Origin: Formosa agariphila KMM 3901 | GTDB lineage: Bacteria; Bacteroidota; Bacteroidia; Flavobacteriales; Flavobacteriaceae | Direction: 5' to 3' | DNA: 64,000 nucleotides | NCBI RefSeq assembly: GCF_000723205.1 | Contig: NZ_HG315671.1 | Coordinates: 2,577,351-2,641,350 of the forward strand | Shown: in pieces, positions 1 to 64,000 of the stretch | Numbering within the stretch: position 1 is the first letter of the stretch | Layout: each line of letters opens with the position of its first letter | Position numbers and translations under genes: made by a program | The notes under the pieces: model-generated | Told to the model about the DNA's origin: nothing | What the model saw: only the letters and a program-made list of their open reading frames with translations | Databases searched by the model: none

Positions 1-1562
1 ATTTTTATTTTAGTTCCTAAGCCAAGCGTATTTGTAGAATCTCCTTTTAAAGTAACATTGATGTAATTGCTATTATTTGTCTTATTTTCAAAAACAGAAG
101 CAACATCATCTAAGTTATTCATAACAATATCTAAATCACCATCATTATCCAAATCAGCATAGGAAAGTCCATTAGAAAAACCTTCATAACTTATACCCCA
201 ATCTTCATTGACTTTTGAGAACGTATAATCTTTATTATTTTTAAACACAAAATTATCGATAGGGTGACTTGGATATTTTTTATAATCTAAGTTTTTTGTT
301 TCTCCAAAGAATGTTTCATTTTGGTATTGCATGTTCACATCATTATTGTTTACATCTCTCTTCATCCCATTTGTAATGATAATATCCTTAAATCCGTCAT
401 TATCAAAGTCGGCAAATAATGTACCCCAACTCCAATCTGTTGTCGCTACTCCTGCCCTTCTTGCGATATTGCTAAAAACTGGCATTTTGTTATAAACACC
501 ATTATTGAGCTGTAAACTATTCTGCATATATTGATAGTGTAAACCTAAATCTACAGCCTGATAAAAAGATGTAGGATTCATACTTGCCATATTTGTTTTA
601 GAGCGTTTATAGTCATTAGGAGTCATATCAACTTGCATGATATCTAGTAACCCATCATTATTAAAATCGGCAACATCAGCACCCATTCCAAACATAGAAA
701 TATTATTAGTGGCTTGTTTAACAACCTCTTTAAAAGTTCCATCTCCATTATTTAAGTATAAATAGTCTGGTACATTAAAATCATTAGAAACATATAAATC
801 TTGCCAGTCATCTTGGTTAAAATCTGCAGCTACAACACCTAGTGTTAAGCCAAAATTTTTCACTCCAGAAACCTCTGTTACATCTGTAAAGGTATTGTCA
901 CCATTATTTTTATATAAATGTCCTGAATCTTCTAATGTGTTTATTTCCATCTTCTCATGATAGAATTCATTACCCTGACTCACAGGAACCAAAGGGTAGT
1001 TTCCAACGAATAAATCTAGAAGACCATCATTATCATAATCGAAAAAAGTAGACTGAATAGAAGCTGTTTTATCGGCAATACCATAAGATTCTGCTTTTTC
1101 AGTAAATGTATTATCTCCATTATTAATAAAAAGTTGATTCTCTGTATTCCCGAATTTGGCAGAAACAGAAACATAAATATCTAACCATCCATCATTATTA
1201 ATATCTACCATCGTTGTACCAGTATACCAACGATTATCTCCCATAACATTTGCTTTTTCTGTAATATCTTCAAATTGCATGTTACCTTTATTGAGATACA
1301 ACTTATTAGATGTCATATTACCAGTAAAATAGATATCTGATAATCCATCATTATTAATATCACCAATAGACACCCCACCTCCCATATACAGAAATGGAAA
1401 TTGAAAATAATTCAGGGTATCATTTTCTATTATATTATTTGCAAAAGCTACGCCTGTTCGATCTGGTTTTACATTTACAAAATTGGTTTTTCTAGTATCA
1501 TCTTTTTTTGACACACATGAAGATAATAAGACAATCGATAGTAAAATAAAGATACGATTCAT
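1..1562 (-). CDS. VCBS/FG-GAP repeat lipoprotein (3' part beyond the left edge)
   Basis: Open frame from an ATG at 1562 running off the left edge, so about 520 N-terminal residues are visible and the C-terminus is missing. It begins MNRIFILLSIVLLSSCVSKK, a lipoprotein signal with an LSSC lipobox. The body is a series of calcium-binding FG-GAP/VCBS repeats with the pattern D-x-N-x-D-G-x-x-D, for example DINNDGLSDIYF, DINNDGWLDIYV, DYDNDGLLDLFV, DFNNDGLLDIMQ, DFDNDGFKDIII and DLDNDGDLDIVM. These are integrin-like beta-propeller repeats. Proteins of this kind (CRTAC1-like, often ending in an ASPIC/UnbV domain, which would lie outside the window) are frequently encoded directly downstream of SusC/SusD pairs in Bacteroidota. 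It is presumably surface exposed and helps glycan or ligand capture. No catalytic motif is visible and the substrate is unknown. Confidence 0.85.
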   Translation of the reverse strand, partial: MNRIFILLSIVLLSSCVSKKDDTRKTNFVNVKPDRTGVAFANNIIENDTLNYFQFPFLYMGGGVSIGDINNDGLSDIYFTGNMTSNKLYLNKGNMQFEDITEKANVMGDNRWYTGTTMVDINNDGWLDIYVSVSAKFGNTENQLFINNGDNTFTEKAESYGIADKTASIQSTFFDYDNDGLLDLFVGNYPLVPVSQGNEFYHEKMEINTLEDSGHLYKNNGDNTFTDVTEVSGVKNFGLTLGVVAADFNQDDWQDLYVSNDFNVPDYLYLNNGDGTFKEVVKQATNNISMFGMGADVADFNNDGLLDIMQVDMTPNDYKRSKTNMASMNPTSFYQAVDLGLHYQYMQNSLQLNNGVYNKMPVFSNIARRAGVATTDWSWGTLFADFDNDGFKDIIITNGMKRDVNNNDVNMQYQNETFFGETKNLDYKKYPSHPIDNFVFKNNKDYTFSKVNEDWGISYEGFSNGLSYADLDNDGDLDIVMNNLDDVASVFENKTNNSNYINVTLKGDSTNTLGLGTKIK

Positions 1563-1587
1563 ACTGCTTTTTATTCAAAATTAGAAA

Positions 1588-1617
1588 AAAAGGAACCATG
1601 TAATTATGATTCCTTTT
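1588..1617 (-). terminator. Intrinsic terminator or attenuator between susD and the VCBS lipoprotein
   Basis: AAAAGGAA (1588-1595) pairs with TTCCTTTT (1610-1617), with extra CAT/ATG pairing inside. Read on the minus strand the hairpin ends in a T run. It lies in the 90-bp gap after the susD stop, so it may lower expression of the downstream lipoprotein. Confidence 0.6.
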
Positions 1618-1652
1618 AAATATAGTTTACTTACTCTTTGAATTACAAATCA

Positions 1653-3212
1653 TTAATAACCAGGATTATGCTCGAAATTTGGATTTGAATCAATTTCATT
1701 TTGTGGAATATCAATATACTCTCTTCCTGGCTTGTAAGCACTTGTACCTGCACTTTCCGATTTAAATTCTGGATTATTTACAATTCTTTCTACAACTTTA
1801 TCCCAACGTAATAAATCAAAATATCTAGTACGCTCTAAACTTAACTCTTTTACTCTTTCATCGCTTATATCCTGCATAGTAATAGAATTTAAGGGTGGCA
1901 TGTCAACTCTTGCTCTCACTTGATTAATAGCATCTAAAGCTGGAGCTGAAGAACCACCTAACATAAATTGAGCCTCTGCATACATTAAAAGAATATCTGC
2001 ATATCTTAAAATTCTTAAATTATTTCCAGATTGATGCCATCCATCTTTTTGGGAGCTAACATAACCACCATACTCTATATCTAAAAATTTATTTGCCCAA
2101 ACTAAATTACTATCGTTACCATATACTTCTTGATAGCTTTTACCTTCATATGTTTTTGAAGATAACAATTTACCTTCATAAGTGGTTGTTTCATTACTGT
2201 TAAAAAACAGTGTTGTATAAGCTCTAGGATCTATTTCACCATTTACGGTTTTTTCGTCTAAAAATAAATCTAGAACCCAATTATTAATACGCATCCCATC
2301 TTGACCTGTATAGCCTCTAGGAGCTAAATCTGGATGATAGGCGGCTCCTTTTCCTAAACCTGGGTTATCACCTCCCCAACCTTGATTTCCATCTGCAATT
2401 AATTGAATTTCAAACAAAGACTCGGCATTGTTTTCATATTCTTCTGTAAAATTTGCTGCGTAATCATCCATTAAATGGTATCTACCATCCATCACTTTCT
2501 CAAATTCGGTTACTGCTTCGTCATACTTTTTTCTATATAAAAAAACTTTTCCTAAAAGACCTGTCGCTGCTCCAGATGTTGCTCTACCTATTTGCTCTGA
2601 TGGCCACGTTGTTGGTAACATTTGTTGTGCCATTTTTAAATCGGATTCAATTTGTTCCCAAACATCTTCAGGGTTGGCTTGCGGAATCAATTTAGGATTT
2701 TCTATTTCACTAATTGGTGTTGTAATTAGCGGAACGTTTAACCAATTGTTTACCAGTCCAAAATAATTATAAGCTCTTATAAAATAAGCTTCCCCAACAA
2801 TATTATCTCTTACAGTTTGATCCATATCTATAATTGGCACATTAGCTATAACTTCGTTAGCTCTGGTAACTCCTTGAAACATAGCACTCCAAACCCAAAA
2901 TGTACCATTACTGTCTGAGGTACCATTAAAAGATCCAATATTTGTACGTTCTGAAGTTCCAAAACCATTCACTACATCGTCTCTATAATCTGATGTAAAA
3001 ATCTCAAATCGAGAATAATACCAAATATTGGTAAATGGACTATAAGCTCCTATAATTGCTTTAGTGGCATCTTCTTCTGTTTGCCAAAACGATTCTGGTG
3101 TCACTGCATTCGGATTGGTTTGATCTAAAATATCATCTCTACAGCTAACTGTTAGTACAAAAATACCAAGCACTGTCAAAATTAATCTTGTTGTTATTTT
3201 TAAATTTCTCAT
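1653..3212 (-). CDS. SusD/RagB-family outer-membrane glycan-binding lipoprotein
   Basis: 519 residues. The N-terminus carries a signal peptide and lipobox (LTVSC at about residue 24), then the SusD N-terminal tetratricopeptide-like fold (residues about 40-230, including AYFIRAYNYFGLVNNWLNVP) and the RagB/SusD C-terminal region ending in a typical NPNFEHNPGY tail. SusD proteins are surface lipoproteins that act as the lid of a SusC transporter and deliver oligosaccharides or peptides to it. The gene starts 17 bp after the susC stop, so the pair is co-transcribed. Neighbours give no enzyme, so the substrate cannot be named. This is a second pair, distinct from the one at 24-28.6 kb. Confidence 0.93.
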   Translation of the reverse strand: MRNLKITTRLILTVLGIFVLTVSCRDDILDQTNPNAVTPESFWQTEEDATKAIIGAYSPFTNIWYYSRFEIFTSDYRDDVVNGFGTSERTNIGSFNGTSDSNGTFWVWSAMFQGVTRANEVIANVPIIDMDQTVRDNIVGEAYFIRAYNYFGLVNNWLNVPLITTPISEIENPKLIPQANPEDVWEQIESDLKMAQQMLPTTWPSEQIGRATSGAATGLLGKVFLYRKKYDEAVTEFEKVMDGRYHLMDDYAANFTEEYENNAESLFEIQLIADGNQGWGGDNPGLGKGAAYHPDLAPRGYTGQDGMRINNWVLDLFLDEKTVNGEIDPRAYTTLFFNSNETTTYEGKLLSSKTYEGKSYQEVYGNDSNLVWANKFLDIEYGGYVSSQKDGWHQSGNNLRILRYADILLMYAEAQFMLGGSSAPALDAINQVRARVDMPPLNSITMQDISDERVKELSLERTRYFDLLRWDKVVERIVNNPEFKSESAGTSAYKPGREYIDIPQNEIDSNPNFEHNPGY

Positions 3213-3229
3213 TGTATGTGTTTTTATAA

Positions 3230-6200
3230 TTAAAACGAAGCTTGAATACCAAATTGAAAAGTTCTTGGTGTTGGATATGTACCTTCATCGACACCTGAAT
3301 TAAAAATTTGTACACTATTTCCTCTATTATTTCTTCCAACTTCTGGATAATAACCAGTATAATCTGTAATGGTAAATAAGTTGGTTGCAGATACGTAAAA
3401 ACGAATCTTACTGACTTTAATTTTTTCTAAAACATCATTTGGCATAGAATAACCTAACTGAATATTACGTAATCTAAAATAAGCTCCATCTTCTAAATAA
3501 AAGTCAGACATTCTTCTGTTAAATCCAGGGTCTGTTTGTGTATTTCTTGGAATACTTGTATTTGTGTTTGTAGGTGTCCAAGCGTTTAAAGCATCCTTAA
3601 AATAGTTTGCTTCAGTATCAAAATAACCTCTATATTTTGAGCCGTTTAAAATTTTATTCCCTGTTACCCCGTTAAAGAATAAGTTTAAATCAAAATTCTT
3701 ATATTCTCCAGATAAATTAATTCCGTAAACAAAGTCTGGGTTTGGATTACCTAAATATTTTCTATCCATATCATCAATATCACCATCACCGTCTAAGTCT
3801 TTAAACTTGATATCTCCTGCTTGTGGATTATTAGAATCATTAGCAGCTTGAGCTTCAGCATCCGTTTGGTAAATTCCATCCGTAACATAACCGAAGAATG
3901 ACGATATAGGTTGCCCAACATCTGTTTTGGTACTATTAATTGTGTTTGAAGTAAATGAACCACCAATAATTGGTGTGGCATCGCCTAATGCTGTCACTTC
4001 ATTACTTAAAACAGAGAAGTTTGCAGAAGCATTAAATTTAAAATCACCCCATTGATCATTATAACTTGTTAAGAATTCAAAACCTTTGTTTTTAATACTC
4101 GCGGTATTAAAAGGTACTGCATTTGAAAAACCGGTATATAATGGTAATTGTAAACTAACTAAAACATCTTCTGAATTTTTAATATAATAATCTAAAGTAA
4201 AGTTTAAGCGGTTATTTAGTGCTCCAAATTCAACACCTATATCTGTGGTTTTTGTAGTTTCCCAAAAAATATTACTATTAACACCTTTGGTTATAGAATA
4301 ACCAGGCACTCTACCTTGATTAGTTCCTAAGATATATTCACTATTCAAATTTAACTCAGGATCAATAGCATAGATAGAAACGTTATCAGAACCAATTTCA
4401 CCATAACTAACACGGAGTTTTAAATTAGAAATAAGATCTACATCTTCCATAAATTTTTCATTGCTAACATTCCATCCTAAAGCGATAGATGGAAAAGTTC
4501 CCCAACGTAAATCTTCTTTAAACAACGATGAACCATCTCTACGAATAGTTGCAGTTAACAAATATCTGCTATCAAAAGTATAGCTTAATCTTCCAAAATA
4601 GGATTGAATTCCTTTGGTTAAATCCTGTGAAGGCATCTGTACTCTATCTTGAGCTGCAGATGCTACATGTATATCATTCGATGGGAAATTCCTTGCCACA
4701 GCTCCTAATGATCTTGAATTGCTTAATTGATCAGTATACCCTAAAAGCACATCTAAACTATGTTTATTAAAAACTTTTTTATAGTTTAATGTGTTTTCTA
4801 TTAATGTAGATAAGAAATTGGTGTTTGTCTCGTTAAGTTCTCCATATGGTGAGTTTCCAAGAGATGCAGGGTTGAACTCATATTCTGGAGTAAATCTATA
4901 ATTATTATCAGCATAATATTCTAAACCTAAATTTAATTTATAGGATAAACCATCAATAATTTCAAAAGTTGCTCCAATATTTCCCAATACGGTATTTCTG
5001 GTTACAGTTCTATCCTCGATAGCAGCTAAACCTAAAGAGTTAATAGCGCTACCCACACCATAGTATCCGCTAAAAGATGGTGAACCTGGACCTGAAGGAA
5101 TATCAGAACCACTAAAATTCCCATCATCATCTCTTGTTCTTATCGTTGGAATTAAATCTCTTTCTTTATTAAAATAATTGTTCGGATTATTTACAGTTCT
5201 GGTTAATCCAATGGTATTTTCTAATCGAAACTTCCCTTTGGTTAATGTTGCGTTAGAACGAATCGTTGTTCGCTCAAAACCAGACTCTTTAACTACTCCT
5301 TCTTGATCATAATGATTTAGTGAAAGATTAAACGCAGAGTTTTCTCCACCACCATAAAAACGAACGTTTGCGTTTGTAACTGGAGCTACACGCAAAGATT
5401 CGTTTTGAATATCACTAGTATAATTTGGATTAAACTCTGTATCGTTTGCCGGAAACCTTGGATTCCCATCATTATCTCTAGCTCTATTTACAATTTCAGC
5501 ATACTCACTGGCAGAGGCCCAATCTAATGTGTTAATTACTTTTTGTACACCATAGCTATAATCTGTATCTATACCTAAGCTACCTTTTTTTCCTTTTTTA
5601 GTAGTAATAATTACAACCCCATTAGCTGCTCGTGATCCATAAATTGCACTAGCAGAAGCATCTTTTAAAACAGATATAGTTTCAATATCTGCAGGATTAA
5701 TAGAACTCATACTACCTGTTAACATTCCATCAATAACATATAATGGACCTGCATCTGATAATGTACCTGAACCACGAATAGTTACTATAGAACCAGAACC
5801 AGGTGCACCTCCAGTAGATTGTACATTTACCCCAGCCATACGACCTTGTAATGCTTGTGATGCATCATTATAAGTATATTTATCAATATCATCTCCATCT
5901 ACTACACCTACAGAACCTGTTAAATCTGATTTCTTTTGTGTACCATATCCAACAATAACTACGGCATCTAAACTTTGAACATCAGACTCTAAATTTACCT
6001 GCATGTTTGTTTGATTTCCTACAGTTATTTCCTTGGTAACATAACCTAAAAAGGAAAATACTAAAACGTCCTCGCTTGTGGCAGTTAGACTAAAATTTCC
6101 GTCAAAATCTGTTGAAGATCCATTTGATGTACCACGTATTATTACATTTGCACCTGGTATTCCTAAACCGTTCTCATCAAGAACGACCCCAGTAACCACC

Positions 6201-6292
6201 TGTTGCGCATACATCGACGATATGGAAAGCACCATGAAAAGCAGCCATAAACTACCACTTTTCTTTAATAACTTAGATTGATCATTTTTCAT
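3230..6292 (-). CDS. SusC/RagA-family TonB-dependent outer-membrane transporter
   Basis: 1020 residues. A signal peptide (about 1-30) is followed by a carboxypeptidase-like beta-sandwich domain (about 31-110, with GVVLDENGLGIPGANVIIRG), a plug domain (VIVGYGTQKKSDLTGSV, about 112-230) and a long TonB-dependent beta-barrel ending in an aromatic residue (FGIQASF). This is the usual SusC organisation and length. It imports large substrates across the outer membrane using TonB energy, with SusD as the lid. The ATG at 6292 gives a standard signal peptide. Transcription presumably starts in the long noncoding region to the right; I found no clear Bacteroidetes -7 element (TAnnTTTG) close to the start. 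Confidence 0.95.
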   Translation of the reverse strand: MKNDQSKLLKKSGSLWLLFMVLSISSMYAQQVVTGVVLDENGLGIPGANVIIRGTSNGSSTDFDGNFSLTATSEDVLVFSFLGYVTKEITVGNQTNMQVNLESDVQSLDAVVIVGYGTQKKSDLTGSVGVVDGDDIDKYTYNDASQALQGRMAGVNVQSTGGAPGSGSIVTIRGSGTLSDAGPLYVIDGMLTGSMSSINPADIETISVLKDASASAIYGSRAANGVVIITTKKGKKGSLGIDTDYSYGVQKVINTLDWASASEYAEIVNRARDNDGNPRFPANDTEFNPNYTSDIQNESLRVAPVTNANVRFYGGGENSAFNLSLNHYDQEGVVKESGFERTTIRSNATLTKGKFRLENTIGLTRTVNNPNNYFNKERDLIPTIRTRDDDGNFSGSDIPSGPGSPSFSGYYGVGSAINSLGLAAIEDRTVTRNTVLGNIGATFEIIDGLSYKLNLGLEYYADNNYRFTPEYEFNPASLGNSPYGELNETNTNFLSTLIENTLNYKKVFNKHSLDVLLGYTDQLSNSRSLGAVARNFPSNDIHVASAAQDRVQMPSQDLTKGIQSYFGRLSYTFDSRYLLTATIRRDGSSLFKEDLRWGTFPSIALGWNVSNEKFMEDVDLISNLKLRVSYGEIGSDNVSIYAIDPELNLNSEYILGTNQGRVPGYSITKGVNSNIFWETTKTTDIGVEFGALNNRLNFTLDYYIKNSEDVLVSLQLPLYTGFSNAVPFNTASIKNKGFEFLTSYNDQWGDFKFNASANFSVLSNEVTALGDATPIIGGSFTSNTINSTKTDVGQPISSFFGYVTDGIYQTDAEAQAANDSNNPQAGDIKFKDLDGDGDIDDMDRKYLGNPNPDFVYGINLSGEYKNFDLNLFFNGVTGNKILNGSKYRGYFDTEANYFKDALNAWTPTNTNTSIPRNTQTDPGFNRRMSDFYLEDGAYFRLRNIQLGYSMPNDVLEKIKVSKIRFYVSATNLFTITDYTGYYPEVGRNNRGNSVQIFNSGVDEGTYPTPRTFQFGIQASF

Positions 6293-7377
6293 TAGTAATA
6301 AAGTTTAAAAGATTAAATTGATTCGTATAAGCATTCATCAAATGCCTAATAATGTTAGTGATACAAATCAAGTTTGTTTTCTAGATTTATTAGGAATCAA
6401 ATGTCTTAATTGCTATAACATATGATTAACAATTATTTGTTATAACAATCAACAAACCAATTCAACACACTAACAACAAACGTCTAAAACCCATTAAAAC
6501 AAATACAATTACTCACAATTTTTATCAGAATAGAATAGAACAGAAGTTTTATTAGTAATTCTTTTAAATAATAAAAAAATAGTCTGAATGTAATCTATTG
6601 AATTAGTCTACTTATTAATCCGTGAGTAATCTTTGTGAGTCTTATTCATTAGAATTGAATGAAGACTTTAACGATTTGCAGTTTTTTCTCCCACTTATTG
6701 AAGAGTTAATAACTCCGCTAACAACTCATGTTATTTCATTTTCATATAACAAATACATGCAACTTGAAAACAAAAAAACGTACTTTACTTTTAAAATGAT
6801 AATTTAATAAGTTTGAAGCGTGAAGTTTAAAGAAAAAAAGAAGACTGCTTTTACAACACATATAAATGTCTTAAAAACATAAACATAATTATCATGGTTC
6901 TATGTGGCTATTACAGTGTTTATAATTTTAAAAGAAAGGGGATTGTCGTCTAAATTCACTACAATATAATTTGTATGAAGTTCTGTGAATTTTCTTACAA
7001 ACTAGTCCGTTAACTTATCTATTAAAATCAAGGGTTATTAGAAATACTAAATATATTTCTCAGATTTTTAACTATAAAAACTACTTAATAAAATTTTGAA
7101 CATCACGTCTGCGCTGCTATATTATTCTATTATATAGCAAGAAAAGAATGTATATTTTTGGGAAAGCATTTACCCAAAACAAACACAAAACATGGAATGT
7201 GTTTGCATAGTTATCCTTTAAGTTAAACTTGAGATAAGACGAAAGTCAAATCAACTATTACTTTACACGTATTTTAAAGTTAATCGGTTCACGTTTTTAA
7301 GATTTAAAAACTGTTAACCGAATTGTGAACCGATTAGATTGATACGATATCAATTTAAATGAATGTCCTAAAACAAT
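6293..7377. other. Noncoding stretch upstream of susC
   Basis: About 1.1 kb of AT-rich sequence without a convincing gene. The only open frames (for example 6622-6807) lack family-like sequence. Visible structure: a near-perfect inverted repeat TTGCTATAAC (6410-6419) / GTTATAACAA (6439-6448), about 120 bp upstream of the susC start, which could be an operator; a small hairpin TTTTGGG/CCCAAAA at 7156-7179; and the repeats described separately at 7239 and 7281. The susC promoter must lie here. Confidence 0.4.
7281..7336. repeat. Nested perfect inverted repeats
   Basis: TAATCGGTTCAC (7281-7292) is the exact inverse of GTGAACCGATTA (7325-7336). Inside it, GTTTTTAA/TTAAAAAC (7293-7311) forms a second perfect hairpin. 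A diverged copy of the right half (CTGTTAGCCGAATTGTTGACGAT) appears near 7508-7530, on the other side of the tRNA-Pro fragment. This suggests recombinase or regulator binding sites. Confidence 0.45.
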
Positions 7378-7411
7378 AAAACCTCGTAAATCACAAGATC
7401 TACAAGGTTTT
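7378..7411 (-). terminator. Intrinsic terminator of the former tRNA-Pro gene
   Basis: AAAACCT (7378-7384) pairs with AGGTTTT (7405-7411); the interior GTAaATC/GATcTAC continues the stem around an ACAA loop. It is symmetric and can work on both strands. It sits 24 bp past the 3' end of the tRNA-Pro fragment on the minus strand, where the terminator of that tRNA gene would be expected. Confidence 0.65.
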
Positions 7412-7434
7412 GAATCAATTTACAATTGACTATT

Positions 7435-7451
7435 GTCGGGGTGGCAGGATT
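7435..7451 (-). other. tRNA-Pro 3'-end fragment, probable attachment (att) half-site
   Basis: The plus strand GTCGGGGTGGCAGGATT is the inverse of AATCCTGCCACCCCGAC, which matches the T-arm and acceptor-stem end of bacterial tRNA-Pro as I know it. Beyond 7451 the match fails: the sequence continues ACAACCTTT where a tRNA would read CGAACCTGC, so the 5' part of the tRNA is absent. A retained 3' tRNA end with its terminator beside mobile-element genes is the classic scar of tyrosine-recombinase integration into a tRNA gene. The tRNA identity is from memory of the consensus. Confidence 0.55.
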
Positions 7452-7778
7452 ACAACCTTTCCACACAAACATATACGTATCAGCTATTTACAAGATTAAA
7501 AACTTAACTGTTAGCCGAATTGTTGACGATATTATAAATGAACTCGAAGTAAAATGCTTTACTATCTGATAATGCAAATATATAATTTGTATTATTTAAA
7601 GTCAATATTATAGACTTTTATTTCGATGTTAAATCGAATTATAAACACCTTCCTTAATGGATTAGTTCCCTCTCTAACCAAACTAATCAGAGACGATTAA
7701 TCGATATTATTAAAACTGCTTATAAAACGGATTAAAAAAAAGAAAAATCTGTACCTTAATTTTTAATTGTTTAAACAT

Positions 7779-7923
7779 CCCTATAACCTCCCTATAGGGG
7801 ATTTTATTTTCATCTAATTTTCTAAAGAATTTAACCAAAAAAGGATAATTTTTATAAGAAATATCACACAAAACTATCATAATAAACAGCATTATTAACC
7901 CATTTCAATATATCCCTATAGGG
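7779..7923. promoter_or_regulatory. CCCTATAGGG palindromes upstream of the element's first gene
   Basis: The perfect 10-bp palindrome CCCTATAGGG occurs at 7790-7799 and 7914-7923, with a further half-copy CCCTATA at 7779-7785. The copies precede the HTH-containing gene at 8049 by 126-260 bp. In such AT-rich DNA they stand out and may be operators for that gene. A 60-codon open frame on the minus strand covers part of the same region (7710-7892), but I do not regard it as a gene. Confidence 0.35.
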
Positions 7924-8048
7924 TCGTCATATGGATAAATATCCATTAAAACGAATCAAATTTGTATAACGAAAGTCAAATCACGTTAGGGGACTATCAA
8001 TTTTTTTTTTAAAGATACAATAGTCCCTTTTAAAAAAAATGCTCTAGT

Positions 8049-8846
8049 ATGGCAAAAAGTATTATTACAACCGACGATCTTCGAGAGTTCAAAATGGAAT
8101 TACTCGATGACACTAAAAAACTATCAATAAAACAATCTAAAGGGGAATTAAAAAGATATCTCAGATCTTCAGAAGTTATGGAATTACTACAAGTTAGTGT
8201 AGGAATATCACTATTCCAGGGTTGGAATAGCAGTCGTTTCGCAATTGAATTTTACGTAAATCAAAAGGATTTGATGTTTGCTTCAAAAATAGTCTCAAAA
8301 TCTACATATCATAGATGCGTTACAGAATTAAATACATGGAATTACCTTTCTTATTTCCCTTCCAATAATCCATACAAAGGAAGTAAAATTAAGATGCCCA
8401 TTTTTGGTACAAATGATAACACTGTTTCGGAACAGTTCATTCCCAAATTAGGACAGCTTGCGGGACAGTACCGTCCCAAATTTGTACCGCTTCTGGATCA
8501 CAACCGTCCAATACTAGAACAAGCTATATACCAGTACCGTCCCACCTGTGGACAAGCACTGGTATCTACTATAAACAATAACAAACAAGTAAACAATATA
8601 AAACAGCCAAAGGGCTGTCAGGAAGTAAAATTATTTTTATTGAAAAAAAAATTTAATGCTGATGAAGGAAAAAAATTCTTCGAGTATTATAAAAATCGAG
8701 ACTGGAAAACTAGTGGTGGAAACGACATTCGTGATTGGCGAGCCAAAGTCATAAACGGGATGGATAGAACAGCGATATTCGACCTAGGAAACAATCCAAA
8801 CAAAAAAACAAGTGTCCCAAATCAAGGACAACTTACGAACCACTAA
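8049..8846 (+). CDS. Chimeric element protein: excisionase-type HTH N-terminus fused to a mobile-element accessory protein
   Basis: 265 residues from ATG 8049. Residues 1-52 (MAKSIITTDDLREFKMELLD to ELLQVS) match the start of the small HTH/excisionase-like proteins of Bacteroidetes conjugative elements, as I recall them. From about residue 53 (ISLFQGWNSSRFAIEFYVNQ, then KSTYHRCVTELNTWNYLSYF and NPYKGSKIKM) it resembles a different element protein, normally the next gene, which has a winged-helix replication- or transcription-regulator look. The recognition half of the HTH and the start of the second protein are absent, so the ORF looks like an in-frame deletion fusion. Near its end the frame is also broken: another frame, from 8824 to a stop at 8893, reads KDNLRTTKNKNYGQPVEDL, the expected natural C-terminus. 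The product is probably non-functional. Confidence 0.6.
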   Translation: MAKSIITTDDLREFKMELLDDTKKLSIKQSKGELKRYLRSSEVMELLQVSVGISLFQGWNSSRFAIEFYVNQKDLMFASKIVSKSTYHRCVTELNTWNYLSYFPSNNPYKGSKIKMPIFGTNDNTVSEQFIPKLGQLAGQYRPKFVPLLDHNRPILEQAIYQYRPTCGQALVSTINNNKQVNNIKQPKGCQEVKLFLLKKKFNADEGKKFFEYYKNRDWKTSGGNDIRDWRAKVINGMDRTAIFDLGNNPNKKTSVPNQGQLTNH

Positions 8847-8857
8847 AAATAAGAACT

Positions 8858-9056
8858 ATGGACAACCCGTGGAAGATTTGATGGCAAAAGCGTAATCTAC
8901 GATTTTGATAAGATTCTGATTTACCTGGATGCTAAAAGAAAATTACTTTTTGGTGACGACTTCAAAATGTACGATAAAGACGCCATTATTATAAAAAACT
9001 ATGACATTATTTTATCTAAGTCAAAAAAAAAATTGAAAAAACAAATTAGTCCTTGA
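8858..9056 (+). pseudogene. Frameshifted, truncated remnant of a mobile-element P-loop ATPase gene
   Basis: The ATG at 8858 reads MDNPWKI and then hits a stop. Changing frame at about 8880 opens a stretch starting GKSVIYDFDKILIYLDAKRK, continuing LLFGDDFKMYDKDAIIIKNY and ending in a lysine-rich tail at 9056. Two missing bases after MDNPWKI would join the frames. The sequence resembles the start of ATP-binding proteins of Bacteroidetes conjugative elements; the P-loop region that should follow is deleted. The start codon overlaps the natural end of the preceding gene (NYGQP), as expected for a coupled gene pair. The family assignment is from memory and moderately certain. Confidence 0.5.
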
Positions 9057-9204
9057 CTGAAATTTCATCTCCATACTGATTAAAAAAATGTTCCAAGTCT
9101 TCTTGCTCCAAACCTTGATTTTCTTTTTCTAAATAGCCTACAAAATCTGCTGAACTTTGTGAATACGTTCCTCCTAATTTCTGAGGTATAATGGTTATAT
9201 ACAT
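9046..9204 (-). pseudogene. N-terminal remnant of a MobB/BtgB-type mobilisation protein (DUF5712-like)
   Basis: 52 codons from ATG 9204: MYITIIPQKLGGTYSQSSAD, then FVGYLEKENQGLEQEDLEHF and FNQYGDEISVKD before a stop. This matches the first residues of large MobB/BtgB relaxase-like proteins of Bacteroidetes elements, which are several hundred residues long; everything after GDEIS is missing. It lies 11 bp downstream of the btgA-like gene, the normal mobA-mobB order. Its 3' end overlaps the ATPase remnant on the other strand (9046-9056), which marks a deletion junction that removed both gene bodies. Confidence 0.6.
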
Positions 9205-9215
9205 AGCTTCAAGTT

Positions 9216-9596
9216 TTAGAGTTCATTGTTTAGATTAAGCTTTTCTTTAAAGCGTACTTCCTTCTTTTCTTCTTTAAAATTCATACTTGAATGCGATGGA
9301 TTCTGAGTAAGATCCTCGTTTTGAAATAGCAACTCCATCATCGCAACTGTAGGTTTGGTTTGTGTCTTTTCCATATCACGCATAATGGCGATTACCGCAT
9401 TAATACGTTTCTTCAGAGAAGCTTCAATGGTACGCCCTGTAGGTCCAAATGTTTCTTTTGGAGAGATTTCATTATAGAAGAAAAAATCAAGCATAGAAGA
9501 CATCGCCTCTGTGTGCGATTTGAAATGCGTTCTTGAAAATTCTTGAAAACGTTTAGCTGTTTCCTTTTTGAATCTAACACCAATAAATGAGTCCAT
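9216..9596 (-). CDS. BfmA/BtgA-family mobilisation protein
   Basis: 126 residues from ATG 9596 (MDSFIGVRFKKETAKRFQEF). An upstream TTG at 9644 would add 16 residues but runs through the repeats at 9606-9661, so I prefer the ATG. The N-terminal third has the look of a ribbon-helix-helix DNA-binding protein, followed by FFFYNEISPKETFGPTGRT and a helical region (RINAVIAIMRDMEKTQTKPT). BtgA-type proteins are small accessory mobilisation factors that bind the transfer origin with a MobB relaxase. Here the partner survives only as a 52-residue stub, so the gene is probably a relic although its reading frame is intact. Confidence 0.7.
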   Translation of the reverse strand: MDSFIGVRFKKETAKRFQEFSRTHFKSHTEAMSSMLDFFFYNEISPKETFGPTGRTIEASLKKRINAVIAIMRDMEKTQTKPTVAMMELLFQNEDLTQNPSHSSMNFKEEKKEVRFKEKLNLNNEL

Positions 9597-9605
9597 AATT
9601 CGCCG

Positions 9606-9661
9606 ATTTGTCGCAAATTCTTCCCTAAAACTAGGCGTTCGCAAGCCATTTGTCGCAAATT
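9606..9661. repeat. Two 14-bp repeats upstream of the btgA-like gene, candidate oriT/relaxosome sites
   Basis: ATTTGTCGCAAATT occurs at 9606-9619 and again at 9648-9661, 42 bp apart in the same orientation. Each copy has ATTTG/CAAAT dyad symmetry. They begin 10 bp upstream of the mobilisation gene start, where BtgA-type proteins usually bind the transfer origin or their own operator. Confidence 0.5.
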
Positions 9662-9720
9662 GCTGAAAGTCAAGAAATTACAATATTTTCAAACAACTGA
9701 TTGTCAGTGTTTTAAAACAG

Positions 9721-9789
9721 AAAAGGAGTCCATAACATCGCTCTGCGTGTTACCCTCTTGCTACTCCTTTTCGTTCGCCCCAAGCGAAC
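9721..9789. repeat. Hairpin-forming inverted repeats in the mobilisation region
   Basis: AAAAGGAGT (9721-9729) pairs with ACTCCTTTT (9763-9771), and immediately after it GTTCGC (9773-9778) pairs with GCGAAC (9784-9789) around a CCCAA loop. Two adjacent hairpins beside mobilisation genes are compatible with an oriT or with a structured leader. The surrounding gap 9597-10041 holds no gene; the rest of it to 9982 shows nothing clear. Confidence 0.45.
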
Positions 9790-9982
9790 AAAATTCCTTA
9801 CAATTTGCTTAAAAAAAGCCAATTGCCCTTTTAGGGAAATAAATTTCCAATAGGTTAATATTTTTGATGAAACGGTTCTCGGCGAAAGTAGAATTGAGAT
9901 AACCGTATACTAAATTTAGTTCTGAAATTCAGCATTTTAAAGATACACTTTTTTTATCAATTGAAAATTAATCACATAGAAA

Positions 9983-10008
9983 AACACCTTCAAATTTTTA
10001 GAGGTGTT
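9983..10008 (-). terminator. Intrinsic terminator after the DUF6876 gene
   Basis: AACACCT (9983-9989) pairs with AGGTGTT (10002-10008). On the minus strand the stem is followed by a run of T. It lies 34 bp beyond the stop of the gene ending at 10042. Confidence 0.6.
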
Positions 10009-10041
10009 CCTTTTAAATCATAAAATTAATGGCTACAAATT

Positions 10042-10422
10042 TTAATATTCTACAGGCAACATTAACATGTTATCTATAAAATATAACCGTATTTTTTGAA
10101 GTGGAAAATCTGTAACGCGATAGGTCTGCATATCTAAAACAGTATCATTTCCATCTGTGTAAATAATTTCTGCTTCATACCCTTTTTGCTTTTGATCGGC
10201 TCCAGATAAACGTTTAAAATCGATGGTTATAAAATAGGATTTTTTCATCAATTGTTTTCCTATAATTGATGCGTCTGTGATTAACCAATGACATTGCCCA
10301 TGTTCGGCTAAATATTGAATACCTTCTGTATACCGGGTATTAATCAATGGGATTTTAAAACATTCCATCGATCCGTGAAATTGTTGTAATCCTTCTTCTA
10401 ATATGTTAACTTTAGTGCTCAT
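10042..10422 (-). CDS. DUF6876-family mobile-element protein
   Basis: 126 residues from ATG 10422 (MSTKVNILEEGLQQFHGSME); a TTG six bases upstream is a less likely start. The pattern GLQQFHGS, TRYTEGIQYLAEHGQCHWLI and SYFITIDFKR fits DUF6876, a family of unknown function that is common on plasmids and conjugative elements of Bacteroidota, often near ssb or antirestriction genes. No catalytic residues can be pointed to. It lies 81 bp downstream of ssb, with a hairpin between them. The function is unknown. Confidence 0.6.
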   Translation of the reverse strand: MSTKVNILEEGLQQFHGSMECFKIPLINTRYTEGIQYLAEHGQCHWLITDASIIGKQLMKKSYFITIDFKRLSGADQKQKGYEAEIIYTDGNDTVLDMQTYRVTDFPLQKIRLYFIDNMLMLPVEY

Positions 10423-10451
10423 TTTCAAAGTATTTTAAAGGTTAAAAAATT

Positions 10452-10488
10452 AAAAGAGGGTTTTACTGTGGAAGGTTCACCCTCTTTT
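10452..10488 (-). terminator. Intrinsic terminator downstream of ssb
   Basis: AAAAGAGGGT (10452-10461) and ACCCTCTTTT (10479-10488) form a perfect 10-bp stem just after the ssb stop. T-rich sequence follows on the minus strand. Confidence 0.7.
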
Positions 10489-10503
10489 TTTTGATTTCAA
10501 ATT

Positions 10504-10851
10504 TTAGGCTTTATCAGGCTTAGAACCCAATAATAAAATGTCATTTGCAACTACCTCTGTGATGTAATGCGTTTGCTCGTCTTTAGACGTATAACTTCTA
10601 GTTTTAAGCTTTCCAGTTACACCAACTTCCTTACCTTTAGAAGTGAATTTTTCAATAATTTCGGCTGTACTTCCCCAAGCAACTATAGAATGCCAATTAG
10701 TTTCAGTTTGCTTTTCGCCTTTAGCATTTTTAAAATGCTCATTCGTGGCTAATGAAAATCGGGCTACTTTTTTACCGTTTTCAAGAATGGTGATTGTTGG
10801 TTCTTGTCCAATGTTTCCAATTAACTGTACGTGATTTTTGATACTACTCAT
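10504..10851 (-). CDS. ssb: Single-stranded DNA-binding protein, element type
   Basis: 115 residues forming one OB fold: MSSIKNHVQLIGNIGQEPTI, KKVARFSLATNEHFKN, TNWHSIVAWGSTAEIIEKFT, KGKEVGVTGKLKTRSYTSKD. This is the core of bacterial SSB (strand-order motifs NxVxLIGNIG, FSLAT, W-H-x-V/I-x-W). It lacks the long acidic tail of chromosomal SSB; the protein ends LLLGSKPDKA. Short SSB copies like this are typical of conjugative elements and protect transferred single-stranded DNA. The start ATG at 10851 gives the canonical N-terminus. It is followed by a strong terminator. Confidence 0.9.
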   Translation of the reverse strand: MSSIKNHVQLIGNIGQEPTITILENGKKVARFSLATNEHFKNAKGEKQTETNWHSIVAWGSTAEIIEKFTSKGKEVGVTGKLKTRSYTSKDEQTHYITEVVANDILLLGSKPDKA

Positions 10852-10925
10852 AATAAAAGATTTAAAGATTAATTAAATTACCATCCGAACCATTCAGACG
10901 GCTTGTGTCTATATTTTTTTTTAAA

Positions 10926-11036
10926 TTATTTACTTATTATATCCTGAGCGTTTTCCTTTTTTGTTTTTTTTGGTGCCGCTTCCTTTTGTATGTTTTTGTC
11001 TGATTTCATAAGATTCATTTTAGATTTACTTCCCAT
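10926..11036 (-). CDS. Possible 36-residue lysine-rich small protein
   Basis: ATG 11036 to TAA 10926 encodes MGSKSKMNLMKSDKNIQKEA followed by APKKTKKENAQDIISK. It is strongly basic, has no membrane segment and looks disordered. It lies 74 bp upstream of ssb on the same strand. A purine-rich GTGAGG precedes the start by about 4 bp. Lysine-rich composition is also easy to get by chance in AT-rich DNA, so I rate this as a candidate only. Confidence 0.25.
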   Translation of the reverse strand: MGSKSKMNLMKSDKNIQKEAAPKKTKKENAQDIISK

Positions 11037-11297
11037 AGTGCCCTCACTGTTACCTTTTTTTGTTGCTTATACAGTTTCAATATTTCGAATTGATAAGGAC
11101 TTATAAAAGGGAGGTACGACCGGTTATGCAGTCCGTTCAACTTCTAAATGTTGGTATTTTGCTATCGAAAAACGGGAAGTAATTGTGAGGGTCTGGGTGT
11201 AAGTCTAAAGTCTTTTGTGAAATACAAATACATTGGAAGCGCTACCAAATGCATAATAGAATTCTGATTTATCGAACGCTATTCACGATTTTCGCTC

Positions 11298-11675
11298 TGT
11301 AATGAAGTGTTCTTCCTGGCGCAGCAGGAAGGTTAAACGCAATGGAAAGCTAAAATTGGGGATTGTGTTCAAGACTTGTGCAGGTAAGCTCTTTTTCCGA
11401 AATGTAACTTTTTCGTGAAATGAAGTGGAAATGTGCTAACCGGGTTATGAAAACAAATCTTTTTCCTGTAGTAGGATGCCAAGCGAACGTGACGTTAATG
11501 CTGTAGGTTGTAATGGAGTTTGATTGCTTCCCGTTTTTCTCGGGAATTAGCAAGCAAGTGAAATGGAAGACGGAAGCCTTAACGTTGTGTTCAAGACTTT
11601 TTTAAGGAAGTGCTTTTCCCGAAATGGAGCTTTTCGCGGCATGTAGCGGGAATGGGCTGAGGGTAGTAAGAAAAC
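11298..11675. repeat. Diverged direct repeat of a structured noncoding unit (two copies)
   Basis: Copy 1 (11298-11454) and copy 2 (11509-11675) share TGTAATGrAGT at the start, an exact TTGTGTTCAAGACTT core (11363-11377 and 11585-11599), CCGAAATG about 20 bases later, and a GAAAAC end. Each has a hairpin at the same place although the sequence differs: CTTCCTG/CAGGAAG (11312-11331) in copy 1 and TTCCCG/CGGGAA (11528-11546) in copy 2. No family-like protein is encoded. Conserved pairing with changed bases suggests a structured RNA or DNA element, probably belonging to the mobile element. Confidence 0.5.
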
Positions 11676-12140
11676 GTTTCCTAATATCAATTAGACTAAC
11701 CAATTCAGAAAATAAAAATTATAAATCAGCTTTAAACTTGAGTTTACCAAATTCACTTTCTATAAATTTAAATTGGTTTTTAATCTTGCTAAATGTAAAT
11801 ACTAAGTTTGAAATCAGTAGGTCTACATACACATAATTTTTCGCACTCTAGAATAAGCTTTTTTTGCCAGTTGTTATGCTTAGTTAAATCATTAATAAAG
11901 GCCTTATATGTATATTTTACCACTTTAAAGAGGACTACTACTGATTTTTAAAGGACTAATTAAAAGAATTAAATTGCAAATAATTTAAATTTCATTAACC
12001 TTATTTATTTAGGTTTACACTTTTCTAAGGATTTAATAAAAACGAAATAATTCTTAGCCTAATACTAAAACAACTAATTGTATTAATAATTTCAGCCCCG
12101 AAAAGGAGCTAAAACTATTATAATTATGTAGTAATAAAGT
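11676..12140. other. Noncoding stretch between element remnant and permease gene
   Basis: AT-rich, no recognisable gene. A minus-strand frame of about 46 codons without an obvious start ends at 11794 and could be coding debris, but I recognise nothing in it. A second noncoding stretch lies at 10852-11297, apart from the small lysine-rich ORF; I see no clear feature there. The region 12030-12140 follows the permease stop and has no strong hairpin. Confidence 0.3.
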
Positions 12141-13553
12141 TTAAATCTTCTTCTGATACATTTTACTAAAGACTAAAAATAACACACCACATAACAACCA
12201 CGCAGGTAAAGTTACAAAAGACAAGAATACATCAAATTGAAGCGATATAAAGTAAAACACGCCAAAGCTTATAGCCCATGCAAAAAACACAGATTTATTA
12301 AAAGAAAGTTGAGCTACTTCTGCATAATTTTTTACAATTCCTGCTCGTTTATGGAAGAAATGTTCAAAGACGATTACCGCTCCAAATGGTGCTAAAATAA
12401 ATCCGTAGAGCGCTACAAAACCTAATAATTTCATGGCAAAGGCCGGAAACAATCCTGCTACGGTTGCTACTGTTCCTGCTAATATTGTTACTTTAGCTGT
12501 AGACAATTTTGGTAAAATAGCTTGAAATGCTAATCCTGCTCGGTATATGGTAGGGTTAGCTGTAGTCCATCCCGCTAAAACAACTGCAATAATTCCTAGG
12601 ATTCCAATAGCATTGTTTGCTAAAGGTCCTGGTGCTACAGGAGGAGCTTCTCCGTTACTTAAAAAGGCCTGAGCTTCTGGCGATTTTAAATAAACGGCGT
12701 ATAACAAGGCTGCAGCAATCCAAGCCATATAATGTCCAACGTACATCCCTGCTGCAGTTGCCCATCCCGCTTTAGCTTCTTTTGCGAATCTAAATACAGA
12801 CAAATCAGACATACCAATGTGCATCGCCCCATTAGCGAACCATGACCAAATAACTACATGCCAAAATGTAAATTTTATTTGTCCAGGGAATGGCTCAGAA
12901 CCTTCTCCCCAAATATTCCAGAAGTCTGAAAAACTACTAACACCTAATTGATTAAGCGCAACAATTCCACAAGCTATAAATGCAACTACAATTACTGGAG
13001 ACATCCAATTGGCTGCTTTAGTAACTGTATCGTAACCTCGAGCCGCTATTATTGAAATAACAGCACCTATTAGTATAACAATTACAATCCAAGTTAAACC
13101 ATTAGGCATGGTATCTGTTAATTTTGGCATAGGCATATCGAAAGGTATACCAACTGCTGTAGCAGAAACCGTTATCATTGATCCTGCCAAAAAACAAAAT
13201 AAAATACCATTAGCCAAATTATAACCTGTGACTAATTTTTTACCACAAATTTTCTCTAATTGAAAATATAAAGTCAATCTATTTTTTACAGCTATTTCTG
13301 CTGTTAAGAAACGCCAACTTAAAACAGCCAAAATATTACCTATAAGCAAGCCTATTATTAAATCGAAGGCACTCACTCCTGCTGTTAGAAATAAGGGACC
13401 TATCATAAACTCAGTTCCTGCCGCATGTTCTCCAGCATACATACCAATAAAACTTTTCCAACTTTTAAGTTTAGATTGTGGTACTGGAGTTCTTTCAAAT
13501 TCCCCTCCTGCTATTTGTTCTATAGCATCTTGTTCTTGACTATATTCTGACAT
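12141..13553 (-). CDS. NCS1-family (purine/cytosine permease-like) transporter
   Basis: 470 residues, mostly hydrophobic, about 12 membrane segments, beginning with a soluble N-terminus (to about residue 35) and the motif KSWKSFIGMYAGEHAAGTEF. Segments such as FDLIIGLLIGNILAVLSWRF and ANGILFCFLAGSMITVSATA fit the nucleobase:cation symporter-1 (CodB/PurP) fold. Known members carry nucleobases, hydantoins, allantoin or thiamine by proton or sodium symport. Here it is the last gene of the rhamnose cluster, behind a terminator but with its own upstream motif (13720-13747) that is shared with the rhamnose aldolase gene. No RhaT-type transporter is present, so it may import rhamnose, lactate or a related product. 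That is inference; nothing in the sequence fixes the substrate. Confidence 0.85.
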   Translation of the reverse strand: MSEYSQEQDAIEQIAGGEFERTPVPQSKLKSWKSFIGMYAGEHAAGTEFMIGPLFLTAGVSAFDLIIGLLIGNILAVLSWRFLTAEIAVKNRLTLYFQLEKICGKKLVTGYNLANGILFCFLAGSMITVSATAVGIPFDMPMPKLTDTMPNGLTWIVIVILIGAVISIIAARGYDTVTKAANWMSPVIVVAFIACGIVALNQLGVSSFSDFWNIWGEGSEPFPGQIKFTFWHVVIWSWFANGAMHIGMSDLSVFRFAKEAKAGWATAAGMYVGHYMAWIAAALLYAVYLKSPEAQAFLSNGEAPPVAPGPLANNAIGILGIIAVVLAGWTTANPTIYRAGLAFQAILPKLSTAKVTILAGTVATVAGLFPAFAMKLLGFVALYGFILAPFGAVIVFEHFFHKRAGIVKNYAEVAQLSFNKSVFFAWAISFGVFYFISLQFDVFLSFVTLPAWLLCGVLFLVFSKMYQKKI

Positions 13554-13719
13554 TCTTAGTTGTAGTTTGTTTTAATTAAAATTCTCTTATTATTCGTTTT
13601 TAATAAGTCAAAAATTGAATTTTATCAAATGTGCTGGTTAACCACAATGTTGTAAATAAATTAACTTAAAATTCTATTTGACTATTATACTTACGAAAAT
13701 AAATGCTACCAATAAATTA

Positions 13720-13747
13720 TCTATCCTGTACTGTACCGTAATGTATA
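13720..13747 (-). promoter_or_regulatory. Putative operator shared with the rhamnose fusion gene
   Basis: The plus strand reads TCTATCCTGTACTGTACCGT then AATGTATA. The first 11 bases (TCTATCCTGTA) recur exactly at 22703-22713 upstream of the aldolase/dehydrogenase gene, and both sites continue into TGTA-rich sequence. It lies 167-194 bp upstream of the permease start and downstream of the aldA terminator. The TGTA-rich sequence is suggestive of a GntR-type site, but no regulator gene is nearby. Confidence 0.4.
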
Positions 13748-13755
13748 TTTAACAA

Positions 13756-13785
13756 AAAACTCAGCCACATTAGTAACTGAGTTTT
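13756..13785 (-). terminator. Intrinsic terminator after aldA
   Basis: AAAACTCAG (13756-13764) pairs exactly with CTGAGTTTT (13777-13785), 15 bp after the aldA stop. It separates the permease from the rest of the rhamnose operon. Confidence 0.7.
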
Positions 13786-13799
13786 CTTTCATTTATTTG

Positions 13800-15239
13800 T
13801 TAGTAATATTTGGCATAAACCACTCGGGTGTGCAAATATTCTTCCATACCATGTTTGCCATCTGCACCACCAACACCTGACTTTTTCCATCCGGCGTGAA
13901 AACCTTGTATGGCTTCAAAATGCTCTCTATTTACATAGGTTTCTCCAAATTGCAAACTATTAGTAGCATGCATGATGTTATTATAATTTTCTGAAAATAT
14001 AGATGAGGTTAAACCATACTGACAATCGTTAGCCAAGGCTATGGCTTCATCTAATGTAGTAAACTTCATTACAGGTAACACTGGGCCAAACACCTCTTCC
14101 TGAACCACCTGCATATTCTGTGTACAATTGGTCAACAAAGTAGGCTCATAAAAATACCCTTTACTAAATTTTTCCGGGCGCTTTCCTCCTACTAGAACTT
14201 CGGCTCCTTCCTTTTTAGCAAATTCGACCATTTCAGAAATTTTATCGATTTGTGATTTAGAAACTAAACTACTCATATCGGCATTCACTCCGGTTAAAGC
14301 ATCTTCAACCGTAACTTCACTCATCTTTTTGGTCAATTTTTCGACAAATTCATCGTAAATACTGTCTTCAACATACACACGTTCTGCACAGTTACAAACT
14401 TGACCGCTAAAAATCACTTTTGAAGACACTACAGCATTAACTGCTAATTCTAAATTGGCATCAGCACAAACAATAGCAGGTGCTTTCCCTCCTAATTCTA
14501 AAGAGACTTTGGTAATATTTTCAGCTGCAGCTTCAATAATTTTTTGTCCTGCACCAACACTTCCTGTTAAACTAATTATCCCCGTAATTGGACTTTTTGA
14601 AAGCGCGTTACCAACTGTTCTACCCGATCCACATACAAAATTTAATACACCTTTAGGTAAATCAATATTCTGAATAAAATCGGCAAATTCCATAATAGTA
14701 TTTGGTGCTTCAGAACTTGGTTTTATAACACAGGTATTTCCTGTAATTAAAGACGCTGCAACTTTTCTTGCCATTACAAAAAATGGGAAATTCCAAGGAC
14801 AAATACCTACAGCTACACCAATTGGTACTTTATGAAGGTAAATGTGTTCTTTAGCACGATCACTTTGTATAATTTCGCCTTCAATACGTCTAGCCCATCC
14901 GGCGTTATAATCGAAATAATCTGCTGTGACGTCAATTTCTACTTGTGCTAACCCGATAACTTTGGCTTGTTCTTTCGACAAAGTTTCTGCTAAAAACACT
15001 CTATTTTCTCTAATAACATCAGCCATTTTATGTAAAAAAGCGGCTCTTTGTATAGCTGGTAATGCTTCCCACACTGGCTGGGCTGCTTGAGCAGCTTCTA
15101 ATGCGTTGTTAGCGTCTTCAACAGTACCTGTAGAAATTGTACTTAACACTTCTTCTGTACAGGGATTTAAAATTTCAATGACCTCTGTAGCTTTAGAGTC
15201 TACAAATTGTCCATTGATATATTGCTTATAATGTTTCAT
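13800..15239 (-). CDS. aldA: Lactaldehyde dehydrogenase (NAD-dependent aldehyde dehydrogenase, AldA-like)
   Basis: 479 residues, the same length as E. coli AldA and very similar to it along its length as I recall it (QPVWEALPAIQRA, RRIEGEIIQSDRA, SGQVCNCAERVYV, NREHFEAIQGFHAGWKKSGV). It contains the NAD-binding region (GICPWNFPFF, about 147), the general-base Glu in LELGGKAPAI (about 249) and the catalytic Cys in GQVCNCAER (about 283). The reaction is L-lactaldehyde + NAD+ to L-lactate; such enzymes also accept glycolaldehyde. It is cytoplasmic. It lies 21 bp downstream of the lactate dehydrogenase gene, so the two probably handle the C3 product of rhamnose cleavage. Substrate specificity is inferred from similarity and context. 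Confidence 0.88.
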   Translation of the reverse strand: MKHYKQYINGQFVDSKATEVIEILNPCTEEVLSTISTGTVEDANNALEAAQAAQPVWEALPAIQRAAFLHKMADVIRENRVFLAETLSKEQAKVIGLAQVEIDVTADYFDYNAGWARRIEGEIIQSDRAKEHIYLHKVPIGVAVGICPWNFPFFVMARKVAASLITGNTCVIKPSSEAPNTIMEFADFIQNIDLPKGVLNFVCGSGRTVGNALSKSPITGIISLTGSVGAGQKIIEAAAENITKVSLELGGKAPAIVCADANLELAVNAVVSSKVIFSGQVCNCAERVYVEDSIYDEFVEKLTKKMSEVTVEDALTGVNADMSSLVSKSQIDKISEMVEFAKKEGAEVLVGGKRPEKFSKGYFYEPTLLTNCTQNMQVVQEEVFGPVLPVMKFTTLDEAIALANDCQYGLTSSIFSENYNNIMHATNSLQFGETYVNREHFEAIQGFHAGWKKSGVGGADGKHGMEEYLHTRVVYAKYY

Positions 15240-15260
15240 TTTAAAAAAATTATTTTGCTA

Positions 15261-16421
15261 TTATTTATTGGTTTGTTTAATTAAGTGATATGGAAAATCA
15301 CTTGTCGTGGCACAACATAATTGATTCATAACTTGCTGTAATTCTGTCTTCAATAATGAAATAGTATGATTACCACCTTCTTTTCCAAGTGCAGAAACAC
15401 CGTACATAAACGAGCGTCCCATAAATGTAAATTTTGCCCCACTTGCCAATGCTCGAGCTACATCAGGTCCTGAACGAATTCCACTATCCATCATCACTTC
15501 TATCTGATTACCATATTTTTCTGCAATTGTGGTTAGTGGTTTTATGGTAGATTCACCTGCGTCTAATTGCCGCCCACCATGATTAGAGACTATAATTCCG
15601 TCTATCCCTAATCTAATAGCTTCCTCTGCATCATATTCAGAGGCTACACCCTTTAATACTAACTTTCCTTTCCACATATCACGAATCGGTTTTATTTTTT
15701 CTGCATTTAATCGACCAGAAAAAGTTTGATCCATAAATTTCCCTAACTGTTTTAAATCTAAACCTTTTGGCATATAAGGCTTTAAGTTTTCAAAATTAGG
15801 TTGACCATATCTTAAAGTTTCTAAAGCCCAATGTGGTTTACCTAAAACTTGTAAAATATTTTGGATAGACATCTTTGGAGGCATTGCTAATCCATTACGT
15901 ATATCTCGTGGTCTAAAACCAAAGGTGGGTACATCGCAAAGAATTACCAGCACAGGACATTCTGCAGCTGCGGCTCGATGAATAATATCGTCTCTTAATC
16001 TATTTTCTGTAGGATGATACAATTGAAACCAAGCTTTTCCTTCTGTTAATTCACTTGCTCGCTCAATACTCGTCGTCGTTACAGTGCTTAGTATGAATGG
16101 AATATTATGCTCGAAAGCAGCTTTGGCTAAAATTTCTGGAGAGTTAGGCCACATTAATCCTTGTAAGCCCACAGGTGCAATCCCAAAAGGGGCATCATAT
16201 TCTATTCCAAATAATTTAGTTTTTAAGGAAGACCCTACATGTGCCCTTAAATAATTTGGCTTTAATTGTACATCTCTTAATTCTGAGGTATTTCTTAATA
16301 AATTTACATCCTCATTACATCCTCCATCTAAATATTCAAAAGCAAACTTTGGTATTTTTTTTTGCGCTTTAGTTCTTAAATCATCTATTGATGGATAGCG
16401 TGAATCAAATTTTATAGCCAT
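15261..16421 (-). CDS. lldD: FMN-dependent alpha-hydroxy-acid (L-lactate) dehydrogenase
   Basis: 386 residues, the usual length for LldD-type enzymes. Signature features: KAQKKIPKFAFEYLDGGCNE near the N-terminus, APVGLQGLMWP (FMN site), WFQLYHP, and IVSNHGGRQLDAGES around residue 280 with the catalytic His and the substrate-binding Arg, then MDSGIRSGPDVARAL and FMGRSFMYG for the FMN phosphate. It oxidises L-lactate to pyruvate and feeds electrons to the quinone pool or oxygen; it is usually membrane-associated from the inside. It lies 10 bp after the preceding aldolase-like gene and just upstream of aldA. Glycolate or another 2-hydroxy acid remains possible, but rhamnose-derived lactate is the simplest reading. 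Confidence 0.85.
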   Translation of the reverse strand: MAIKFDSRYPSIDDLRTKAQKKIPKFAFEYLDGGCNEDVNLLRNTSELRDVQLKPNYLRAHVGSSLKTKLFGIEYDAPFGIAPVGLQGLMWPNSPEILAKAAFEHNIPFILSTVTTTSIERASELTEGKAWFQLYHPTENRLRDDIIHRAAAAECPVLVILCDVPTFGFRPRDIRNGLAMPPKMSIQNILQVLGKPHWALETLRYGQPNFENLKPYMPKGLDLKQLGKFMDQTFSGRLNAEKIKPIRDMWKGKLVLKGVASEYDAEEAIRLGIDGIIVSNHGGRQLDAGESTIKPLTTIAEKYGNQIEVMMDSGIRSGPDVARALASGAKFTFMGRSFMYGVSALGKEGGNHTISLLKTELQQVMNQLCCATTSDFPYHLIKQTNK

Positions 16422-16431
16422 GTTATTTTTT

Positions 16432-17721
16432 TTACGATAAAAACTTTTTTCTTAAATCTTCTACTTGATTGTCATTAATTGGGACCATTTCTCCAAGTGA
16501 ATTTCCTAAGACTATAGATTTAGCACTAAATTCTGCAACCTCTAAATAATCGAAAGTTTGAAGTAATTTGTCGCCAGTAATAATTACCGAATCGTTTTCT
16601 ATAATTAATGCTGTAGCACAATTATCTACAAGATCTGAATTGTTGTTTTTTCTGAAATGAGCACCGTATTTTAAAGTTTTTATATCCTGTAAAAAAATCC
16701 AACTTTCTGGAATAGTACGTACATTTAAATAACTTCCTGTTACACCAAAAGCCATTAAATATGGAGATTGTGTCATGATTATTGAATTCACCTCGGGGTT
16801 ACGATTGTATATTTCTTGATGAATCCAAGCTGCTCTACTCGGTTTTTTTCCGGCCTCGCGTTTACCTTCTTTTACTTGAACAATATCATCTAAATCTATA
16901 TCCCATCTATTAATTCCTGTAGGGGTTATAAGAAAATCGTTTTCATTCCATCGCATAGAAACTGTCCCATAAGAGCTAATCATCAATCCTTGTTGACAAG
17001 AACGTTGCACTATTTGACAGATTTCTAGTCGTTTTTCAACTTCGTCTGAAAGATACGATGTGGTTTCCATTTCTGGTAAAACTCCTGTAGCTTGAGCCTG
17101 AAAATCATCTAATTGTTCATTTGTTAAGTATCTTGGTGTTCCTATTTGAGAACCATACAGTATGGTGCGCGCACAAAATTCTAAAGCTTCAAAACGTTCA
17201 AAAGCATCTGTTAAGTCACTTCCACCTAAAACGGTACCGTGATTTTCCATAATTACAGCTTTATATCCCTTTTTAAATTCGGCAGCTATGACTTCTCCCA
17301 AATCTTCGCTTCCAGGAAGTCTATACTCTGCATAGCCTATTGGACCACACACATGTTTAGCTTGTGAGATAACATTAGTATTAGGAATTTTTCGTACAAT
17401 ACTAAATGAAACTAAGGCTGGAGGATGCGCATGAATAACCGATTTTATATCTGGACGAGCTTCATAAATGGCTTTATGAAAAGGAAATTCTGAAGATGGT
17501 TTATGTTTACCTATTATTGTACCATCTTTTTTTACACAAATAATATCTGACGCTCTTAAAGAACCTTTATCAATAGCTGATGGGGTAACCCAAATATCTC
17601 CATTCTGGTCTATAACTGATATGTTACCACCAGAAGTCGTGGTCATTCCACGTTTATAAATTCTACTAATTATTGTAGTAATTTGGTCTCTTGGATGAAT
17701 TAGTTTTATTTTTCTAGTCAT
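16432..17721 (-). CDS. Two-domain class II aldolase/adducin-like protein with a degenerate second domain
   Basis: 429 residues, twice the length of FucA/AraD proteins. Domain 1 (about 1-210) keeps the active-site set: TSGGNISV (about 29-36), SSEFPFHKAIY with the catalytic Glu, VIHAHPPAL with two zinc-binding His, and MENHGTVLGG with the third His. Domain 2 (about 225-429) repeats the fold: SYGTVSMRW replaces GGNIS, PSRAAWIHQEIY replaces SEFPFHKAIY, and IIMTQSPYLMAFG replaces the HAHPP site, so the zinc ligands are lost. Only the first half can be catalytic; the second may be structural or binding. It lies between the kinase and lactate dehydrogenase genes (37 bp and 10 bp gaps), clearly in the operon. 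Because a rhamnulose-phosphate aldolase is already present, its reaction is open: another sugar-phosphate aldolase or an epimerase. Confidence 0.75.
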   Translation of the reverse strand: MTRKIKLIHPRDQITTIISRIYKRGMTTTSGGNISVIDQNGDIWVTPSAIDKGSLRASDIICVKKDGTIIGKHKPSSEFPFHKAIYEARPDIKSVIHAHPPALVSFSIVRKIPNTNVISQAKHVCGPIGYAEYRLPGSEDLGEVIAAEFKKGYKAVIMENHGTVLGGSDLTDAFERFEALEFCARTILYGSQIGTPRYLTNEQLDDFQAQATGVLPEMETTSYLSDEVEKRLEICQIVQRSCQQGLMISSYGTVSMRWNENDFLITPTGINRWDIDLDDIVQVKEGKREAGKKPSRAAWIHQEIYNRNPEVNSIIMTQSPYLMAFGVTGSYLNVRTIPESWIFLQDIKTLKYGAHFRKNNNSDLVDNCATALIIENDSVIITGDKLLQTFDYLEVAEFSAKSIVLGNSLGEMVPINDNQVEDLRKKFLS

Positions 17722-17758
17722 TATTTTTTTTGATTGAAAATTAGAAATACTCTATGAT

Positions 17759-19132
17759 TTAACTCACTATAAAAGGCACATGCTTTTTAAGGGCGTAATT
17801 TTTTTTAAGAAATTTAGAGTTCAGTTTAGCGTCTGAAATAGCAATTGCTGCCCCTAATGCAGATCCTAACGAAGAATCTGTAGTTCTTAATTTTTTATCT
17901 CTAAAATGATGAGCTAACAACTTTATATAAACATCGTTATCGCTGAAACCACCATCGACATAAATTCCAGAAATGGCATCGCTTCCTATTGCTTTTTTAA
18001 TGCTTTCTATTTGAAGTAAAACCAACTCTGTCATTAACTGATGATAAGCATGTTGGTAATTTTCAAAGTTCATAATTGTTTCCAAAGGCATGGTTTCTGC
18101 TTCAATACTTTCCCATTTAAAAGTATGTTTAAAGTTGTCTGTAATTTTTGAATACAAGTCGTAATCAAACTTAACATGGCGGTGATAATCATCGGCAACC
18201 CCAAAAGCTTCATCTAATTTCTTTACTTGCAATTTGTATTCATTACCTAAGAATAAACGTGTTGCTTTTACGGGCTTCCCATTTATTCGCATGTAATTAA
18301 TAGCCTCGTTTCCATCTACTTCGGTCGCAATAGGTTGCTCTGTAAACGGATTAAAAACTATGCTCCACGTTCCTGTAGACACTAATACAAATTTCTTTTT
18401 TATACTTCTTACATAAGGTAGAAGTGCGGCAGAGCTATCATGAATACCAACACCTATCTTAATTCGAGTGCCGTTATAATTCATGTTAACACTAGTCTCT
18501 GTAGACACTATTGGGGGTAAAATTTTATTAAATCCTTCTTGGTACACCCAACTGTGATAATCTTTTTTTACATAATCCCAAAGTGCAGTATGGCAACCAA
18601 TACTTGTATATTCGCTTAATGGAATACCTGTAAAAATATAACTAAGATATTGCGGTAAATGCAAGCTGTATTTTATTTTTTTATATACCTCCGGGTGCTC
18701 TTTTTTTAACCAATACAACTGTAAACCTGAGTTTAACATACTTAAATCTGAACATCCTGTAGTTTTAAGAAAATCTTCTCTTGGTCCGTAAGTTTCGAAA
18801 AAAGAATTTACAATTTGTTGCGGTAACGGCTTTGTATAATTATAAAGTGGTGTTAGCGGATTACCGTTTTCGTCTATATGAACTAAACTTGCACCATAGG
18901 TTGAGAAATTAATGGCTTTAACTTCAAATTCCTCAGCTTTAAGAATGCGGTTAAATACGTTTTTTAGCCAAGATTGTAAGGCAGGAAGGTTCTCTGTAGG
19001 ATGTCCGTCTTCATCTTCTATTTCATCAAAAGAAATATACTCTTTATGTACTTCCTTAAAATCCTTATCGAATAAGAAAAATTTCTTGTTAGTCTTACCT
19101 ATATCAAATACGGCTGTTACTTTTTTATTCAT
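17759..19132 (-). CDS. rhaB: FGGY-family carbohydrate kinase, probable L-rhamnulokinase
   Basis: 457 residues from ATG 19132 (MNKKVTAVFDIGKTNKKFFL); a TTG one codon upstream is less likely. The N-terminal phosphate-binding loop DIGKTNKK, the central VGIHDSSAALLPY and VSTGTWSIVFNPF, and the C-terminal GIYVDGGFSDNDVYIKLLAH with SLGSALGAAIAI follow the two-domain actin-like FGGY fold. It is cytoplasmic and transfers phosphate from ATP to a ketose. Placed between the RhaI isomerase (15 bp gap) and the aldolase-like gene, it should make L-rhamnulose 1-phosphate. The family also holds xylulokinases and fuculokinases; the assignment rests on context. Confidence 0.82.
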   Translation of the reverse strand: MNKKVTAVFDIGKTNKKFFLFDKDFKEVHKEYISFDEIEDEDGHPTENLPALQSWLKNVFNRILKAEEFEVKAINFSTYGASLVHIDENGNPLTPLYNYTKPLPQQIVNSFFETYGPREDFLKTTGCSDLSMLNSGLQLYWLKKEHPEVYKKIKYSLHLPQYLSYIFTGIPLSEYTSIGCHTALWDYVKKDYHSWVYQEGFNKILPPIVSTETSVNMNYNGTRIKIGVGIHDSSAALLPYVRSIKKKFVLVSTGTWSIVFNPFTEQPIATEVDGNEAINYMRINGKPVKATRLFLGNEYKLQVKKLDEAFGVADDYHRHVKFDYDLYSKITDNFKHTFKWESIEAETMPLETIMNFENYQHAYHQLMTELVLLQIESIKKAIGSDAISGIYVDGGFSDNDVYIKLLAHHFRDKKLRTTDSSLGSALGAAIAISDAKLNSKFLKKNYALKKHVPFIVS

Positions 19133-19147
19133 CAATCCAAAAGTTAA

Positions 19148-20428
19148 TTATAATCCAGAAGCAATACTGTGTTTTCCTCGCTCTTGAATTAAAGCCTCTC
19201 TAATTTTTAATTCTCGGTACACCCCTAACGGATTTAAAGCTCCTCCAGATTGCAGTCTTGCTTGTGCTAACAACGGACGTACATCTGTTCGATATGCATT
19301 TTGTAAAATTTCTTGACATTTAACGACATCATGCTCTTGTTGAGCTACACGTAATTCGGTTTGATTGACAAGTAGAGCTTTAGCATATGCTTCTTGAATT
19401 GCTTCTAGCGATTGCATTAAATCTTCTAACGGATCTTTTATATTATGACTCGCATCTATCATCCAAGATAAATCTGGATTCTGCGGATTGTTTTGCATAC
19501 CATAAACCAATTCGTTAAAAATTAAAAATAAAGCATAAGGTTTTACACTTCCAACAGTTACGTCGTCATCGCCATATTTACTATCGTTAAAATGAAATCC
19601 ACCTAATTTACCTTTTAACATTAATGTTGAAACAATTTGCTCGATGTTTGTATTTGGTAAATGATGTCCTAGATCTACAAGTGTATAAGCTTTATCTCCG
19701 CAAGCATTAGCAAGCATAAAAGATGTTCCCCAATCTTGAATTACGGTACTATAAAAGTTAGGCTCATAAGGTTTGTATTCTATAAAAAGTTTCCAATCGT
19801 CTGGAAGTGTATTGTAAATAGCTTTTAAACTATCTTCTGTATTAGAGAGTGCGGTTTGAAAATTATTCTGACCAGGAAAATTAGAACCATCTGCCAACCA
19901 AACGGTTAAGCTTTTAGATCCTAATTGTTCTCCTATTTTTATAACTTCTTGATTATGTGCTATAGCTTGTTCACGTACAACTTGACTTGCGTTACTTAAC
20001 GAACCATATTTATAACTTTCTTTAGCACCTTTTTGATCTTGAAACGTATTAGAATTTACAGCATCGAATTTTAAATTCAAACTTTTTGCTTGTTCTTTAA
20101 TCGCGCTATAATCCTCTGGAATATCCCAAGGAATGTGTAAAGACACCGCTCCTGCTGTTTGAGTTAAACTATGTAAAAGCCCCACATCGTCTAACTTTTG
20201 TGTTAAATTTGAAGGTTCTCCATAATAAGAAAAACGTCCAAAACGCGTGCCTCCTGCTCCTAAAGCCCAACTAGGAATAGCGACTTGAAATTCGGCAAGA
20301 CTTTTAATAATTTGTTCTACTTTAATACTTTTTTTATCTAATGTATTGGCTAAAAACTCAAATTGGTTTTGATGCTCTTTATTAGATTTTTTATTTATTT
20401 CTGAAATATTGGATTCTGATAATTTCAT
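19148..20428 (-). CDS. rhaI: L-rhamnose isomerase, RhaI type
   Basis: 426 residues, the length of the Pseudomonas stutzeri-type L-rhamnose isomerase, which has a TIM barrel. Landmarks: IPSWALGAGGTRFGRFSYYG (about 53), HIPWDIPEDYSAIKEQAKSL (about 100), WLADGSNFPGQ (about 178), FIEYKPYEPNFYST with a metal-binding Glu (about 218), TLVDLGHHLPN (about 253) and GGFHFNDSKYGDDD (about 280) with metal-binding His and Asp. It converts L-rhamnose to L-rhamnulose using divalent metal ions in the cytoplasm. This sequence type differs from E. coli RhaA. It is the second gene of the operon, 114 bp after the fusion gene with a hairpin in the gap. Confidence 0.9.
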   Translation of the reverse strand: MKLSESNISEINKKSNKEHQNQFEFLANTLDKKSIKVEQIIKSLAEFQVAIPSWALGAGGTRFGRFSYYGEPSNLTQKLDDVGLLHSLTQTAGAVSLHIPWDIPEDYSAIKEQAKSLNLKFDAVNSNTFQDQKGAKESYKYGSLSNASQVVREQAIAHNQEVIKIGEQLGSKSLTVWLADGSNFPGQNNFQTALSNTEDSLKAIYNTLPDDWKLFIEYKPYEPNFYSTVIQDWGTSFMLANACGDKAYTLVDLGHHLPNTNIEQIVSTLMLKGKLGGFHFNDSKYGDDDVTVGSVKPYALFLIFNELVYGMQNNPQNPDLSWMIDASHNIKDPLEDLMQSLEAIQEAYAKALLVNQTELRVAQQEHDVVKCQEILQNAYRTDVRPLLAQARLQSGGALNPLGVYRELKIREALIQERGKHSIASGL

Positions 20429-20447
20429 CTTAATTGATTTTTTTAAT

Positions 20448-20486
20448 AAACCTTTCTATTGATATATTTCAACCTAAGAAAGGTTT
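20448..20486. terminator. Hairpin in the gap between the aldolase fusion gene and rhaI
   Basis: AAACCTTTCT (20448-20457) pairs exactly with AGAAAGGTTT (20477-20486). The T run follows on the plus strand, opposite to the genes, so it is not a clear terminator for this operon. It may stabilise or stop mRNA ends. Just beyond it, ACTATACACTGTCTTACAC (20520-20538) resembles the operator-like sequence at 22703. Confidence 0.4.
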
Positions 20487-20542
20487 TTTTTAACAAACAA
20501 ACTAAAAAACAAACTAATTACTATACACTGTCTTACACAAAC

Positions 20543-22648
20543 TTACCTAACAAATGCATTAGCCATTCCGCCATCAACATTGATTATATTACCGGTAGAT
20601 TTATCTAACACACCCACTAATGCAAATACGCCATTAGCAATATCTACAGGGGTAATAATTTCGTTTAATAAATTTCTTTTAGCATAAAATGCAGGTAATT
20701 CTTCTACAGTAATTCCGTTTGCTTTTGCACGTCCTTCTGCCCAAGCTCCTTCCCAAATTTTACTACCTACTATTACACCATCTGGGTTTACTGTATTTAC
20801 TCTAATTTTATCTTTAGCTAATTCTGCAGCTAAAAGACGTGCCATATGTTGTTGCGACGCTTTTGCTGTACCGTAAGCTACATTATTAGGACCTGCAACC
20901 AAACCATTTTTACTAGCTATAGAAATGAAATCTCCTCCTAAGTTTTGCTTTCTCATAATTGTTGTAGAAAGCTTTGCAAGATTGAATTGTCCTTTAACTA
21001 AAATATTTTGTAAAATATCCCAATCTTTATCTGTTGTATCTTCTAATGCTTTTGATATAGCTAAGCCTGCACTGTGTACAACAATATCTATTCCTCCAAA
21101 TTCTAAGCATGCTTTTTTGTACGCTGAAGCGATAGAATCTGTATTGGTTACATCGCAAATTGCAGTTGTTGCAATATCTCTTTTATAGGTTGCTTGAGCC
21201 TCTTCTAAACTCTCTTCATTTATATCTGTTAGTACAACATTCGCACCTTCAGCAGCTAACTTATCGGCAATAGCTTTTCCTATTCCACCGCCAGCACCCG
21301 TTACAAACGCTACTTTACGAGACAGCGGTTGTTCTTTTGGCATACGTTGTAATTTGGCTTCTTCTAATAACCAATATTCTATATCAAAAGCTTCTTGTCT
21401 TGGTAATGAAGTGTACGACGAAATCGCTTCTGCTCCACGCATTACGTTAATAGCGTTAATATAGAATTCGCTAGCAACACGCGTAGTTTGTTTATTTTTT
21501 GCAAAACTGAACATACCCACACCTGGATAAATAATAATTACAGGATTTGCATCACGCATAGCCGGGCTATTATCCTTTTTACAAGTGTTATAATAATTTG
21601 CATACTCTTGTCTGTAAGCTTCAAAAGCTGGTTCTAATTTTTTAAGAACAGCTTCTGAATCGGATAAATCTTCATCTTTATCTAAAGTCAATACTAAAGG
21701 TTGAATTTTTGTTCTTAAGAAATGATCTGGGCATGAGGTTCCCATTGGTGCTAAACGTTCTAAATCATTACTATTGATATATTCCAAAACCACATCGGTA
21801 TCAGAAAAATGACCAATCATTCTGTTTTCCGAAGAACATAATCCTCTTAATAAAGGCATTAATTGTGCGGCTTTTTCTAAACGCTCTGCTTGAGGTAGAG
21901 ACTCTATTTTTTGTCCACCAAAAACCGATCCTTTTTCAGCAATCTTATTTTCGATGTACTTGGAAGCCATTTCAATAACTTCTAAACTATTTATATAACA
22001 TTCGTAAGATGTATCGCCCCAAGTAAATAATCCGTGGCTTCCTAATACTATACCTCGAATTCCAGGATTATCTGCTAAACATTTTTCTAATTGTAAACCC
22101 AAATCGAAACCTGGGCGCTGCCAAGGCACCCACCCCATAGTATCGCCCCAAATTTCTTTAGTCACCTTTTCACTATCCTCTGCTGCTGCAACGGCTATTA
22201 AAGCATCTGGATGTAAGTGATCTATATGTGCAAATGGTAATAAACCGTGTAAAGGGGTATCTATAGATGGTGCTTTACTGTTTAAATCGTAAATACAATG
22301 GTTAAAAAGTCCAACCATACGATCTTCATCTTCTAATCCGCCATAAACATTTTTTAAATCACGTAAGCGATCTGTATATAAACCTGCAATTCCTGCACGT
22401 GTTAAGGTTCCGATATCTCCTCCAGATCCTTTTACCCACATTACTTCTACATTATCTCCTGTTAAAGGGTCTTTTTCTATAGTTTTACAACTCGTATTTC
22501 CGCCGCCATAATTAGTAATCCTTAAATCTGCTCCTAAAATATTTGACCGGTATAAAAATAAGGCGACTTGGTCGTCTCCTATTTCCTCGACTTTATTTTC
22601 ATCCCATAGGTAATTTACATGCTTAAATTGTTTAACAAGATTATCCAT
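20543..22648 (-). CDS. rhaEW: Bifunctional L-rhamnulose-1-phosphate aldolase / lactaldehyde (alcohol) dehydrogenase
   Basis: 701 residues in two parts. Residues about 1-430 are a class II aldolase of the RhaE kind: ITNYGGGNTSCK (about 41-52), FAHIDHLHPDALIAVAAAED with zinc-binding His residues (about 140) and VLGSHGLFTWGDT (about 204). Residues about 440-701 are a short-chain dehydrogenase: VTGAGGGIGKAIADKLAAEG (NAD loop, about 447), catalytic YGTAKAS (about 592) and a VDGGMANAFVR tail. This is the known aldolase-dehydrogenase fusion of rhamnose pathways: it splits rhamnulose 1-phosphate into dihydroxyacetone phosphate and L-lactaldehyde, and the second half converts lactaldehyde. Family members have been described as oxidising it to lactate; reduction to propanediol is the older annotation. 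It is the first gene of the rhamnose operon, with an operator-like motif 55 bp upstream. Confidence 0.9.
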   Translation of the reverse strand: MDNLVKQFKHVNYLWDENKVEEIGDDQVALFLYRSNILGADLRITNYGGGNTSCKTIEKDPLTGDNVEVMWVKGSGGDIGTLTRAGIAGLYTDRLRDLKNVYGGLEDEDRMVGLFNHCIYDLNSKAPSIDTPLHGLLPFAHIDHLHPDALIAVAAAEDSEKVTKEIWGDTMGWVPWQRPGFDLGLQLEKCLADNPGIRGIVLGSHGLFTWGDTSYECYINSLEVIEMASKYIENKIAEKGSVFGGQKIESLPQAERLEKAAQLMPLLRGLCSSENRMIGHFSDTDVVLEYINSNDLERLAPMGTSCPDHFLRTKIQPLVLTLDKDEDLSDSEAVLKKLEPAFEAYRQEYANYYNTCKKDNSPAMRDANPVIIIYPGVGMFSFAKNKQTTRVASEFYINAINVMRGAEAISSYTSLPRQEAFDIEYWLLEEAKLQRMPKEQPLSRKVAFVTGAGGGIGKAIADKLAAEGANVVLTDINEESLEEAQATYKRDIATTAICDVTNTDSIASAYKKACLEFGGIDIVVHSAGLAISKALEDTTDKDWDILQNILVKGQFNLAKLSTTIMRKQNLGGDFISIASKNGLVAGPNNVAYGTAKASQQHMARLLAAELAKDKIRVNTVNPDGVIVGSKIWEGAWAEGRAKANGITVEELPAFYAKRNLLNEIITPVDIANGVFALVGVLDKSTGNIINVDGGMANAFVR

Positions 22649-22702
22649 ATTCTTATTTTAATAATTAATTGTTTTGTAAATCTAAAAACGATTGAAATGA
22701 AA

Positions 22703-22725
22703 TCTATCCTGTATTACACTGTATA
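22703..22725 (-). promoter_or_regulatory. Putative operator upstream of the rhamnose operon
   Basis: TCTATCCTGTATTACACTGT followed by ATA on the plus strand. The first 11 bases are identical to the site at 13720-13730 upstream of the permease gene. It is centred about 66 bp upstream of the operon's first start codon. On the minus strand, TAGATTTA lies 3' of it and resembles the Bacteroidetes -7 element TAnnTTTG at seven of eight positions. Confidence 0.4.
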
Positions 22726-22786
22726 AGTAAAAAAACGACCTACTATTTGTTAAATTTCTTTACACTAATAATAAATTTAACCAAAA

Positions 22787-22834
22787 AAAAATCAAACAAC
22801 CTTTGGTTTTCATACCTCAAGTTATTTGATTTTT
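22787..22834 (-). terminator. Terminator closing the GH88-susDC transcription unit
   Basis: AAAAATCAAACAAC (22787-22800) and GTTATTTGATTTTT (22821-22834) form a 14-bp stem with one mismatch and T runs on both sides, 34 bp after the GH88 stop. It separates the PUL from the rhamnose operon. Confidence 0.75.
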
Positions 22835-22868
22835 TAAAATAATTCTCCTATAGATTAGAGACTCGATT

Positions 22869-24071
22869 TTATTTTAAAATTAGATTTTGTTTTCTTTTTA
22901 ATGCTTCTAAAAAGTAATAATCTCCATACACTATGGGCTCATCTATTTCATCATTTTTAGGCCAATTTCCTGTACTATGATTTAAGATAAATGGTCCGTT
23001 AACCGTATCTTTTAAAAGATAAGCTTCAGAATTTAAAGTATTTAAAACCTGTGTTGCAAAATCCAGATAGGTTTTATTGTTTGTATAGGTATATAATTCA
23101 AATAATGCCGATGTTACTATAGCCGCTGCCGAAGCATCTCGTGGTGCATCTGAAATTTCAGGATCGTTAAAATCCCAATACGGTACTCCATCTTTAGGAA
23201 GATTTTCATGTTCCATATAAAATTGAGTTGTAGCTTCTGCTTGCGCCAAATATTTCGGATTGTTAGTATATCTATAACTCATAGTATAACCGTAAATTGC
23301 CCAAGCTTGACCACGTGCCCATGTAGAGTTTCTATCGAAACCTTGATGCGTGTCTTTGGTTTTTACAACTCCAGAAATGGTATCGTAATTAATGACATGA
23401 AACACACTATAATCTGGTCTAAACTGGTGTTTTAAAGTGGTATTTGCATGTTGCACCGCAATGTTGTGATATATATTATCGCCTGAAATTTTTGTGGCTT
23501 CAAATAACAATTCTAAATTCATCATATTATCAATAATCACAGGAAAATCCCAAACATCTTTATTAAAATCCCATGAACGAATAGATTTTACAGTATCATT
23601 ATAGCGCGTAATTAAGGTTTTTGCACTTTCTATAATAACATCTTTATAATATTGATTATCGGGATCTTGTTTTAAACCTTCTCCAAAACTGCAATATACT
23701 TTAAAACCCATATCGTGAGTTCTGTCGTTCTCTTTCTGATCTTCCATTAAAACCGTCCATTCCTGAGCTTTCACTTTATAGATGCTATCTCCAGTTAGCT
23801 CGTGGATTAACCAAAGGTTTCCTGGAAAAAATCCGCTTGTCCAATCTTTAGATGGCACCTTATGCACCACCTCTGGAGCAAGCGACATACTTCTAGGAAA
23901 ATTATTGGCTCCTACAGGATAATTTACTAATTTTTGAAATCTATTCTCTAAGGACGAATACTGTTTACCTATATTCTGTTCTTCTTTTTTATTCTGTTTA
24001 GTTTCAGACTTACATCTCACATTTAGAAATGTAAGCCCTAGAACTAAAACCAAATAAACTAATTTTCTCAT
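22869..24071 (-). CDS. GH88/GH105-like unsaturated glucuronyl hydrolase (P1 of the ulvan PUL)
   Basis: 400 residues with an N-terminal signal (possible lipoprotein Cys at NVRC, residue 20). Family landmarks: DWTSGFFPGNLWLIHELTGD (about 75), THDMGFKVYCSFGEG with a key Asp (about 118), WDFPVIIDNMMNLELLFEAT with the second Asp (about 170), STWARGQAWAIYGYTMSYRY (about 240) and RDASAAAIVTSALFELYTY (about 305). Such alpha/alpha-barrel enzymes hydrate the double bond of 4,5-unsaturated uronates left by lyases and release the uronate. In ulvan degradation this frees the rhamnose 3-sulfate unit. It lies 14 bp after susD in the same transcript. It is probably periplasmic. Confidence 0.88.
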   Translation of the reverse strand: MRKLVYLVLVLGLTFLNVRCKSETKQNKKEEQNIGKQYSSLENRFQKLVNYPVGANNFPRSMSLAPEVVHKVPSKDWTSGFFPGNLWLIHELTGDSIYKVKAQEWTVLMEDQKENDRTHDMGFKVYCSFGEGLKQDPDNQYYKDVIIESAKTLITRYNDTVKSIRSWDFNKDVWDFPVIIDNMMNLELLFEATKISGDNIYHNIAVQHANTTLKHQFRPDYSVFHVINYDTISGVVKTKDTHQGFDRNSTWARGQAWAIYGYTMSYRYTNNPKYLAQAEATTQFYMEHENLPKDGVPYWDFNDPEISDAPRDASAAAIVTSALFELYTYTNNKTYLDFATQVLNTLNSEAYLLKDTVNGPFILNHSTGNWPKNDEIDEPIVYGDYYFLEALKRKQNLILK

Positions 24072-24085
24072 AAGTCTATTTTAAA

Positions 24086-25603
24086 TTAATATCCTGGATT
24101 ATTTGGCATCAAATTAGAGTTTCTTACTAATTCTGGACCCGGTAACGGCAACAGATAATCGCGATTAGCATCAAAATTAGGTTGTGGCTCTAATCCATTA
24201 GGACCAAATACTTCGTTTCCTAACTTAAGTCTTTTAATATCATACCAACGTTTAAACTCGAAAGCAAGTTCTATTTTTCGTTCTTCTATTATTATATTTC
24301 TTAATTCATCTTGCAATAAACCTTCCGAAATATTCAATGGGTGCATAGACCCTGAACCTAATCGAGCGCGTTCACGTAGTCTATTAACATACGAAACTGC
24401 TTCTGAGGATCCTGCACTAATTTCATTTAATGCTTCAGCCGCAATTAACAATACTTCAGCATAGCGCATAGGAATATAGTTGGTGCTAGATTCTCTTCCA
24501 TTATTACCTGCAAGACCTGCATACCGATAATATTTTGCAATATGTGGACGATTAACCGCTAGGTCTGAATATTCTTCAAATTGAGTATATGGATACACCT
24601 CTCCAGATTTGCTGGTAGCTGTAGTATCCAGACTTACAGCGCGTCTGTAATCTTTTGCATCCCAATCTTGATATACCTTTAGGCTAGGAACAGCTACACT
24701 CCAACCTTCTCCATATTCATGCGTCGCATCACCTCTAATACCCGTTACAGAAGCCACATAATCCTGTCCGTATCCACTAGAACTAATTTGGCCCATATAA
24801 TCAATAGTAAATAAAGGCTCCTTTAACCCAGCTGTTTGATTAGCATCAAATAAATTTTGGAAATCAGGCTCCAACCTTAAATCAAATCGGGCTTCATTAT
24901 TAATAACGAATTGCGCTTCTTCTGCTGCTTTTTGGAAATCGCCTCGAGTTAAATATACAGAAGCTAAATACGCTGCAGCTGTAGCTTTAGAAGGTAATGC
25001 TCTTGAAAATTGCGTGTCTGGCAACCATTCTTTAGCATATTGAAGATCTGCAATAATACCTTCGTACACTTCGTTTTCTGGGGTTTTAGAAATCGCATCT
25101 ATCTCGGAAGCATCAGACACGGCAAAATCAATATACGGTATATCTCCAAACAAACGCACTAAATGATAGTACGTAAATGCTCTACAAAAATACGCTTGTG
25201 CAGCTACTGCATTCACTTTATTCTCATCGTCATTAATTAAACCTGCATTCGAAATTGCTTGGTTTGCTGTACCTATTATTGCATATGCCTGTGGCCAAAA
25301 AGCACTTACCATACCATTATCGTCTCCCATGGTAAAATTATTCACTTCTTTTCTTCGTCCTGATGTTCCTTGGTCTCCAATATCGGCTAAATCCCCTCTT
25401 AAGAGTAGAGTTAATGTTAACTTTCTGCCCCAAAAACTTTCAGTAGACATACTTGCATAACTACCATTAATGGCAGCTTGTAAATCGGCCGTAGTTTTAA
25501 AAAATGACTCTGGGGCTAAAATTCCTACAGGATTTTCTTCCAAATCTGAGCAACCTACTAATGTAAGTAGCAGTACAATAAATGTTATTTTATATTTTTT
25601 CAT
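24086..25603 (-). CDS. SusD-family surface glycan-binding lipoprotein (P2 of the ulvan PUL)
   Basis: 505 residues. The signal peptide ends in the lipobox LLTLVGC (Cys 18). It then has the SusD TPR-like region, with AAINGSYASMSTESFWGRKL, AYFCRAFTYYHLVRLFGDIP (about 160) and an RYAEVLLIAAEALNEI segment, and the typical C-terminal LMPNNPGY. It binds ulvan oligosaccharides at the cell surface and caps the SusC channel. It starts 10 bp after susC. Compared with the pair at 1.6-6.3 kb the sequence is clearly different, so it is not a recent duplicate. The ulvan specificity is inferred from the surrounding enzymes. Confidence 0.93.
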   Translation of the reverse strand: MKKYKITFIVLLLTLVGCSDLEENPVGILAPESFFKTTADLQAAINGSYASMSTESFWGRKLTLTLLLRGDLADIGDQGTSGRRKEVNNFTMGDDNGMVSAFWPQAYAIIGTANQAISNAGLINDDENKVNAVAAQAYFCRAFTYYHLVRLFGDIPYIDFAVSDASEIDAISKTPENEVYEGIIADLQYAKEWLPDTQFSRALPSKATAAAYLASVYLTRGDFQKAAEEAQFVINNEARFDLRLEPDFQNLFDANQTAGLKEPLFTIDYMGQISSSGYGQDYVASVTGIRGDATHEYGEGWSVAVPSLKVYQDWDAKDYRRAVSLDTTATSKSGEVYPYTQFEEYSDLAVNRPHIAKYYRYAGLAGNNGRESSTNYIPMRYAEVLLIAAEALNEISAGSSEAVSYVNRLRERARLGSGSMHPLNISEGLLQDELRNIIIEERKIELAFEFKRWYDIKRLKLGNEVFGPNGLEPQPNFDANRDYLLPLPGPELVRNSNLMPNNPGY

Positions 25604-25613
25604 GTTTTTCTAT

Positions 25614-28600
25614 TTAAAATTTCATATTTAACCCCATAGTAAAGGTTCTAACGTTAGGGTAGCTACCATAATCTAAACCTATATTGGTATTACTTCTTTG
25701 GTTGTTGTCGTTTCTGTAGTTTGCTTCTGGATCTGCGCCAGGGTAATCTGTAAACGTTAATAAATTCTGACCGCTTACATAAAGTCTTACCGTTTGTAGC
25801 CCCGTTTTGCCTAAAAAGCTTTCTGGAAGATTATATCCAAACGAAAGGTTTTTTAATCGCACATAGCTTCCATCGTAAACGTAACGAGACGTTATTCTTT
25901 TTTCTCGTACCGCTGGCCTAGGAACATCTGTATTTGTATTAGTTGGAGACCATGCATTAACCATATCGGCTGTAGAATTGGCAGCACCAGACCCTAATTC
26001 TAATAAAGTATAATTTAGTATTTCACCACCCACAGAGGCTTGAAAAAACAAGTTCATATCGAAATTTTTATATCTAAGATCATTATTAAACCCCATGGTA
26101 AAATCTGGAGTAGGATCTCCTATAATCTTTCTATCGGCAGTAGAGATTTCCCCATTTCCATCTAAATCTGCAAACAATTCTCCTCCTGGGTCTGAATCGC
26201 CAGACAAGGTCGCTGTGCCTTCCGGAAAGTTTCCACCTTGATATACACCTTTATATTCATAGCCATAAAAAGAACCAATAGCTTCACCTTCTCGTAAGAT
26301 TTGAGTTTGTCTTTGTAAAAAGTGTCCTGGTGCTGAATCAATAAATAAATCGTCTCCATCTGGTAGTTTCACCATTTTATTTTTATTTCTTGAAAAATTA
26401 AAAGCAGTAGACCATGTAAAATCTTGGTTAGTAATGTTTCTTGAATTTATAGAAAACTCATAACCTTTATTTTCCAATTCTCCTATGTTTTGAATTTGCG
26501 AAGACACTCCAGAATATTCTGGCAGTGGTCGTGGAAACAGTAAGTCTTCAGTTTTTATGGTATAATAATCGAACGACAACTCGAGTCTATTATCAAATAA
26601 AGCTACATCTAAACCTAAATCTAATTGTTTAGACGTTTCCCATTTTAAATTGTCGTTTGCAAAATCGGTTAACACAACTCCATTTACTTGTTGATCGCCA
26701 ACCACTGCATATACGGACGAAAATTTTGCTAAAGTTTCGTAAGGCGAAATAGAAGGATTTCCTGTTGCCCCGTAACTAGCACGCCATTTCCAAGTAGTTA
26801 TAGTATTACTATCTTTCAGGAAATTTTCTTTTGCCATATTCCAAGCAATTGCTCCTGAAGGGAAAAAAGCATATTTGTTATTTTTACTAAAGTTGGACGA
26901 ACCATCTCGTCTAGCCGTAAATGTAAAAATGTATTTACTTGCATATTCATAATTTACACGCCCGAAAACAGAAACCAATTCGGTTTCATTTAAATAAGAA
27001 CTTGGTTGCATGGTTACTGCTCCTCCTTCAAGATTTCTATAAGACACTTCGTTCGTTACAAAACTTCTCGCACCAGCAAAAGCGCCCTCATTTTGTACTT
27101 TTTGATAGGAGTAACCACCTAAAAGCGATAGATTATGCGCTCCAAAAGATTTGTTATAAGTCAAGTAATTTTCAGAAAGCGTATTTGTGGTATTTCTATA
27201 TTCGAAAGTGGCTTCTCCGCCTACTCCGGCTCCTGCTAAAATGGTAGTTGGTTTAAATTTTCCTATTTGAGTATTTTCAGAACTAAATCCAAAGGTCGTT
27301 TTAAACTCTAATCCATCAATAAATTCGTAAGCCGCATAAAAATTTGCTCTGTAGGTGTCGGCTTTACGCTCATCTACACTTTCGGTAGCTAAAGCATAAG
27401 GGTTATCGATATCGTCTCCTAACGAATTAATTGTATAGGTACCATCTGCATTATAAATTCCTAAATCCGGTGCAAAACGATAGGCCGAAGAAATAACGTC
27501 ACCTCCACCAGTACCTCCAGTTTGTGCTTGAGTACTAACACCATCTTTAGTAGAACGGCCACCAAAAACATTTAAGCCTACTTTAAAACGTTTGGTAATA
27601 TCGACATCTACATTACTCAGAATGGTAAACCGTTCTAAATTACTATTGATTACTACGCCATCTTGAGCAAAATAATTTCCTGAAATATAATATTTAGAAT
27701 TGTCTGAACCTCCTGAAAATGCTAATTGGGTGTTAGAAATACTTCCGGTAGTATAAATTTCATCTTGCCAATCGGTATTTGCCGGCCCTTGCACATAATT
27801 TTCTGAATATGCTTGTCTATAAGTAGCAAATTCATCTGCATCTAAAAGATCTATAGTATTATTAACATGTTGCAAAGAATACGAAGTATTTAACTCTAAA
27901 GTAGGTTTAGAACTTGTACCTTTTTTAGTAGTTACCATAATTACACCATTAGCTCCTCTAGATCCATAAATAGCAGTTGCCGATGCATCTTTTAAGACTT
28001 CCATAGATGCGATGTCTTGTGGGGCCGGCATACTAGCACCTACAAATCCATCTACAACTATCAAGGCATCACTACTAGCATTAATGGAAGTTCCTCCACG
28101 AATACGAACTTTTATAGGGGCTCCTGGTTCTCCTCCATTATTGGATTGTACTTGAACACCAGCAGCACGACCTTGCAGAGCTTGCTCTGCGCTAACGGTA
28201 GGATAAGCTGTAAGTTCGGCTGATTTTACAGAAGAAACAGATCCAGACACATCACTTTTCTTTACAGTACCATATCCAATTACTACTATTTCTTCTAATT
28301 CATTTTGGTCTACTTGTAAAACCACAGAAATATTTGTTTGAGCTCCTACTTTTATTTCCTGAGTTACAAAACCTAAATAGTTAAATTGTAAAATGGCATT
28401 ACTATCTGGTACTTCTATATTATAGTTACCATCAAAATCTGAGGTTGTACCACTTGCCGTACCTTTTACAATAATGTTTACACCTGGCAACATCATACCA
28501 TCTTCGCTAGAGGTTACTGTTCCCGATACATTTTTTTCTTGCGCTTTAACATATGCTCCTATTAATAAGAGGAACATAAATAAAACGCTCTTTAGTTGTT

Positions 28601-28619
28601 TGTTGTTTTTTGTAGTCAT
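25614..28619 (-). CDS. SusC-family TonB-dependent transporter (P3 of the ulvan PUL)
   Basis: 1001 residues. Signal peptide (about 1-26), carboxypeptidase-like domain (NVSGTVTSSEDGMMLPGVNI to about 105), plug domain with VVIGYGTVKKSDVSGSVSSV (about 115-230) and a barrel ending FTMGLNMKF. It is the outer-membrane importer for oligosaccharides released by the surface lyase. A promoter-like element and the regulator's terminator lie immediately upstream, so the susC-susD-GH88 unit is transcribed separately from the regulator. Confidence 0.95.
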   Translation of the reverse strand: MTTKNNKQLKSVLFMFLLLIGAYVKAQEKNVSGTVTSSEDGMMLPGVNIIVKGTASGTTSDFDGNYNIEVPDSNAILQFNYLGFVTQEIKVGAQTNISVVLQVDQNELEEIVVIGYGTVKKSDVSGSVSSVKSAELTAYPTVSAEQALQGRAAGVQVQSNNGGEPGAPIKVRIRGGTSINASSDALIVVDGFVGASMPAPQDIASMEVLKDASATAIYGSRGANGVIMVTTKKGTSSKPTLELNTSYSLQHVNNTIDLLDADEFATYRQAYSENYVQGPANTDWQDEIYTTGSISNTQLAFSGGSDNSKYYISGNYFAQDGVVINSNLERFTILSNVDVDITKRFKVGLNVFGGRSTKDGVSTQAQTGGTGGGDVISSAYRFAPDLGIYNADGTYTINSLGDDIDNPYALATESVDERKADTYRANFYAAYEFIDGLEFKTTFGFSSENTQIGKFKPTTILAGAGVGGEATFEYRNTTNTLSENYLTYNKSFGAHNLSLLGGYSYQKVQNEGAFAGARSFVTNEVSYRNLEGGAVTMQPSSYLNETELVSVFGRVNYEYASKYIFTFTARRDGSSNFSKNNKYAFFPSGAIAWNMAKENFLKDSNTITTWKWRASYGATGNPSISPYETLAKFSSVYAVVGDQQVNGVVLTDFANDNLKWETSKQLDLGLDVALFDNRLELSFDYYTIKTEDLLFPRPLPEYSGVSSQIQNIGELENKGYEFSINSRNITNQDFTWSTAFNFSRNKNKMVKLPDGDDLFIDSAPGHFLQRQTQILREGEAIGSFYGYEYKGVYQGGNFPEGTATLSGDSDPGGELFADLDGNGEISTADRKIIGDPTPDFTMGFNNDLRYKNFDMNLFFQASVGGEILNYTLLELGSGAANSTADMVNAWSPTNTNTDVPRPAVREKRITSRYVYDGSYVRLKNLSFGYNLPESFLGKTGLQTVRLYVSGQNLLTFTDYPGADPEANYRNDNNQRSNTNIGLDYGSYPNVRTFTMGLNMKF

Positions 28620-28735
28620 AAACTTTGGTTTTCATTAGTTAACTAAAATAGATTACGACTAAACTCAGAACGATAATTACAATAATTAAAGCGAGTTCAA
28701 CGATATCTATTTTAGAATTCTTAAATTTCATGAAC

Positions 28736-28770
28736 CAAATATAATGGACTAAAACAGCCTAAAAATTCAA
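28736..28770 (-). promoter_or_regulatory. Bacteroidetes-type promoter for the susC-susD-GH88 unit
   Basis: The minus strand has TATATTTG (plus 28736-28743), an exact match to the -7 consensus TAnnTTTG, preceded by TTG (plus 28768-28770) at a spacing of 24, one more than the usual upper limit. It is 117 bp upstream of the susC start and just downstream of the regulator's terminator. Confidence 0.5.
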
Positions 28771-28773
28771 AAA

Positions 28774-28812
28774 AAGGGGGTTAAAAGTTCAAAAAGCACA
28801 TTCTAACCCCTT
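28774..28812 (-). terminator. Intrinsic terminator after the HTCS regulator gene
   Basis: AAGGGGGTTA (28774-28783) pairs with TAACCCCTT (28804-28812) with one bulge. On the minus strand the stem runs into a long T run. It lies 26 bp after the regulator stop. Confidence 0.75.
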
Positions 28813-28837
28813 ATTTTATATAAAAATCTTAGTTTAC

Positions 28838-31800
28838 TTAAAATTGTTCTGAATATCTATTTTGGTATTGGGATGGCGTTTCATTAAACTTTTTCTGAAA
28901 ACATTTACTGAAATATTTTGGACTTTTAAATCCAACCTGATAACTGATTTGAGAGATATTAATTTTATTAGTTTCTAAAAGTTGTGCAGCACGTTTTAGT
29001 CTAATTTCTTGAATAAATTCATTAGGAGTAAAATTTGTCCAAGCTTTTATTTTATTAAACAAAGTAGTTCTACTAACGCCTAATTCTTGACTAAAAGCTA
29101 AAACATCAAACTGTTCGTTTGCCATATTATCTTCTACAATTTTAAAAGCTTTTTTAAGGAGTTGTTCATCTATTGAAGAGATTGTTATTTCGCTTGGTGT
29201 AATATGTTTAGCATTTGAAAACTTAGCTTTTAAACGCATTCTGTTTTCTAAAATATTTTTAATGCGTAATCGAAATTCTTTAACATTAAAAGGCTTACTA
29301 ATGTACTCATCGGCACCACTCTCTAATCCTTCAAATTTATAGATTAATGAACTTCTAGAAGTTAATAATACTACAGGAATATGACTTGTTTTAATATCTT
29401 CTTTAATTTTTGAACACAATTCCGTACCTACCATTTCTGGCATGATTACATCGCTAATAATAAGACTCGGTAAATTTTGCTGCGCTAATTTCAAGGCAAT
29501 TTTGCCGTTTTCGGCTTCTAAAATGTTATAATCGTGCTTTAAGAGATTTTTTATAAAAACGCGTAATGGTTTATGATCTTCAACTATTAAGATAGTAGAT
29601 TTCTCTTTTTCTGTTATTAAATCTTCAATACTGTCTTCATCAAGAACAGGTAAAGTTTCTAATTGAATTTCATATTGGCTAATATCATCACTTAATTTAA
29701 AATCGGATATAATTTCTGAATCTTGTAAATGCCCTCTTCCTAAAGGCAAACTCACTCTAAATATTGTTCCGGGCCTCTCTTTATGCACTAAACGAATTGT
29801 TCCTTTATGTAATTCTGCAATATTTTTAGCTATAGAGAGACCAATACCCGAACCTTTGTTATAATTTTTTTGAGGCTGATTATGTATAGGAACTTCAAAG
29901 AAACGATTGAAAATCTTGGTCTTAAATTCGTCTGAAATACCTACTCCAGAATCATTAATATCTATATAAATATATTTAGAATCTGTAGTGATTTTTAGAG
30001 TTATATTTCCGCCTTCAGGCGTATAGCGAAAAGCATTAGAGATAAGATTATAAAAAACGCGTTCTAATTTGGAACGATCATAGTACACATTAATAACATC
30101 ACTTTCAGATTCAAATGTGTATGTATAATTTCCGTTTTTAGCGTATTCACTGAAAGAAAAATAAATTTCTTTTAAAAATTTTACAATATTTCCCTCGGCT
30201 GCCTGTAAATTAAATTGGCTGTTTTCCAATTTTCTAAAATCCATTAATCTATTGATTAGTTGCAATAAATGGTTTGCACTATTCTCTATAACCAACAATT
30301 TTTTATAGACTTTATTACTACCTTTATAATCTAATAATACTTGTTGTAAAGGCCCTAAAATTAAAGTTAAGGGCGTTCGGAATTCATGAGAAATATTAGT
30401 AAAAAATTGGAGTTTAGCCTGATTTATTTCTTCATTTCTTTGCTTTTCTATTGACTCTAAGGCGAGCTTATGTTTTAGTTTTGCTTTCGATTTTAAAAAG
30501 GAAATTAACGCTATTAAAGCAGTCCCTATACACAAGGCGTATAAGCAGAATGCCCACCAACTGCGCCAAGGTGCTGGATGAACTGTTATATTTAAAATAG
30601 TAGGCTGCTCATTCCAAACATCATCATTATTTGCACCTTTAACTTCAAACGTATAATTACCTGCCTGCTGGATTATATAATTTGCTTCGGTGTTACTAGT
30701 TACATTCCAGGCTTCTTCCAATCCCAGCATTCTATAGGCGTACTGATTATTAGAACCGTTAATAAAATTAGGAATGGCAAACCGAATGGAGAAATTAGCA
30801 TTATTATAATCTAAGTCTATAGCTTTTGTAAATGCAATATCCTTTGTTAGAATAGCTTGGTCACCTCCAATGGGAACTGATTCGTTTTTTATTCTGAAAT
30901 CGGTTAAGATTACTTGAGGGTTATAGTTGTTAAGACTAATCTGGTCTGGTTGAAAAGACACCACTCCCGCTGGACCCCCAAAATAGAATGTATCATTATT
31001 AAAATTTAAACTGGAGTTATCGTTATATTCATTACTGATTAACCCATCGGTTTGATCGTAAATGGTAATATTTTTGGTATTTAAATTATACTTTACCAAT
31101 CCTTGATTTGAACTTAACCAAAGGTTCTTATAGGCATCTTCTAATACCGAATGTACCGAATTAACTTTTACTCCATTGTGTTGAATATCTACTTTTTCGA
31201 AAGTTTCTCCTTTGTAAACATAAAATCCACTGGCTTTAGTACCTACCCAAATATTGCGATTACTATCTTCAAATACAGTTAATATGTCCACTCCAGAAAT
31301 CAGTTCAGAATCGAAAAAAAACTGTTTTATTGGTATTTTTTCTTTATCTATATTAGACAAGGCCATTACATTTAATCCACTTTGCGTACCCAACCAAACC
31401 CTTTGTTTTGAGTCTATAAACAGAGTACGCACCCTGTTATTTGTTAAGGAGTATAAGCCCTCAGGTTCTGTAGTGAGTTGTATATAATTTTTGGTTTCGG
31501 TATTGTATCTAATTGCGCCTGAACCAAAAGTTCCAAACCAAATAATTGAGTCGTTTTCTTTTTCAGTAAAATATACACTCGATTCTATGAAAATATTTTT
31601 TAATTCGTCTGGAAAATTATTAGTTCTAACTGTTTTCGTGTTATAATCGTATAAAAATGGCAACGTATTAAAACTACCAACCCAAAGCGCATCATCAACT
31701 ATTTTTAATGATTTTATATTATCACTTAAAAATCCTTTAGTATTCTCTGAATTAATATAGATACTTTCATCACTTTTGAAATTATATTGCGTTATTCCTC

Positions 31801-32950
31801 CGCCTTCAGTACCAAAGAATACGAGACTATCTTTACTTGCTGCAATAGACCCAACAACATTGTAACTTAATCTTAAAGATTTTGAATTTTGATTGAAATT
31901 GATAAAATTAGAATTTGATTCATCCCAAAGATGTAAACCGCCATAGTAACTACCCGCCCAAACAGAACCATGCTTATCTGTAAATATGGTTTTAATTTTA
32001 TTCAAGCCACTATAATCTGAAGATTTTTTACCTATATGTTGTACGTCTCCATCAGATTTCAATATAAATATACCACTGTAAGTTCCAATCCATAAATTAT
32101 TATGCTTATCAAAATTAATTGCCCTAATATCTAGATTTACATCTTTAAAATCTGGTGTATTTTGATAAGATATTAAGGTAGTAGTGTTGGCTTTAATCAT
32201 GTATAAACCACTGTTTTTTGTAGCCACCCATAAATTGTGGTTTTTATCTTCTATAATATCTTTAACATGTAATTTATAAGGTCTGATGTCCTTATTTTTT
32301 TTATAATTTATAGTTTGAAAAGAAATTTGCTCTGCATTTCGGGATATCAATTTACAAAGCCCATTATCTGTTCCCACCCAGATATCGCCATTTGTTGATT
32401 CAAAAATGCTTGTTACAAATAGGCCAGGAAGACTAGATTTATTTTTTTCATCTGATAATACAGAAGTGAAACCTTCTGTTTTTTTATTATATATAGCTAA
32501 TCCGTTTAAAGTTCCAATCCAAATTTCATTCTTAATTTCCTTTAATTTCCAAATGGTATTTGACGGTAAAGATGTTGACTCATTTGAATGAAAATAGCGC
32601 TGAAAGCGATTGGTTTCTGGATTATATTTATTTAAACCATTATATGTGCCAACCCATAACATTCCTGAACGATCTTCTGCTATCGATAAAATATCACTAT
32701 TGCTTATAGAGGTAGAATCTTCTGGGTTATTTCTGTAAATTTTAAAAGTATGTCCGTCAAATTTATTTAATCCATCTCTAGTACCAACCCATAATTGACC
32801 TATTTTATCTTGTTCTATATCTATTACTGAACTTTGTGACAAGCCATCAATAGGTGTAAACGATTTAAAAACGAAATTACTGTTTTGAGCTTTTAAGCTT
32901 ATAGCCAAAAAACTAAATAAAATTACACTAAAGACACCAATGTTACGCAT
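28838..32950 (-). CDS. Hybrid two-component system regulator (HTCS; P4 of the ulvan PUL)
   Basis: 1370 residues, a complete one-protein sensor and transcription factor. Order: signal peptide (1-21); two-bladed propeller sensor made of Reg_prop repeats such as IGQLWVGTRDGLNKFDG and SGMLWVGTYNGLNKYNP (about 30-690); Y_Y_Y domain (about 715-785); membrane helix WWAFCLYALCIGTALIALIS (about 797-820); histidine kinase with SHEFRTPLTLILGPL (phospho-His about 854) and ATPase motifs GGNITLK and GSGIGLSIAKN; receiver with ISDVIMPEM (phospho-Asp about 1165); AraC-type DNA-binding domain (about 1260-1370). HTCS proteins bind an oligosaccharide in the periplasm and activate the adjacent PUL. It lies between the susCD unit and the divergent kduI operon. 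Confidence 0.95.
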   Translation of the reverse strand: MRNIGVFSVILFSFLAISLKAQNSNFVFKSFTPIDGLSQSSVIDIEQDKIGQLWVGTRDGLNKFDGHTFKIYRNNPEDSTSISNSDILSIAEDRSGMLWVGTYNGLNKYNPETNRFQRYFHSNESTSLPSNTIWKLKEIKNEIWIGTLNGLAIYNKKTEGFTSVLSDEKNKSSLPGLFVTSIFESTNGDIWVGTDNGLCKLISRNAEQISFQTINYKKNKDIRPYKLHVKDIIEDKNHNLWVATKNSGLYMIKANTTTLISYQNTPDFKDVNLDIRAINFDKHNNLWIGTYSGIFILKSDGDVQHIGKKSSDYSGLNKIKTIFTDKHGSVWAGSYYGGLHLWDESNSNFINFNQNSKSLRLSYNVVGSIAASKDSLVFFGTEGGGITQYNFKSDESIYINSENTKGFLSDNIKSLKIVDDALWVGSFNTLPFLYDYNTKTVRTNNFPDELKNIFIESSVYFTEKENDSIIWFGTFGSGAIRYNTETKNYIQLTTEPEGLYSLTNNRVRTLFIDSKQRVWLGTQSGLNVMALSNIDKEKIPIKQFFFDSELISGVDILTVFEDSNRNIWVGTKASGFYVYKGETFEKVDIQHNGVKVNSVHSVLEDAYKNLWLSSNQGLVKYNLNTKNITIYDQTDGLISNEYNDNSSLNFNNDTFYFGGPAGVVSFQPDQISLNNYNPQVILTDFRIKNESVPIGGDQAILTKDIAFTKAIDLDYNNANFSIRFAIPNFINGSNNQYAYRMLGLEEAWNVTSNTEANYIIQQAGNYTFEVKGANNDDVWNEQPTILNITVHPAPWRSWWAFCLYALCIGTALIALISFLKSKAKLKHKLALESIEKQRNEEINQAKLQFFTNISHEFRTPLTLILGPLQQVLLDYKGSNKVYKKLLVIENSANHLLQLINRLMDFRKLENSQFNLQAAEGNIVKFLKEIYFSFSEYAKNGNYTYTFESESDVINVYYDRSKLERVFYNLISNAFRYTPEGGNITLKITTDSKYIYIDINDSGVGISDEFKTKIFNRFFEVPIHNQPQKNYNKGSGIGLSIAKNIAELHKGTIRLVHKERPGTIFRVSLPLGRGHLQDSEIISDFKLSDDISQYEIQLETLPVLDEDSIEDLITEKEKSTILIVEDHKPLRVFIKNLLKHDYNILEAENGKIALKLAQQNLPSLIISDVIMPEMVGTELCSKIKEDIKTSHIPVVLLTSRSSLIYKFEGLESGADEYISKPFNVKEFRLRIKNILENRMRLKAKFSNAKHITPSEITISSIDEQLLKKAFKIVEDNMANEQFDVLAFSQELGVSRTTLFNKIKAWTNFTPNEFIQEIRLKRAAQLLETNKINISQISYQVGFKSPKYFSKCFQKKFNETPSQYQNRYSEQF

Positions 32951-33339
32951 GTATAAAATTTAAACACCATATTAATAATTATTCATAAAACCAGATTTGA
33001 ACATAAGCTAGAACCACATAAAAAAGACTTATTGCCTTTTAATAGATATGCCTTGTTTACAGAAATTTTGCATCTATATTAAAACAACTAAACCTATTTA
33101 AATTACAATAATATTATAGCTATTTGAATGTAAGATTAACCCCATAATATAAACCGATTAAAATTACTGATTTTACAATGTATATAGTTCTTTTTCGTAC
33201 AAAAATAGGGTTCCAAAAGTACATTTAAAGTATTATATCTCAATAATACTAAGCGATCTCATGATTTTCAACTAAGTTTATAACTAATAATTATTTAAAC
33301 TATAAACTCAATATTAATATAATAGAAAACATAACAAAC
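32951..33339. promoter_or_regulatory. Divergent intergenic region between the HTCS gene and kduI
   Basis: 389 bp, no gene. It must hold the promoters of the regulator (minus) and of the kduI-kduD-DUF4861 operon (plus). I could not find a full TAnnTTTG element on either strand; TAAGTTTA at 33274-33281 is the nearest on the plus strand. HTCS binding sites would be expected here and near 28.7 kb. Confidence 0.4.
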
Positions 33340-34182
33340 ATGAGCACAAAGTATGAGAGTCGTTATGCCTCAAGCCCGCAAACAGTTAAGCAATACGACA
33401 CCCAAGAATTACGCAACGAGTTTTTAATTGACAACTTGATGCAAAATGACACCATTAATTTAACCTACACGCATTACGACAGATACATAGCAGGATCTGC
33501 GGTACCAACCTCTAGTCCTTTAACTTTAGAGACTATCGATCCTTTAAAATCAGAGTATTTTTTAGAACGTAGAGAATTAGGTATTATTAACGTTGGCGGG
33601 ACAGGAAGTGTTACCGTTGATGGTACAGTGTACGAATTAGGTTTAAAAGATGCATTATATGTAGGTATGGGTAATAAAGACGTTGTGTTTGCTAGTGATG
33701 ATGCTAGTAACCCAGCACAATTTTATTTAAACTCGGCTCCGGCACATACTAATTATCCGACTAAAAAAGTTAGTAAGGCAGAAGCCAATAAAATTGAATT
33801 AGGAACTTTAGAAACAGCCAATCACCGTACGGTAAACCAAATGATAATTGGTGGTATTGTTACAACATGTCAATTACAAATGGGAATGACAGAACTAAAG
33901 ACAGGAAGTGTTTGGAACACTATGCCGGCCCATGTTCACAACCGTAGAATGGAAGTGTATTTATATATAGATATTCCTCAAGATCAAGCTGTATGTCATT
34001 TTATGGGAGAACCTCAAGAAACACGTCATATTTGGATGCAAAATAATCAAGCAGTTATTTCTCCACCTTGGTCTATACACTCTGGTTCGGGAACTTCAAA
34101 CTATACCTTTGTTTGGGGAATGGCAGGAGAAAATTTAGATTATAACGATATGGATGTTGCAAAAATAACAGAATTAAGATAA
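33340..34182 (+). CDS. kduI: 5-dehydro-4-deoxy-D-glucuronate isomerase (KduI; P5 of the ulvan PUL)
   Basis: 280 residues, the normal KduI length. It is a double cupin: YFLERRELGIINVGGTGSVT in the N-terminal half, and in the C-terminal half WNTMPAHVHNRRMEVYLYID with two zinc-binding His and a Glu (about 203-209), then SPPWSIHSGSGTSNY with the fourth ligand His. It converts 4-deoxy-L-threo-5-hexosulose uronate, formed spontaneously from unsaturated uronates, to 3-deoxy-D-glycero-2,5-hexodiulosonate in the cytoplasm. It is the first gene of a three-gene plus-strand operon with kduD (4 bp gap). It supports release of free unsaturated uronate from ulvan. Confidence 0.95.
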   Translation: MSTKYESRYASSPQTVKQYDTQELRNEFLIDNLMQNDTINLTYTHYDRYIAGSAVPTSSPLTLETIDPLKSEYFLERRELGIINVGGTGSVTVDGTVYELGLKDALYVGMGNKDVVFASDDASNPAQFYLNSAPAHTNYPTKKVSKAEANKIELGTLETANHRTVNQMIIGGIVTTCQLQMGMTELKTGSVWNTMPAHVHNRRMEVYLYIDIPQDQAVCHFMGEPQETRHIWMQNNQAVISPPWSIHSGSGTSNYTFVWGMAGENLDYNDMDVAKITELR

Positions 34183-34186
34183 GACC

Positions 34187-34981
34187 ATGAGTGTAGATTT
34201 ATTTGATGTAAAAGGTAAAATAGCCTTAGTAACAGGAAGTACGCATGGATTAGGAATGGCCATGGCAAAAGGATTAGGATTGGCAGGAGCCACTATTGTT
34301 GTAAATGGAAATTCTTCTCAAGACAAAATAGACAGCGCTATTGCAGAATACGAAAAGGAAGGTATAAAAGCTGTAGGTTACAAATTTAATGTAGCTAAAG
34401 AAGACGAAGTACAAGCAGCTGTTTCTAAAATTGAAGCAGAAGTCGGTCCTATAGACATTCTAATTAATAACGCCGGAATCATTAAGCGTACGCCGCTTTT
34501 AGAAATGGAAGTAGCCGATTTTAAAGAGGTAGTAGATATCGATTTGGTGAGTCCGTTTATAGTGTCTAAACATGTGGTTAAAAACATGGTAGAACGAAAA
34601 GCCGGAAAAGTAATTAATATTTGCTCGATGATGAGCGAGTTGGGCAGAAATAGTGTTGGGGCGTATGCCGCGGCCAAAGGTGGATTAAAAATGTTAACTC
34701 AAAACATGGCTACAGAATGGGCAAAATATAACATTCAGGTTAATGGTATTGGTCCAGGCTACTTTGCAACCTCGCAAACAGCACCTATTCGAGTAGACGG
34801 CCATCCGTTTAACGATTTTATTATTAACAGAACACCGGCAGCTAAATGGGGAGACCCAAATGATTTAGCAGGAGCAGCGATTTTTTTAAGCTCTAAAGCT
34901 AGCGATTTTGTAAACGGTCATGTGGTATACGTCGATGGTGGTATTTTAGCAACCATAGGTAAGCCTTCAAACGAAGAGTAA
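34187..34981 (+). CDS. kduD: 2-dehydro-3-deoxy-D-gluconate 5-dehydrogenase (KduD; P6 of the ulvan PUL)
   Basis: 264 residues, a classical short-chain dehydrogenase. The nucleotide loop is VTGSTHGLGMAMAKG (about 16), followed by NNAGIIKRTPLLEM (about 94), catalytic Ser and YAAAKGG Tyr-Lys (about 160), and a VDGGILATIGKPS C-terminus. It reduces 3-deoxy-D-glycero-2,5-hexodiulosonate to 2-keto-3-deoxygluconate. It is coupled to kduI (4 bp) and followed by the DUF4861 gene at 1 bp. The next steps, KDG kinase and KDPG aldolase, are not in the window. Confidence 0.93.
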   Translation: MSVDLFDVKGKIALVTGSTHGLGMAMAKGLGLAGATIVVNGNSSQDKIDSAIAEYEKEGIKAVGYKFNVAKEDEVQAAVSKIEAEVGPIDILINNAGIIKRTPLLEMEVADFKEVVDIDLVSPFIVSKHVVKNMVERKAGKVINICSMMSELGRNSVGAYAAAKGGLKMLTQNMATEWAKYNIQVNGIGPGYFATSQTAPIRVDGHPFNDFIINRTPAAKWGDPNDLAGAAIFLSSKASDFVNGHVVYVDGGILATIGKPSNEE

Positions 34982-34982
34982 T

Positions 34983-36170
34983 ATGAAACATGTAATCATG
35001 CTATATTTTATAGCCGCAGCAACGTTGTTTAGCAGCTGCGCTAAGCAAGATTCAGAACATAGATTGATAACGGTAAAAAACAGTTTAGATTTACCACGAG
35101 CATTTGAAACTATCGAAATCTCAAAATCCGATATCCAATTACATACAGGAGAACGTTTTGAAGATTTTAGTATTCAGGATGTGGCAACAAAAGCAATTTT
35201 AACGTCTCAATTTGTAGATGAGGATCAAGATGGTACTGCCGATGTACTACTATTTCAACCCGAATTAAATCCTAATTCAGAAAAACAATTTGAATTGGTT
35301 AAGGTTGATGGTGGCGTTGAAGTAGACAGTACGGTGTATTGTTATTCACGATTTGTACCCGAACGCACCGATGATTATACTTGGGAAAACAACAAAGTAG
35401 CCTTTAGAACTTATGGACCTGTTGCCCAAAAGATGGTAGAAGATTCATTGCCAGGCGGCACCCTATCTAGCGGAATAGACGCTTGGTTAAAAAAAGTTGA
35501 ATATTCTATTATTGATAATTGGTATGCAAAAAATGATAAAGATCCAGGATACTATCATATAGACCACGGTGAAGGGTTAGATAATTTTCATGTAGGTTCT
35601 AGTCGTGGTGTTGGTGGTTCTGCTGTAAAAGTGGATACCTCTTATTACATCTCTAAAAACTTTACAGATTATAAAACCATAACTACTGGCCCAATACGAA
35701 CAAGTTTTATTTTAAAGTATGCCGATTGGGATGCCAATGAGAAAACAATATCAGAAGAAAAGCATATTTCTCTAGATTACGGCAATAACTTTTCTAGGTT
35801 TGAAATTCATGTTGACGGTACAGATGAATTATCGGTGGGATTAACATTACACGATAATAAGGGCGAGATAACTCAGAATGTAGATCAAGGATGGATTGCT
35901 TATTGGGAATCTGAATATTTTGACTCGGAGTTAGGAACGGCAATCGTAGCGCCTAAAGGTGTTATGACAGCTTCAGAGTATTATGTTACTAGTATGAAAG
36001 ATAGAAGTAATTTATATGCTCAACTTAATGTAGATAATAATAAAGTGGTATATTACGCCGGATTTGCTTGGAAGGAATCTAAGCAGTATCCAACGAAAGC
36101 CTCTTGGGAAAAGTATATTCAAGAATTTTCGGAGAAATTAAATACTCCGTTAGAAGTTAGTATTCAATAA
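34983..36170 (+). CDS. DUF4861-family lipoprotein of unknown function (P7 of the ulvan PUL)
   Basis: 395 residues. The signal peptide has a lipobox (LFSSC, Cys about 19), so it is a membrane-anchored periplasmic or surface protein. The body fits DUF4861: VAFRTYGPVAQKMVEDSLPG, GYYHIDHGEGLDNFHVGSSR, GGSAVKVDTSYYISKN and YYAGFAWKESKQYPTKASWE, conserved clusters rich in His, Asp and Glu that look like a beta-sandwich sugar enzyme site. The gene starts 1 bp after kduD, so it must be expressed with unsaturated-uronate metabolism. The family function is unknown to me. A lyase, or an enzyme acting on uronate-containing oligomers, is possible. Confidence 0.8.
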   Translation: MKHVIMLYFIAAATLFSSCAKQDSEHRLITVKNSLDLPRAFETIEISKSDIQLHTGERFEDFSIQDVATKAILTSQFVDEDQDGTADVLLFQPELNPNSEKQFELVKVDGGVEVDSTVYCYSRFVPERTDDYTWENNKVAFRTYGPVAQKMVEDSLPGGTLSSGIDAWLKKVEYSIIDNWYAKNDKDPGYYHIDHGEGLDNFHVGSSRGVGGSAVKVDTSYYISKNFTDYKTITTGPIRTSFILKYADWDANEKTISEEKHISLDYGNNFSRFEIHVDGTDELSVGLTLHDNKGEITQNVDQGWIAYWESEYFDSELGTAIVAPKGVMTASEYYVTSMKDRSNLYAQLNVDNNKVVYYAGFAWKESKQYPTKASWEKYIQEFSEKLNTPLEVSIQ

Positions 36171-36200
36171 CTTTAGAATAACAGCACACTAGCACATAAT

Positions 36201-36331
36201 TTAAGACTGTCTTAATCGTTTAAACAGTTGTCTGTCTATACGCTATACAGATTCTCATTACATTATTTTCAAAGCATAAGAGAATCTGAAATAAATTCAG
36301 ATTGACTTGCAACAACTTTTAAGACAGTCTT
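36201..36331. repeat. Palindromes and alternative hairpins between convergent genes
   Basis: TTAAGACTGTCTTAA (36201-36215) is a perfect palindrome around a central T. AAGACAGTCTT (36321-36331) is its inverse, so the two can also pair at a distance. Between them, GATTCTC/GAGAATC (36250-36286) and AATCTGAA/TTCAGATT (36283-36303) overlap and cannot both form. The gap separates the DUF4861 gene (plus) from a GH2 gene (minus). Function unclear. Confidence 0.4.
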
Positions 36332-36361
36332 TTTGTTCACACTACCGACAAGATTAAAAAA

Positions 36362-36395
36362 AAATCGAGTTTACACTATGCTGTAAACCCGATTT
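36362..36395 (-). terminator. Terminator ending the long minus-strand PUL transcript
   Basis: AAATCGaGTTTAC (36362-36374) pairs with GTAAACcCGATTT (36383-36395), 12 of 13 pairs. On the minus strand it runs into eight T. It lies 33 bp past the GH2 stop and may serve both directions. Confidence 0.75.
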
Positions 36396-36427
36396 ACCAA
36401 TACAAACAAATAAAAAAAACTAATCTC

Positions 36428-38902
36428 CTATTCTATGGTTAAATAGGTACCTTTAAAATTTTGATTCAATACCATCATTACTACCGGAATATTTTTTCCA
36501 TCTCTTTTAACCTCTATAGCTGCTTTTCCGTTGGCCATTGCAATCGATTCACTTCCTGTTGGAGTACCTTGACTTTTTAAGGTTTCACCTCCCGAAAGGC
36601 ACTGAAAATACACCTGATCTTCATAATCTAAACACCTTAAGCCATTTTTATCGTAGGCAATTGCTGTTACCAAATAATTTCCATTTTCTAAAAGTTCAGA
36701 CTCTAATTTTAATCCAACGGCCTTTCCGTTTTTAGTAAACCTATAATTGATTGCCAATTCATCTTTAACTGTCTTATTTTCTTTGGTTTTTCCTACAGCT
36801 ACTAAGGTATTCTTTCCTTCCTTAAAATTTAAATTCCAATTCAAACCAGCTGCAGGAAACACTTTAAGGTCACGTTTCTTAACACCCAAACTTTTACCGT
36901 TTAAAAACAGTTCTACCTCTGGACAATTACTATAAACACTAATATCTCGAGCTAAATCTTTTGGTCCTTGTCTCTCAGTCCAAGTATGAGATTCTATATA
37001 TGTAAAAGGTTCTTTACTCCAATAACTTTTAAACACATAAAAGGCGTCTTTTGGATTTCCCGCACGATCTACTAAGCCTTTTTGATTCATATAAGGAATC
37101 GCATTTTCGGGACGTAAGGGGGTACCAAAATCTTTAAAAGCCCATTGCACATTCCCTACGAAATTTTCATCATTTTCACTAATTCGCAAGTGCCAATCAA
37201 ATAAATCAACAATATAGTTTTCACTCCAATCCCCAATCTGAGCTATATTAGCTACATCGGTTTGCACAATTTCTTCTTCCCATCCATCAGATTGAATTTT
37301 TCCTTCTCCAGTGACAGGATTTTCGGTATGACGTCCAACATGACTAGAACCACCATACTCTGCATGTAAAAAATGCGGGTATTCCTTTTTATAGGTATCT
37401 ATTGCCTTTTGGTAGCTTTTATAACTTCCTGAATACCAACCAGACCAAATAGAAGGCGAAAACACATCTACAATATGCGATCCTTCATAATATTTTCGAA
37501 TCGCTGTTTTTCTCGATGGATCTAGCTGATGCGCTAAATCGTTTAATTCAGTTAAAAATGAATTCATTTTATCAGTATCATCGCCATTTTCAAAATCTGG
37601 CAACCAATACATTTCATTCCCTAAAGACCAAATAATGATACTTGGATGGTTATAATTTTGATTAATAATTTCTGTTAACATATTCTTGGTATTAGTCTTC
37701 CAAGTTTCATTTCCTAAGCCTCCACGGCACCAAGGCAATTCATCCCAAATCAATAACCCTAATTCGTCGCAAGCTTTATAGACTTCTGGATCTTGCGGAT
37801 AATGAGCCAAACGCACAAAATTTGCCCCCATATCTTTAATTAGTTCCATATCCTTTCTATGCTGCATGTTACTCATTGCTGCCCCTACTCCAGCATGTTC
37901 TTCGTGCCTATGGGTTCCTCTTAATAGTACACGCTTACCATTAAGGTAAAAAGCGCCGTGATCTTTAAATTCAAACCATCTAAAACCTACCCTATTTTGC
38001 ACGCTATCTATAACGTCACCCTTTTCTAACAAGGCTACTTTTAAGGTATATAGATTAGGATGTTCGGTGTCCCACAACTTCGGATTTTTAATATTCCTGA
38101 AATGAATTTTGGCTGTATTATTTTTGATTTTGAACACTGAGGAAACTACAGTTACTCCTTGAGCATCTAATAAATTGGCCTGTACTTTTAAATTGGAATT
38201 ATTTAAGTTATTAATTGCTACTGTGGCTAAAAGCTCAGCTTCATTTTCAGAAACTTTGGGGGTTGTAATTTTTAATTCTGAAAGGTGTTGTTTTGGGATA
38301 GTTTCTAACCAAACATCTCTTGTTATACCGCCAAATATAAAAAAATCACTCTTTTGAGACGGGATAACTTCGGGGTCGTAACTGTTATCCACACGTATAA
38401 CAATATCATTTTTACCTGATTTTATAAACTCGGTGATATCAATTGTAAAGCCTATATAACCACCAATATGTCCTCCCGCTTTTTGTCCGTTCACATACAC
38501 TTCGCTATTTATATTCACACCTTCAAAATAAAGCTGATATAATTTATTGTTTTCTATATTCGAGATTGCAAGTTCTTTTTTATACCAACTTCCTGAACGT
38601 CTGTAACCTGGGTTTAAATCGGTAGCATCTAAAGCATTCCAAGTGTGGGGTAAGTTTATAGATTCCCAATTAGCATCATTTAAGGCTAAATTTATGTCTT
38701 TAATATTCTTTTCTAAATACAGCCAATTAGCATTAATATTTTCTTTAGTTCTACTATTAAAAACTTCCTTAGAATAGCCGCTCCAGGATACCATTATTAA
38801 ATACAACACAAGGACCAACTTTAGGTAACCATTACTTCTTTTTAAACTTTTACCTATTGAAGATTTATAATATTGTTTACTATCTTTCATACAAAAACCC
38901 AT
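36428..38902 (-). CDS. GH2-family glycoside hydrolase (P8 of the ulvan PUL)
   Basis: 824 residues; a signal segment YLKLVLVLYLIMVSWSG lies at about 26-42. It has the GH2 sugar-binding jelly roll (about 55-215, NLPHTWNALDATDLNPGYRR), an Ig-like domain (about 215-310) and a TIM barrel (about 310-620), with acid/base Glu in IIWSLGNEMYW (about 430) and nucleophile Glu in HAEYGGSS (about 515). A DUF4982-like C-terminal domain follows. GH2 includes beta-galactosidases, beta-glucuronidases and beta-mannosidases; in ulvan the likely targets are glucuronate- or xylose-containing ends. It is the last gene of the long operon, 153 bp after the lactonase-like gene, so it may have an extra promoter. ATG 38890 is an alternative start. 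Confidence 0.88.
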   Translation of the reverse strand: MGFCMKDSKQYYKSSIGKSLKRSNGYLKLVLVLYLIMVSWSGYSKEVFNSRTKENINANWLYLEKNIKDINLALNDANWESINLPHTWNALDATDLNPGYRRSGSWYKKELAISNIENNKLYQLYFEGVNINSEVYVNGQKAGGHIGGYIGFTIDITEFIKSGKNDIVIRVDNSYDPEVIPSQKSDFFIFGGITRDVWLETIPKQHLSELKITTPKVSENEAELLATVAINNLNNSNLKVQANLLDAQGVTVVSSVFKIKNNTAKIHFRNIKNPKLWDTEHPNLYTLKVALLEKGDVIDSVQNRVGFRWFEFKDHGAFYLNGKRVLLRGTHRHEEHAGVGAAMSNMQHRKDMELIKDMGANFVRLAHYPQDPEVYKACDELGLLIWDELPWCRGGLGNETWKTNTKNMLTEIINQNYNHPSIIIWSLGNEMYWLPDFENGDDTDKMNSFLTELNDLAHQLDPSRKTAIRKYYEGSHIVDVFSPSIWSGWYSGSYKSYQKAIDTYKKEYPHFLHAEYGGSSHVGRHTENPVTGEGKIQSDGWEEEIVQTDVANIAQIGDWSENYIVDLFDWHLRISENDENFVGNVQWAFKDFGTPLRPENAIPYMNQKGLVDRAGNPKDAFYVFKSYWSKEPFTYIESHTWTERQGPKDLARDISVYSNCPEVELFLNGKSLGVKKRDLKVFPAAGLNWNLNFKEGKNTLVAVGKTKENKTVKDELAINYRFTKNGKAVGLKLESELLENGNYLVTAIAYDKNGLRCLDYEDQVYFQCLSGGETLKSQGTPTGSESIAMANGKAAIEVKRDGKNIPVVMMVLNQNFKGTYLTIE

Positions 38903-39055
38903 TAAATTTTATAGTTATTTACGAAGTATAAAACTACCATTTGCTCCTAGAATAGAAGTCCAAAAATGGGGATGTAATCGTACAAAAGATTCTTAACCAT
39001 CTAATTATAATAACTAGTTACTTTCTTTGATGGTCCCATAAAACATTTTTAACCT

Positions 39056-40195
39056 CTAGTGGCTGTAAGTAAACATTTGCAAGCTCGATGAACCATTTAC
39101 CACAAGTTCTTGGGGTAATTTTTGAAGTTTACCAGTTTCAACATCTCTTCTAAAAATTACGATATTATTTGAAAATTGATTAGCCACCAATAAAAATTGC
39201 CCTGAAGGATCTATGGCAAAATTTCGTGGATGTTCGCCATAAGTTGGCTCATGTCCAATTAGCTTTAAAGCTCCATTACTTTTATTAATAGAAAAAATAA
39301 CAATACTATCTTCATTGGGGCCTCGATTGGAGGCGTACAAGAATTTACCATCTGGTGATATATGAATATCAGCAGATCTATAACTATCCTGCTTTTTACT
39401 ATAAGCGTTATAATCGGCTAAAAACTTTAAATTCCCGTTCAATAATGCATACGCCGAGACTTTACCACTTAATTCATTTATACCATAACCATATTTCCCG
39501 TTTTGATGAAACACAAAATGCCTTGGTCCGCTACCCGGCTTTACTTTTATAGCGTCTGCTTTTTGAAGTGACATGTTTTGATTGGCATCTAAGTTTACTT
39601 TAAACTTATGTATGCAATCCGAACCTAAATCCTGTAAAAACAAATAATCATTTTCTAGCGAAAAATTGGAAGAATGAATGTGAGCTGTGTCTTGATTACC
39701 TTTTACAATACCACTTCCAGTAAACGTAAAAAATTCATCAATTTTTTTAATTTTTCCTGTTTCATCTACTTCAAAAAAACTCAAGCTCGGGTCGGTATAA
39801 TTGGAGACGGCAAGAAACTTCCCGGATTTATCTATTTCTATATGCGCTGGATTTCTACCGCCACAATCTTGCATATTTATCAGTTTTAAGTCGCCTGCAT
39901 TAGAATCGATTTTAAAAGCCGCTATTTTGCCATGGGTTTGCAACTGACTTTCAATTACCGAATATAAATACTTTCCGTTTGGGGAAAGTTTTAAAAACGA
40001 AGAATTAATGATACTGTCAACCTCCGACAGTAATTGTGCTTCCCCTGATTTTGTATTAAAATCGAATACATGAATACCAGTACCGGGTTTCTTATCTGTA
40101 AAACTACCTACAAACAATAATGTTCTCTCCTGTCCTTGTACCATTTGAAAGTTGCATAAAAATATTATACCAATAATAAGGCCTCTTTTAATCAT
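39056..40195 (-). CDS. Lactonase-family seven-bladed beta-propeller protein (P9 of the ulvan PUL)
   Basis: 379 residues with a signal peptide (about 1-21, ending VQGQE), so it is exported. It has repeated propeller blades with FLKLSPNGKYLYSVIES, HIEIDKSGKFLAVSNYTDPS, ADIHISPDGKFLYASNRGPN and FAIDPSGQFLLVANQFSNNI, typical of the 6-phosphogluconolactonase (YkgB/Pgl) family. The blade motif SNRGPNEDS carries the conserved Arg. Family members hydrolyse sugar lactones or cyclic muconates; exported versions often act as binding proteins. Within this locus it may open an aldonolactone or bind an intermediate. It lies 38 bp after the lyase gene. Confidence 0.82.
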   Translation of the reverse strand: MIKRGLIIGIIFLCNFQMVQGQERTLLFVGSFTDKKPGTGIHVFDFNTKSGEAQLLSEVDSIINSSFLKLSPNGKYLYSVIESQLQTHGKIAAFKIDSNAGDLKLINMQDCGGRNPAHIEIDKSGKFLAVSNYTDPSLSFFEVDETGKIKKIDEFFTFTGSGIVKGNQDTAHIHSSNFSLENDYLFLQDLGSDCIHKFKVNLDANQNMSLQKADAIKVKPGSGPRHFVFHQNGKYGYGINELSGKVSAYALLNGNLKFLADYNAYSKKQDSYRSADIHISPDGKFLYASNRGPNEDSIVIFSINKSNGALKLIGHEPTYGEHPRNFAIDPSGQFLLVANQFSNNIVIFRRDVETGKLQKLPQELVVNGSSSLQMFTYSH

Positions 40196-40233
40196 TTAAA
40201 TCCGATTTAATTTTTTAATTCTTTACAACACAT

Positions 40234-42684
40234 TTAAAATACCTTGTATGCTGTGGTTGCAGTTTCTGAATCTAGTGTATAATTATTGTACTTTAATGTT
40301 TTTCCTTCCCCAATATAAAGACTTATGGTTTTTTGCTCACCTTCAACTCTAATAATTCCAAAACGACCTTCAAACTTTATCTTTAATATCTTATTCTCAT
40401 ACACGCCATCTTTACTATCCAAAGAAATAATATAATCTGTAATTAATTTTCCATTTACTTTTGAAATCACTGTAACGCCTACAACTTTATCGGCATCTTG
40501 TAAAGGCGTCACTGTTTGGACGCTTGAACTTGCTTTGACTGATGGTTCGAAAACAGCTATAAAAGGTTTTTCCCAAGCTTCTCCGTCTTGTCTAATTGCC
40601 AATACTTGAGTTGGTTTTTCTTCATAACCATTTTTAGCTTCTCGTGTAGGTGGTGCCAATGCGGTGGTGTAGGATCGATTCACACCTTGGGGGACAAACA
40701 TATGCATAAAACGTTCATCATAATCTATTTTAAACGTTGCATGCACCCCTTTATGAATAGGTTTCGTTGATTTGGTGTCTTCAAAATAGCGCCAACCTGG
40801 AGACTGTACCGGATCTCCAATATCTGTTTTATATCGCGTTGTCGGTTCTGTTCTTAAGGTTTCACCATTTTCTGTTTCTAACAAAGTAGCATCTCCTATA
40901 TTATGGTAAATATAATCTTGAAACTTATTTTCAGTTAATGATTTAGAACGAAATACATCTAAATAGTACCCTGTTTTTTCACTAGTACGAATAGTGCTTA
41001 ATGTGCGTTCCTGATCACAATTATTAATGGTGTCTTTTAAAAATTGTGTTGCAAAATTAAAATGCTCACTAATAGGATCTTCTAAATGTTTGGGTTCTGC
41101 GGCAATATTAACTACCGTATTTTGCCACACATAGGCGCCATCTTTCCAAGATCCGGGTTGAATACCATGCGAAGTTCCGTTAACAATTACAGTATTATTA
41201 CCGGCATATAATCTAAAATAATTTTCGTGCAATGGAATTCTTCGTTCTTTTACTGTTTTAGGCAAGCCACCATTTGGAGCCATAACATAGCCTGCACCAT
41301 AAAGTTCCATAGTTATTCCGGTAACATGAGAATGCACATAATGGGCACCACCAATAATACCACATAAGCCATATAGTTCGTTATCTGTTTCAACATAGTT
41401 TCGCTGTAAGGCAATACCAGCATGCTCAACCAATACTGTAGGTTTTTTAAAATCTATTTTAGAATCTATACCTTTTGGGATTGGTGTTCCCCAGAATAAT
41501 TTTAAAGGCTCTGAACTGTTAAAAGTAGCAGGAGAAATTTTTGATTGGTAGCCACCCTGTCTCTGATAGGCTTGACTAAGGGCTATTTTGGCCTGATTTT
41601 CTAAATTTGAATATCCTCGGCGTTGTGCTAAGTTTAGTGTGTACCTATATAACTGTTCGGTACCATCGTGATTTCTTTTAGAATCACCATACCTTACAAA
41701 TCTACCATCTGGCATTCTTAAATTATCGAACAAAAAATTTCCTTTATAAATGTTTTTATAATTCTGAGTAACCTGCATTTCAGGATAAACCCGATCTATG
41801 ATATTTAAAACTAGAGTGACGGCTGGCATAAAACTATAACTTGTTGATTCTGGCCAAATCCCTTGCTTACCAAACATTGGTAAAATAGTGTTTTTAAAAG
41901 AATTTTGATGTGCAGTTCCTTTCTCCCAAAAAACGTCGAACAAGCGCTCCCGTTCTTTATCATCTTCAATACATAGAATACCATAAAGCACCCCGGGAGC
42001 AGTTAAAATAGGATGATTTGAAATAAATTTACCATGTGTATCCGGGCGACCATATTCTTGCAAACTACTACCAACCATATTTAAGAGAACTTTTTGAAAC
42101 AGGTCTCTATCGAACGTTTGCTGCTTATTTGCAGAAGCCTTATAAACTTTGGTTGTCGGTTTGTTTAAAAAATTATAAATAAAATCATATGCTAATGCAA
42201 ATTGGGCGTAAGATGTTCGAGGATCGTAAAAATGATTCCCACAAATGGTAGTATTTTTAGGACTTCTATCAGATAAAACAGTGACGTAATGCCATAATAC
42301 ATCTGCCGAAAACTGAGCGTATTTTTCGTCATCAGTCAAAAAATACAACATAGCTGCATAAGAGGCATCTGTAAGTACTGCTGCATGATCTCCTACTGTT
42401 ACCGCTTCAAATTCGGTTAACGAATTATCGGCAGGTATTTCTGGAATATGGGATAATATTACTGATGGCTTTTTTTGATGGGCTTCCACTTTTTTATCTA
42501 CTACAGCATGTAAATCATGTTCCATTTTTTTAGCCCAATCATACTTTTCTATTAGATTTAAAATATCTTGTTTTTCATCTTGAGTTACCCAGATAACAGG
42601 ATGCTGCATGGATTGAGACCAACAAAAATTTGTCCCAAACAGCATCATTAACACAACACTTATTCTTCTTACACTAGTTCCCAT
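40234..42684 (-). CDS. Ulvan lyase, PL40/heparinase-II/III-like (P10 of the ulvan PUL)
   Basis: 816 residues with a signal peptide (about 1-23, TNFCWSQ). The N-terminal half is an alpha/alpha toroid with YFLTDDEKYAQFSADVLWHY, SYAQFALAYDFIYNFLNKPT and FISNHPILTAPGVLYGILCI; the C-terminal half is the beta-sandwich of heparinase II/III lyases (GIIGGAHYVHSHVTGITMEL with clustered His at about 425-435, then NGTSHGIQPGSWKDG). From memory, the protein at this position in Formosa agariphila is the endo-ulvan lyase that founded PL40. It would cut between rhamnose 3-sulfate and uronate by beta-elimination, leaving an unsaturated uronate for the GH88 enzyme. Its start codon directly abuts the stop of the upstream sulfatase gene. 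Confidence 0.82.
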   Translation of the reverse strand: MGTSVRRISVVLMMLFGTNFCWSQSMQHPVIWVTQDEKQDILNLIEKYDWAKKMEHDLHAVVDKKVEAHQKKPSVILSHIPEIPADNSLTEFEAVTVGDHAAVLTDASYAAMLYFLTDDEKYAQFSADVLWHYVTVLSDRSPKNTTICGNHFYDPRTSYAQFALAYDFIYNFLNKPTTKVYKASANKQQTFDRDLFQKVLLNMVGSSLQEYGRPDTHGKFISNHPILTAPGVLYGILCIEDDKERERLFDVFWEKGTAHQNSFKNTILPMFGKQGIWPESTSYSFMPAVTLVLNIIDRVYPEMQVTQNYKNIYKGNFLFDNLRMPDGRFVRYGDSKRNHDGTEQLYRYTLNLAQRRGYSNLENQAKIALSQAYQRQGGYQSKISPATFNSSEPLKLFWGTPIPKGIDSKIDFKKPTVLVEHAGIALQRNYVETDNELYGLCGIIGGAHYVHSHVTGITMELYGAGYVMAPNGGLPKTVKERRIPLHENYFRLYAGNNTVIVNGTSHGIQPGSWKDGAYVWQNTVVNIAAEPKHLEDPISEHFNFATQFLKDTINNCDQERTLSTIRTSEKTGYYLDVFRSKSLTENKFQDYIYHNIGDATLLETENGETLRTEPTTRYKTDIGDPVQSPGWRYFEDTKSTKPIHKGVHATFKIDYDERFMHMFVPQGVNRSYTTALAPPTREAKNGYEEKPTQVLAIRQDGEAWEKPFIAVFEPSVKASSSVQTVTPLQDADKVVGVTVISKVNGKLITDYIISLDSKDGVYENKILKIKFEGRFGIIRVEGEQKTISLYIGEGKTLKYNNYTLDSETATTAYKVF

Positions 42685-44124
42685 CTATTTTGTATTTTGA
42701 GTTAAAAAATCCTTCCCCCATTTTTGTCTTAACTCTAATGCTAATTGCTTCACTAGTTCCTGAAACTCTGGTTTTTCAGCTAAATTATCTAATTCTAACG
42801 AATCTGTTTTATGGTCGAACAACATGCGTTCGTAAGCCACCCCATCATCATCGGTCCATTCGGTATAAAACAAATCGTCTTTAACGAGTGTAACCCCATC
42901 TTTAAACTTACTAACCGCCCAGTTTTTAATCTGCTTTTCACCATTAATAAGCGGCAGAAAACTGACCCCTTCAGCCGTATCTGGCACTTCTAAGCCGGTT
43001 AATTCGCATAATGTTGGATATATATCTATAAATTCGGTAATAGCATTACTGCGTTCTCCATTCGTTTTTCCCGGTACTTTTACCACTAAAGGCGCGCTAA
43101 GTGCCGTTTCAAAATTTACATGTTTACACCATAATTTGTGATCTCCTAAATTCCATCCGTGGTCGCCCCATAACACCACAATTGTATTGTCTGCTAAGCC
43201 TGTTTTTTCTAATGCATCTAGAACTAGACCAATTTGAGCATCAACATAACTCACACAGGCATAATAGCCATGTATTAATTCTTTAGCTAAATCTTCTGGT
43301 AAATCTCCTTTTTTAGGAATATTTCCATAATTGCGTAACTCGCCATAATTAGGAAAGGCTTTTTTGGGTGTAGATTCTGGTTGCACATAGGTTTCTGGTA
43401 ACTTTATTTGTTCTCTATCATATAAATCCCAATACTTTTTAGGTGCATTAAATGGTAAATGCGGTTTCATAAAACCCATAGCTAAGAAAAAAGGTTGCTT
43501 AGACTTTTTAAGATGTTGCAAATCTGCTATGCCTTTTCTTGCAATTTCACCATCAAAGTAAGCTTCGTCATTTACATCTGCATTTTCAAAGGCACTTGCA
43601 CCTCCCATGGCTAAATTGGCATCAGCATTTTTTAGAATATTTTTCTCTAATTGATAATTACGTATATTTCCTTTTGGAAACCATATGGTATTCCAGGCTA
43701 GGCTATCATCATCTATATTATGGTATATTTTTCCGTTTGATATGGTTGTATAGCCGTTTTGTTTAAATGTCATAGGTAAAGAAACCGCCTCTGGAGCATC
43801 TGTATCGGCTCGAGCTTTATAATCGAAAAAACGATGCCGAGTAGGTCGGGTTCCCGTTAATAAACTTGCTCTAGATGCCCCACAAACAGGAACATTACAA
43901 TACGAACGATTAAACACTAAACTCTGACTCGCTAACTTATCTAGGTTAGGTGATTTTATATGAGAAGCACCATAAAAATTAAGTTCTGGACGTAAATCAT
44001 CTACAGCAATAAACAAAACATTCATTGGTTTTTGCTCTTGAGTAACGGTTGTTTTTTGTTGTTTTTCTTTACAGGCCGATACCGTTAAAACTAAACCCAG
44101 CGTGTATATAAATAATCTTTTCAT
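42685..44124 (-). CDS. Formylglycine sulfatase, iduronate-2-sulfatase-like (P11 of the ulvan PUL)
   Basis: 479 residues from ATG 44124 ([20 protein letters not shown], lipoprotein signal with Cys 18). An ATG at 44142 adds six residues ahead of the signal and overlaps the stop of the upstream gene, so I prefer the inner one. S1 sulfatase features: [11 protein letters not shown] (metal-binding Asp pair, about 40), [15 protein letters not shown] with the Cys to be converted to formylglycine (about 81), [16 protein letters not shown] and [20 protein letters not shown] (metal Asp/His). The sequence type is that of iduronate-2-sulfatase-like S1_7 proteins and it resembles P18 in this locus (the shared stretch [17 protein letters not shown] is identical). 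Confidence 0.9.
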
Positions 44125-44135
44125 AGTATGTATTT

Positions 44136-45632
44136 TTACCAATGTTCAATTACGATATAATCATCTTTTGTAAGGGTGTTTTTTCTAGCCTCTGGAATTT
44201 TTCGTCGTGGTGTGTCTTGATCTAATTTAAAACCCCTGTTTCCTTTTGGAGTGATAATAGGTATGCCAATCATATTTTCACTTAAAATATCCCCTTGCGC
44301 TTTCATCCAGCTAAACATGTCTTTGATTAACTTTTCTTTAATCGATTTATAGTCTGGATTACTCGCTAAATTATGCTGTTCGAAAGGATCGTTTTGTAGA
44401 TCATACAACTCTTCAAAAGGTTCATTTTTATGAGCCTTTGCTCCTCTTTCTATAAAATAATTTACATTGGGTTTTCCTGTTAAGTTTTGCTCAACAACTT
44501 CTATTGAATTAAAGTTTCTAATGTATTTATAGCGCTTATCGCGAATCATACGAGACGGAAATATTTCAGAATTTAATATATTTTGATTGGTTCTAACCCC
44601 GTACACATAGTTGTTTACCTCAACATCCTTACCTTGTAATAACGGTAAAAAACTATTTCCATCCATATCTTCAGGAAACTTGCCGCCTGCTATTTCCATA
44701 AACGTAGGCAACACATCGGTATAGTGAATCAATTGATTGGATGTAGAACCTGGCTTTATGACTTTTGGCCAACGGGCTACAAAAGGAACTTTTAACCCGA
44801 TGTCTTTTACGGTAAATTTCCCTGAAACCCCATGGTCTGCACTATAAATAAAAAGGGTGTTATCTGTTAAATAAGTATCTACCAATTTTAAAACTTCTTC
44901 AAGTTGTGTATTATCTTCTTCAATACTTCTATAATACCCTGCTTTTGTTTTTATAAAGGTCTTATCCGTTTTTTTATTTTCATTAAAGGGATAAAATTTG
45001 ATATCCGATGCCTTTGGATGTTCAACATCAAAATATTTTCCATGCGGATATTTTGAAGTAATGAACATACAAAACGGTTTTTTAGCATTTTTTAAATAAG
45101 CCGCTATACTATCTAAAGGAATATAATCTCTAGGCACGCCTTGTTTAGGCACAGGCTCCCATTCCCTATCCCATTGATACACATTCTCTGGTTTTACATG
45201 ACTTTTTCCTGCCAATACAACCTCGTAGCCTAATTTTTTCATGTGAGTGGTTACGCTTTTTATATCGGATCTAGTTCCTGTATGATTGGCAAAACAACCA
45301 TTCTTTAACGGATATTTCCCCGTAAAAAGTTGTGATCTACTTGGTGCGCAAATAGCCTGTGCTGTAAACGCATTAGTAAATAAGATACCATCTTTTGCTA
45401 GAGCATCTACAGCGGGTGTGTGCACTTTTTCATTGCCATAACATCCATAATCATATACGTCTTGATCGTCGGCGAGATAGAAAATAATATTAGGTTTCTC
45501 GCTTATTGCTGATGACTTTTCGAGCATAGAATCTGATGTGTCCTGCGCTTGTGTTTTTTTATCTCCGGAACAAGCAATATGTAAAAAAGCTATACATCCA
45601 AGAATTATAACGCCTGTTTTTTTGCTATTCAT
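44136..45632 (-). CDS. Formylglycine sulfatase, sulfamidase-like (P12 of the ulvan PUL)
   Basis: 498 residues from ATG 45632 ([20 protein letters not shown], lipoprotein Cys about 21); a TTG two codons upstream is not needed. It has [17 protein letters not shown] (metal site), [16 protein letters not shown] with formylglycine Cys (about 95), [14 protein letters not shown] and [20 protein letters not shown]. The overall pattern resembles heparan N-sulfatases and related S1 enzymes acting on the ends of oligosaccharides. In ulvan the substrate would be a sulfated rhamnose or xylose; regiochemistry cannot be read from the sequence. It starts 6 bp after the P13 stop. Confidence 0.9.
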
Positions 45633-45638
45633 AATCAA

Positions 45639-47300
45639 CTATTTTATATATTTTTTCACGGCATCTTTTTTAGGGTATGGTACTTTTTCGCAGTTTTTCG
45701 CCCATATTCCCGTAGGGGCATTATTTTTTATTAGCCATGCACGTAGTTTATTATTCATTTTTAAAGCTAAATCTAGTGTTTGTTGACTTGGATTTTCAGC
45801 CAAAAGATTGGTCGTTTCTCCTAGATCATTACTTAGGTTATATAGCTCGAAGGACTCATCTTCATACCGATAGAATAATTTATAATGCTGATTATCGGAA
45901 TGTCTATAATGAATAACCGATTGCGGCATGTTACGCACATCCATATAACCAGGGAAATGCCAAAACAATTCATTTTTATCATCACGGACTTGAGATTCTT
46001 CTCGTAACACCGACGCTATCGATTTACCATCCATTTCTTGTACTTTAGGACTTGGTAATTTAGCCCCTGCAATTTCCGCTAGTGTCGGATAAAAATCAAT
46101 GGTGTGAACTTCCTGAGTGGTATTCACCGAATTAGGCGTAATAACACCAGGATATTTAAAAATTAAGGGCACACGAACACCACCTTCATAATAGGTACCT
46201 TTTCTTAAACGTAATGGTGAATTATTGGTAGGCCCCATAAAACCACCATTATCCGAATAGAAAATAACCATAGTATTTTCAGCGATGCCATCTGCTTTGT
46301 TTCCATCTCCATTAGGATCTTCTAGTGCATTTAAAACACGACCAACCGTCTGGTCTAAAAGTTCTACAAAAGCAGCATAGTCGGCTTGCGTATGGCGAGG
46401 ATCTAGAGACTTTTTCGCTTTATATTTAGCTTCCAAGTCAAGACGTGGAAGTATACTAACATGTACAGCATGAAATGGGATATAAGCAAAAAACGGGCTG
46501 TCGGCTTTAGACCTATCTTTTATATAACCTACAACGGCATCCCCCAAAGCATCGGTAAGGTGTTTTGGTGTACCTTCTAAAAGCCAAGGATTATTTCCGT
46601 TTTTTATAGGTTCTAAAACCTTCTGAAGGTAAGCAGCATCATAAGGCTGTGCATAGGGTTTTAAATTATCGATTTCAAACATCCAACCTTTAGCATCATC
46701 GTTTTGGGCAAAAAACTCATTTTTTACTTTTACGCCATTTACAGTAGCACTAGTTTCTTTATGTAAAGCCACATTATAATCTACACCCATATAGCTTTCC
46801 GCTTGCTTTCCTAGTTTGATAGCATGAAATTTTCCAAACCAAGCTGTATGGTAGCCCGCTGTTTTTAAGGTTTCGAACATAGAAACACAATCTTCCTGTA
46901 AATAATTATTTTGATTATGTGGCATAATGGGTGTCACAACACCTTTTGAAGCTCTTTTGAGACTTCCCACATTATACACACCATTTTGAGCCCCCGTAGC
47001 ATATTGGCCGCTAAGCAGTGCTGCTCGAGTAGGTTGACAGTTTTGCTGCGTATAGGCATAGGCAAAAGACTTCCCTTGCTGAGCTAATCTGTCTATATTC
47101 GGACTTTCGTAATACTTAGACCCATACCCTAAACTGGTGTTAGGCGAACTTAAATCTGTCCAACCTAAATCGTCGGCCATAATTAAAATGATATTAGGTT
47201 TTTGGTTAGCGTCTTTTTTGGTCTGAGAGCTAGCTAACAAAGGACTAATTAGCAAACCAAATAATACGATTTTTGAAAATTTCTTCATTTCTGATGTCAT
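45639..47300 (-). CDS. Formylglycine sulfatase, arylsulfatase A-like (P13 of the ulvan PUL)
   Basis: 553 residues. The signal peptide is best placed from Met 5 (MKKFSKIVLFGLLISPLLAS), so ATG 47288 is an alternative start. Motifs: ILIMADDLGWTDLSSPN (metal Asp pair), QQNCQPTRAALLSGQYATG with formylglycine Cys (about 87), GYHTAWFGKFHA, FFAYIPFHAVHVSILPRLD and IFYSDNGGFMGPTNNSPLRL. This is the common arylsulfatase A-like S1_16 pattern, seen in many marine PULs. It is exported, probably periplasmic. It lies 46 bp after P14. Substrate position not determinable. Confidence 0.9.
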   Translation of the reverse strand: MTSEMKKFSKIVLFGLLISPLLASSQTKKDANQKPNIILIMADDLGWTDLSSPNTSLGYGSKYYESPNIDRLAQQGKSFAYAYTQQNCQPTRAALLSGQYATGAQNGVYNVGSLKRASKGVVTPIMPHNQNNYLQEDCVSMFETLKTAGYHTAWFGKFHAIKLGKQAESYMGVDYNVALHKETSATVNGVKVKNEFFAQNDDAKGWMFEIDNLKPYAQPYDAAYLQKVLEPIKNGNNPWLLEGTPKHLTDALGDAVVGYIKDRSKADSPFFAYIPFHAVHVSILPRLDLEAKYKAKKSLDPRHTQADYAAFVELLDQTVGRVLNALEDPNGDGNKADGIAENTMVIFYSDNGGFMGPTNNSPLRLRKGTYYEGGVRVPLIFKYPGVITPNSVNTTQEVHTIDFYPTLAEIAGAKLPSPKVQEMDGKSIASVLREESQVRDDKNELFWHFPGYMDVRNMPQSVIHYRHSDNQHYKLFYRYEDESFELYNLSNDLGETTNLLAENPSQQTLDLALKMNNKLRAWLIKNNAPTGIWAKNCEKVPYPKKDAVKKYIK

Positions 47301-47346
47301 TTAAATTTTATTTATGCTGCGTCTATGAAATAATTTTATTACTATA

Positions 47347-48870
47347 TCACCGTTCTGCGCCAATAACTTTAACTGCCTTAGCAGCATTTACATTTCCACG
47401 TGTTTTTTGTTCTACAAAATAAGGCTGAAAAGTGTAGTTTGACTCCGCATCCCATGTCGCATTTGTTTTCGGCAACAAAGCTTTTAAGGCTTCTATTTTA
47501 CTTTTAAATTTAAAATTATTGGCTTCATTAATCCATTCATTCGGATCTGAAGCATTGTCGTAAAATTCTTCTGTCCCATCTTCATATTGAATGTATCGGT
47601 AACCATCAACTTTAACGGCATGGTTGTTCTTCCCATAGGTAGTAATGGCATAGGTATCTTTTAAACCTTCATTCTTTTGCATCATGCGCACCAAACTCTT
47701 AGCTTCATTTCTTGCATATGCTTGCAAGCCACTTAACTCTAAAAGTGTTGGATAAATCGATAACATTTCTACTGGGGCATCTATCTTTTTCCCTTTTGGT
47801 AAATTTGGCCCAGCAAAAAACAATGGTGCTTTTGTAGCGCTTTCCCATAAAGCATGTTTTGCAAAGGTTCCTTTTTCTCCTAAACGGTATCCGTGGTCGG
47901 ACCATAAAACTATGATGGTGTTTTTGGCATATGGGCTATTTTTTAAAGCATCTAAAACACGACCTAATTCGTAATCCACAAAACTGACACAAGCCAAATA
48001 TGCTTGTATTATTTTTTTCCATTCTCCGCTATTTATAGCCCATTCTGTTGAAGGCATCATAGGTAAATCGTTAATTTTTAAGCCTACGGGTGGAATATCA
48101 TTTAAATCATCTGATTGATATGGTGGTGTTTGTATGCTCTCAAGCGGATACAAATCGAACCATTTTTGAGGCACATATAATGGCACATGTGGTCTTTGAA
48201 ACCCCAAGGCCAAAAAGAAAGGCTGTTTGTAATTTTTATTGAAGCGTTCTAAAACCCAATTCACCGCTTGATGGTCTGGCATTAGCGTATCACTTTCAGG
48301 AAATGCGCCCCAATCGGTATTGGTTCTGCCATACTGCCCTTTTCGTGATTTAGAAGTTCCAAAACCATCCCAAACAAATCGCTTTTCAGGAAATGGACCA
48401 AAACCTTTTACACGACCGCCTCCTTCATCAAACATACCATCAGGTGCATAATTATGAAAAAGTTTACCTATTCCCATAGAATGATAACCGTTCTTCTTAA
48501 AATATTCGGGAAGAAAAATAATATCCTTAGTAGCCTCATTATCATCTCTACGAATTTTATTATCGGGCGTCATGCCATAAATTCCTGTTGTTGAAGGGCG
48601 CAAACCCGTCATTATAGCCGATCTTGATGGTCCGCATAAAGGCGCTGGACAGTGGGCATCTGTAAAAGTAACGCCCATAGCCGCCAACCTATCAAAGTTT
48701 GGGGTTTGAATATTAGAAAAATTAGCAATGGGGCTAATCATATTATTCAAATCGTCTACCGCTATAAATAACACATTTGGCTTATCTACTTCCTTCTGGA
48801 CTTGCTTCTTTTCATCGGTACGACATGACAGCATGCAGATACCTAATAACAAAAAATATCTTGTTTTCAT
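47347..48870 (-). CDS. Formylglycine sulfatase, iduronate-2-sulfatase-like (P14 of the ulvan PUL)
   Basis: 507 residues with a short lipoprotein signal (LLLGICMLSC, Cys about 16). Motifs: [12 protein letters not shown] (metal site), PAPLCGPSRSAIMTGLRPST with formylglycine Cys (about 78), GYHSMGIGKLFHNYAPDG, FFLALGFQRPHVPLYVPQKW and VLWSDHGYRLGEKGTFAKHA. The layout is that of iduronate-2-sulfatase-type enzymes, like P11 and P18, but with low similarity to them, so the three are old paralogues. It is preceded at 9 bp by the P15 stop. Confidence 0.9.
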   Translation of the reverse strand: MKTRYFLLLGICMLSCRTDEKKQVQKEVDKPNVLFIAVDDLNNMISPIANFSNIQTPNFDRLAAMGVTFTDAHCPAPLCGPSRSAIMTGLRPSTTGIYGMTPDNKIRRDDNEATKDIIFLPEYFKKNGYHSMGIGKLFHNYAPDGMFDEGGGRVKGFGPFPEKRFVWDGFGTSKSRKGQYGRTNTDWGAFPESDTLMPDHQAVNWVLERFNKNYKQPFFLALGFQRPHVPLYVPQKWFDLYPLESIQTPPYQSDDLNDIPPVGLKINDLPMMPSTEWAINSGEWKKIIQAYLACVSFVDYELGRVLDALKNSPYAKNTIIVLWSDHGYRLGEKGTFAKHALWESATKAPLFFAGPNLPKGKKIDAPVEMLSIYPTLLELSGLQAYARNEAKSLVRMMQKNEGLKDTYAITTYGKNNHAVKVDGYRYIQYEDGTEEFYDNASDPNEWINEANNFKFKSKIEALKALLPKTNATWDAESNYTFQPYFVEQKTRGNVNAAKAVKVIGAER

Positions 48871-48879
48871 TTATAGAGA

Positions 48880-51800
48880 TTATAACGATTTTTCTACTAA
48901 CACATTTATTTTAACCGGCCCCAACAATCCAGAACTTAATAATTCGTCCTCCTTATCCCAATGTTTCCAAGCTGGGAATGTGGTTCTTTCACTAGGACGT
49001 TTTGTATTATTTAGCAACCAATCTGGTACGCTTTTTATTTTAGGACCTTTACGTTCAAAATCCAATGGCAATTTTTCATCACCAATTAATCGGTTTGGCC
49101 ATAAGTTGGTGACCTTAACTTCAAGTTTGTTTTCGCCAGTTTTCACATCATTTGTAACATCCAATCTGAAAGGTGCTTTCCAAAGTGTCCCTACCGGTTT
49201 ACCATTTAAAATCACTTCTGCGATTACAGCAACGCTTCCCAAATCGAGTTCTAATTTGTTGTTGGATTTAAGTAGTTTTTTGGATACCTGAAAGGTTTTA
49301 TGATAACTCGCTGTTCCTGAAAAATACTTAATGCCTTCATTTTCAACAGCTGACCACGATTTTAATTCATCAAACCTCACTTTATTTATTGTAACTAAAT
49401 CTGACGGAAATTCAACATCCCAAGTTCCCGCAAGCATGATAGGTTGCGGCACTGATTTGACTGTGGTTGCCATGACTTTTCCAGATAGATTTTTATAGCT
49501 AAGTGTTCCAGGATATGGGGTTATCCACTGTGTTTCACCATCGTTCAAAACAATTTCTGGTTTGCTCCTATCTTTTGAAAGATTTAAGGGTCTCCCTTTG
49601 GGAACAAAAAGTGTCTGCTCTTCGCCATCGGTGGTAAATGTTATTTTTATCGTGGTGTTATCACCTTCAGGAGTCTTTCCTCCTATCAATTGATTGTTTA
49701 CAGGAATTACCAAATTACCTGATGCTATTTCCTGTTTAATTTTTTCGGTAACATCATGAACGGGGTAATGTTTGGGTACTCCTTTGGTTTCTGGTTTAAA
49801 TTTTCCGAAAACTGCTTTTAACACGGTTAACTTTTTATCGCCCGCATTAATATTTACATACTCCTTTTCTTGTGCAGATATCGTTTTAATGTCTTCGCCA
49901 ATTTGGTATTCCATTCTAAACTCCTTTATATACCCCATGGCTGGATCGCAATCACAAAATGCCCTTGAAGCTTGAATATGCAATTGATTATCTTTTACCT
50001 CGGCTGCAACTTTATCTGTAATATCTACCAAGCCTTCTTGAAGAAACGTGCCATACTCGGCTTTAATAATTTGTAAATTTGAAAGCGGCTCTGACTTTGG
50101 GTTTTCAAGTTCCATTTTAGCCGACACCAACTGTGACTTTTCTTTGGAAGCATTCTTAAAAACTACAAACACGGCCTCTTCCATACCCAATTGCAGTGGT
50201 AAACTCGTGGTGCCATCTGCATGATTTTGCCAAACAGCAGGCTTTTTAATGGTGCCTGATTCTGCCTGCCATATTTCAGGTTGCTTATTGGATACTCTAA
50301 AACGGACTTTAATTTCCCGACTTTCCTTTCGGGCATTGGCGATGAAATAAATATCGGCTTCATCTGTTTTTCGGTGGATAAAACTGATATCGGAAACATC
50401 ATCGCTTTCAATTTTAAAATCAGCCAACAGATTATTACCCTTTAAAAAATCGACTATCGAAATCTCCTTCACCAAACCCTTCCCCCAAAGGAAATCACTC
50501 AGTCTTTTTACCTCGGCATCACAAGTGGAATAATGTTCTAAACTTGGCGATTTTTTGGGTTTACTGCCAATTACTTTAGCACCATCTTTTACTAAATCTT
50601 CAATTTTATGAAGCGTTTCTGGTTTGATCCAATCTGATTCTGGTAACATTAACACGTCGTATTGTCCACCCACAGGGGTGCAAATTTTTCCGTTTTTAAC
50701 AAATAAGTCTGACAATTTATTTGAACCAATTAAATCGTAATCATATCCTAATTGCTTTATTTCTGGCAATAAAAAAGCTGTATTTGGTGAAGATTCCCCT
50801 GTGAACACAAGCACATCGGCAACATTTTTACCTTGTTGAAGCATGAACTGGGAACGAGCGATATAATCCATAAATGCTTTGCCTTGACGCCACCAGGTAT
50901 TAAGGCGATTAAAATCGGTACCGTGATAACTTAAAGCTAAGCCTGGAGCCACATCCCAAGGTTGGTGTACATAGGTGTGAAAAATAAATCGGGTAATACC
51001 TTCGGCCCATGCTCTATCACCAATGGATTTGAGTTCCGCAGGATGCTCGTCCCAGCCGCCAATACCCGTAAAGGATTCGGCCCCTACAATAGAACTTCCG
51101 TTTAAATGTGCTATGGAAGATACAAATTTAGGCGAATCGAAAAACGGATAACCACCACTCCAAAATTCACACATGACGATATCGCCTGTAGCCCCTACTT
51201 GCATATTATCGAAAGGACCCCAATAGGGTTCTACCGAAAATTTTAAACCGTTTTTATGACATAGATCCCGAAAATGGGCATAATAGTTTTTGGCCATTAA
51301 ATCGCCTATAGTTCTTCGAAAATCCCAAAGAAAACGCTCGGTAATTTCGCCACTTTCCACATAATAGCCTGCTAAAGTTGGCAAATAAGAGACCAAACTG
51401 TAACCTCTTAATGTTTCAAATTCAGCATCAAACCCAGCAGTCCAATTAGCGGTTCCAACCTCATAACTATCTATTAAGCAATTATTAACTGTTGTACCTA
51501 CTAAATCGCCCAACTTATTGAGAATGGGTTGAATGCCTCCTTCCCAATACACATCTACCGCTTTTGTACTCATTTTATCAACCTCCAATCCATGGCCGCC
51601 CTTTGGTGCAGGATGATTTTTTTTACCTGTAGGCGTATGTCCTAATCTTAAAATCACCCATTCGCCTTTAGGGACTTTCCACTCTAAAATACCTGCGTCA
51701 TTGAGATGCGCTGTGAGGTTAATTATCTCCTGTTTTTGAATGACAGCTTCAGAAGGAATAATTTTTGTATCTGGCAACAAATGATTACGAATTCTTCCTG

Positions 51801-52371
51801 ATAAACTTTTAAAATCTAAATCGTCAATTTTCATTGTTTGCTTTGGTTTAGGAAAGGCCAGAACAGCAATATCTTTATAAAAATTTAATTTGGTTTCAGG
51901 TTGTGGTAACTGTTTTTTAATTGCTTTACCTCCTTTAACTATAATTTCGCTATATACCACGGTTTGCATGGCATATTCCGGACTTATCCAGGGACCACCA
52001 GAGGAAGACCAGCCGGCGGTGTTATGAAAAGTGAGTTCTAACCCTATCCGTTTTGCTTCAAGTGCCGAAAAATGAAATAAATCCAACCAGTCTTCACTTA
52101 AATAATCGACAGGGCCGGCAGGAAAACCTAAATCTACATTAAACAATTGGGCTTCTTGAATCCCTACTGCTTTCATAGCCTCCAAATCTTTGGTAATTCC
52201 AGATTTTGAGACGTTACCGCTTATCCAATGCCACCAAGTACGAGCTTTGGCTTGATTGGGAGGTGAATTAAAACCCGATTCTAACTCAGTTACTTCTGGT
52301 ACTAAGTTTTGGCCAAATGCTGATATAGAAATCAAAAATAATCCAAGTATGTATTTTAAAAATCGAGGCAT
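48880..52371 (-). CDS. GH106-like alpha-L-rhamnosidase candidate (P15 of the ulvan PUL)
   Basis: 1163 residues with a signal peptide (about 1-20, SISAFGQ). The N-terminus has the GH106 look: NSPPNQAKARTWWHWISGNV, ITKDLEAMKAVGIQEAQLFN, then GLELTFHNTAGWSSSGGPWI, KGEWVILRLGHTPTGKKNHP, HKNGLKFSVEPYWGPFDNMQ and GITRFIFHTYVHQPW. The central part is a barrel with candidate acidic residues in SVEPYWG and IVGAESFTG. The C-terminal 150 residues (LDLGSVAVIAEVILNGKPVG) are a GH2-like jelly roll. GH106 enzymes remove alpha-L-rhamnose. Together with GH78 (P20) the locus would have two rhamnosidase types. I do not recall a proven activity for this protein. Confidence 0.72.
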   Translation of the reverse strand: MPRFLKYILGLFLISISAFGQNLVPEVTELESGFNSPPNQAKARTWWHWISGNVSKSGITKDLEAMKAVGIQEAQLFNVDLGFPAGPVDYLSEDWLDLFHFSALEAKRIGLELTFHNTAGWSSSGGPWISPEYAMQTVVYSEIIVKGGKAIKKQLPQPETKLNFYKDIAVLAFPKPKQTMKIDDLDFKSLSGRIRNHLLPDTKIIPSEAVIQKQEIINLTAHLNDAGILEWKVPKGEWVILRLGHTPTGKKNHPAPKGGHGLEVDKMSTKAVDVYWEGGIQPILNKLGDLVGTTVNNCLIDSYEVGTANWTAGFDAEFETLRGYSLVSYLPTLAGYYVESGEITERFLWDFRRTIGDLMAKNYYAHFRDLCHKNGLKFSVEPYWGPFDNMQVGATGDIVMCEFWSGGYPFFDSPKFVSSIAHLNGSSIVGAESFTGIGGWDEHPAELKSIGDRAWAEGITRFIFHTYVHQPWDVAPGLALSYHGTDFNRLNTWWRQGKAFMDYIARSQFMLQQGKNVADVLVFTGESSPNTAFLLPEIKQLGYDYDLIGSNKLSDLFVKNGKICTPVGGQYDVLMLPESDWIKPETLHKIEDLVKDGAKVIGSKPKKSPSLEHYSTCDAEVKRLSDFLWGKGLVKEISIVDFLKGNNLLADFKIESDDVSDISFIHRKTDEADIYFIANARKESREIKVRFRVSNKQPEIWQAESGTIKKPAVWQNHADGTTSLPLQLGMEEAVFVVFKNASKEKSQLVSAKMELENPKSEPLSNLQIIKAEYGTFLQEGLVDITDKVAAEVKDNQLHIQASRAFCDCDPAMGYIKEFRMEYQIGEDIKTISAQEKEYVNINAGDKKLTVLKAVFGKFKPETKGVPKHYPVHDVTEKIKQEIASGNLVIPVNNQLIGGKTPEGDNTTIKITFTTDGEEQTLFVPKGRPLNLSKDRSKPEIVLNDGETQWITPYPGTLSYKNLSGKVMATTVKSVPQPIMLAGTWDVEFPSDLVTINKVRFDELKSWSAVENEGIKYFSGTASYHKTFQVSKKLLKSNNKLELDLGSVAVIAEVILNGKPVGTLWKAPFRLDVTNDVKTGENKLEVKVTNLWPNRLIGDEKLPLDFERKGPKIKSVPDWLLNNTKRPSERTTFPAWKHWDKEDELLSSGLLGPVKINVLVEKSL

Positions 52372-52384
52372 TTTTTTAGTTTAT

Positions 52385-55300
52385 TTAATCTATAAATAGT
52401 TCATCAATAAAAGGCCCACTCTCTCCCGTCGTTTCTAATTTAATATTATTAGCTCCTGATTGCAGTACAATAATAGTAGGCACAAACTTCCATTCTTTTT
52501 CCCAACCACCCGTTGGTTCAAATTCAATGGTTCTTACATATTCATCATTTACATACAGCTTCATTGGGTGTAACTTCCCGTGGTTGTTATGCATATACCT
52601 AAAGCGAATACTATAATCACCAGGTTCGCCATCGTTTTCTTGATACCAAGTGATGGAGCCTTCACCTCCTTTGAAATCGACAAAACCAGAACCTTTAAAT
52701 CGGTGTGCCTCTCTACTTGGTTTAGCGGCTCCTGTTAAAACACCTTCTTCAGCAGAAATATCTACACCTCTACCAATCCACATATCGGCCGAATGTTCAT
52801 CGCCCCAAAACAAGCCTTCATTTTTACCGAAAGTTTCTTCCATAGACAAAACCGTTTTACCATTTTGTTTTACAATGGCTTTCACTGTCGTGTCATCTTC
52901 TACCATAAAAGCATCTTTATAAAGCTTGCCATGCGTTTCCGGATTTTCACCATTAGTGGTATAACGGATTTCTAAATCTGAAGTTTTCGATTTTCCTAAA
53001 AGTTGAATGTGCTGGGCATCAATTGTAATTAAATTTGAAGTATATAATGCTTTATCACCTAAGATTGCTGCGGTTACCACCGCGGCCTCTTTAGGCTCGG
53101 GTAAGGCTCTTAAAAAGGTTCTAGTTTTTCCAAAAAACAAGGCTCTAAAATCAGATTTAGTTCTGCTTGTGGGGTCTATTGGATTTCCATTTTCCATAGA
53201 AATTTTCTTGACATCGCCCTGAATATGGTAATACACTTTGTTTTCTCCATACGGGTATAAATGGCCAGCGGTATCTAAACTTTCGGAAGTAACGATAAAA
53301 CTGTCAGTAAAACTTCCTTCGGCGTCTAATTTTAGAATACTAGTTTTTAGTTTTGATGGTTGCTGCGCCGTTGAAAAGGACGTTCTATTAACTACTTTTC
53401 CATTAATATATCCAACTGCTTCAAGCGTTCCCTCTTCGTATGGCACAAGCCACTCGCATTGCATTTCGTTCCAAACGGTTCCTGGTTTATCTTTTCCTAA
53501 AGATATTCCGTTAAGAAACAGTTCTACTTCATCTGCATTAGCGTAAACCCAAACCGGAATGACCGTACCTTTTTTCATTCTTGGATGCGTCCAATGTGGC
53601 AACATATGAATCATTGGTTTTTCTGTCCATTGACTCTGGTAGAAATAATACAAGTCTTTTTTGAACCCTGCAACATCCAAAGCTCCTCCCATAAACAAGT
53701 TAAATGGCAAGCCCCCGTGTACTAAACCAGCTTCTCCATAATAATCGAAACCAGTCCAACGGAAATGCCCACTATGCCATGGTGTATCGCGCATCACTTC
53801 CCAATACTTTCTTGCCGAAACGCGTACCGTAGCATTATCGTAAGAAGAGTTAAAACGCTGTTTTCTATTTTTCCAATTTTTTGGATTAATTCCTTCGTAA
53901 AAGAAAACCTCCTTTTCGGTTAAATTAGGAAGCTCATAAGTTCCTGATAATTCATTGTCGCGCCACCAGGTTTGGGTTCTGTAATACCCTCTTGTTTGCC
54001 AAGTGTGTGGTGCTTCGGTAGAAATAAAAGGTTTTGTTAATTTGTTATTCTCTATAAAAGACTTTGTTTCAGACCCGCCATTAACACCTTGAATGTCCAT
54101 ATCTTCTGGATTTCCTGCGCCAGATGTAAACAATCGGGTTGGGTCTAGATTTTTACCAAATGCAACCATTTCTGGGGCTACATCGCTATGGGTTTCATTA
54201 CCCAAACTCCACACAAAAATACTAGGATGGTTGCGGTCTCTAGTTATCCACTCTTTCACATCGGCTTGCCACCATTCATCAAAGGCTTGTTTTCCATAAT
54301 CTTCGGGTGCTTTTTTATGCCAGCCATCAAAAATTTCATCCATTACCAACAAGCCAATTTCATCACAGATATCGTAAAACATTGGCGGGGTAGAATTGTG
54401 CGATGGTCTAATGGCATTTATTCCCATATCTTTTAAAGATTGTAATTTCCAGCGCAACATGGGCTTAGTCCAAGCCCCTCCAACTGGACCACCTTCCCAA
54501 TGTTCGCAAACACCTTTTAGTTTTACGTTTTCACCATTCAACCAAAAACCCGTTTCAGTTTTCCATGCAACAGTTCTAAATCCGAAGGTGGTTGTTTTCT
54601 CATCAATAACCTTTTTACCATCTAGAATTTGAGTTTTAGCTTTATAAAGATTTGGCGATTCTGGACTCCAGAGTTTAGGTGGTTTCACCTCCAATTGAAC
54701 ACTTGGTTGTGCTGAAGCTAACTTTTCACTATGTGTTGCTATTACTTTGCCGTTTGCAGTCAATAACTCCACATTGTATTTTAAACCTTTAAAAGCGCCT
54801 TTAATTTCTGCGTCGATAGAAACAACGCCTTGTTGTTTTTCTATAGAAGGCGTTTTTATAAAAATGGTGTTAGGCTTAAAATGAGTTGGATTGACTTCAA
54901 CCAACTTTACAGGAGCATAAATACCACATGAGTGGTACCACCTTGCCGAAGGCTCTAAACCATTATCTACTCGTACAGCAATCGTATTTTTTCCTACTTT
55001 TAAATATTTTGAAATATCATATCTAAAACTGATGTAGCCGTACGGTCTTTTACCCAATCGGTTTCCATTTATCCATACTTCGCTGTTCATATAAACCCCA
55101 TCAAAATTGATATAGGTTGTTTTAGACAGACTCGCTTTGCTAAACGAAAATGTTTTTCGATACCAACCAATTCCGCCATCATGGTACCCGCCACCTTGGC
55201 CTTGATCGCCACCTTTTCGAACACCTTTTTCGAAAGACCAATCGTGTGGAACATTAAGCAATTCCCAAGAGGAATCATCTAAATTTTCCTTAGAAAAGTC

Positions 55301-55423
55301 AGGGCTATCTTTTAATATAAAATGCCAATTATTGTTGAAATTGGTTTCTATACGTTGTGCCTCTGTTCTATAAATAATTGAACACAGTACTATTAACAAG
55401 CAAGCTATCCCTTCACCTCTCAT
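52385..55423 (-). CDS. Multidomain GH2 hydrolase with a C-terminal carbohydrate-binding module (P16 of the ulvan PUL)
   Basis: 1012 residues from ATG 55423 (MRGEGIACLLIVLCSIIYRT, a signal peptide). An upstream ATG at 55525 would overlap the P17 gene by 89 bp and bury the signal, so I reject it. Domains: GH2 jelly roll (about 25-200), Ig-like (about 200-295), TIM barrel (about 295-600) with acid/base Glu in VWSLGNETHSD (about 408) and nucleophile Glu in ISTEAPHTW (about 468), DUF4982-like domain (about 630-690), a chitobiase C-terminal-like segment (EIRYTTNGENPETHGKLYKD, about 830) and a CBM6/35-like module (about 880-1012, YMHNNHGKLHPMKLYVNDEY). It is secreted. It should act on beta-linked ulvan fragments and bind polysaccharide through the last module. 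Exact specificity unknown. Confidence 0.85.
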   Translation of the reverse strand: MRGEGIACLLIVLCSIIYRTEAQRIETNFNNNWHFILKDSPDFSKENLDDSSWELLNVPHDWSFEKGVRKGGDQGQGGGYHDGGIGWYRKTFSFSKASLSKTTYINFDGVYMNSEVWINGNRLGKRPYGYISFRYDISKYLKVGKNTIAVRVDNGLEPSARWYHSCGIYAPVKLVEVNPTHFKPNTIFIKTPSIEKQQGVVSIDAEIKGAFKGLKYNVELLTANGKVIATHSEKLASAQPSVQLEVKPPKLWSPESPNLYKAKTQILDGKKVIDEKTTTFGFRTVAWKTETGFWLNGENVKLKGVCEHWEGGPVGGAWTKPMLRWKLQSLKDMGINAIRPSHNSTPPMFYDICDEIGLLVMDEIFDGWHKKAPEDYGKQAFDEWWQADVKEWITRDRNHPSIFVWSLGNETHSDVAPEMVAFGKNLDPTRLFTSGAGNPEDMDIQGVNGGSETKSFIENNKLTKPFISTEAPHTWQTRGYYRTQTWWRDNELSGTYELPNLTEKEVFFYEGINPKNWKNRKQRFNSSYDNATVRVSARKYWEVMRDTPWHSGHFRWTGFDYYGEAGLVHGGLPFNLFMGGALDVAGFKKDLYYFYQSQWTEKPMIHMLPHWTHPRMKKGTVIPVWVYANADEVELFLNGISLGKDKPGTVWNEMQCEWLVPYEEGTLEAVGYINGKVVNRTSFSTAQQPSKLKTSILKLDAEGSFTDSFIVTSESLDTAGHLYPYGENKVYYHIQGDVKKISMENGNPIDPTSRTKSDFRALFFGKTRTFLRALPEPKEAAVVTAAILGDKALYTSNLITIDAQHIQLLGKSKTSDLEIRYTTNGENPETHGKLYKDAFMVEDDTTVKAIVKQNGKTVLSMEETFGKNEGLFWGDEHSADMWIGRGVDISAEEGVLTGAAKPSREAHRFKGSGFVDFKGGEGSITWYQENDGEPGDYSIRFRYMHNNHGKLHPMKLYVNDEYVRTIEFEPTGGWEKEWKFVPTIIVLQSGANNIKLETTGESGPFIDELFID

Positions 55424-55436
55424 TCCCTTCACATTA

Positions 55437-58409
55437 CTATTTAAATTCCTTGACCATAACGGTATACATTCTACAATTTTCTGGTGCATCACCATCGCTA
55501 TTTCCAGCCATAATAATACTTTCACCTTCCTCGGCTACACGATGAAATACGGACATACTTGCCCCAACCACATTTACATTATCTCCTGTATCTTCATAAT
55601 CTCTCAATAAAAATTCTGGACGTGGTACGGTATCATCATGCAATACATAAATGTGCATTTTTTTTCCAGCAATAAATTGTAGCTGATCACGCGCCCAATA
55701 GCGATTATCGGAATTAGGCGTTCTAACATATTCCGATTCATTCAAGTACCTCGGTAATACGGTATAATTATATTCTAAATCGGTGTATGCTTTTTTACCC
55801 CAATGCATATTAGTTCTTAACATAGCCTTACCATCTCCGGTATAGCTAAATTTTCTAAATAATTCACTTCTATTCTTTACTCCCGGAATATATTCTGGCA
55901 TTTCTGGAATATGTTCTGGTAAAGGCTCTTTGGTTAATACATTGGTATAAACTTGTGGAAGCGTTGTTGTTAATCCATTATTAAAATCGATTGGCAAGCT
56001 TTTTAGAGTTACACTAACATCTTTAAAACCAGGTTTTTTAGCCATAATAGTTACCGTTCCAGACTCTAAAACAGAACGTACAGCTACACGATTAATACCC
56101 GCCTCAATATCTAAAAATAGATTGTTGGTACTATTTGGTTTTCCGCTATTGTATCCACCGCGCCAGATTGCTGGACCACTTATAGTAAAGTCTACACGGC
56201 CTTTTGCTAATGGGCATCGTCTGCCTTGGGCGTCTACAACTTCAACATCAATTAAAGCAACATCCGAACCATCTGCCAACCAACCTTCTGGCCCCGTAAT
56301 AGATGTTAATTTTAAAGCCGCAGGTTCTCCTGTCGTTTCTTTTGTTTGAGTGGTTTTTAAGGCGTCATCTATAAAGCCTTCTGCTTTAATTTTACCAGAT
56401 TCCCAAGCAACATTATCAAATTTAAAGACATAGCCATTTTCAGGATTTGAATTCGTTCCTACCAATTTATCATTCACATATAACTTTACAGAAGCACAGT
56501 TAGACATAACATACATTGTTTTTTTAGTGCCTACTTCATAATTCCAATGCCCTACAATATGCACTTGCGGCTCTGGGCGCCACATAGCTTTTAAGGCGTA
56601 GAAAGCTTCTTTTGGTAAGCGTACGGCATCCACTTCGCCACTAGCACGGGTGACTTCTGTAGGACAGCGGCCGCCATGTGGGCCATCTGAAAATATCCAA
56701 TTTGCACCTCCAGAATGGTACGCTTTTTTCCCCATTTTATTCCACCAATGGTCGGCTTGACGTACCGCAAATTCTTCCGAACTTAATTTGTATGTATTTT
56801 TACTAATGTTAGGATGGTTATAAAAATTATCGTCTGGCGAATTTTTATCCCAAATACGTCTCGGAGCTTCCTCGCGATTATATTCACTTTCGATTATCGG
56901 TAAATCCGGGTATTCTCGCTCCCAACCCTCTGTACCAATTTCGATAGACACATAACCTTCTGAATCGTTTTTAACATCTGCACGACGGTTTCCCATCAAG
57001 CGTTTTCCTTTAGGGTCGAAGGTTTTAATAGCCTCCAAAATTTCTTTGTAATGGGCTTCAGATTCCGCCCAGTTTCCACCTTCCCAAATAAATATAGACG
57101 GGTGGTTACGGTAGTACACGATTAAATCTTTAAAAGCTTTATAGCGGATGTCCCAGGTTTCACCTTCGTCTTCCGATTCACCGCTCACACCTGGCATAAG
57201 GGTAACAAATCCATATTTATCGCCCATATCTACTTCGGCGGGCGAAGCTGCACAATGTCCCCAACGAATAAAATTTCCGCCAGCTTCATCCATTAACTTA
57301 AAAGTAAAATCGCGTAACCAATCTGGTAAAGCAGCTCCTAATCCTGCCCAAGCATTGGTTGGTTTTTGCCCCCAACCGTGTAACTTAATTTGTTCACCAT
57401 TAATCCAAAAACCTGAATCTTTATTAAAATCAAAATTGCGAATACCTAAAGGCGATTCGTAAGTATCAATCACCTTATTACTTTCTTTTATAGCCGATAC
57501 TACTTTGTACATATAAGGGTAACGCGTATACCAAAGTTGCGGATTTTGAATATTTGTTACCGTTGTTACCTTCATTTTTTGTCCGCTTGGTATGGCAACA
57601 TTTTTATTAGAATGTGCAACCACAGCACCATCATTATCGACAATTTGGGTTACCAATGTGATGTTCTTATTTTCGGCATGCTCGTTTTGAATTTCGGTTT
57701 CAACAGTAATATCAGCACTTTTTTCACTAATATTTTCGGCATAAACATAGGTTCCAACCGTTTCTAGATTATCGTAAAGCGGTAATGTAATATGAAGTGG
57801 ATCCATAGTATGTAGAAAGACATTTCGGTAGATGCCACCGTGGGTTGGATGCCAGTGTTCGTGATTCCAAACTAACGGGAAATTTTCTCTAAAATGATCA
57901 CCGCGGTCATTATTCACCTTTACAGCGATGATATTTTCTTCTCCAAATTTAAGATGTGGGGTTAAGTCGAAACCAAAAGGAATAAACCCCGTTTGGTTTT
58001 GCCCCAAATGAACGCCATTGATGTATACATCGGCTATTTGACGCACCGATTCAAATTCGATGAATACTTTTTTACCTTTGTCGTCTTTGGGTAATTTAAA
58101 ATGCTTTCTATACCAAACCGTACCACGCCATTGGTTATCTTCGCCATCGTGATGACCGTGACTTAAATCGTCGAAAGTATCTACATCATTAAAGGTGTGC
58201 GGGCAACTTATTGTTTCCCAAGTTGCATCATTATAATTTATATCTTGTGCTTGCTTTGGATTGGATTTAATAAATTTCCAATCGACATTAAAGTTATATG
58301 TTGTTCTTTCACTACTTGTTATAACCTCTGTATCCTGCTGCTGCTGCTGCTGCTGCTGTGCACAAGAACATAAAATGGTCAATAAACATAACGCTATATA
58401 ATTTTTCAT
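55437..58409 (-). CDS. GH2-family lipoprotein hydrolase with unusual active-site motif (P17 of the ulvan PUL)
   Basis: 990 residues. It is a lipoprotein (LLTILCSC, Cys about 16) followed by eight consecutive Gln in a linker. GH2 domains: jelly roll (ISCPHTFNDVDTFDDLSHGH, about 65), Ig-like region, and TIM barrel with IRNFDFNKDSGFWINGEQIK (about 325). At the end of barrel strand 4 the normal WSLGNE reads FIWEGGNWAESE (about 441-449), so the usual acid/base Glu after Asn is Trp here; neighbouring Glu residues could take over. The nucleophile candidate is in PIIESEYNREE (about 506). A C-terminal beta-sandwich (about 690-990) follows. It is anchored to a membrane and probably acts on glucuronate- or xylose-containing fragments. 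It lies 13 bp before P16. Confidence 0.85.
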   Translation of the reverse strand: MKNYIALCLLTILCSCAQQQQQQQQDTEVITSSERTTYNFNVDWKFIKSNPKQAQDINYNDATWETISCPHTFNDVDTFDDLSHGHHDGEDNQWRGTVWYRKHFKLPKDDKGKKVFIEFESVRQIADVYINGVHLGQNQTGFIPFGFDLTPHLKFGEENIIAVKVNNDRGDHFRENFPLVWNHEHWHPTHGGIYRNVFLHTMDPLHITLPLYDNLETVGTYVYAENISEKSADITVETEIQNEHAENKNITLVTQIVDNDGAVVAHSNKNVAIPSGQKMKVTTVTNIQNPQLWYTRYPYMYKVVSAIKESNKVIDTYESPLGIRNFDFNKDSGFWINGEQIKLHGWGQKPTNAWAGLGAALPDWLRDFTFKLMDEAGGNFIRWGHCAASPAEVDMGDKYGFVTLMPGVSGESEDEGETWDIRYKAFKDLIVYYRNHPSIFIWEGGNWAESEAHYKEILEAIKTFDPKGKRLMGNRRADVKNDSEGYVSIEIGTEGWEREYPDLPIIESEYNREEAPRRIWDKNSPDDNFYNHPNISKNTYKLSSEEFAVRQADHWWNKMGKKAYHSGGANWIFSDGPHGGRCPTEVTRASGEVDAVRLPKEAFYALKAMWRPEPQVHIVGHWNYEVGTKKTMYVMSNCASVKLYVNDKLVGTNSNPENGYVFKFDNVAWESGKIKAEGFIDDALKTTQTKETTGEPAALKLTSITGPEGWLADGSDVALIDVEVVDAQGRRCPLAKGRVDFTISGPAIWRGGYNSGKPNSTNNLFLDIEAGINRVAVRSVLESGTVTIMAKKPGFKDVSVTLKSLPIDFNNGLTTTLPQVYTNVLTKEPLPEHIPEMPEYIPGVKNRSELFRKFSYTGDGKAMLRTNMHWGKKAYTDLEYNYTVLPRYLNESEYVRTPNSDNRYWARDQLQFIAGKKMHIYVLHDDTVPRPEFLLRDYEDTGDNVNVVGASMSVFHRVAEEGESIIMAGNSDGDAPENCRMYTVMVKEFK
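58335..58358. repeat. Eight-unit CTG/CAG trinucleotide repeat
   Basis: Eight CTG triplets in a row (CAG on the coding strand) encode eight Gln just after the lipidated Cys of P17. Slippage would lengthen or shorten the linker by whole residues without breaking the frame. Confidence 0.8.
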
Positions 58410-58436
58410 TAAGCTATACTAATTTAACTATTGTGT

Positions 58437-59903
<1,467 letters not shown>

Positions 59904-59941
59904 TTAGAAATAAATTTGTTTTGCTAAACATGTTGTTTTAT

Positions 59942-61444
59942 TTATTGAGTAACAGGGATTGGAGACTGTACTTCCCCCTTGCCATTGTTGAATTCCCAAT
60001 ACGGAATGGCAGGTTTATTTTTACCAAATACATAATTGTATTTCTTTAAATAATAGTCTCTAGATTTAAACTCATCTCCCAATTCGGCCAATTTCTTATT
60101 TAGCTTAGCGTCTAATTCATTCTGAAGAGTTTCAAACTCAGGTTTACCCAATAAATTATTCTGTTGATATGGATCGGCTACATTGTCAAAAAACATACTT
60201 GGCCCTTCTGTGGTTCTCGCATAAGTATATTGTTTTGTTCTTATAGCTCTGTATGGCAAATTTGGATATCCGCCAGCAAAAGGCGCCACATTCATTACCA
60301 AAGCTTCTCGGTCTGCTTCAGGGTCTGGATTTTTAATTAATTCAGATAAATCTTCACCTTCTATACCGTCTGGAATTTTGATATTAGATAAACCTAAAAG
60401 AGACGGTAATATATCAGGTGTATTTATAGGAGCATTTACTGTAACGCCCTTTTGTTTATCTATTCCGGGATATTTTATTAAAAACGGAACACGTATAGAT
60501 TCATCCCAAGCGACTTGTTTTTGAAAGGGTCTAACATCATTTGCGCCCATCATTTCACCATGATCTGAAGAAAATACCACTATCGTATTTTCATTTAAAC
60601 CTAAAGCATCCATCTGTTTTAACAATAAGCCTATGGCCTCGTCTGTTGCCGTGGCATGAGCATAATACCCTTGTAACTCTTCGCGACTGCGTGCTTCAAA
60701 TTTCGGACTTACATTAGGATTAAGTATCAGTGATTCTGGGGAATACATATCTTTATACTTCTGAGGCGCAGAGCCATGTGGAAAATGCGGTGTTGCTATG
60801 GACACAACAGCTAAAAACGGTGTATCATCTTTTGCCTGTTTTTCTAGATAGGTATTAGCATCCTCTACAATAGCGAAAGGCGAATACTTACCCCAATATT
60901 TAACTTCAGGATTATCGTTATCATAATAAGGCATTTTATTATAATCGTGAGAACACTCCAAAGCTTTCCAGTAGTCGAATCCTTGGCGTCTTTCTTTTGG
61001 TGTATAAGCAGAACGTCTGTGTCCGTCAAGATGCCATTTCCCCCAATACGCTGTATTATACCCTTCGGCTTTAAAAATCTCAGCCATACATAATTCTTCT
61101 GACGGCAAATACAAATCGTTTAAAAACATACCTGTTGTAATAGGATACTTGCCTGTTAGTAACGATGCCCGATGTGGTGTACAAACAGGGGTTACCGAAA
61201 CCGCATTAGTAAAATTAACGGCTTCTTTTGCCAAAGCATCCAAATGTGGCGTTTTCACATTAGGGTCTCCTGCATATCCAAGTGCCGCGCCGCGCCATTG
61301 GTCTGTAAGGATATATACTATATTTGGTTTTGTTGGTTCGTCTTGCTGTTCAACCGTTTTCACTTTGTCCTTGCAGCTAAGCAGCGTAAAACTTATTACC
61401 AATGCTATTGGACGTATCGCTGTTATTTTCATAGAAATAGCCAT
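59942..61444 (-). CDS. Formylglycine sulfatase (P19 of the ulvan PUL)
   Basis: 500 residues from ATG 61444 (MAISMKITAIRPIALVISFT, lipoprotein lipobox LLSC). An ATG at 61477 would overlap the P20 gene by 29 bp; the chosen start leaves a 4-bp gap. Motifs: YILTDQWRGAALGYAG (metal site), VTPVCTPHRASLLTGKYPIT with formylglycine Cys (about 87), GYNTAYWGKWHLDGHRRSAY and VFSSDHGEMMGANDVRPFQK. The CTPHR motif, with His in place of Ser, is typical of several exo-sulfatase subfamilies (I recall S1_27 for the homologue, not certain). It is expected to desulfate rhamnose- or xylose-containing fragments. Confidence 0.9.
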   Translation of the reverse strand: MAISMKITAIRPIALVISFTLLSCKDKVKTVEQQDEPTKPNIVYILTDQWRGAALGYAGDPNVKTPHLDALAKEAVNFTNAVSVTPVCTPHRASLLTGKYPITTGMFLNDLYLPSEELCMAEIFKAEGYNTAYWGKWHLDGHRRSAYTPKERRQGFDYWKALECSHDYNKMPYYDNDNPEVKYWGKYSPFAIVEDANTYLEKQAKDDTPFLAVVSIATPHFPHGSAPQKYKDMYSPESLILNPNVSPKFEARSREELQGYYAHATATDEAIGLLLKQMDALGLNENTIVVFSSDHGEMMGANDVRPFQKQVAWDESIRVPFLIKYPGIDKQKGVTVNAPINTPDILPSLLGLSNIKIPDGIEGEDLSELIKNPDPEADREALVMNVAPFAGGYPNLPYRAIRTKQYTYARTTEGPSMFFDNVADPYQQNNLLGKPEFETLQNELDAKLNKKLAELGDEFKSRDYYLKKYNYVFGKNKPAIPYWEFNNGKGEVQSPIPVTQ

Positions 61445-61448
61445 TTTT

Positions 61449-64000
61449 TTATAAACTATATTTTGCTTGAAATTCATAGGTACCCGGTTGAGCTAAAATT
61501 TTAATTTTTCGTTTTTCGTTTTTGATTAATTTCAGATTCTTACCATTAGTAAAATTCTCATTATCGACCTTCAACGATTCTGAATTATCTGTTGGAATTT
61601 CAATTTCGGCAGTCGTGTTTGGAGGCACAACAACTTCTAAAAACAAGGTTTCATTTTTTATTTCCCAAGAAGATGCTACTTCTCCATAAGGCGTATTTAA
61701 AGTTGCTGATGCTGATGTTAACGGTGCCTTTGGTATTGGTGCGATGCTGATGATTTTATAACCTGCTTGTAAAGGTGCAATTCCTGTAATGCGCTCGTAC
61801 ATCCATTCGCCAATAGCGCCATAAGCATAATGGTTTAAGCTATTCATCTTCATCGGGTTAAAACCTTCTGCTTTACTATAACTGTTCCAACGTTCCCAAA
61901 TCGTGGTTGCGCCTTGATTAATGGAATAAAACCAAGACGGATAGGTTTCATTAAATAATAGCTTATACATTAGGTCTATTTCTCCCGTTTCATCTAATAC
62001 CTCCGATAGTAATGGAGTTCCTAAAAAGCCCGTACGCAAATGATTATCGGCTTCGCTAATTTTTTCTAACAGCTGCTGTTTTGCGTTTTCTTTATTTTCT
62101 TCAGATAATAAATCGAAAGCCAAGGCTAACAAATAAGAGGTTTGGGTTGCGGTAACATCTTTTACTTTACCATTTTTAAAAAACGCATTTTCGAAGGCTT
62201 TTGCTACCGATTTGTATAAAGCTTCATATGTAGCTTGTTCCTCTTTTTTTCCAAGAACCTCGGCCGTTTTTGCGGTTAATTTTGCGGAATGCGCAAAGAA
62301 AGCGGTACCAATTAAACTATGCGAAGTATCCCCTTTATTATTTCCATTTTCTGGGTAAGGTTGCAACCAATCGGCAAAAGAATTCATATGAGAAATGAAG
62401 TCTTTTGATGTCGCTTGATGATGGGCTACCCATTTTTTCATCATATCGTAATTTTCTTCTAAAATGCCAACATCACCTGTTCTGTAATATATTTTCCAAG
62501 GAATTATAGTACAGACATCGCCCCAACCAGAACTTACTTTTCCATTGTGTAACACATCTGGAACTACAAATGGAATGCCTCCGTTATCATATTGCGATTC
62601 ACGTACACTTTGCATCCAACTGGCCCAAAACTTATAAACATCGGCATTAAACATCGATGTTGGTCCGAAAACTTGCGCATCGCCCGTCCATCCCATACGT
62701 TCGTCGCGTTGCGGACAATCAGTAGGAATATCAAAAAAGTTGCCTCTTAATCCCCAAACAATGTTACTTTGCAACTGATTTAACTTCTCGTGAGACGATG
62801 TGAAGCTGCCATTTTCATTAAAATTAGAATACTGCACCACTCCCTTAACCCAATTTTTAGAAGGTGTTTTAGAAGCATCAAACCCGCTTAACTCTACATA
62901 CCTAAAACCATGGAATGTAAACTTTGGCATCCATTCTATTGTGCCTTCTTTAGCGGCTATATAGTAGTCTGTAGATTGCGCACTTCTATAATTGTCTGTA
63001 TAAAAAGTCCCGTCTGGCGATAACATTTCTGCAAAACGAATTTTTAAAGTATCCCCCATTTTCATCGGTACTTTTAATAATGGCACACCAACCATATTTT
63101 GTTGCAAATCGAATATGGCTGCATCTGCTTTTAATATAATTTCCTTCGACTCTAAAACTATTTTAGATTTAACGGTAGTATGACGTTTTGGTTCTAATTT
63201 AATAGTTGATGTTACTGGGAACGCTTGTACTGCTTTCCAATTTTTATCATCAAAACTATTGGTAGTCCAATGAGGCATTTCTAAATGAGCATCATAGGTT
63301 TCACCATCATAAATTTCTGAGATTCGTATCGGGCCTTGGGTTGTGGCTTTCCAAGTATCATCTGAAATGATGGATGCTTTGGAACCATCTTTCATGGTTA
63401 CTTCTAGCTGACATAATATCTTAGGTGATTCGGTATCGCTCCAGTAGGATTTCATCCAACCTAAACGACCTGAATGCCATCCTGCGGCAACTTCAACACC
63501 AATAGTATTTTGTCCAGACTCTATTAAATCGGTAACATCATAAGTGATGGTTTCTATTCTCTTTTTATAAGGTGTATACCCTGGAGGCATCACGTCATCG
63601 CTTACATCTTCTCCATTGATAGCCACATCAAACACACCTTTTGCCGTAATATATAATCTGGCATTAGCCACATCGTTAGACAACTCGAAGACTTTTCTTA
63701 AATATTGTGGTCTGTGAATAATGTTATCCTGACTTCCTAGAACGCCTTCTTCCTTGGTAGGTAATCCAATCCATTTAGCTTTCCAATCGCTGTTATTTAA
63801 TAAGCCTAATTCAAAATTTTGAACTGGACTCCAATTTGAAGCCTTATCATCCTGGTTCCAATATTTTACCTGCCAAAATACTTTTTGACGTGACACTAGT
63901 GGTTTACCCTCGTAGTTTATCCATACAGATTGCGAAGAAGACTGCTTATTGGAATCCCATAAATCGGGATTGTTTGGCAATAAATCTGGACTACTAGCTA
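61449..64000 (-). CDS. GH78 alpha-L-rhamnosidase (P20 of the ulvan PUL; N-terminus beyond the right edge)
   Basis: The frame is open to the right edge, so 850 residues are seen and the signal peptide plus some N-terminal residues are missing. The apparent first Met at 63980 is a TTG inside the gene (context SSPDLLPNNPDLW). Order: N-terminal beta-sandwich (KVFWQVKYWNQDDKASNWSP), a second sandwich with WIGLPTKEEG and YTPYKKRIETITYDVTDLIE, then the (alpha/alpha)6 catalytic domain with GLRGNFFDIPTDCPQRDERM and GWTGDAQVFGPTSMF (acidic catalytic residues Asp/Glu in the DERMGWTGDAQ block), TTIWERWNSYSKAEGFNPMK and SLNHYAYGAIGEWMYERITG, and a C-terminal sandwich. It cleaves terminal alpha-L-rhamnose, feeding the rhamnose operon. 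It is the most upstream gene of the visible transcript. Confidence 0.93.
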   Translation of the reverse strand, partial: ASSPDLLPNNPDLWDSNKQSSSQSVWINYEGKPLVSRQKVFWQVKYWNQDDKASNWSPVQNFELGLLNNSDWKAKWIGLPTKEEGVLGSQDNIIHRPQYLRKVFELSNDVANARLYITAKGVFDVAINGEDVSDDVMPPGYTPYKKRIETITYDVTDLIESGQNTIGVEVAAGWHSGRLGWMKSYWSDTESPKILCQLEVTMKDGSKASIISDDTWKATTQGPIRISEIYDGETYDAHLEMPHWTTNSFDDKNWKAVQAFPVTSTIKLEPKRHTTVKSKIVLESKEIILKADAAIFDLQQNMVGVPLLKVPMKMGDTLKIRFAEMLSPDGTFYTDNYRSAQSTDYYIAAKEGTIEWMPKFTFHGFRYVELSGFDASKTPSKNWVKGVVQYSNFNENGSFTSSHEKLNQLQSNIVWGLRGNFFDIPTDCPQRDERMGWTGDAQVFGPTSMFNADVYKFWASWMQSVRESQYDNGGIPFVVPDVLHNGKVSSGWGDVCTIIPWKIYYRTGDVGILEENYDMMKKWVAHHQATSKDFISHMNSFADWLQPYPENGNNKGDTSHSLIGTAFFAHSAKLTAKTAEVLGKKEEQATYEALYKSVAKAFENAFFKNGKVKDVTATQTSYLLALAFDLLSEENKENAKQQLLEKISEADNHLRTGFLGTPLLSEVLDETGEIDLMYKLLFNETYPSWFYSINQGATTIWERWNSYSKAEGFNPMKMNSLNHYAYGAIGEWMYERITGIAPLQAGYKIISIAPIPKAPLTSASATLNTPYGEVASSWEIKNETLFLEVVVPPNTTAEIEIPTDNSESLKVDNENFTNGKNLKLIKNEKRKIKILAQPGTYEFQAKYSL

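Follow-up and report, generated by a model that had tools for sequence, protein, structure and literature searches.

A predicted DUF4861 lipoprotein encoded with KduI and a reductase in Formosa agariphila: a candidate uronate mutarotase-like enzyme

The KduI-reductase-DUF4861 triad and its surroundings

The window analysed here is a stretch of 64,000 nucleotides from Formosa agariphila KMM 3901 (contig NZ_HG315671.1), a bacterium whose ulvan locus has been published (PMC8511951, accessible text). Three genes follow one another closely on its forward strand. The first, at 33340..34182, encodes the 280-residue 5-keto-4-deoxyuronate (5-dehydro-4-deoxy-D-glucuronate) isomerase KduI, the identity of which is firm (PF04962, 103.6 bits; NF002091, 459.8 bits against a cut-off of 250). 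An SDR reductase of 264 residues occupies the KduD/DhuD position at 34187..34981, and a gene for a 395-residue protein of DUF4861 subfamily A, with an ATG start, lies at 34983..36170. A first-pass annotation had placed the last of these 1 bp after kduD. The single-base gap was found, but the name of the middle gene did not hold, given that its product scored 239.5 bits with the KduD model TIGR01832, under the curated cut-off of 338.85; its best NCBIfam model was NF005488, gluconate 5-dehydrogenase (451.8 bits, cut-off 369). A hybrid kduI-dhuD pair in Bacteroidota was reported in a 2025 survey (PMC12838403, accessible text), and we think that the kduI and reductase genes of the window represent this pair. 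The main text of the same survey contains no word starting with "DUF".

The DUF4861 gene is real: its product matches PF16153 from residue 31 to 392 with 298.1 bits (cut-off 22.3), spanning profile positions 1-380 of 380, and exceeds the cut-off of 320 for the NCBIfam model NF058564, "BT3233 family polysaccharide utilization protein", with 392.9 bits. DUF4861 is a known family, and the PF16153 and NF058564 names are both without a stated reaction. A literature search with most subscription journals outside its reach returned nothing on DUF4861, BT3233, PF16153 or a uronate mutarotase. The N-terminus of the window protein, MKHVIMLYFIAAATLFSSC followed by AKQ, was judged by eye to be a lipoprotein-type signal peptide (34983..35039, forward strand) with Cys19 as the predicted lipidated residue, which is nearly invariant (at least 90%) across the 45 rows of alignment A3. 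Because the N-termini of KduI and the reductase carry no such signal, the earlier view that DUF4861 is exported while its two partners are cytoplasmic appears sound. Export was judged in the same manner for the paralogue of the window protein and for four short subfamily-B proteins, the latter likewise starting with signal-like N-termini, as would be expected of an exported uronate enzyme. A crude lipobox pattern (62 of 99 subfamily-A and 19 of 31 subfamily-B sequences) was discarded as unreliable after at least one false match (L071).

Elsewhere in the window, the reverse strand encodes at 22869..24071 an unsaturated glucuronyl hydrolase of the GH88/GH105 type (PF07470, 33.8 bits, cut-off 26.6), which carries a signal peptide and is expected to supply the uronate monomer. 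Between the triad and a convergent GH2 gene lies a terminator-like hairpin of 14 pairs (36362..36395, reverse strand), which is a consensus match only, such matches being at chance level in the region (2 found, 1.7 in shuffles). The gap after the DUF4861 gene also holds 18-nt inverted repeats 93 nt apart (AAGACTGTCTTAATCGTT / AACTTTTAAGACAGTCTT; 36203-36331). A mobile-element reading of this repeat did not hold, as it is present in a single copy in the genome besides one 26-base match.

Three further observations were made on the reverse strand. An 816-residue ORF at 40234-42684, signal-like at its N-terminus, matched no Pfam family at E 0.001 but strongly matches the solved protein Uly1040 (9vtk, E 1.9e-102). 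The name Uly1040 suggests an ulvan lyase; the ORF could encode such a lyase or the dehydratase-type enzyme known from the ulvan pathway. A 470-residue protein at 12141-13553 reads like a multi-span membrane transporter; no Pfam match was found at E 0.001 and its PDB match was at chance level (E 0.13), and it has strong relatives (872-936 bits) in 6 of the best 80 of 582 DUF4861 loci (e.g. L073, L090 and L113). The run at 13800-22648, comprising genes for an aldehyde dehydrogenase, an FMN-dependent dehydrogenase, a class II aldolase, an FGGY kinase, an isomerase with a weak, below cut-off RhaA match and an aldolase-SDR fusion, looks like an L-rhamnose breakdown module beside the ulvan genes.

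The whole genome (G000; a single contig of 4,228,350 bases) contains two DUF4861 genes, the products of which are 80% identical. Each is the last gene of a KduI-reductase-DUF4861 triad and is separated by 1 bp from the gene ahead of it, and given that the only other DUF4861 gene of the genome repeats the triad and the gap, the arrangement is more than chance. The second triad adjoins genes for a sulfatase, an alginate-lyase-like protein with CBM96, an esterase, GH30, GH39 and DUF6250, and thus probably serves another polysaccharide. A third KduI-reductase pair is situated, without DUF4861, in a hexuronate hub with GH105, UxuB, UxuA, UxaC and the TRAP transporter DctPQM; this hub counts against the reading developed below, in which DUF4861 would be an exported enzyme acting on the ring form of uronates.

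Distribution and gene neighbourhoods of the family

Co-occurrence with kduI had been set beforehand as a result on which the first-pass reading could be refuted, and it proved complete. Within a sample of 392 Bacteroidota genomes from 179 genera, DUF4861 was found in 84 genomes (50 genera) and KduI in 127 (76 genera), and every one of the 84 DUF4861-positive genomes carried KduI. For comparison, among genomes with an alginate lyase, taken as polysaccharide users in general, KduI was present in 50 of 68. The Fisher value for the association of DUF4861 with KduI overstates the evidence, because the genomes are related to each other. GH88/GH105 was matched in 83 of the 84 genomes, and the link of DUF4861 to uronate use is strong. 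The sole exception, G103, has the triad in one ORF run with UxuA, UxaC, DctP and DctM (L144:5782-16736), and may obtain its uronate through a divergent hydrolase or in some other way.

Proximity was less uniform. With a distance limit of 3 kb, 28 of the 118 DUF4861 copies had KduI as a neighbour, 37 had a listed GH88/105 gene and 61 had one or the other; 32 copies were on a contig without KduI. The 57 copies with neither KduI nor a listed GH88/105 gene within 3 kb argue against a ring-form enzyme, as do the 43 of 127 KduI-positive genomes that are without DUF4861.

Closer relatives were collected by a scan with a subfamily-A alignment; it confirmed 582 stretches, of which the best 80 were kept, a set biased to close relatives. 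Of these 80 loci, 79 yielded an ORF call; KduI was upstream on the same strand and within 3 kb in 54, and the full triad was present in 44. UxuA was encoded in 32 of these 80 loci, DctP, DctQ and DctM together in 19 and UxaC in 15, so both uronate branches are served. Cellulophaga tyrosinoxydans illustrates this with consecutive genes for GntR, an SDR, UxuA, KduI, the reductase, DUF4861, UxaC, DctP, DctQ and DctM. In 15 of the 56 loci of at least 20 kb drawn from the same best 80 of 582, DUF4861 is accompanied by UxuA and UxuB without KduI.

The first-pass annotation had assigned DUF4861 to a step in ulvan use. An ulvan-specific role was rejected, since the family and even subfamily A are found in many other settings: the second, different locus of the same genome, pectin-type loci, general hexuronate clusters with UxuA, UxaC and TRAP transporters, and L045 (genome G238). 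In L045 the triad is flanked by HaeIII-type restriction-modification genes and a histidine kinase gene, and a TonB-dependent receptor gene begins ~3 kb past it; no lyase or glycosidase was found in the five ORFs scanned around the triad (two small ORFs were outside the scan). Likewise, the scanned ORFs of the hexuronate run in L062 (5126-15377) included no lyase or glycosidase.

Gene fusions give a further indication of where the protein acts. A GH88-DUF4861 fusion of 773 residues (L040), a DUF4861-pectinesterase fusion of 746 residues (L039) and a GH2-DUF4861 fusion of 1095 residues (L041) place DUF4861 where uronic acids are freed. Two further genomes of the genus of L039 have ORFs of similar length with a DUF4861 match, the scan there covering the DUF4861 half. 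Of the 118 copies, 112 are in open frames of at most 477 residues, so nearly all DUF4861 proteins stand alone rather than joined to an enzyme. A separate observation concerns L147, in which a subfamily-B DUF4861 gene (4310-5698) overlaps a PL26-like gene (5599-8337), both on the reverse strand, with two GH88 genes adjoining.

The position of DUF4861 between GH88/105 and KduI raises the explanation that the protein is strictly an exported replacement for KdgF, linearising only the 4,5-unsaturated uronate. KdgF, the known ring-opening enzyme, is a cytoplasmic cupin, and its likeness to DUF4861 lies in the proposed step, acting on the ring form of the unsaturated uronate ahead of KduI; it belongs to another family, and no cupin family appeared among the Pfam matches of the window protein. 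At a threshold of ~90 bits, which was our choice and keeps 74 of the 107 genomes matching at E 1e-10, 38 of the 84 DUF4861-positive genomes were without KdgF, as replacement would predict. However, the two distributions are not complementary and the relationship is one of co-occurrence rather than exclusion: KdgF was called in 46 of 84 DUF4861-positive genomes and in 15 of 43 that have KduI without DUF4861 (Fisher p 0.04). F. agariphila itself has a KdgF-like cupin elsewhere in the genome (L139; E 1.6e-27 with the solved KdgF 5fpx). Because genomes with DUF4861 are not short of KdgF, a simple replacement of one by the other does not fit; this lack of avoidance also counts against the ring-form reading developed below. 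Two other points weigh against replacement: the 15 long loci above pair DUF4861 with saturated-uronate genes only, and the accessible text of PMC12838403 does not report KdgF below 50% in the kduI-dhuD type. Strict replacement is accordingly regarded as highly improbable.

Conserved residues and predicted fold

A family alignment of 130 rows (99 of subfamily A and 31 of subfamily B) was assembled from 136 matched ORFs by retaining non-duplicate sequences of at least 250 residues. A tree of these members split cleanly into A and B, both of which are found beside KduI and the reductase. Adjacency to KduI required 12 changes on this tree, a weak result because many loci are only ~4 kb long and may be mislabelled as having neither neighbour. 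A putative active-site block covers residues 128-212 (35364..35618, forward strand) and comprises Glu135, Arg142, Asp166, Lys170, Tyr191, His192 and Asp200. In keeping with the conserved His/Asp/Glu clusters pointed out at first pass, Glu135, Arg142, Asp166, Lys170 and Asp200 are invariant in all 130 rows (99/99 A, 31/31 B). His192 is kept in 99/99 A and 26/31 B sequences, and Tyr191 in 99/99 and 27/31.

This pattern bears on whether DUF4861 is an enzyme at all. A non-catalytic carbohydrate-binding lipoprotein, which would hold uronates or scaffold GH88/GH105 near the transporter, would suit the lipoprotein anchor; the domains in the fusions could be binding modules, and the dependence on KduI could reflect plain pathway membership. 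However, five invariant charged residues with a near-invariant Tyr-His pair would seem to exceed the conservation usual in a binding module, and the predominance of stand-alone copies also argues against this role, which we consider improbable.

An AlphaFold model of the whole window protein (mean pLDDT 90.9, pTM 0.88; 86.7 for the supersandwich alone) predicts an N-terminal beta domain followed by a supersandwich of the mutarotase/lyase type. Compared as a whole, the model aligned with the C-terminal pair of beta domains in GH38 (Ams1, Z 16.7, 250 aligned residues) and with domains one and two of PL26 (Z 14.6, 281 aligned). For the predicted supersandwich alone, the closest matches were PL26 (Z 15.9, 217 aligned, 3.3 Å) and GH38 (Z 15.3), with Z values of 13.7 for the putative GalM 3mwx (194 aligned, 3.5 Å), 13.4 for GalM 4bze (196 aligned, 3.5 Å) and 12.3-13.3 for heparin/heparan lyases; other supersandwich families did as well as these GalM structures or better. 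YidC and OpgG also appeared in the match list, so the fold is a very common one. That the best neighbours of the model are PL26 and GH38 beta domains, and not GalM, argues against a mutarotase-like protein.

Sequence comparison did not link the protein to GalM or PL26. A Pfam scan of the window protein at E up to 1 gave PF16153 only, with neither PF01263 nor PF07470 (GH88/GH105), and no sequence match was found in the PDB. The A1 profile retrieved two weak PDB matches, to FhuD-type binding proteins (E 0.04), which were taken as chance. Profile alignment with hhalign gave a probability of 0.1% for kinship with three PF01263 members of this genome, and of 0.6% and 0.3% for two PL26-like relatives. 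The likeness to GalM is thus one of a shared supersandwich fold over ~195 residues, and DUF4861 differs from it in the extra N-terminal beta domain, lipoprotein export and the absence of profile kinship. The likeness to the PL26 enzyme PcRGLX extends to the order of the two domains, but PcRGLX has ~900 residues with a further C-terminal part, and the match of the 395-residue DUF4861 model stops at its residue 508-510. By contrast, the PL26-like relative in L158 (912 residues) matches PcRGLX across residues 41-898. Given that there is no sequence kinship to GalM or PL26, the predicted fold backs a carbohydrate-active, possibly mutarotase-like site and leaves the reaction undecided.

These comparisons also bear on a lyase- or hydrolase-type activity, in which DUF4861 would break or modify the terminal uronyl residue of short uronate oligosaccharides outside the cytoplasm, next to GH88/GH105. 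The nearest uronate-acting neighbours of the modelled fold are polysaccharide lyases (PL26, HepC, exoHep and PL4), the conserved Lys, Tyr and His could serve beta-elimination, and both the fusions with pectinesterase, GH88 and GH2 and the overlap with a PL26-like gene beside two GH88 genes in L147 would fit such an activity. Against it stand the missing C-terminal part and sequence kinship of PL26, and the failure to find a lyase or glycosidase in the scanned ORFs of L045 and the L062 run. This activity is judged unlikely, ranking after a mutarotase-like enzyme and ahead of a binding lipoprotein.

A proposed exported enzyme for the uronate ring form

The first-pass annotation had suggested an enzyme acting on uronate oligomers. 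An exported, probably enzymatic protein tied to KduI is retained, but oligomers are less likely substrates than a free monosaccharide. Unsaturation at C4-C5 makes the products of GlcA-, IdoA- and GalA-containing polymers identical, so one module can appear in many loci; that the module recurs in loci of pectin type and among general hexuronate genes speaks for a free uronic acid monosaccharide, and the 15 long loci with UxuA and UxuB but no KduI argue in the same direction. The placement of DUF4861 alongside UxuA, UxuB and UxaC means that saturated GlcA or GalA is probably among the substrates. Outside the inner membrane, both branches share one step, the opening and re-closing of the ring of a free uronic acid, and we therefore tentatively propose that DUF4861 could be an exported uronate mutarotase-like enzyme, acting on the free uronic acid monosaccharide between GH88/105 and uptake. 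Operon position, family membership and the constant company of KduI were established by sequence, export was read from the N-terminus and the fold was predicted. NanM, the periplasmic sialic acid mutarotase with a beta-propeller fold, offers a likeness in being an exported mutarotase encoded with a catabolic operon.

In the proposed scheme, GH105 would release 5-keto-4-deoxyuronate, or another enzyme would free GlcA or GalA, and the periplasmic step of DUF4861 would follow cleavage of the final glycosidic bond and precede uptake. Arg142 and Lys170 may grip the uronate carboxylate, and the acid/base residues Glu135, Asp166, Asp200 and His192 may open and re-close the sugar ring, making the protein a mutarotase or ring-form converter. 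The correct ring form would then be passed to an inner-membrane transporter, which is of the TRAP type in many clusters, and after uptake would enter KduI and its reductase or UxaC, UxuB and UxuA. The first step accords with the F. agariphila enzyme P33_GH105, which releases the KduI substrate 5-dehydro-4-deoxy-D-glucuronate (PMC8511951, accessible text). Weighing against a ring-form enzyme, opening of the unsaturated uronate ring has been reported to proceed without an enzyme (PMC12838403, accessible text).

New here are the triad, the gene fusions and the dependence of DUF4861 on KduI, which together give a sharp and testable placement in the pathway. A wider proposition is doubtful though conceivable: DUF4861 would stand for a new family of exported enzymes acting on the hexuronate ring form, a general periplasmic gate before uptake in Bacteroidota that serves ulvan, pectin and other uronate polymers alike. 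Pectin, glycosaminoglycans and the ulvan of green algae all contain a large proportion of uronic acids. Should Bacteroidota indeed place a dedicated exported enzyme between the glycosidase and uptake, the textbook scheme of GH88/105, spontaneous ring opening, KduI and KduD would be short of a step. Were the wider proposition true, a general gate would follow GH88/GH105 or other uronate-releasing enzymes, and DUF4861 would provide the missing step of a very common sugar-acid pathway of gut and marine bacteria.
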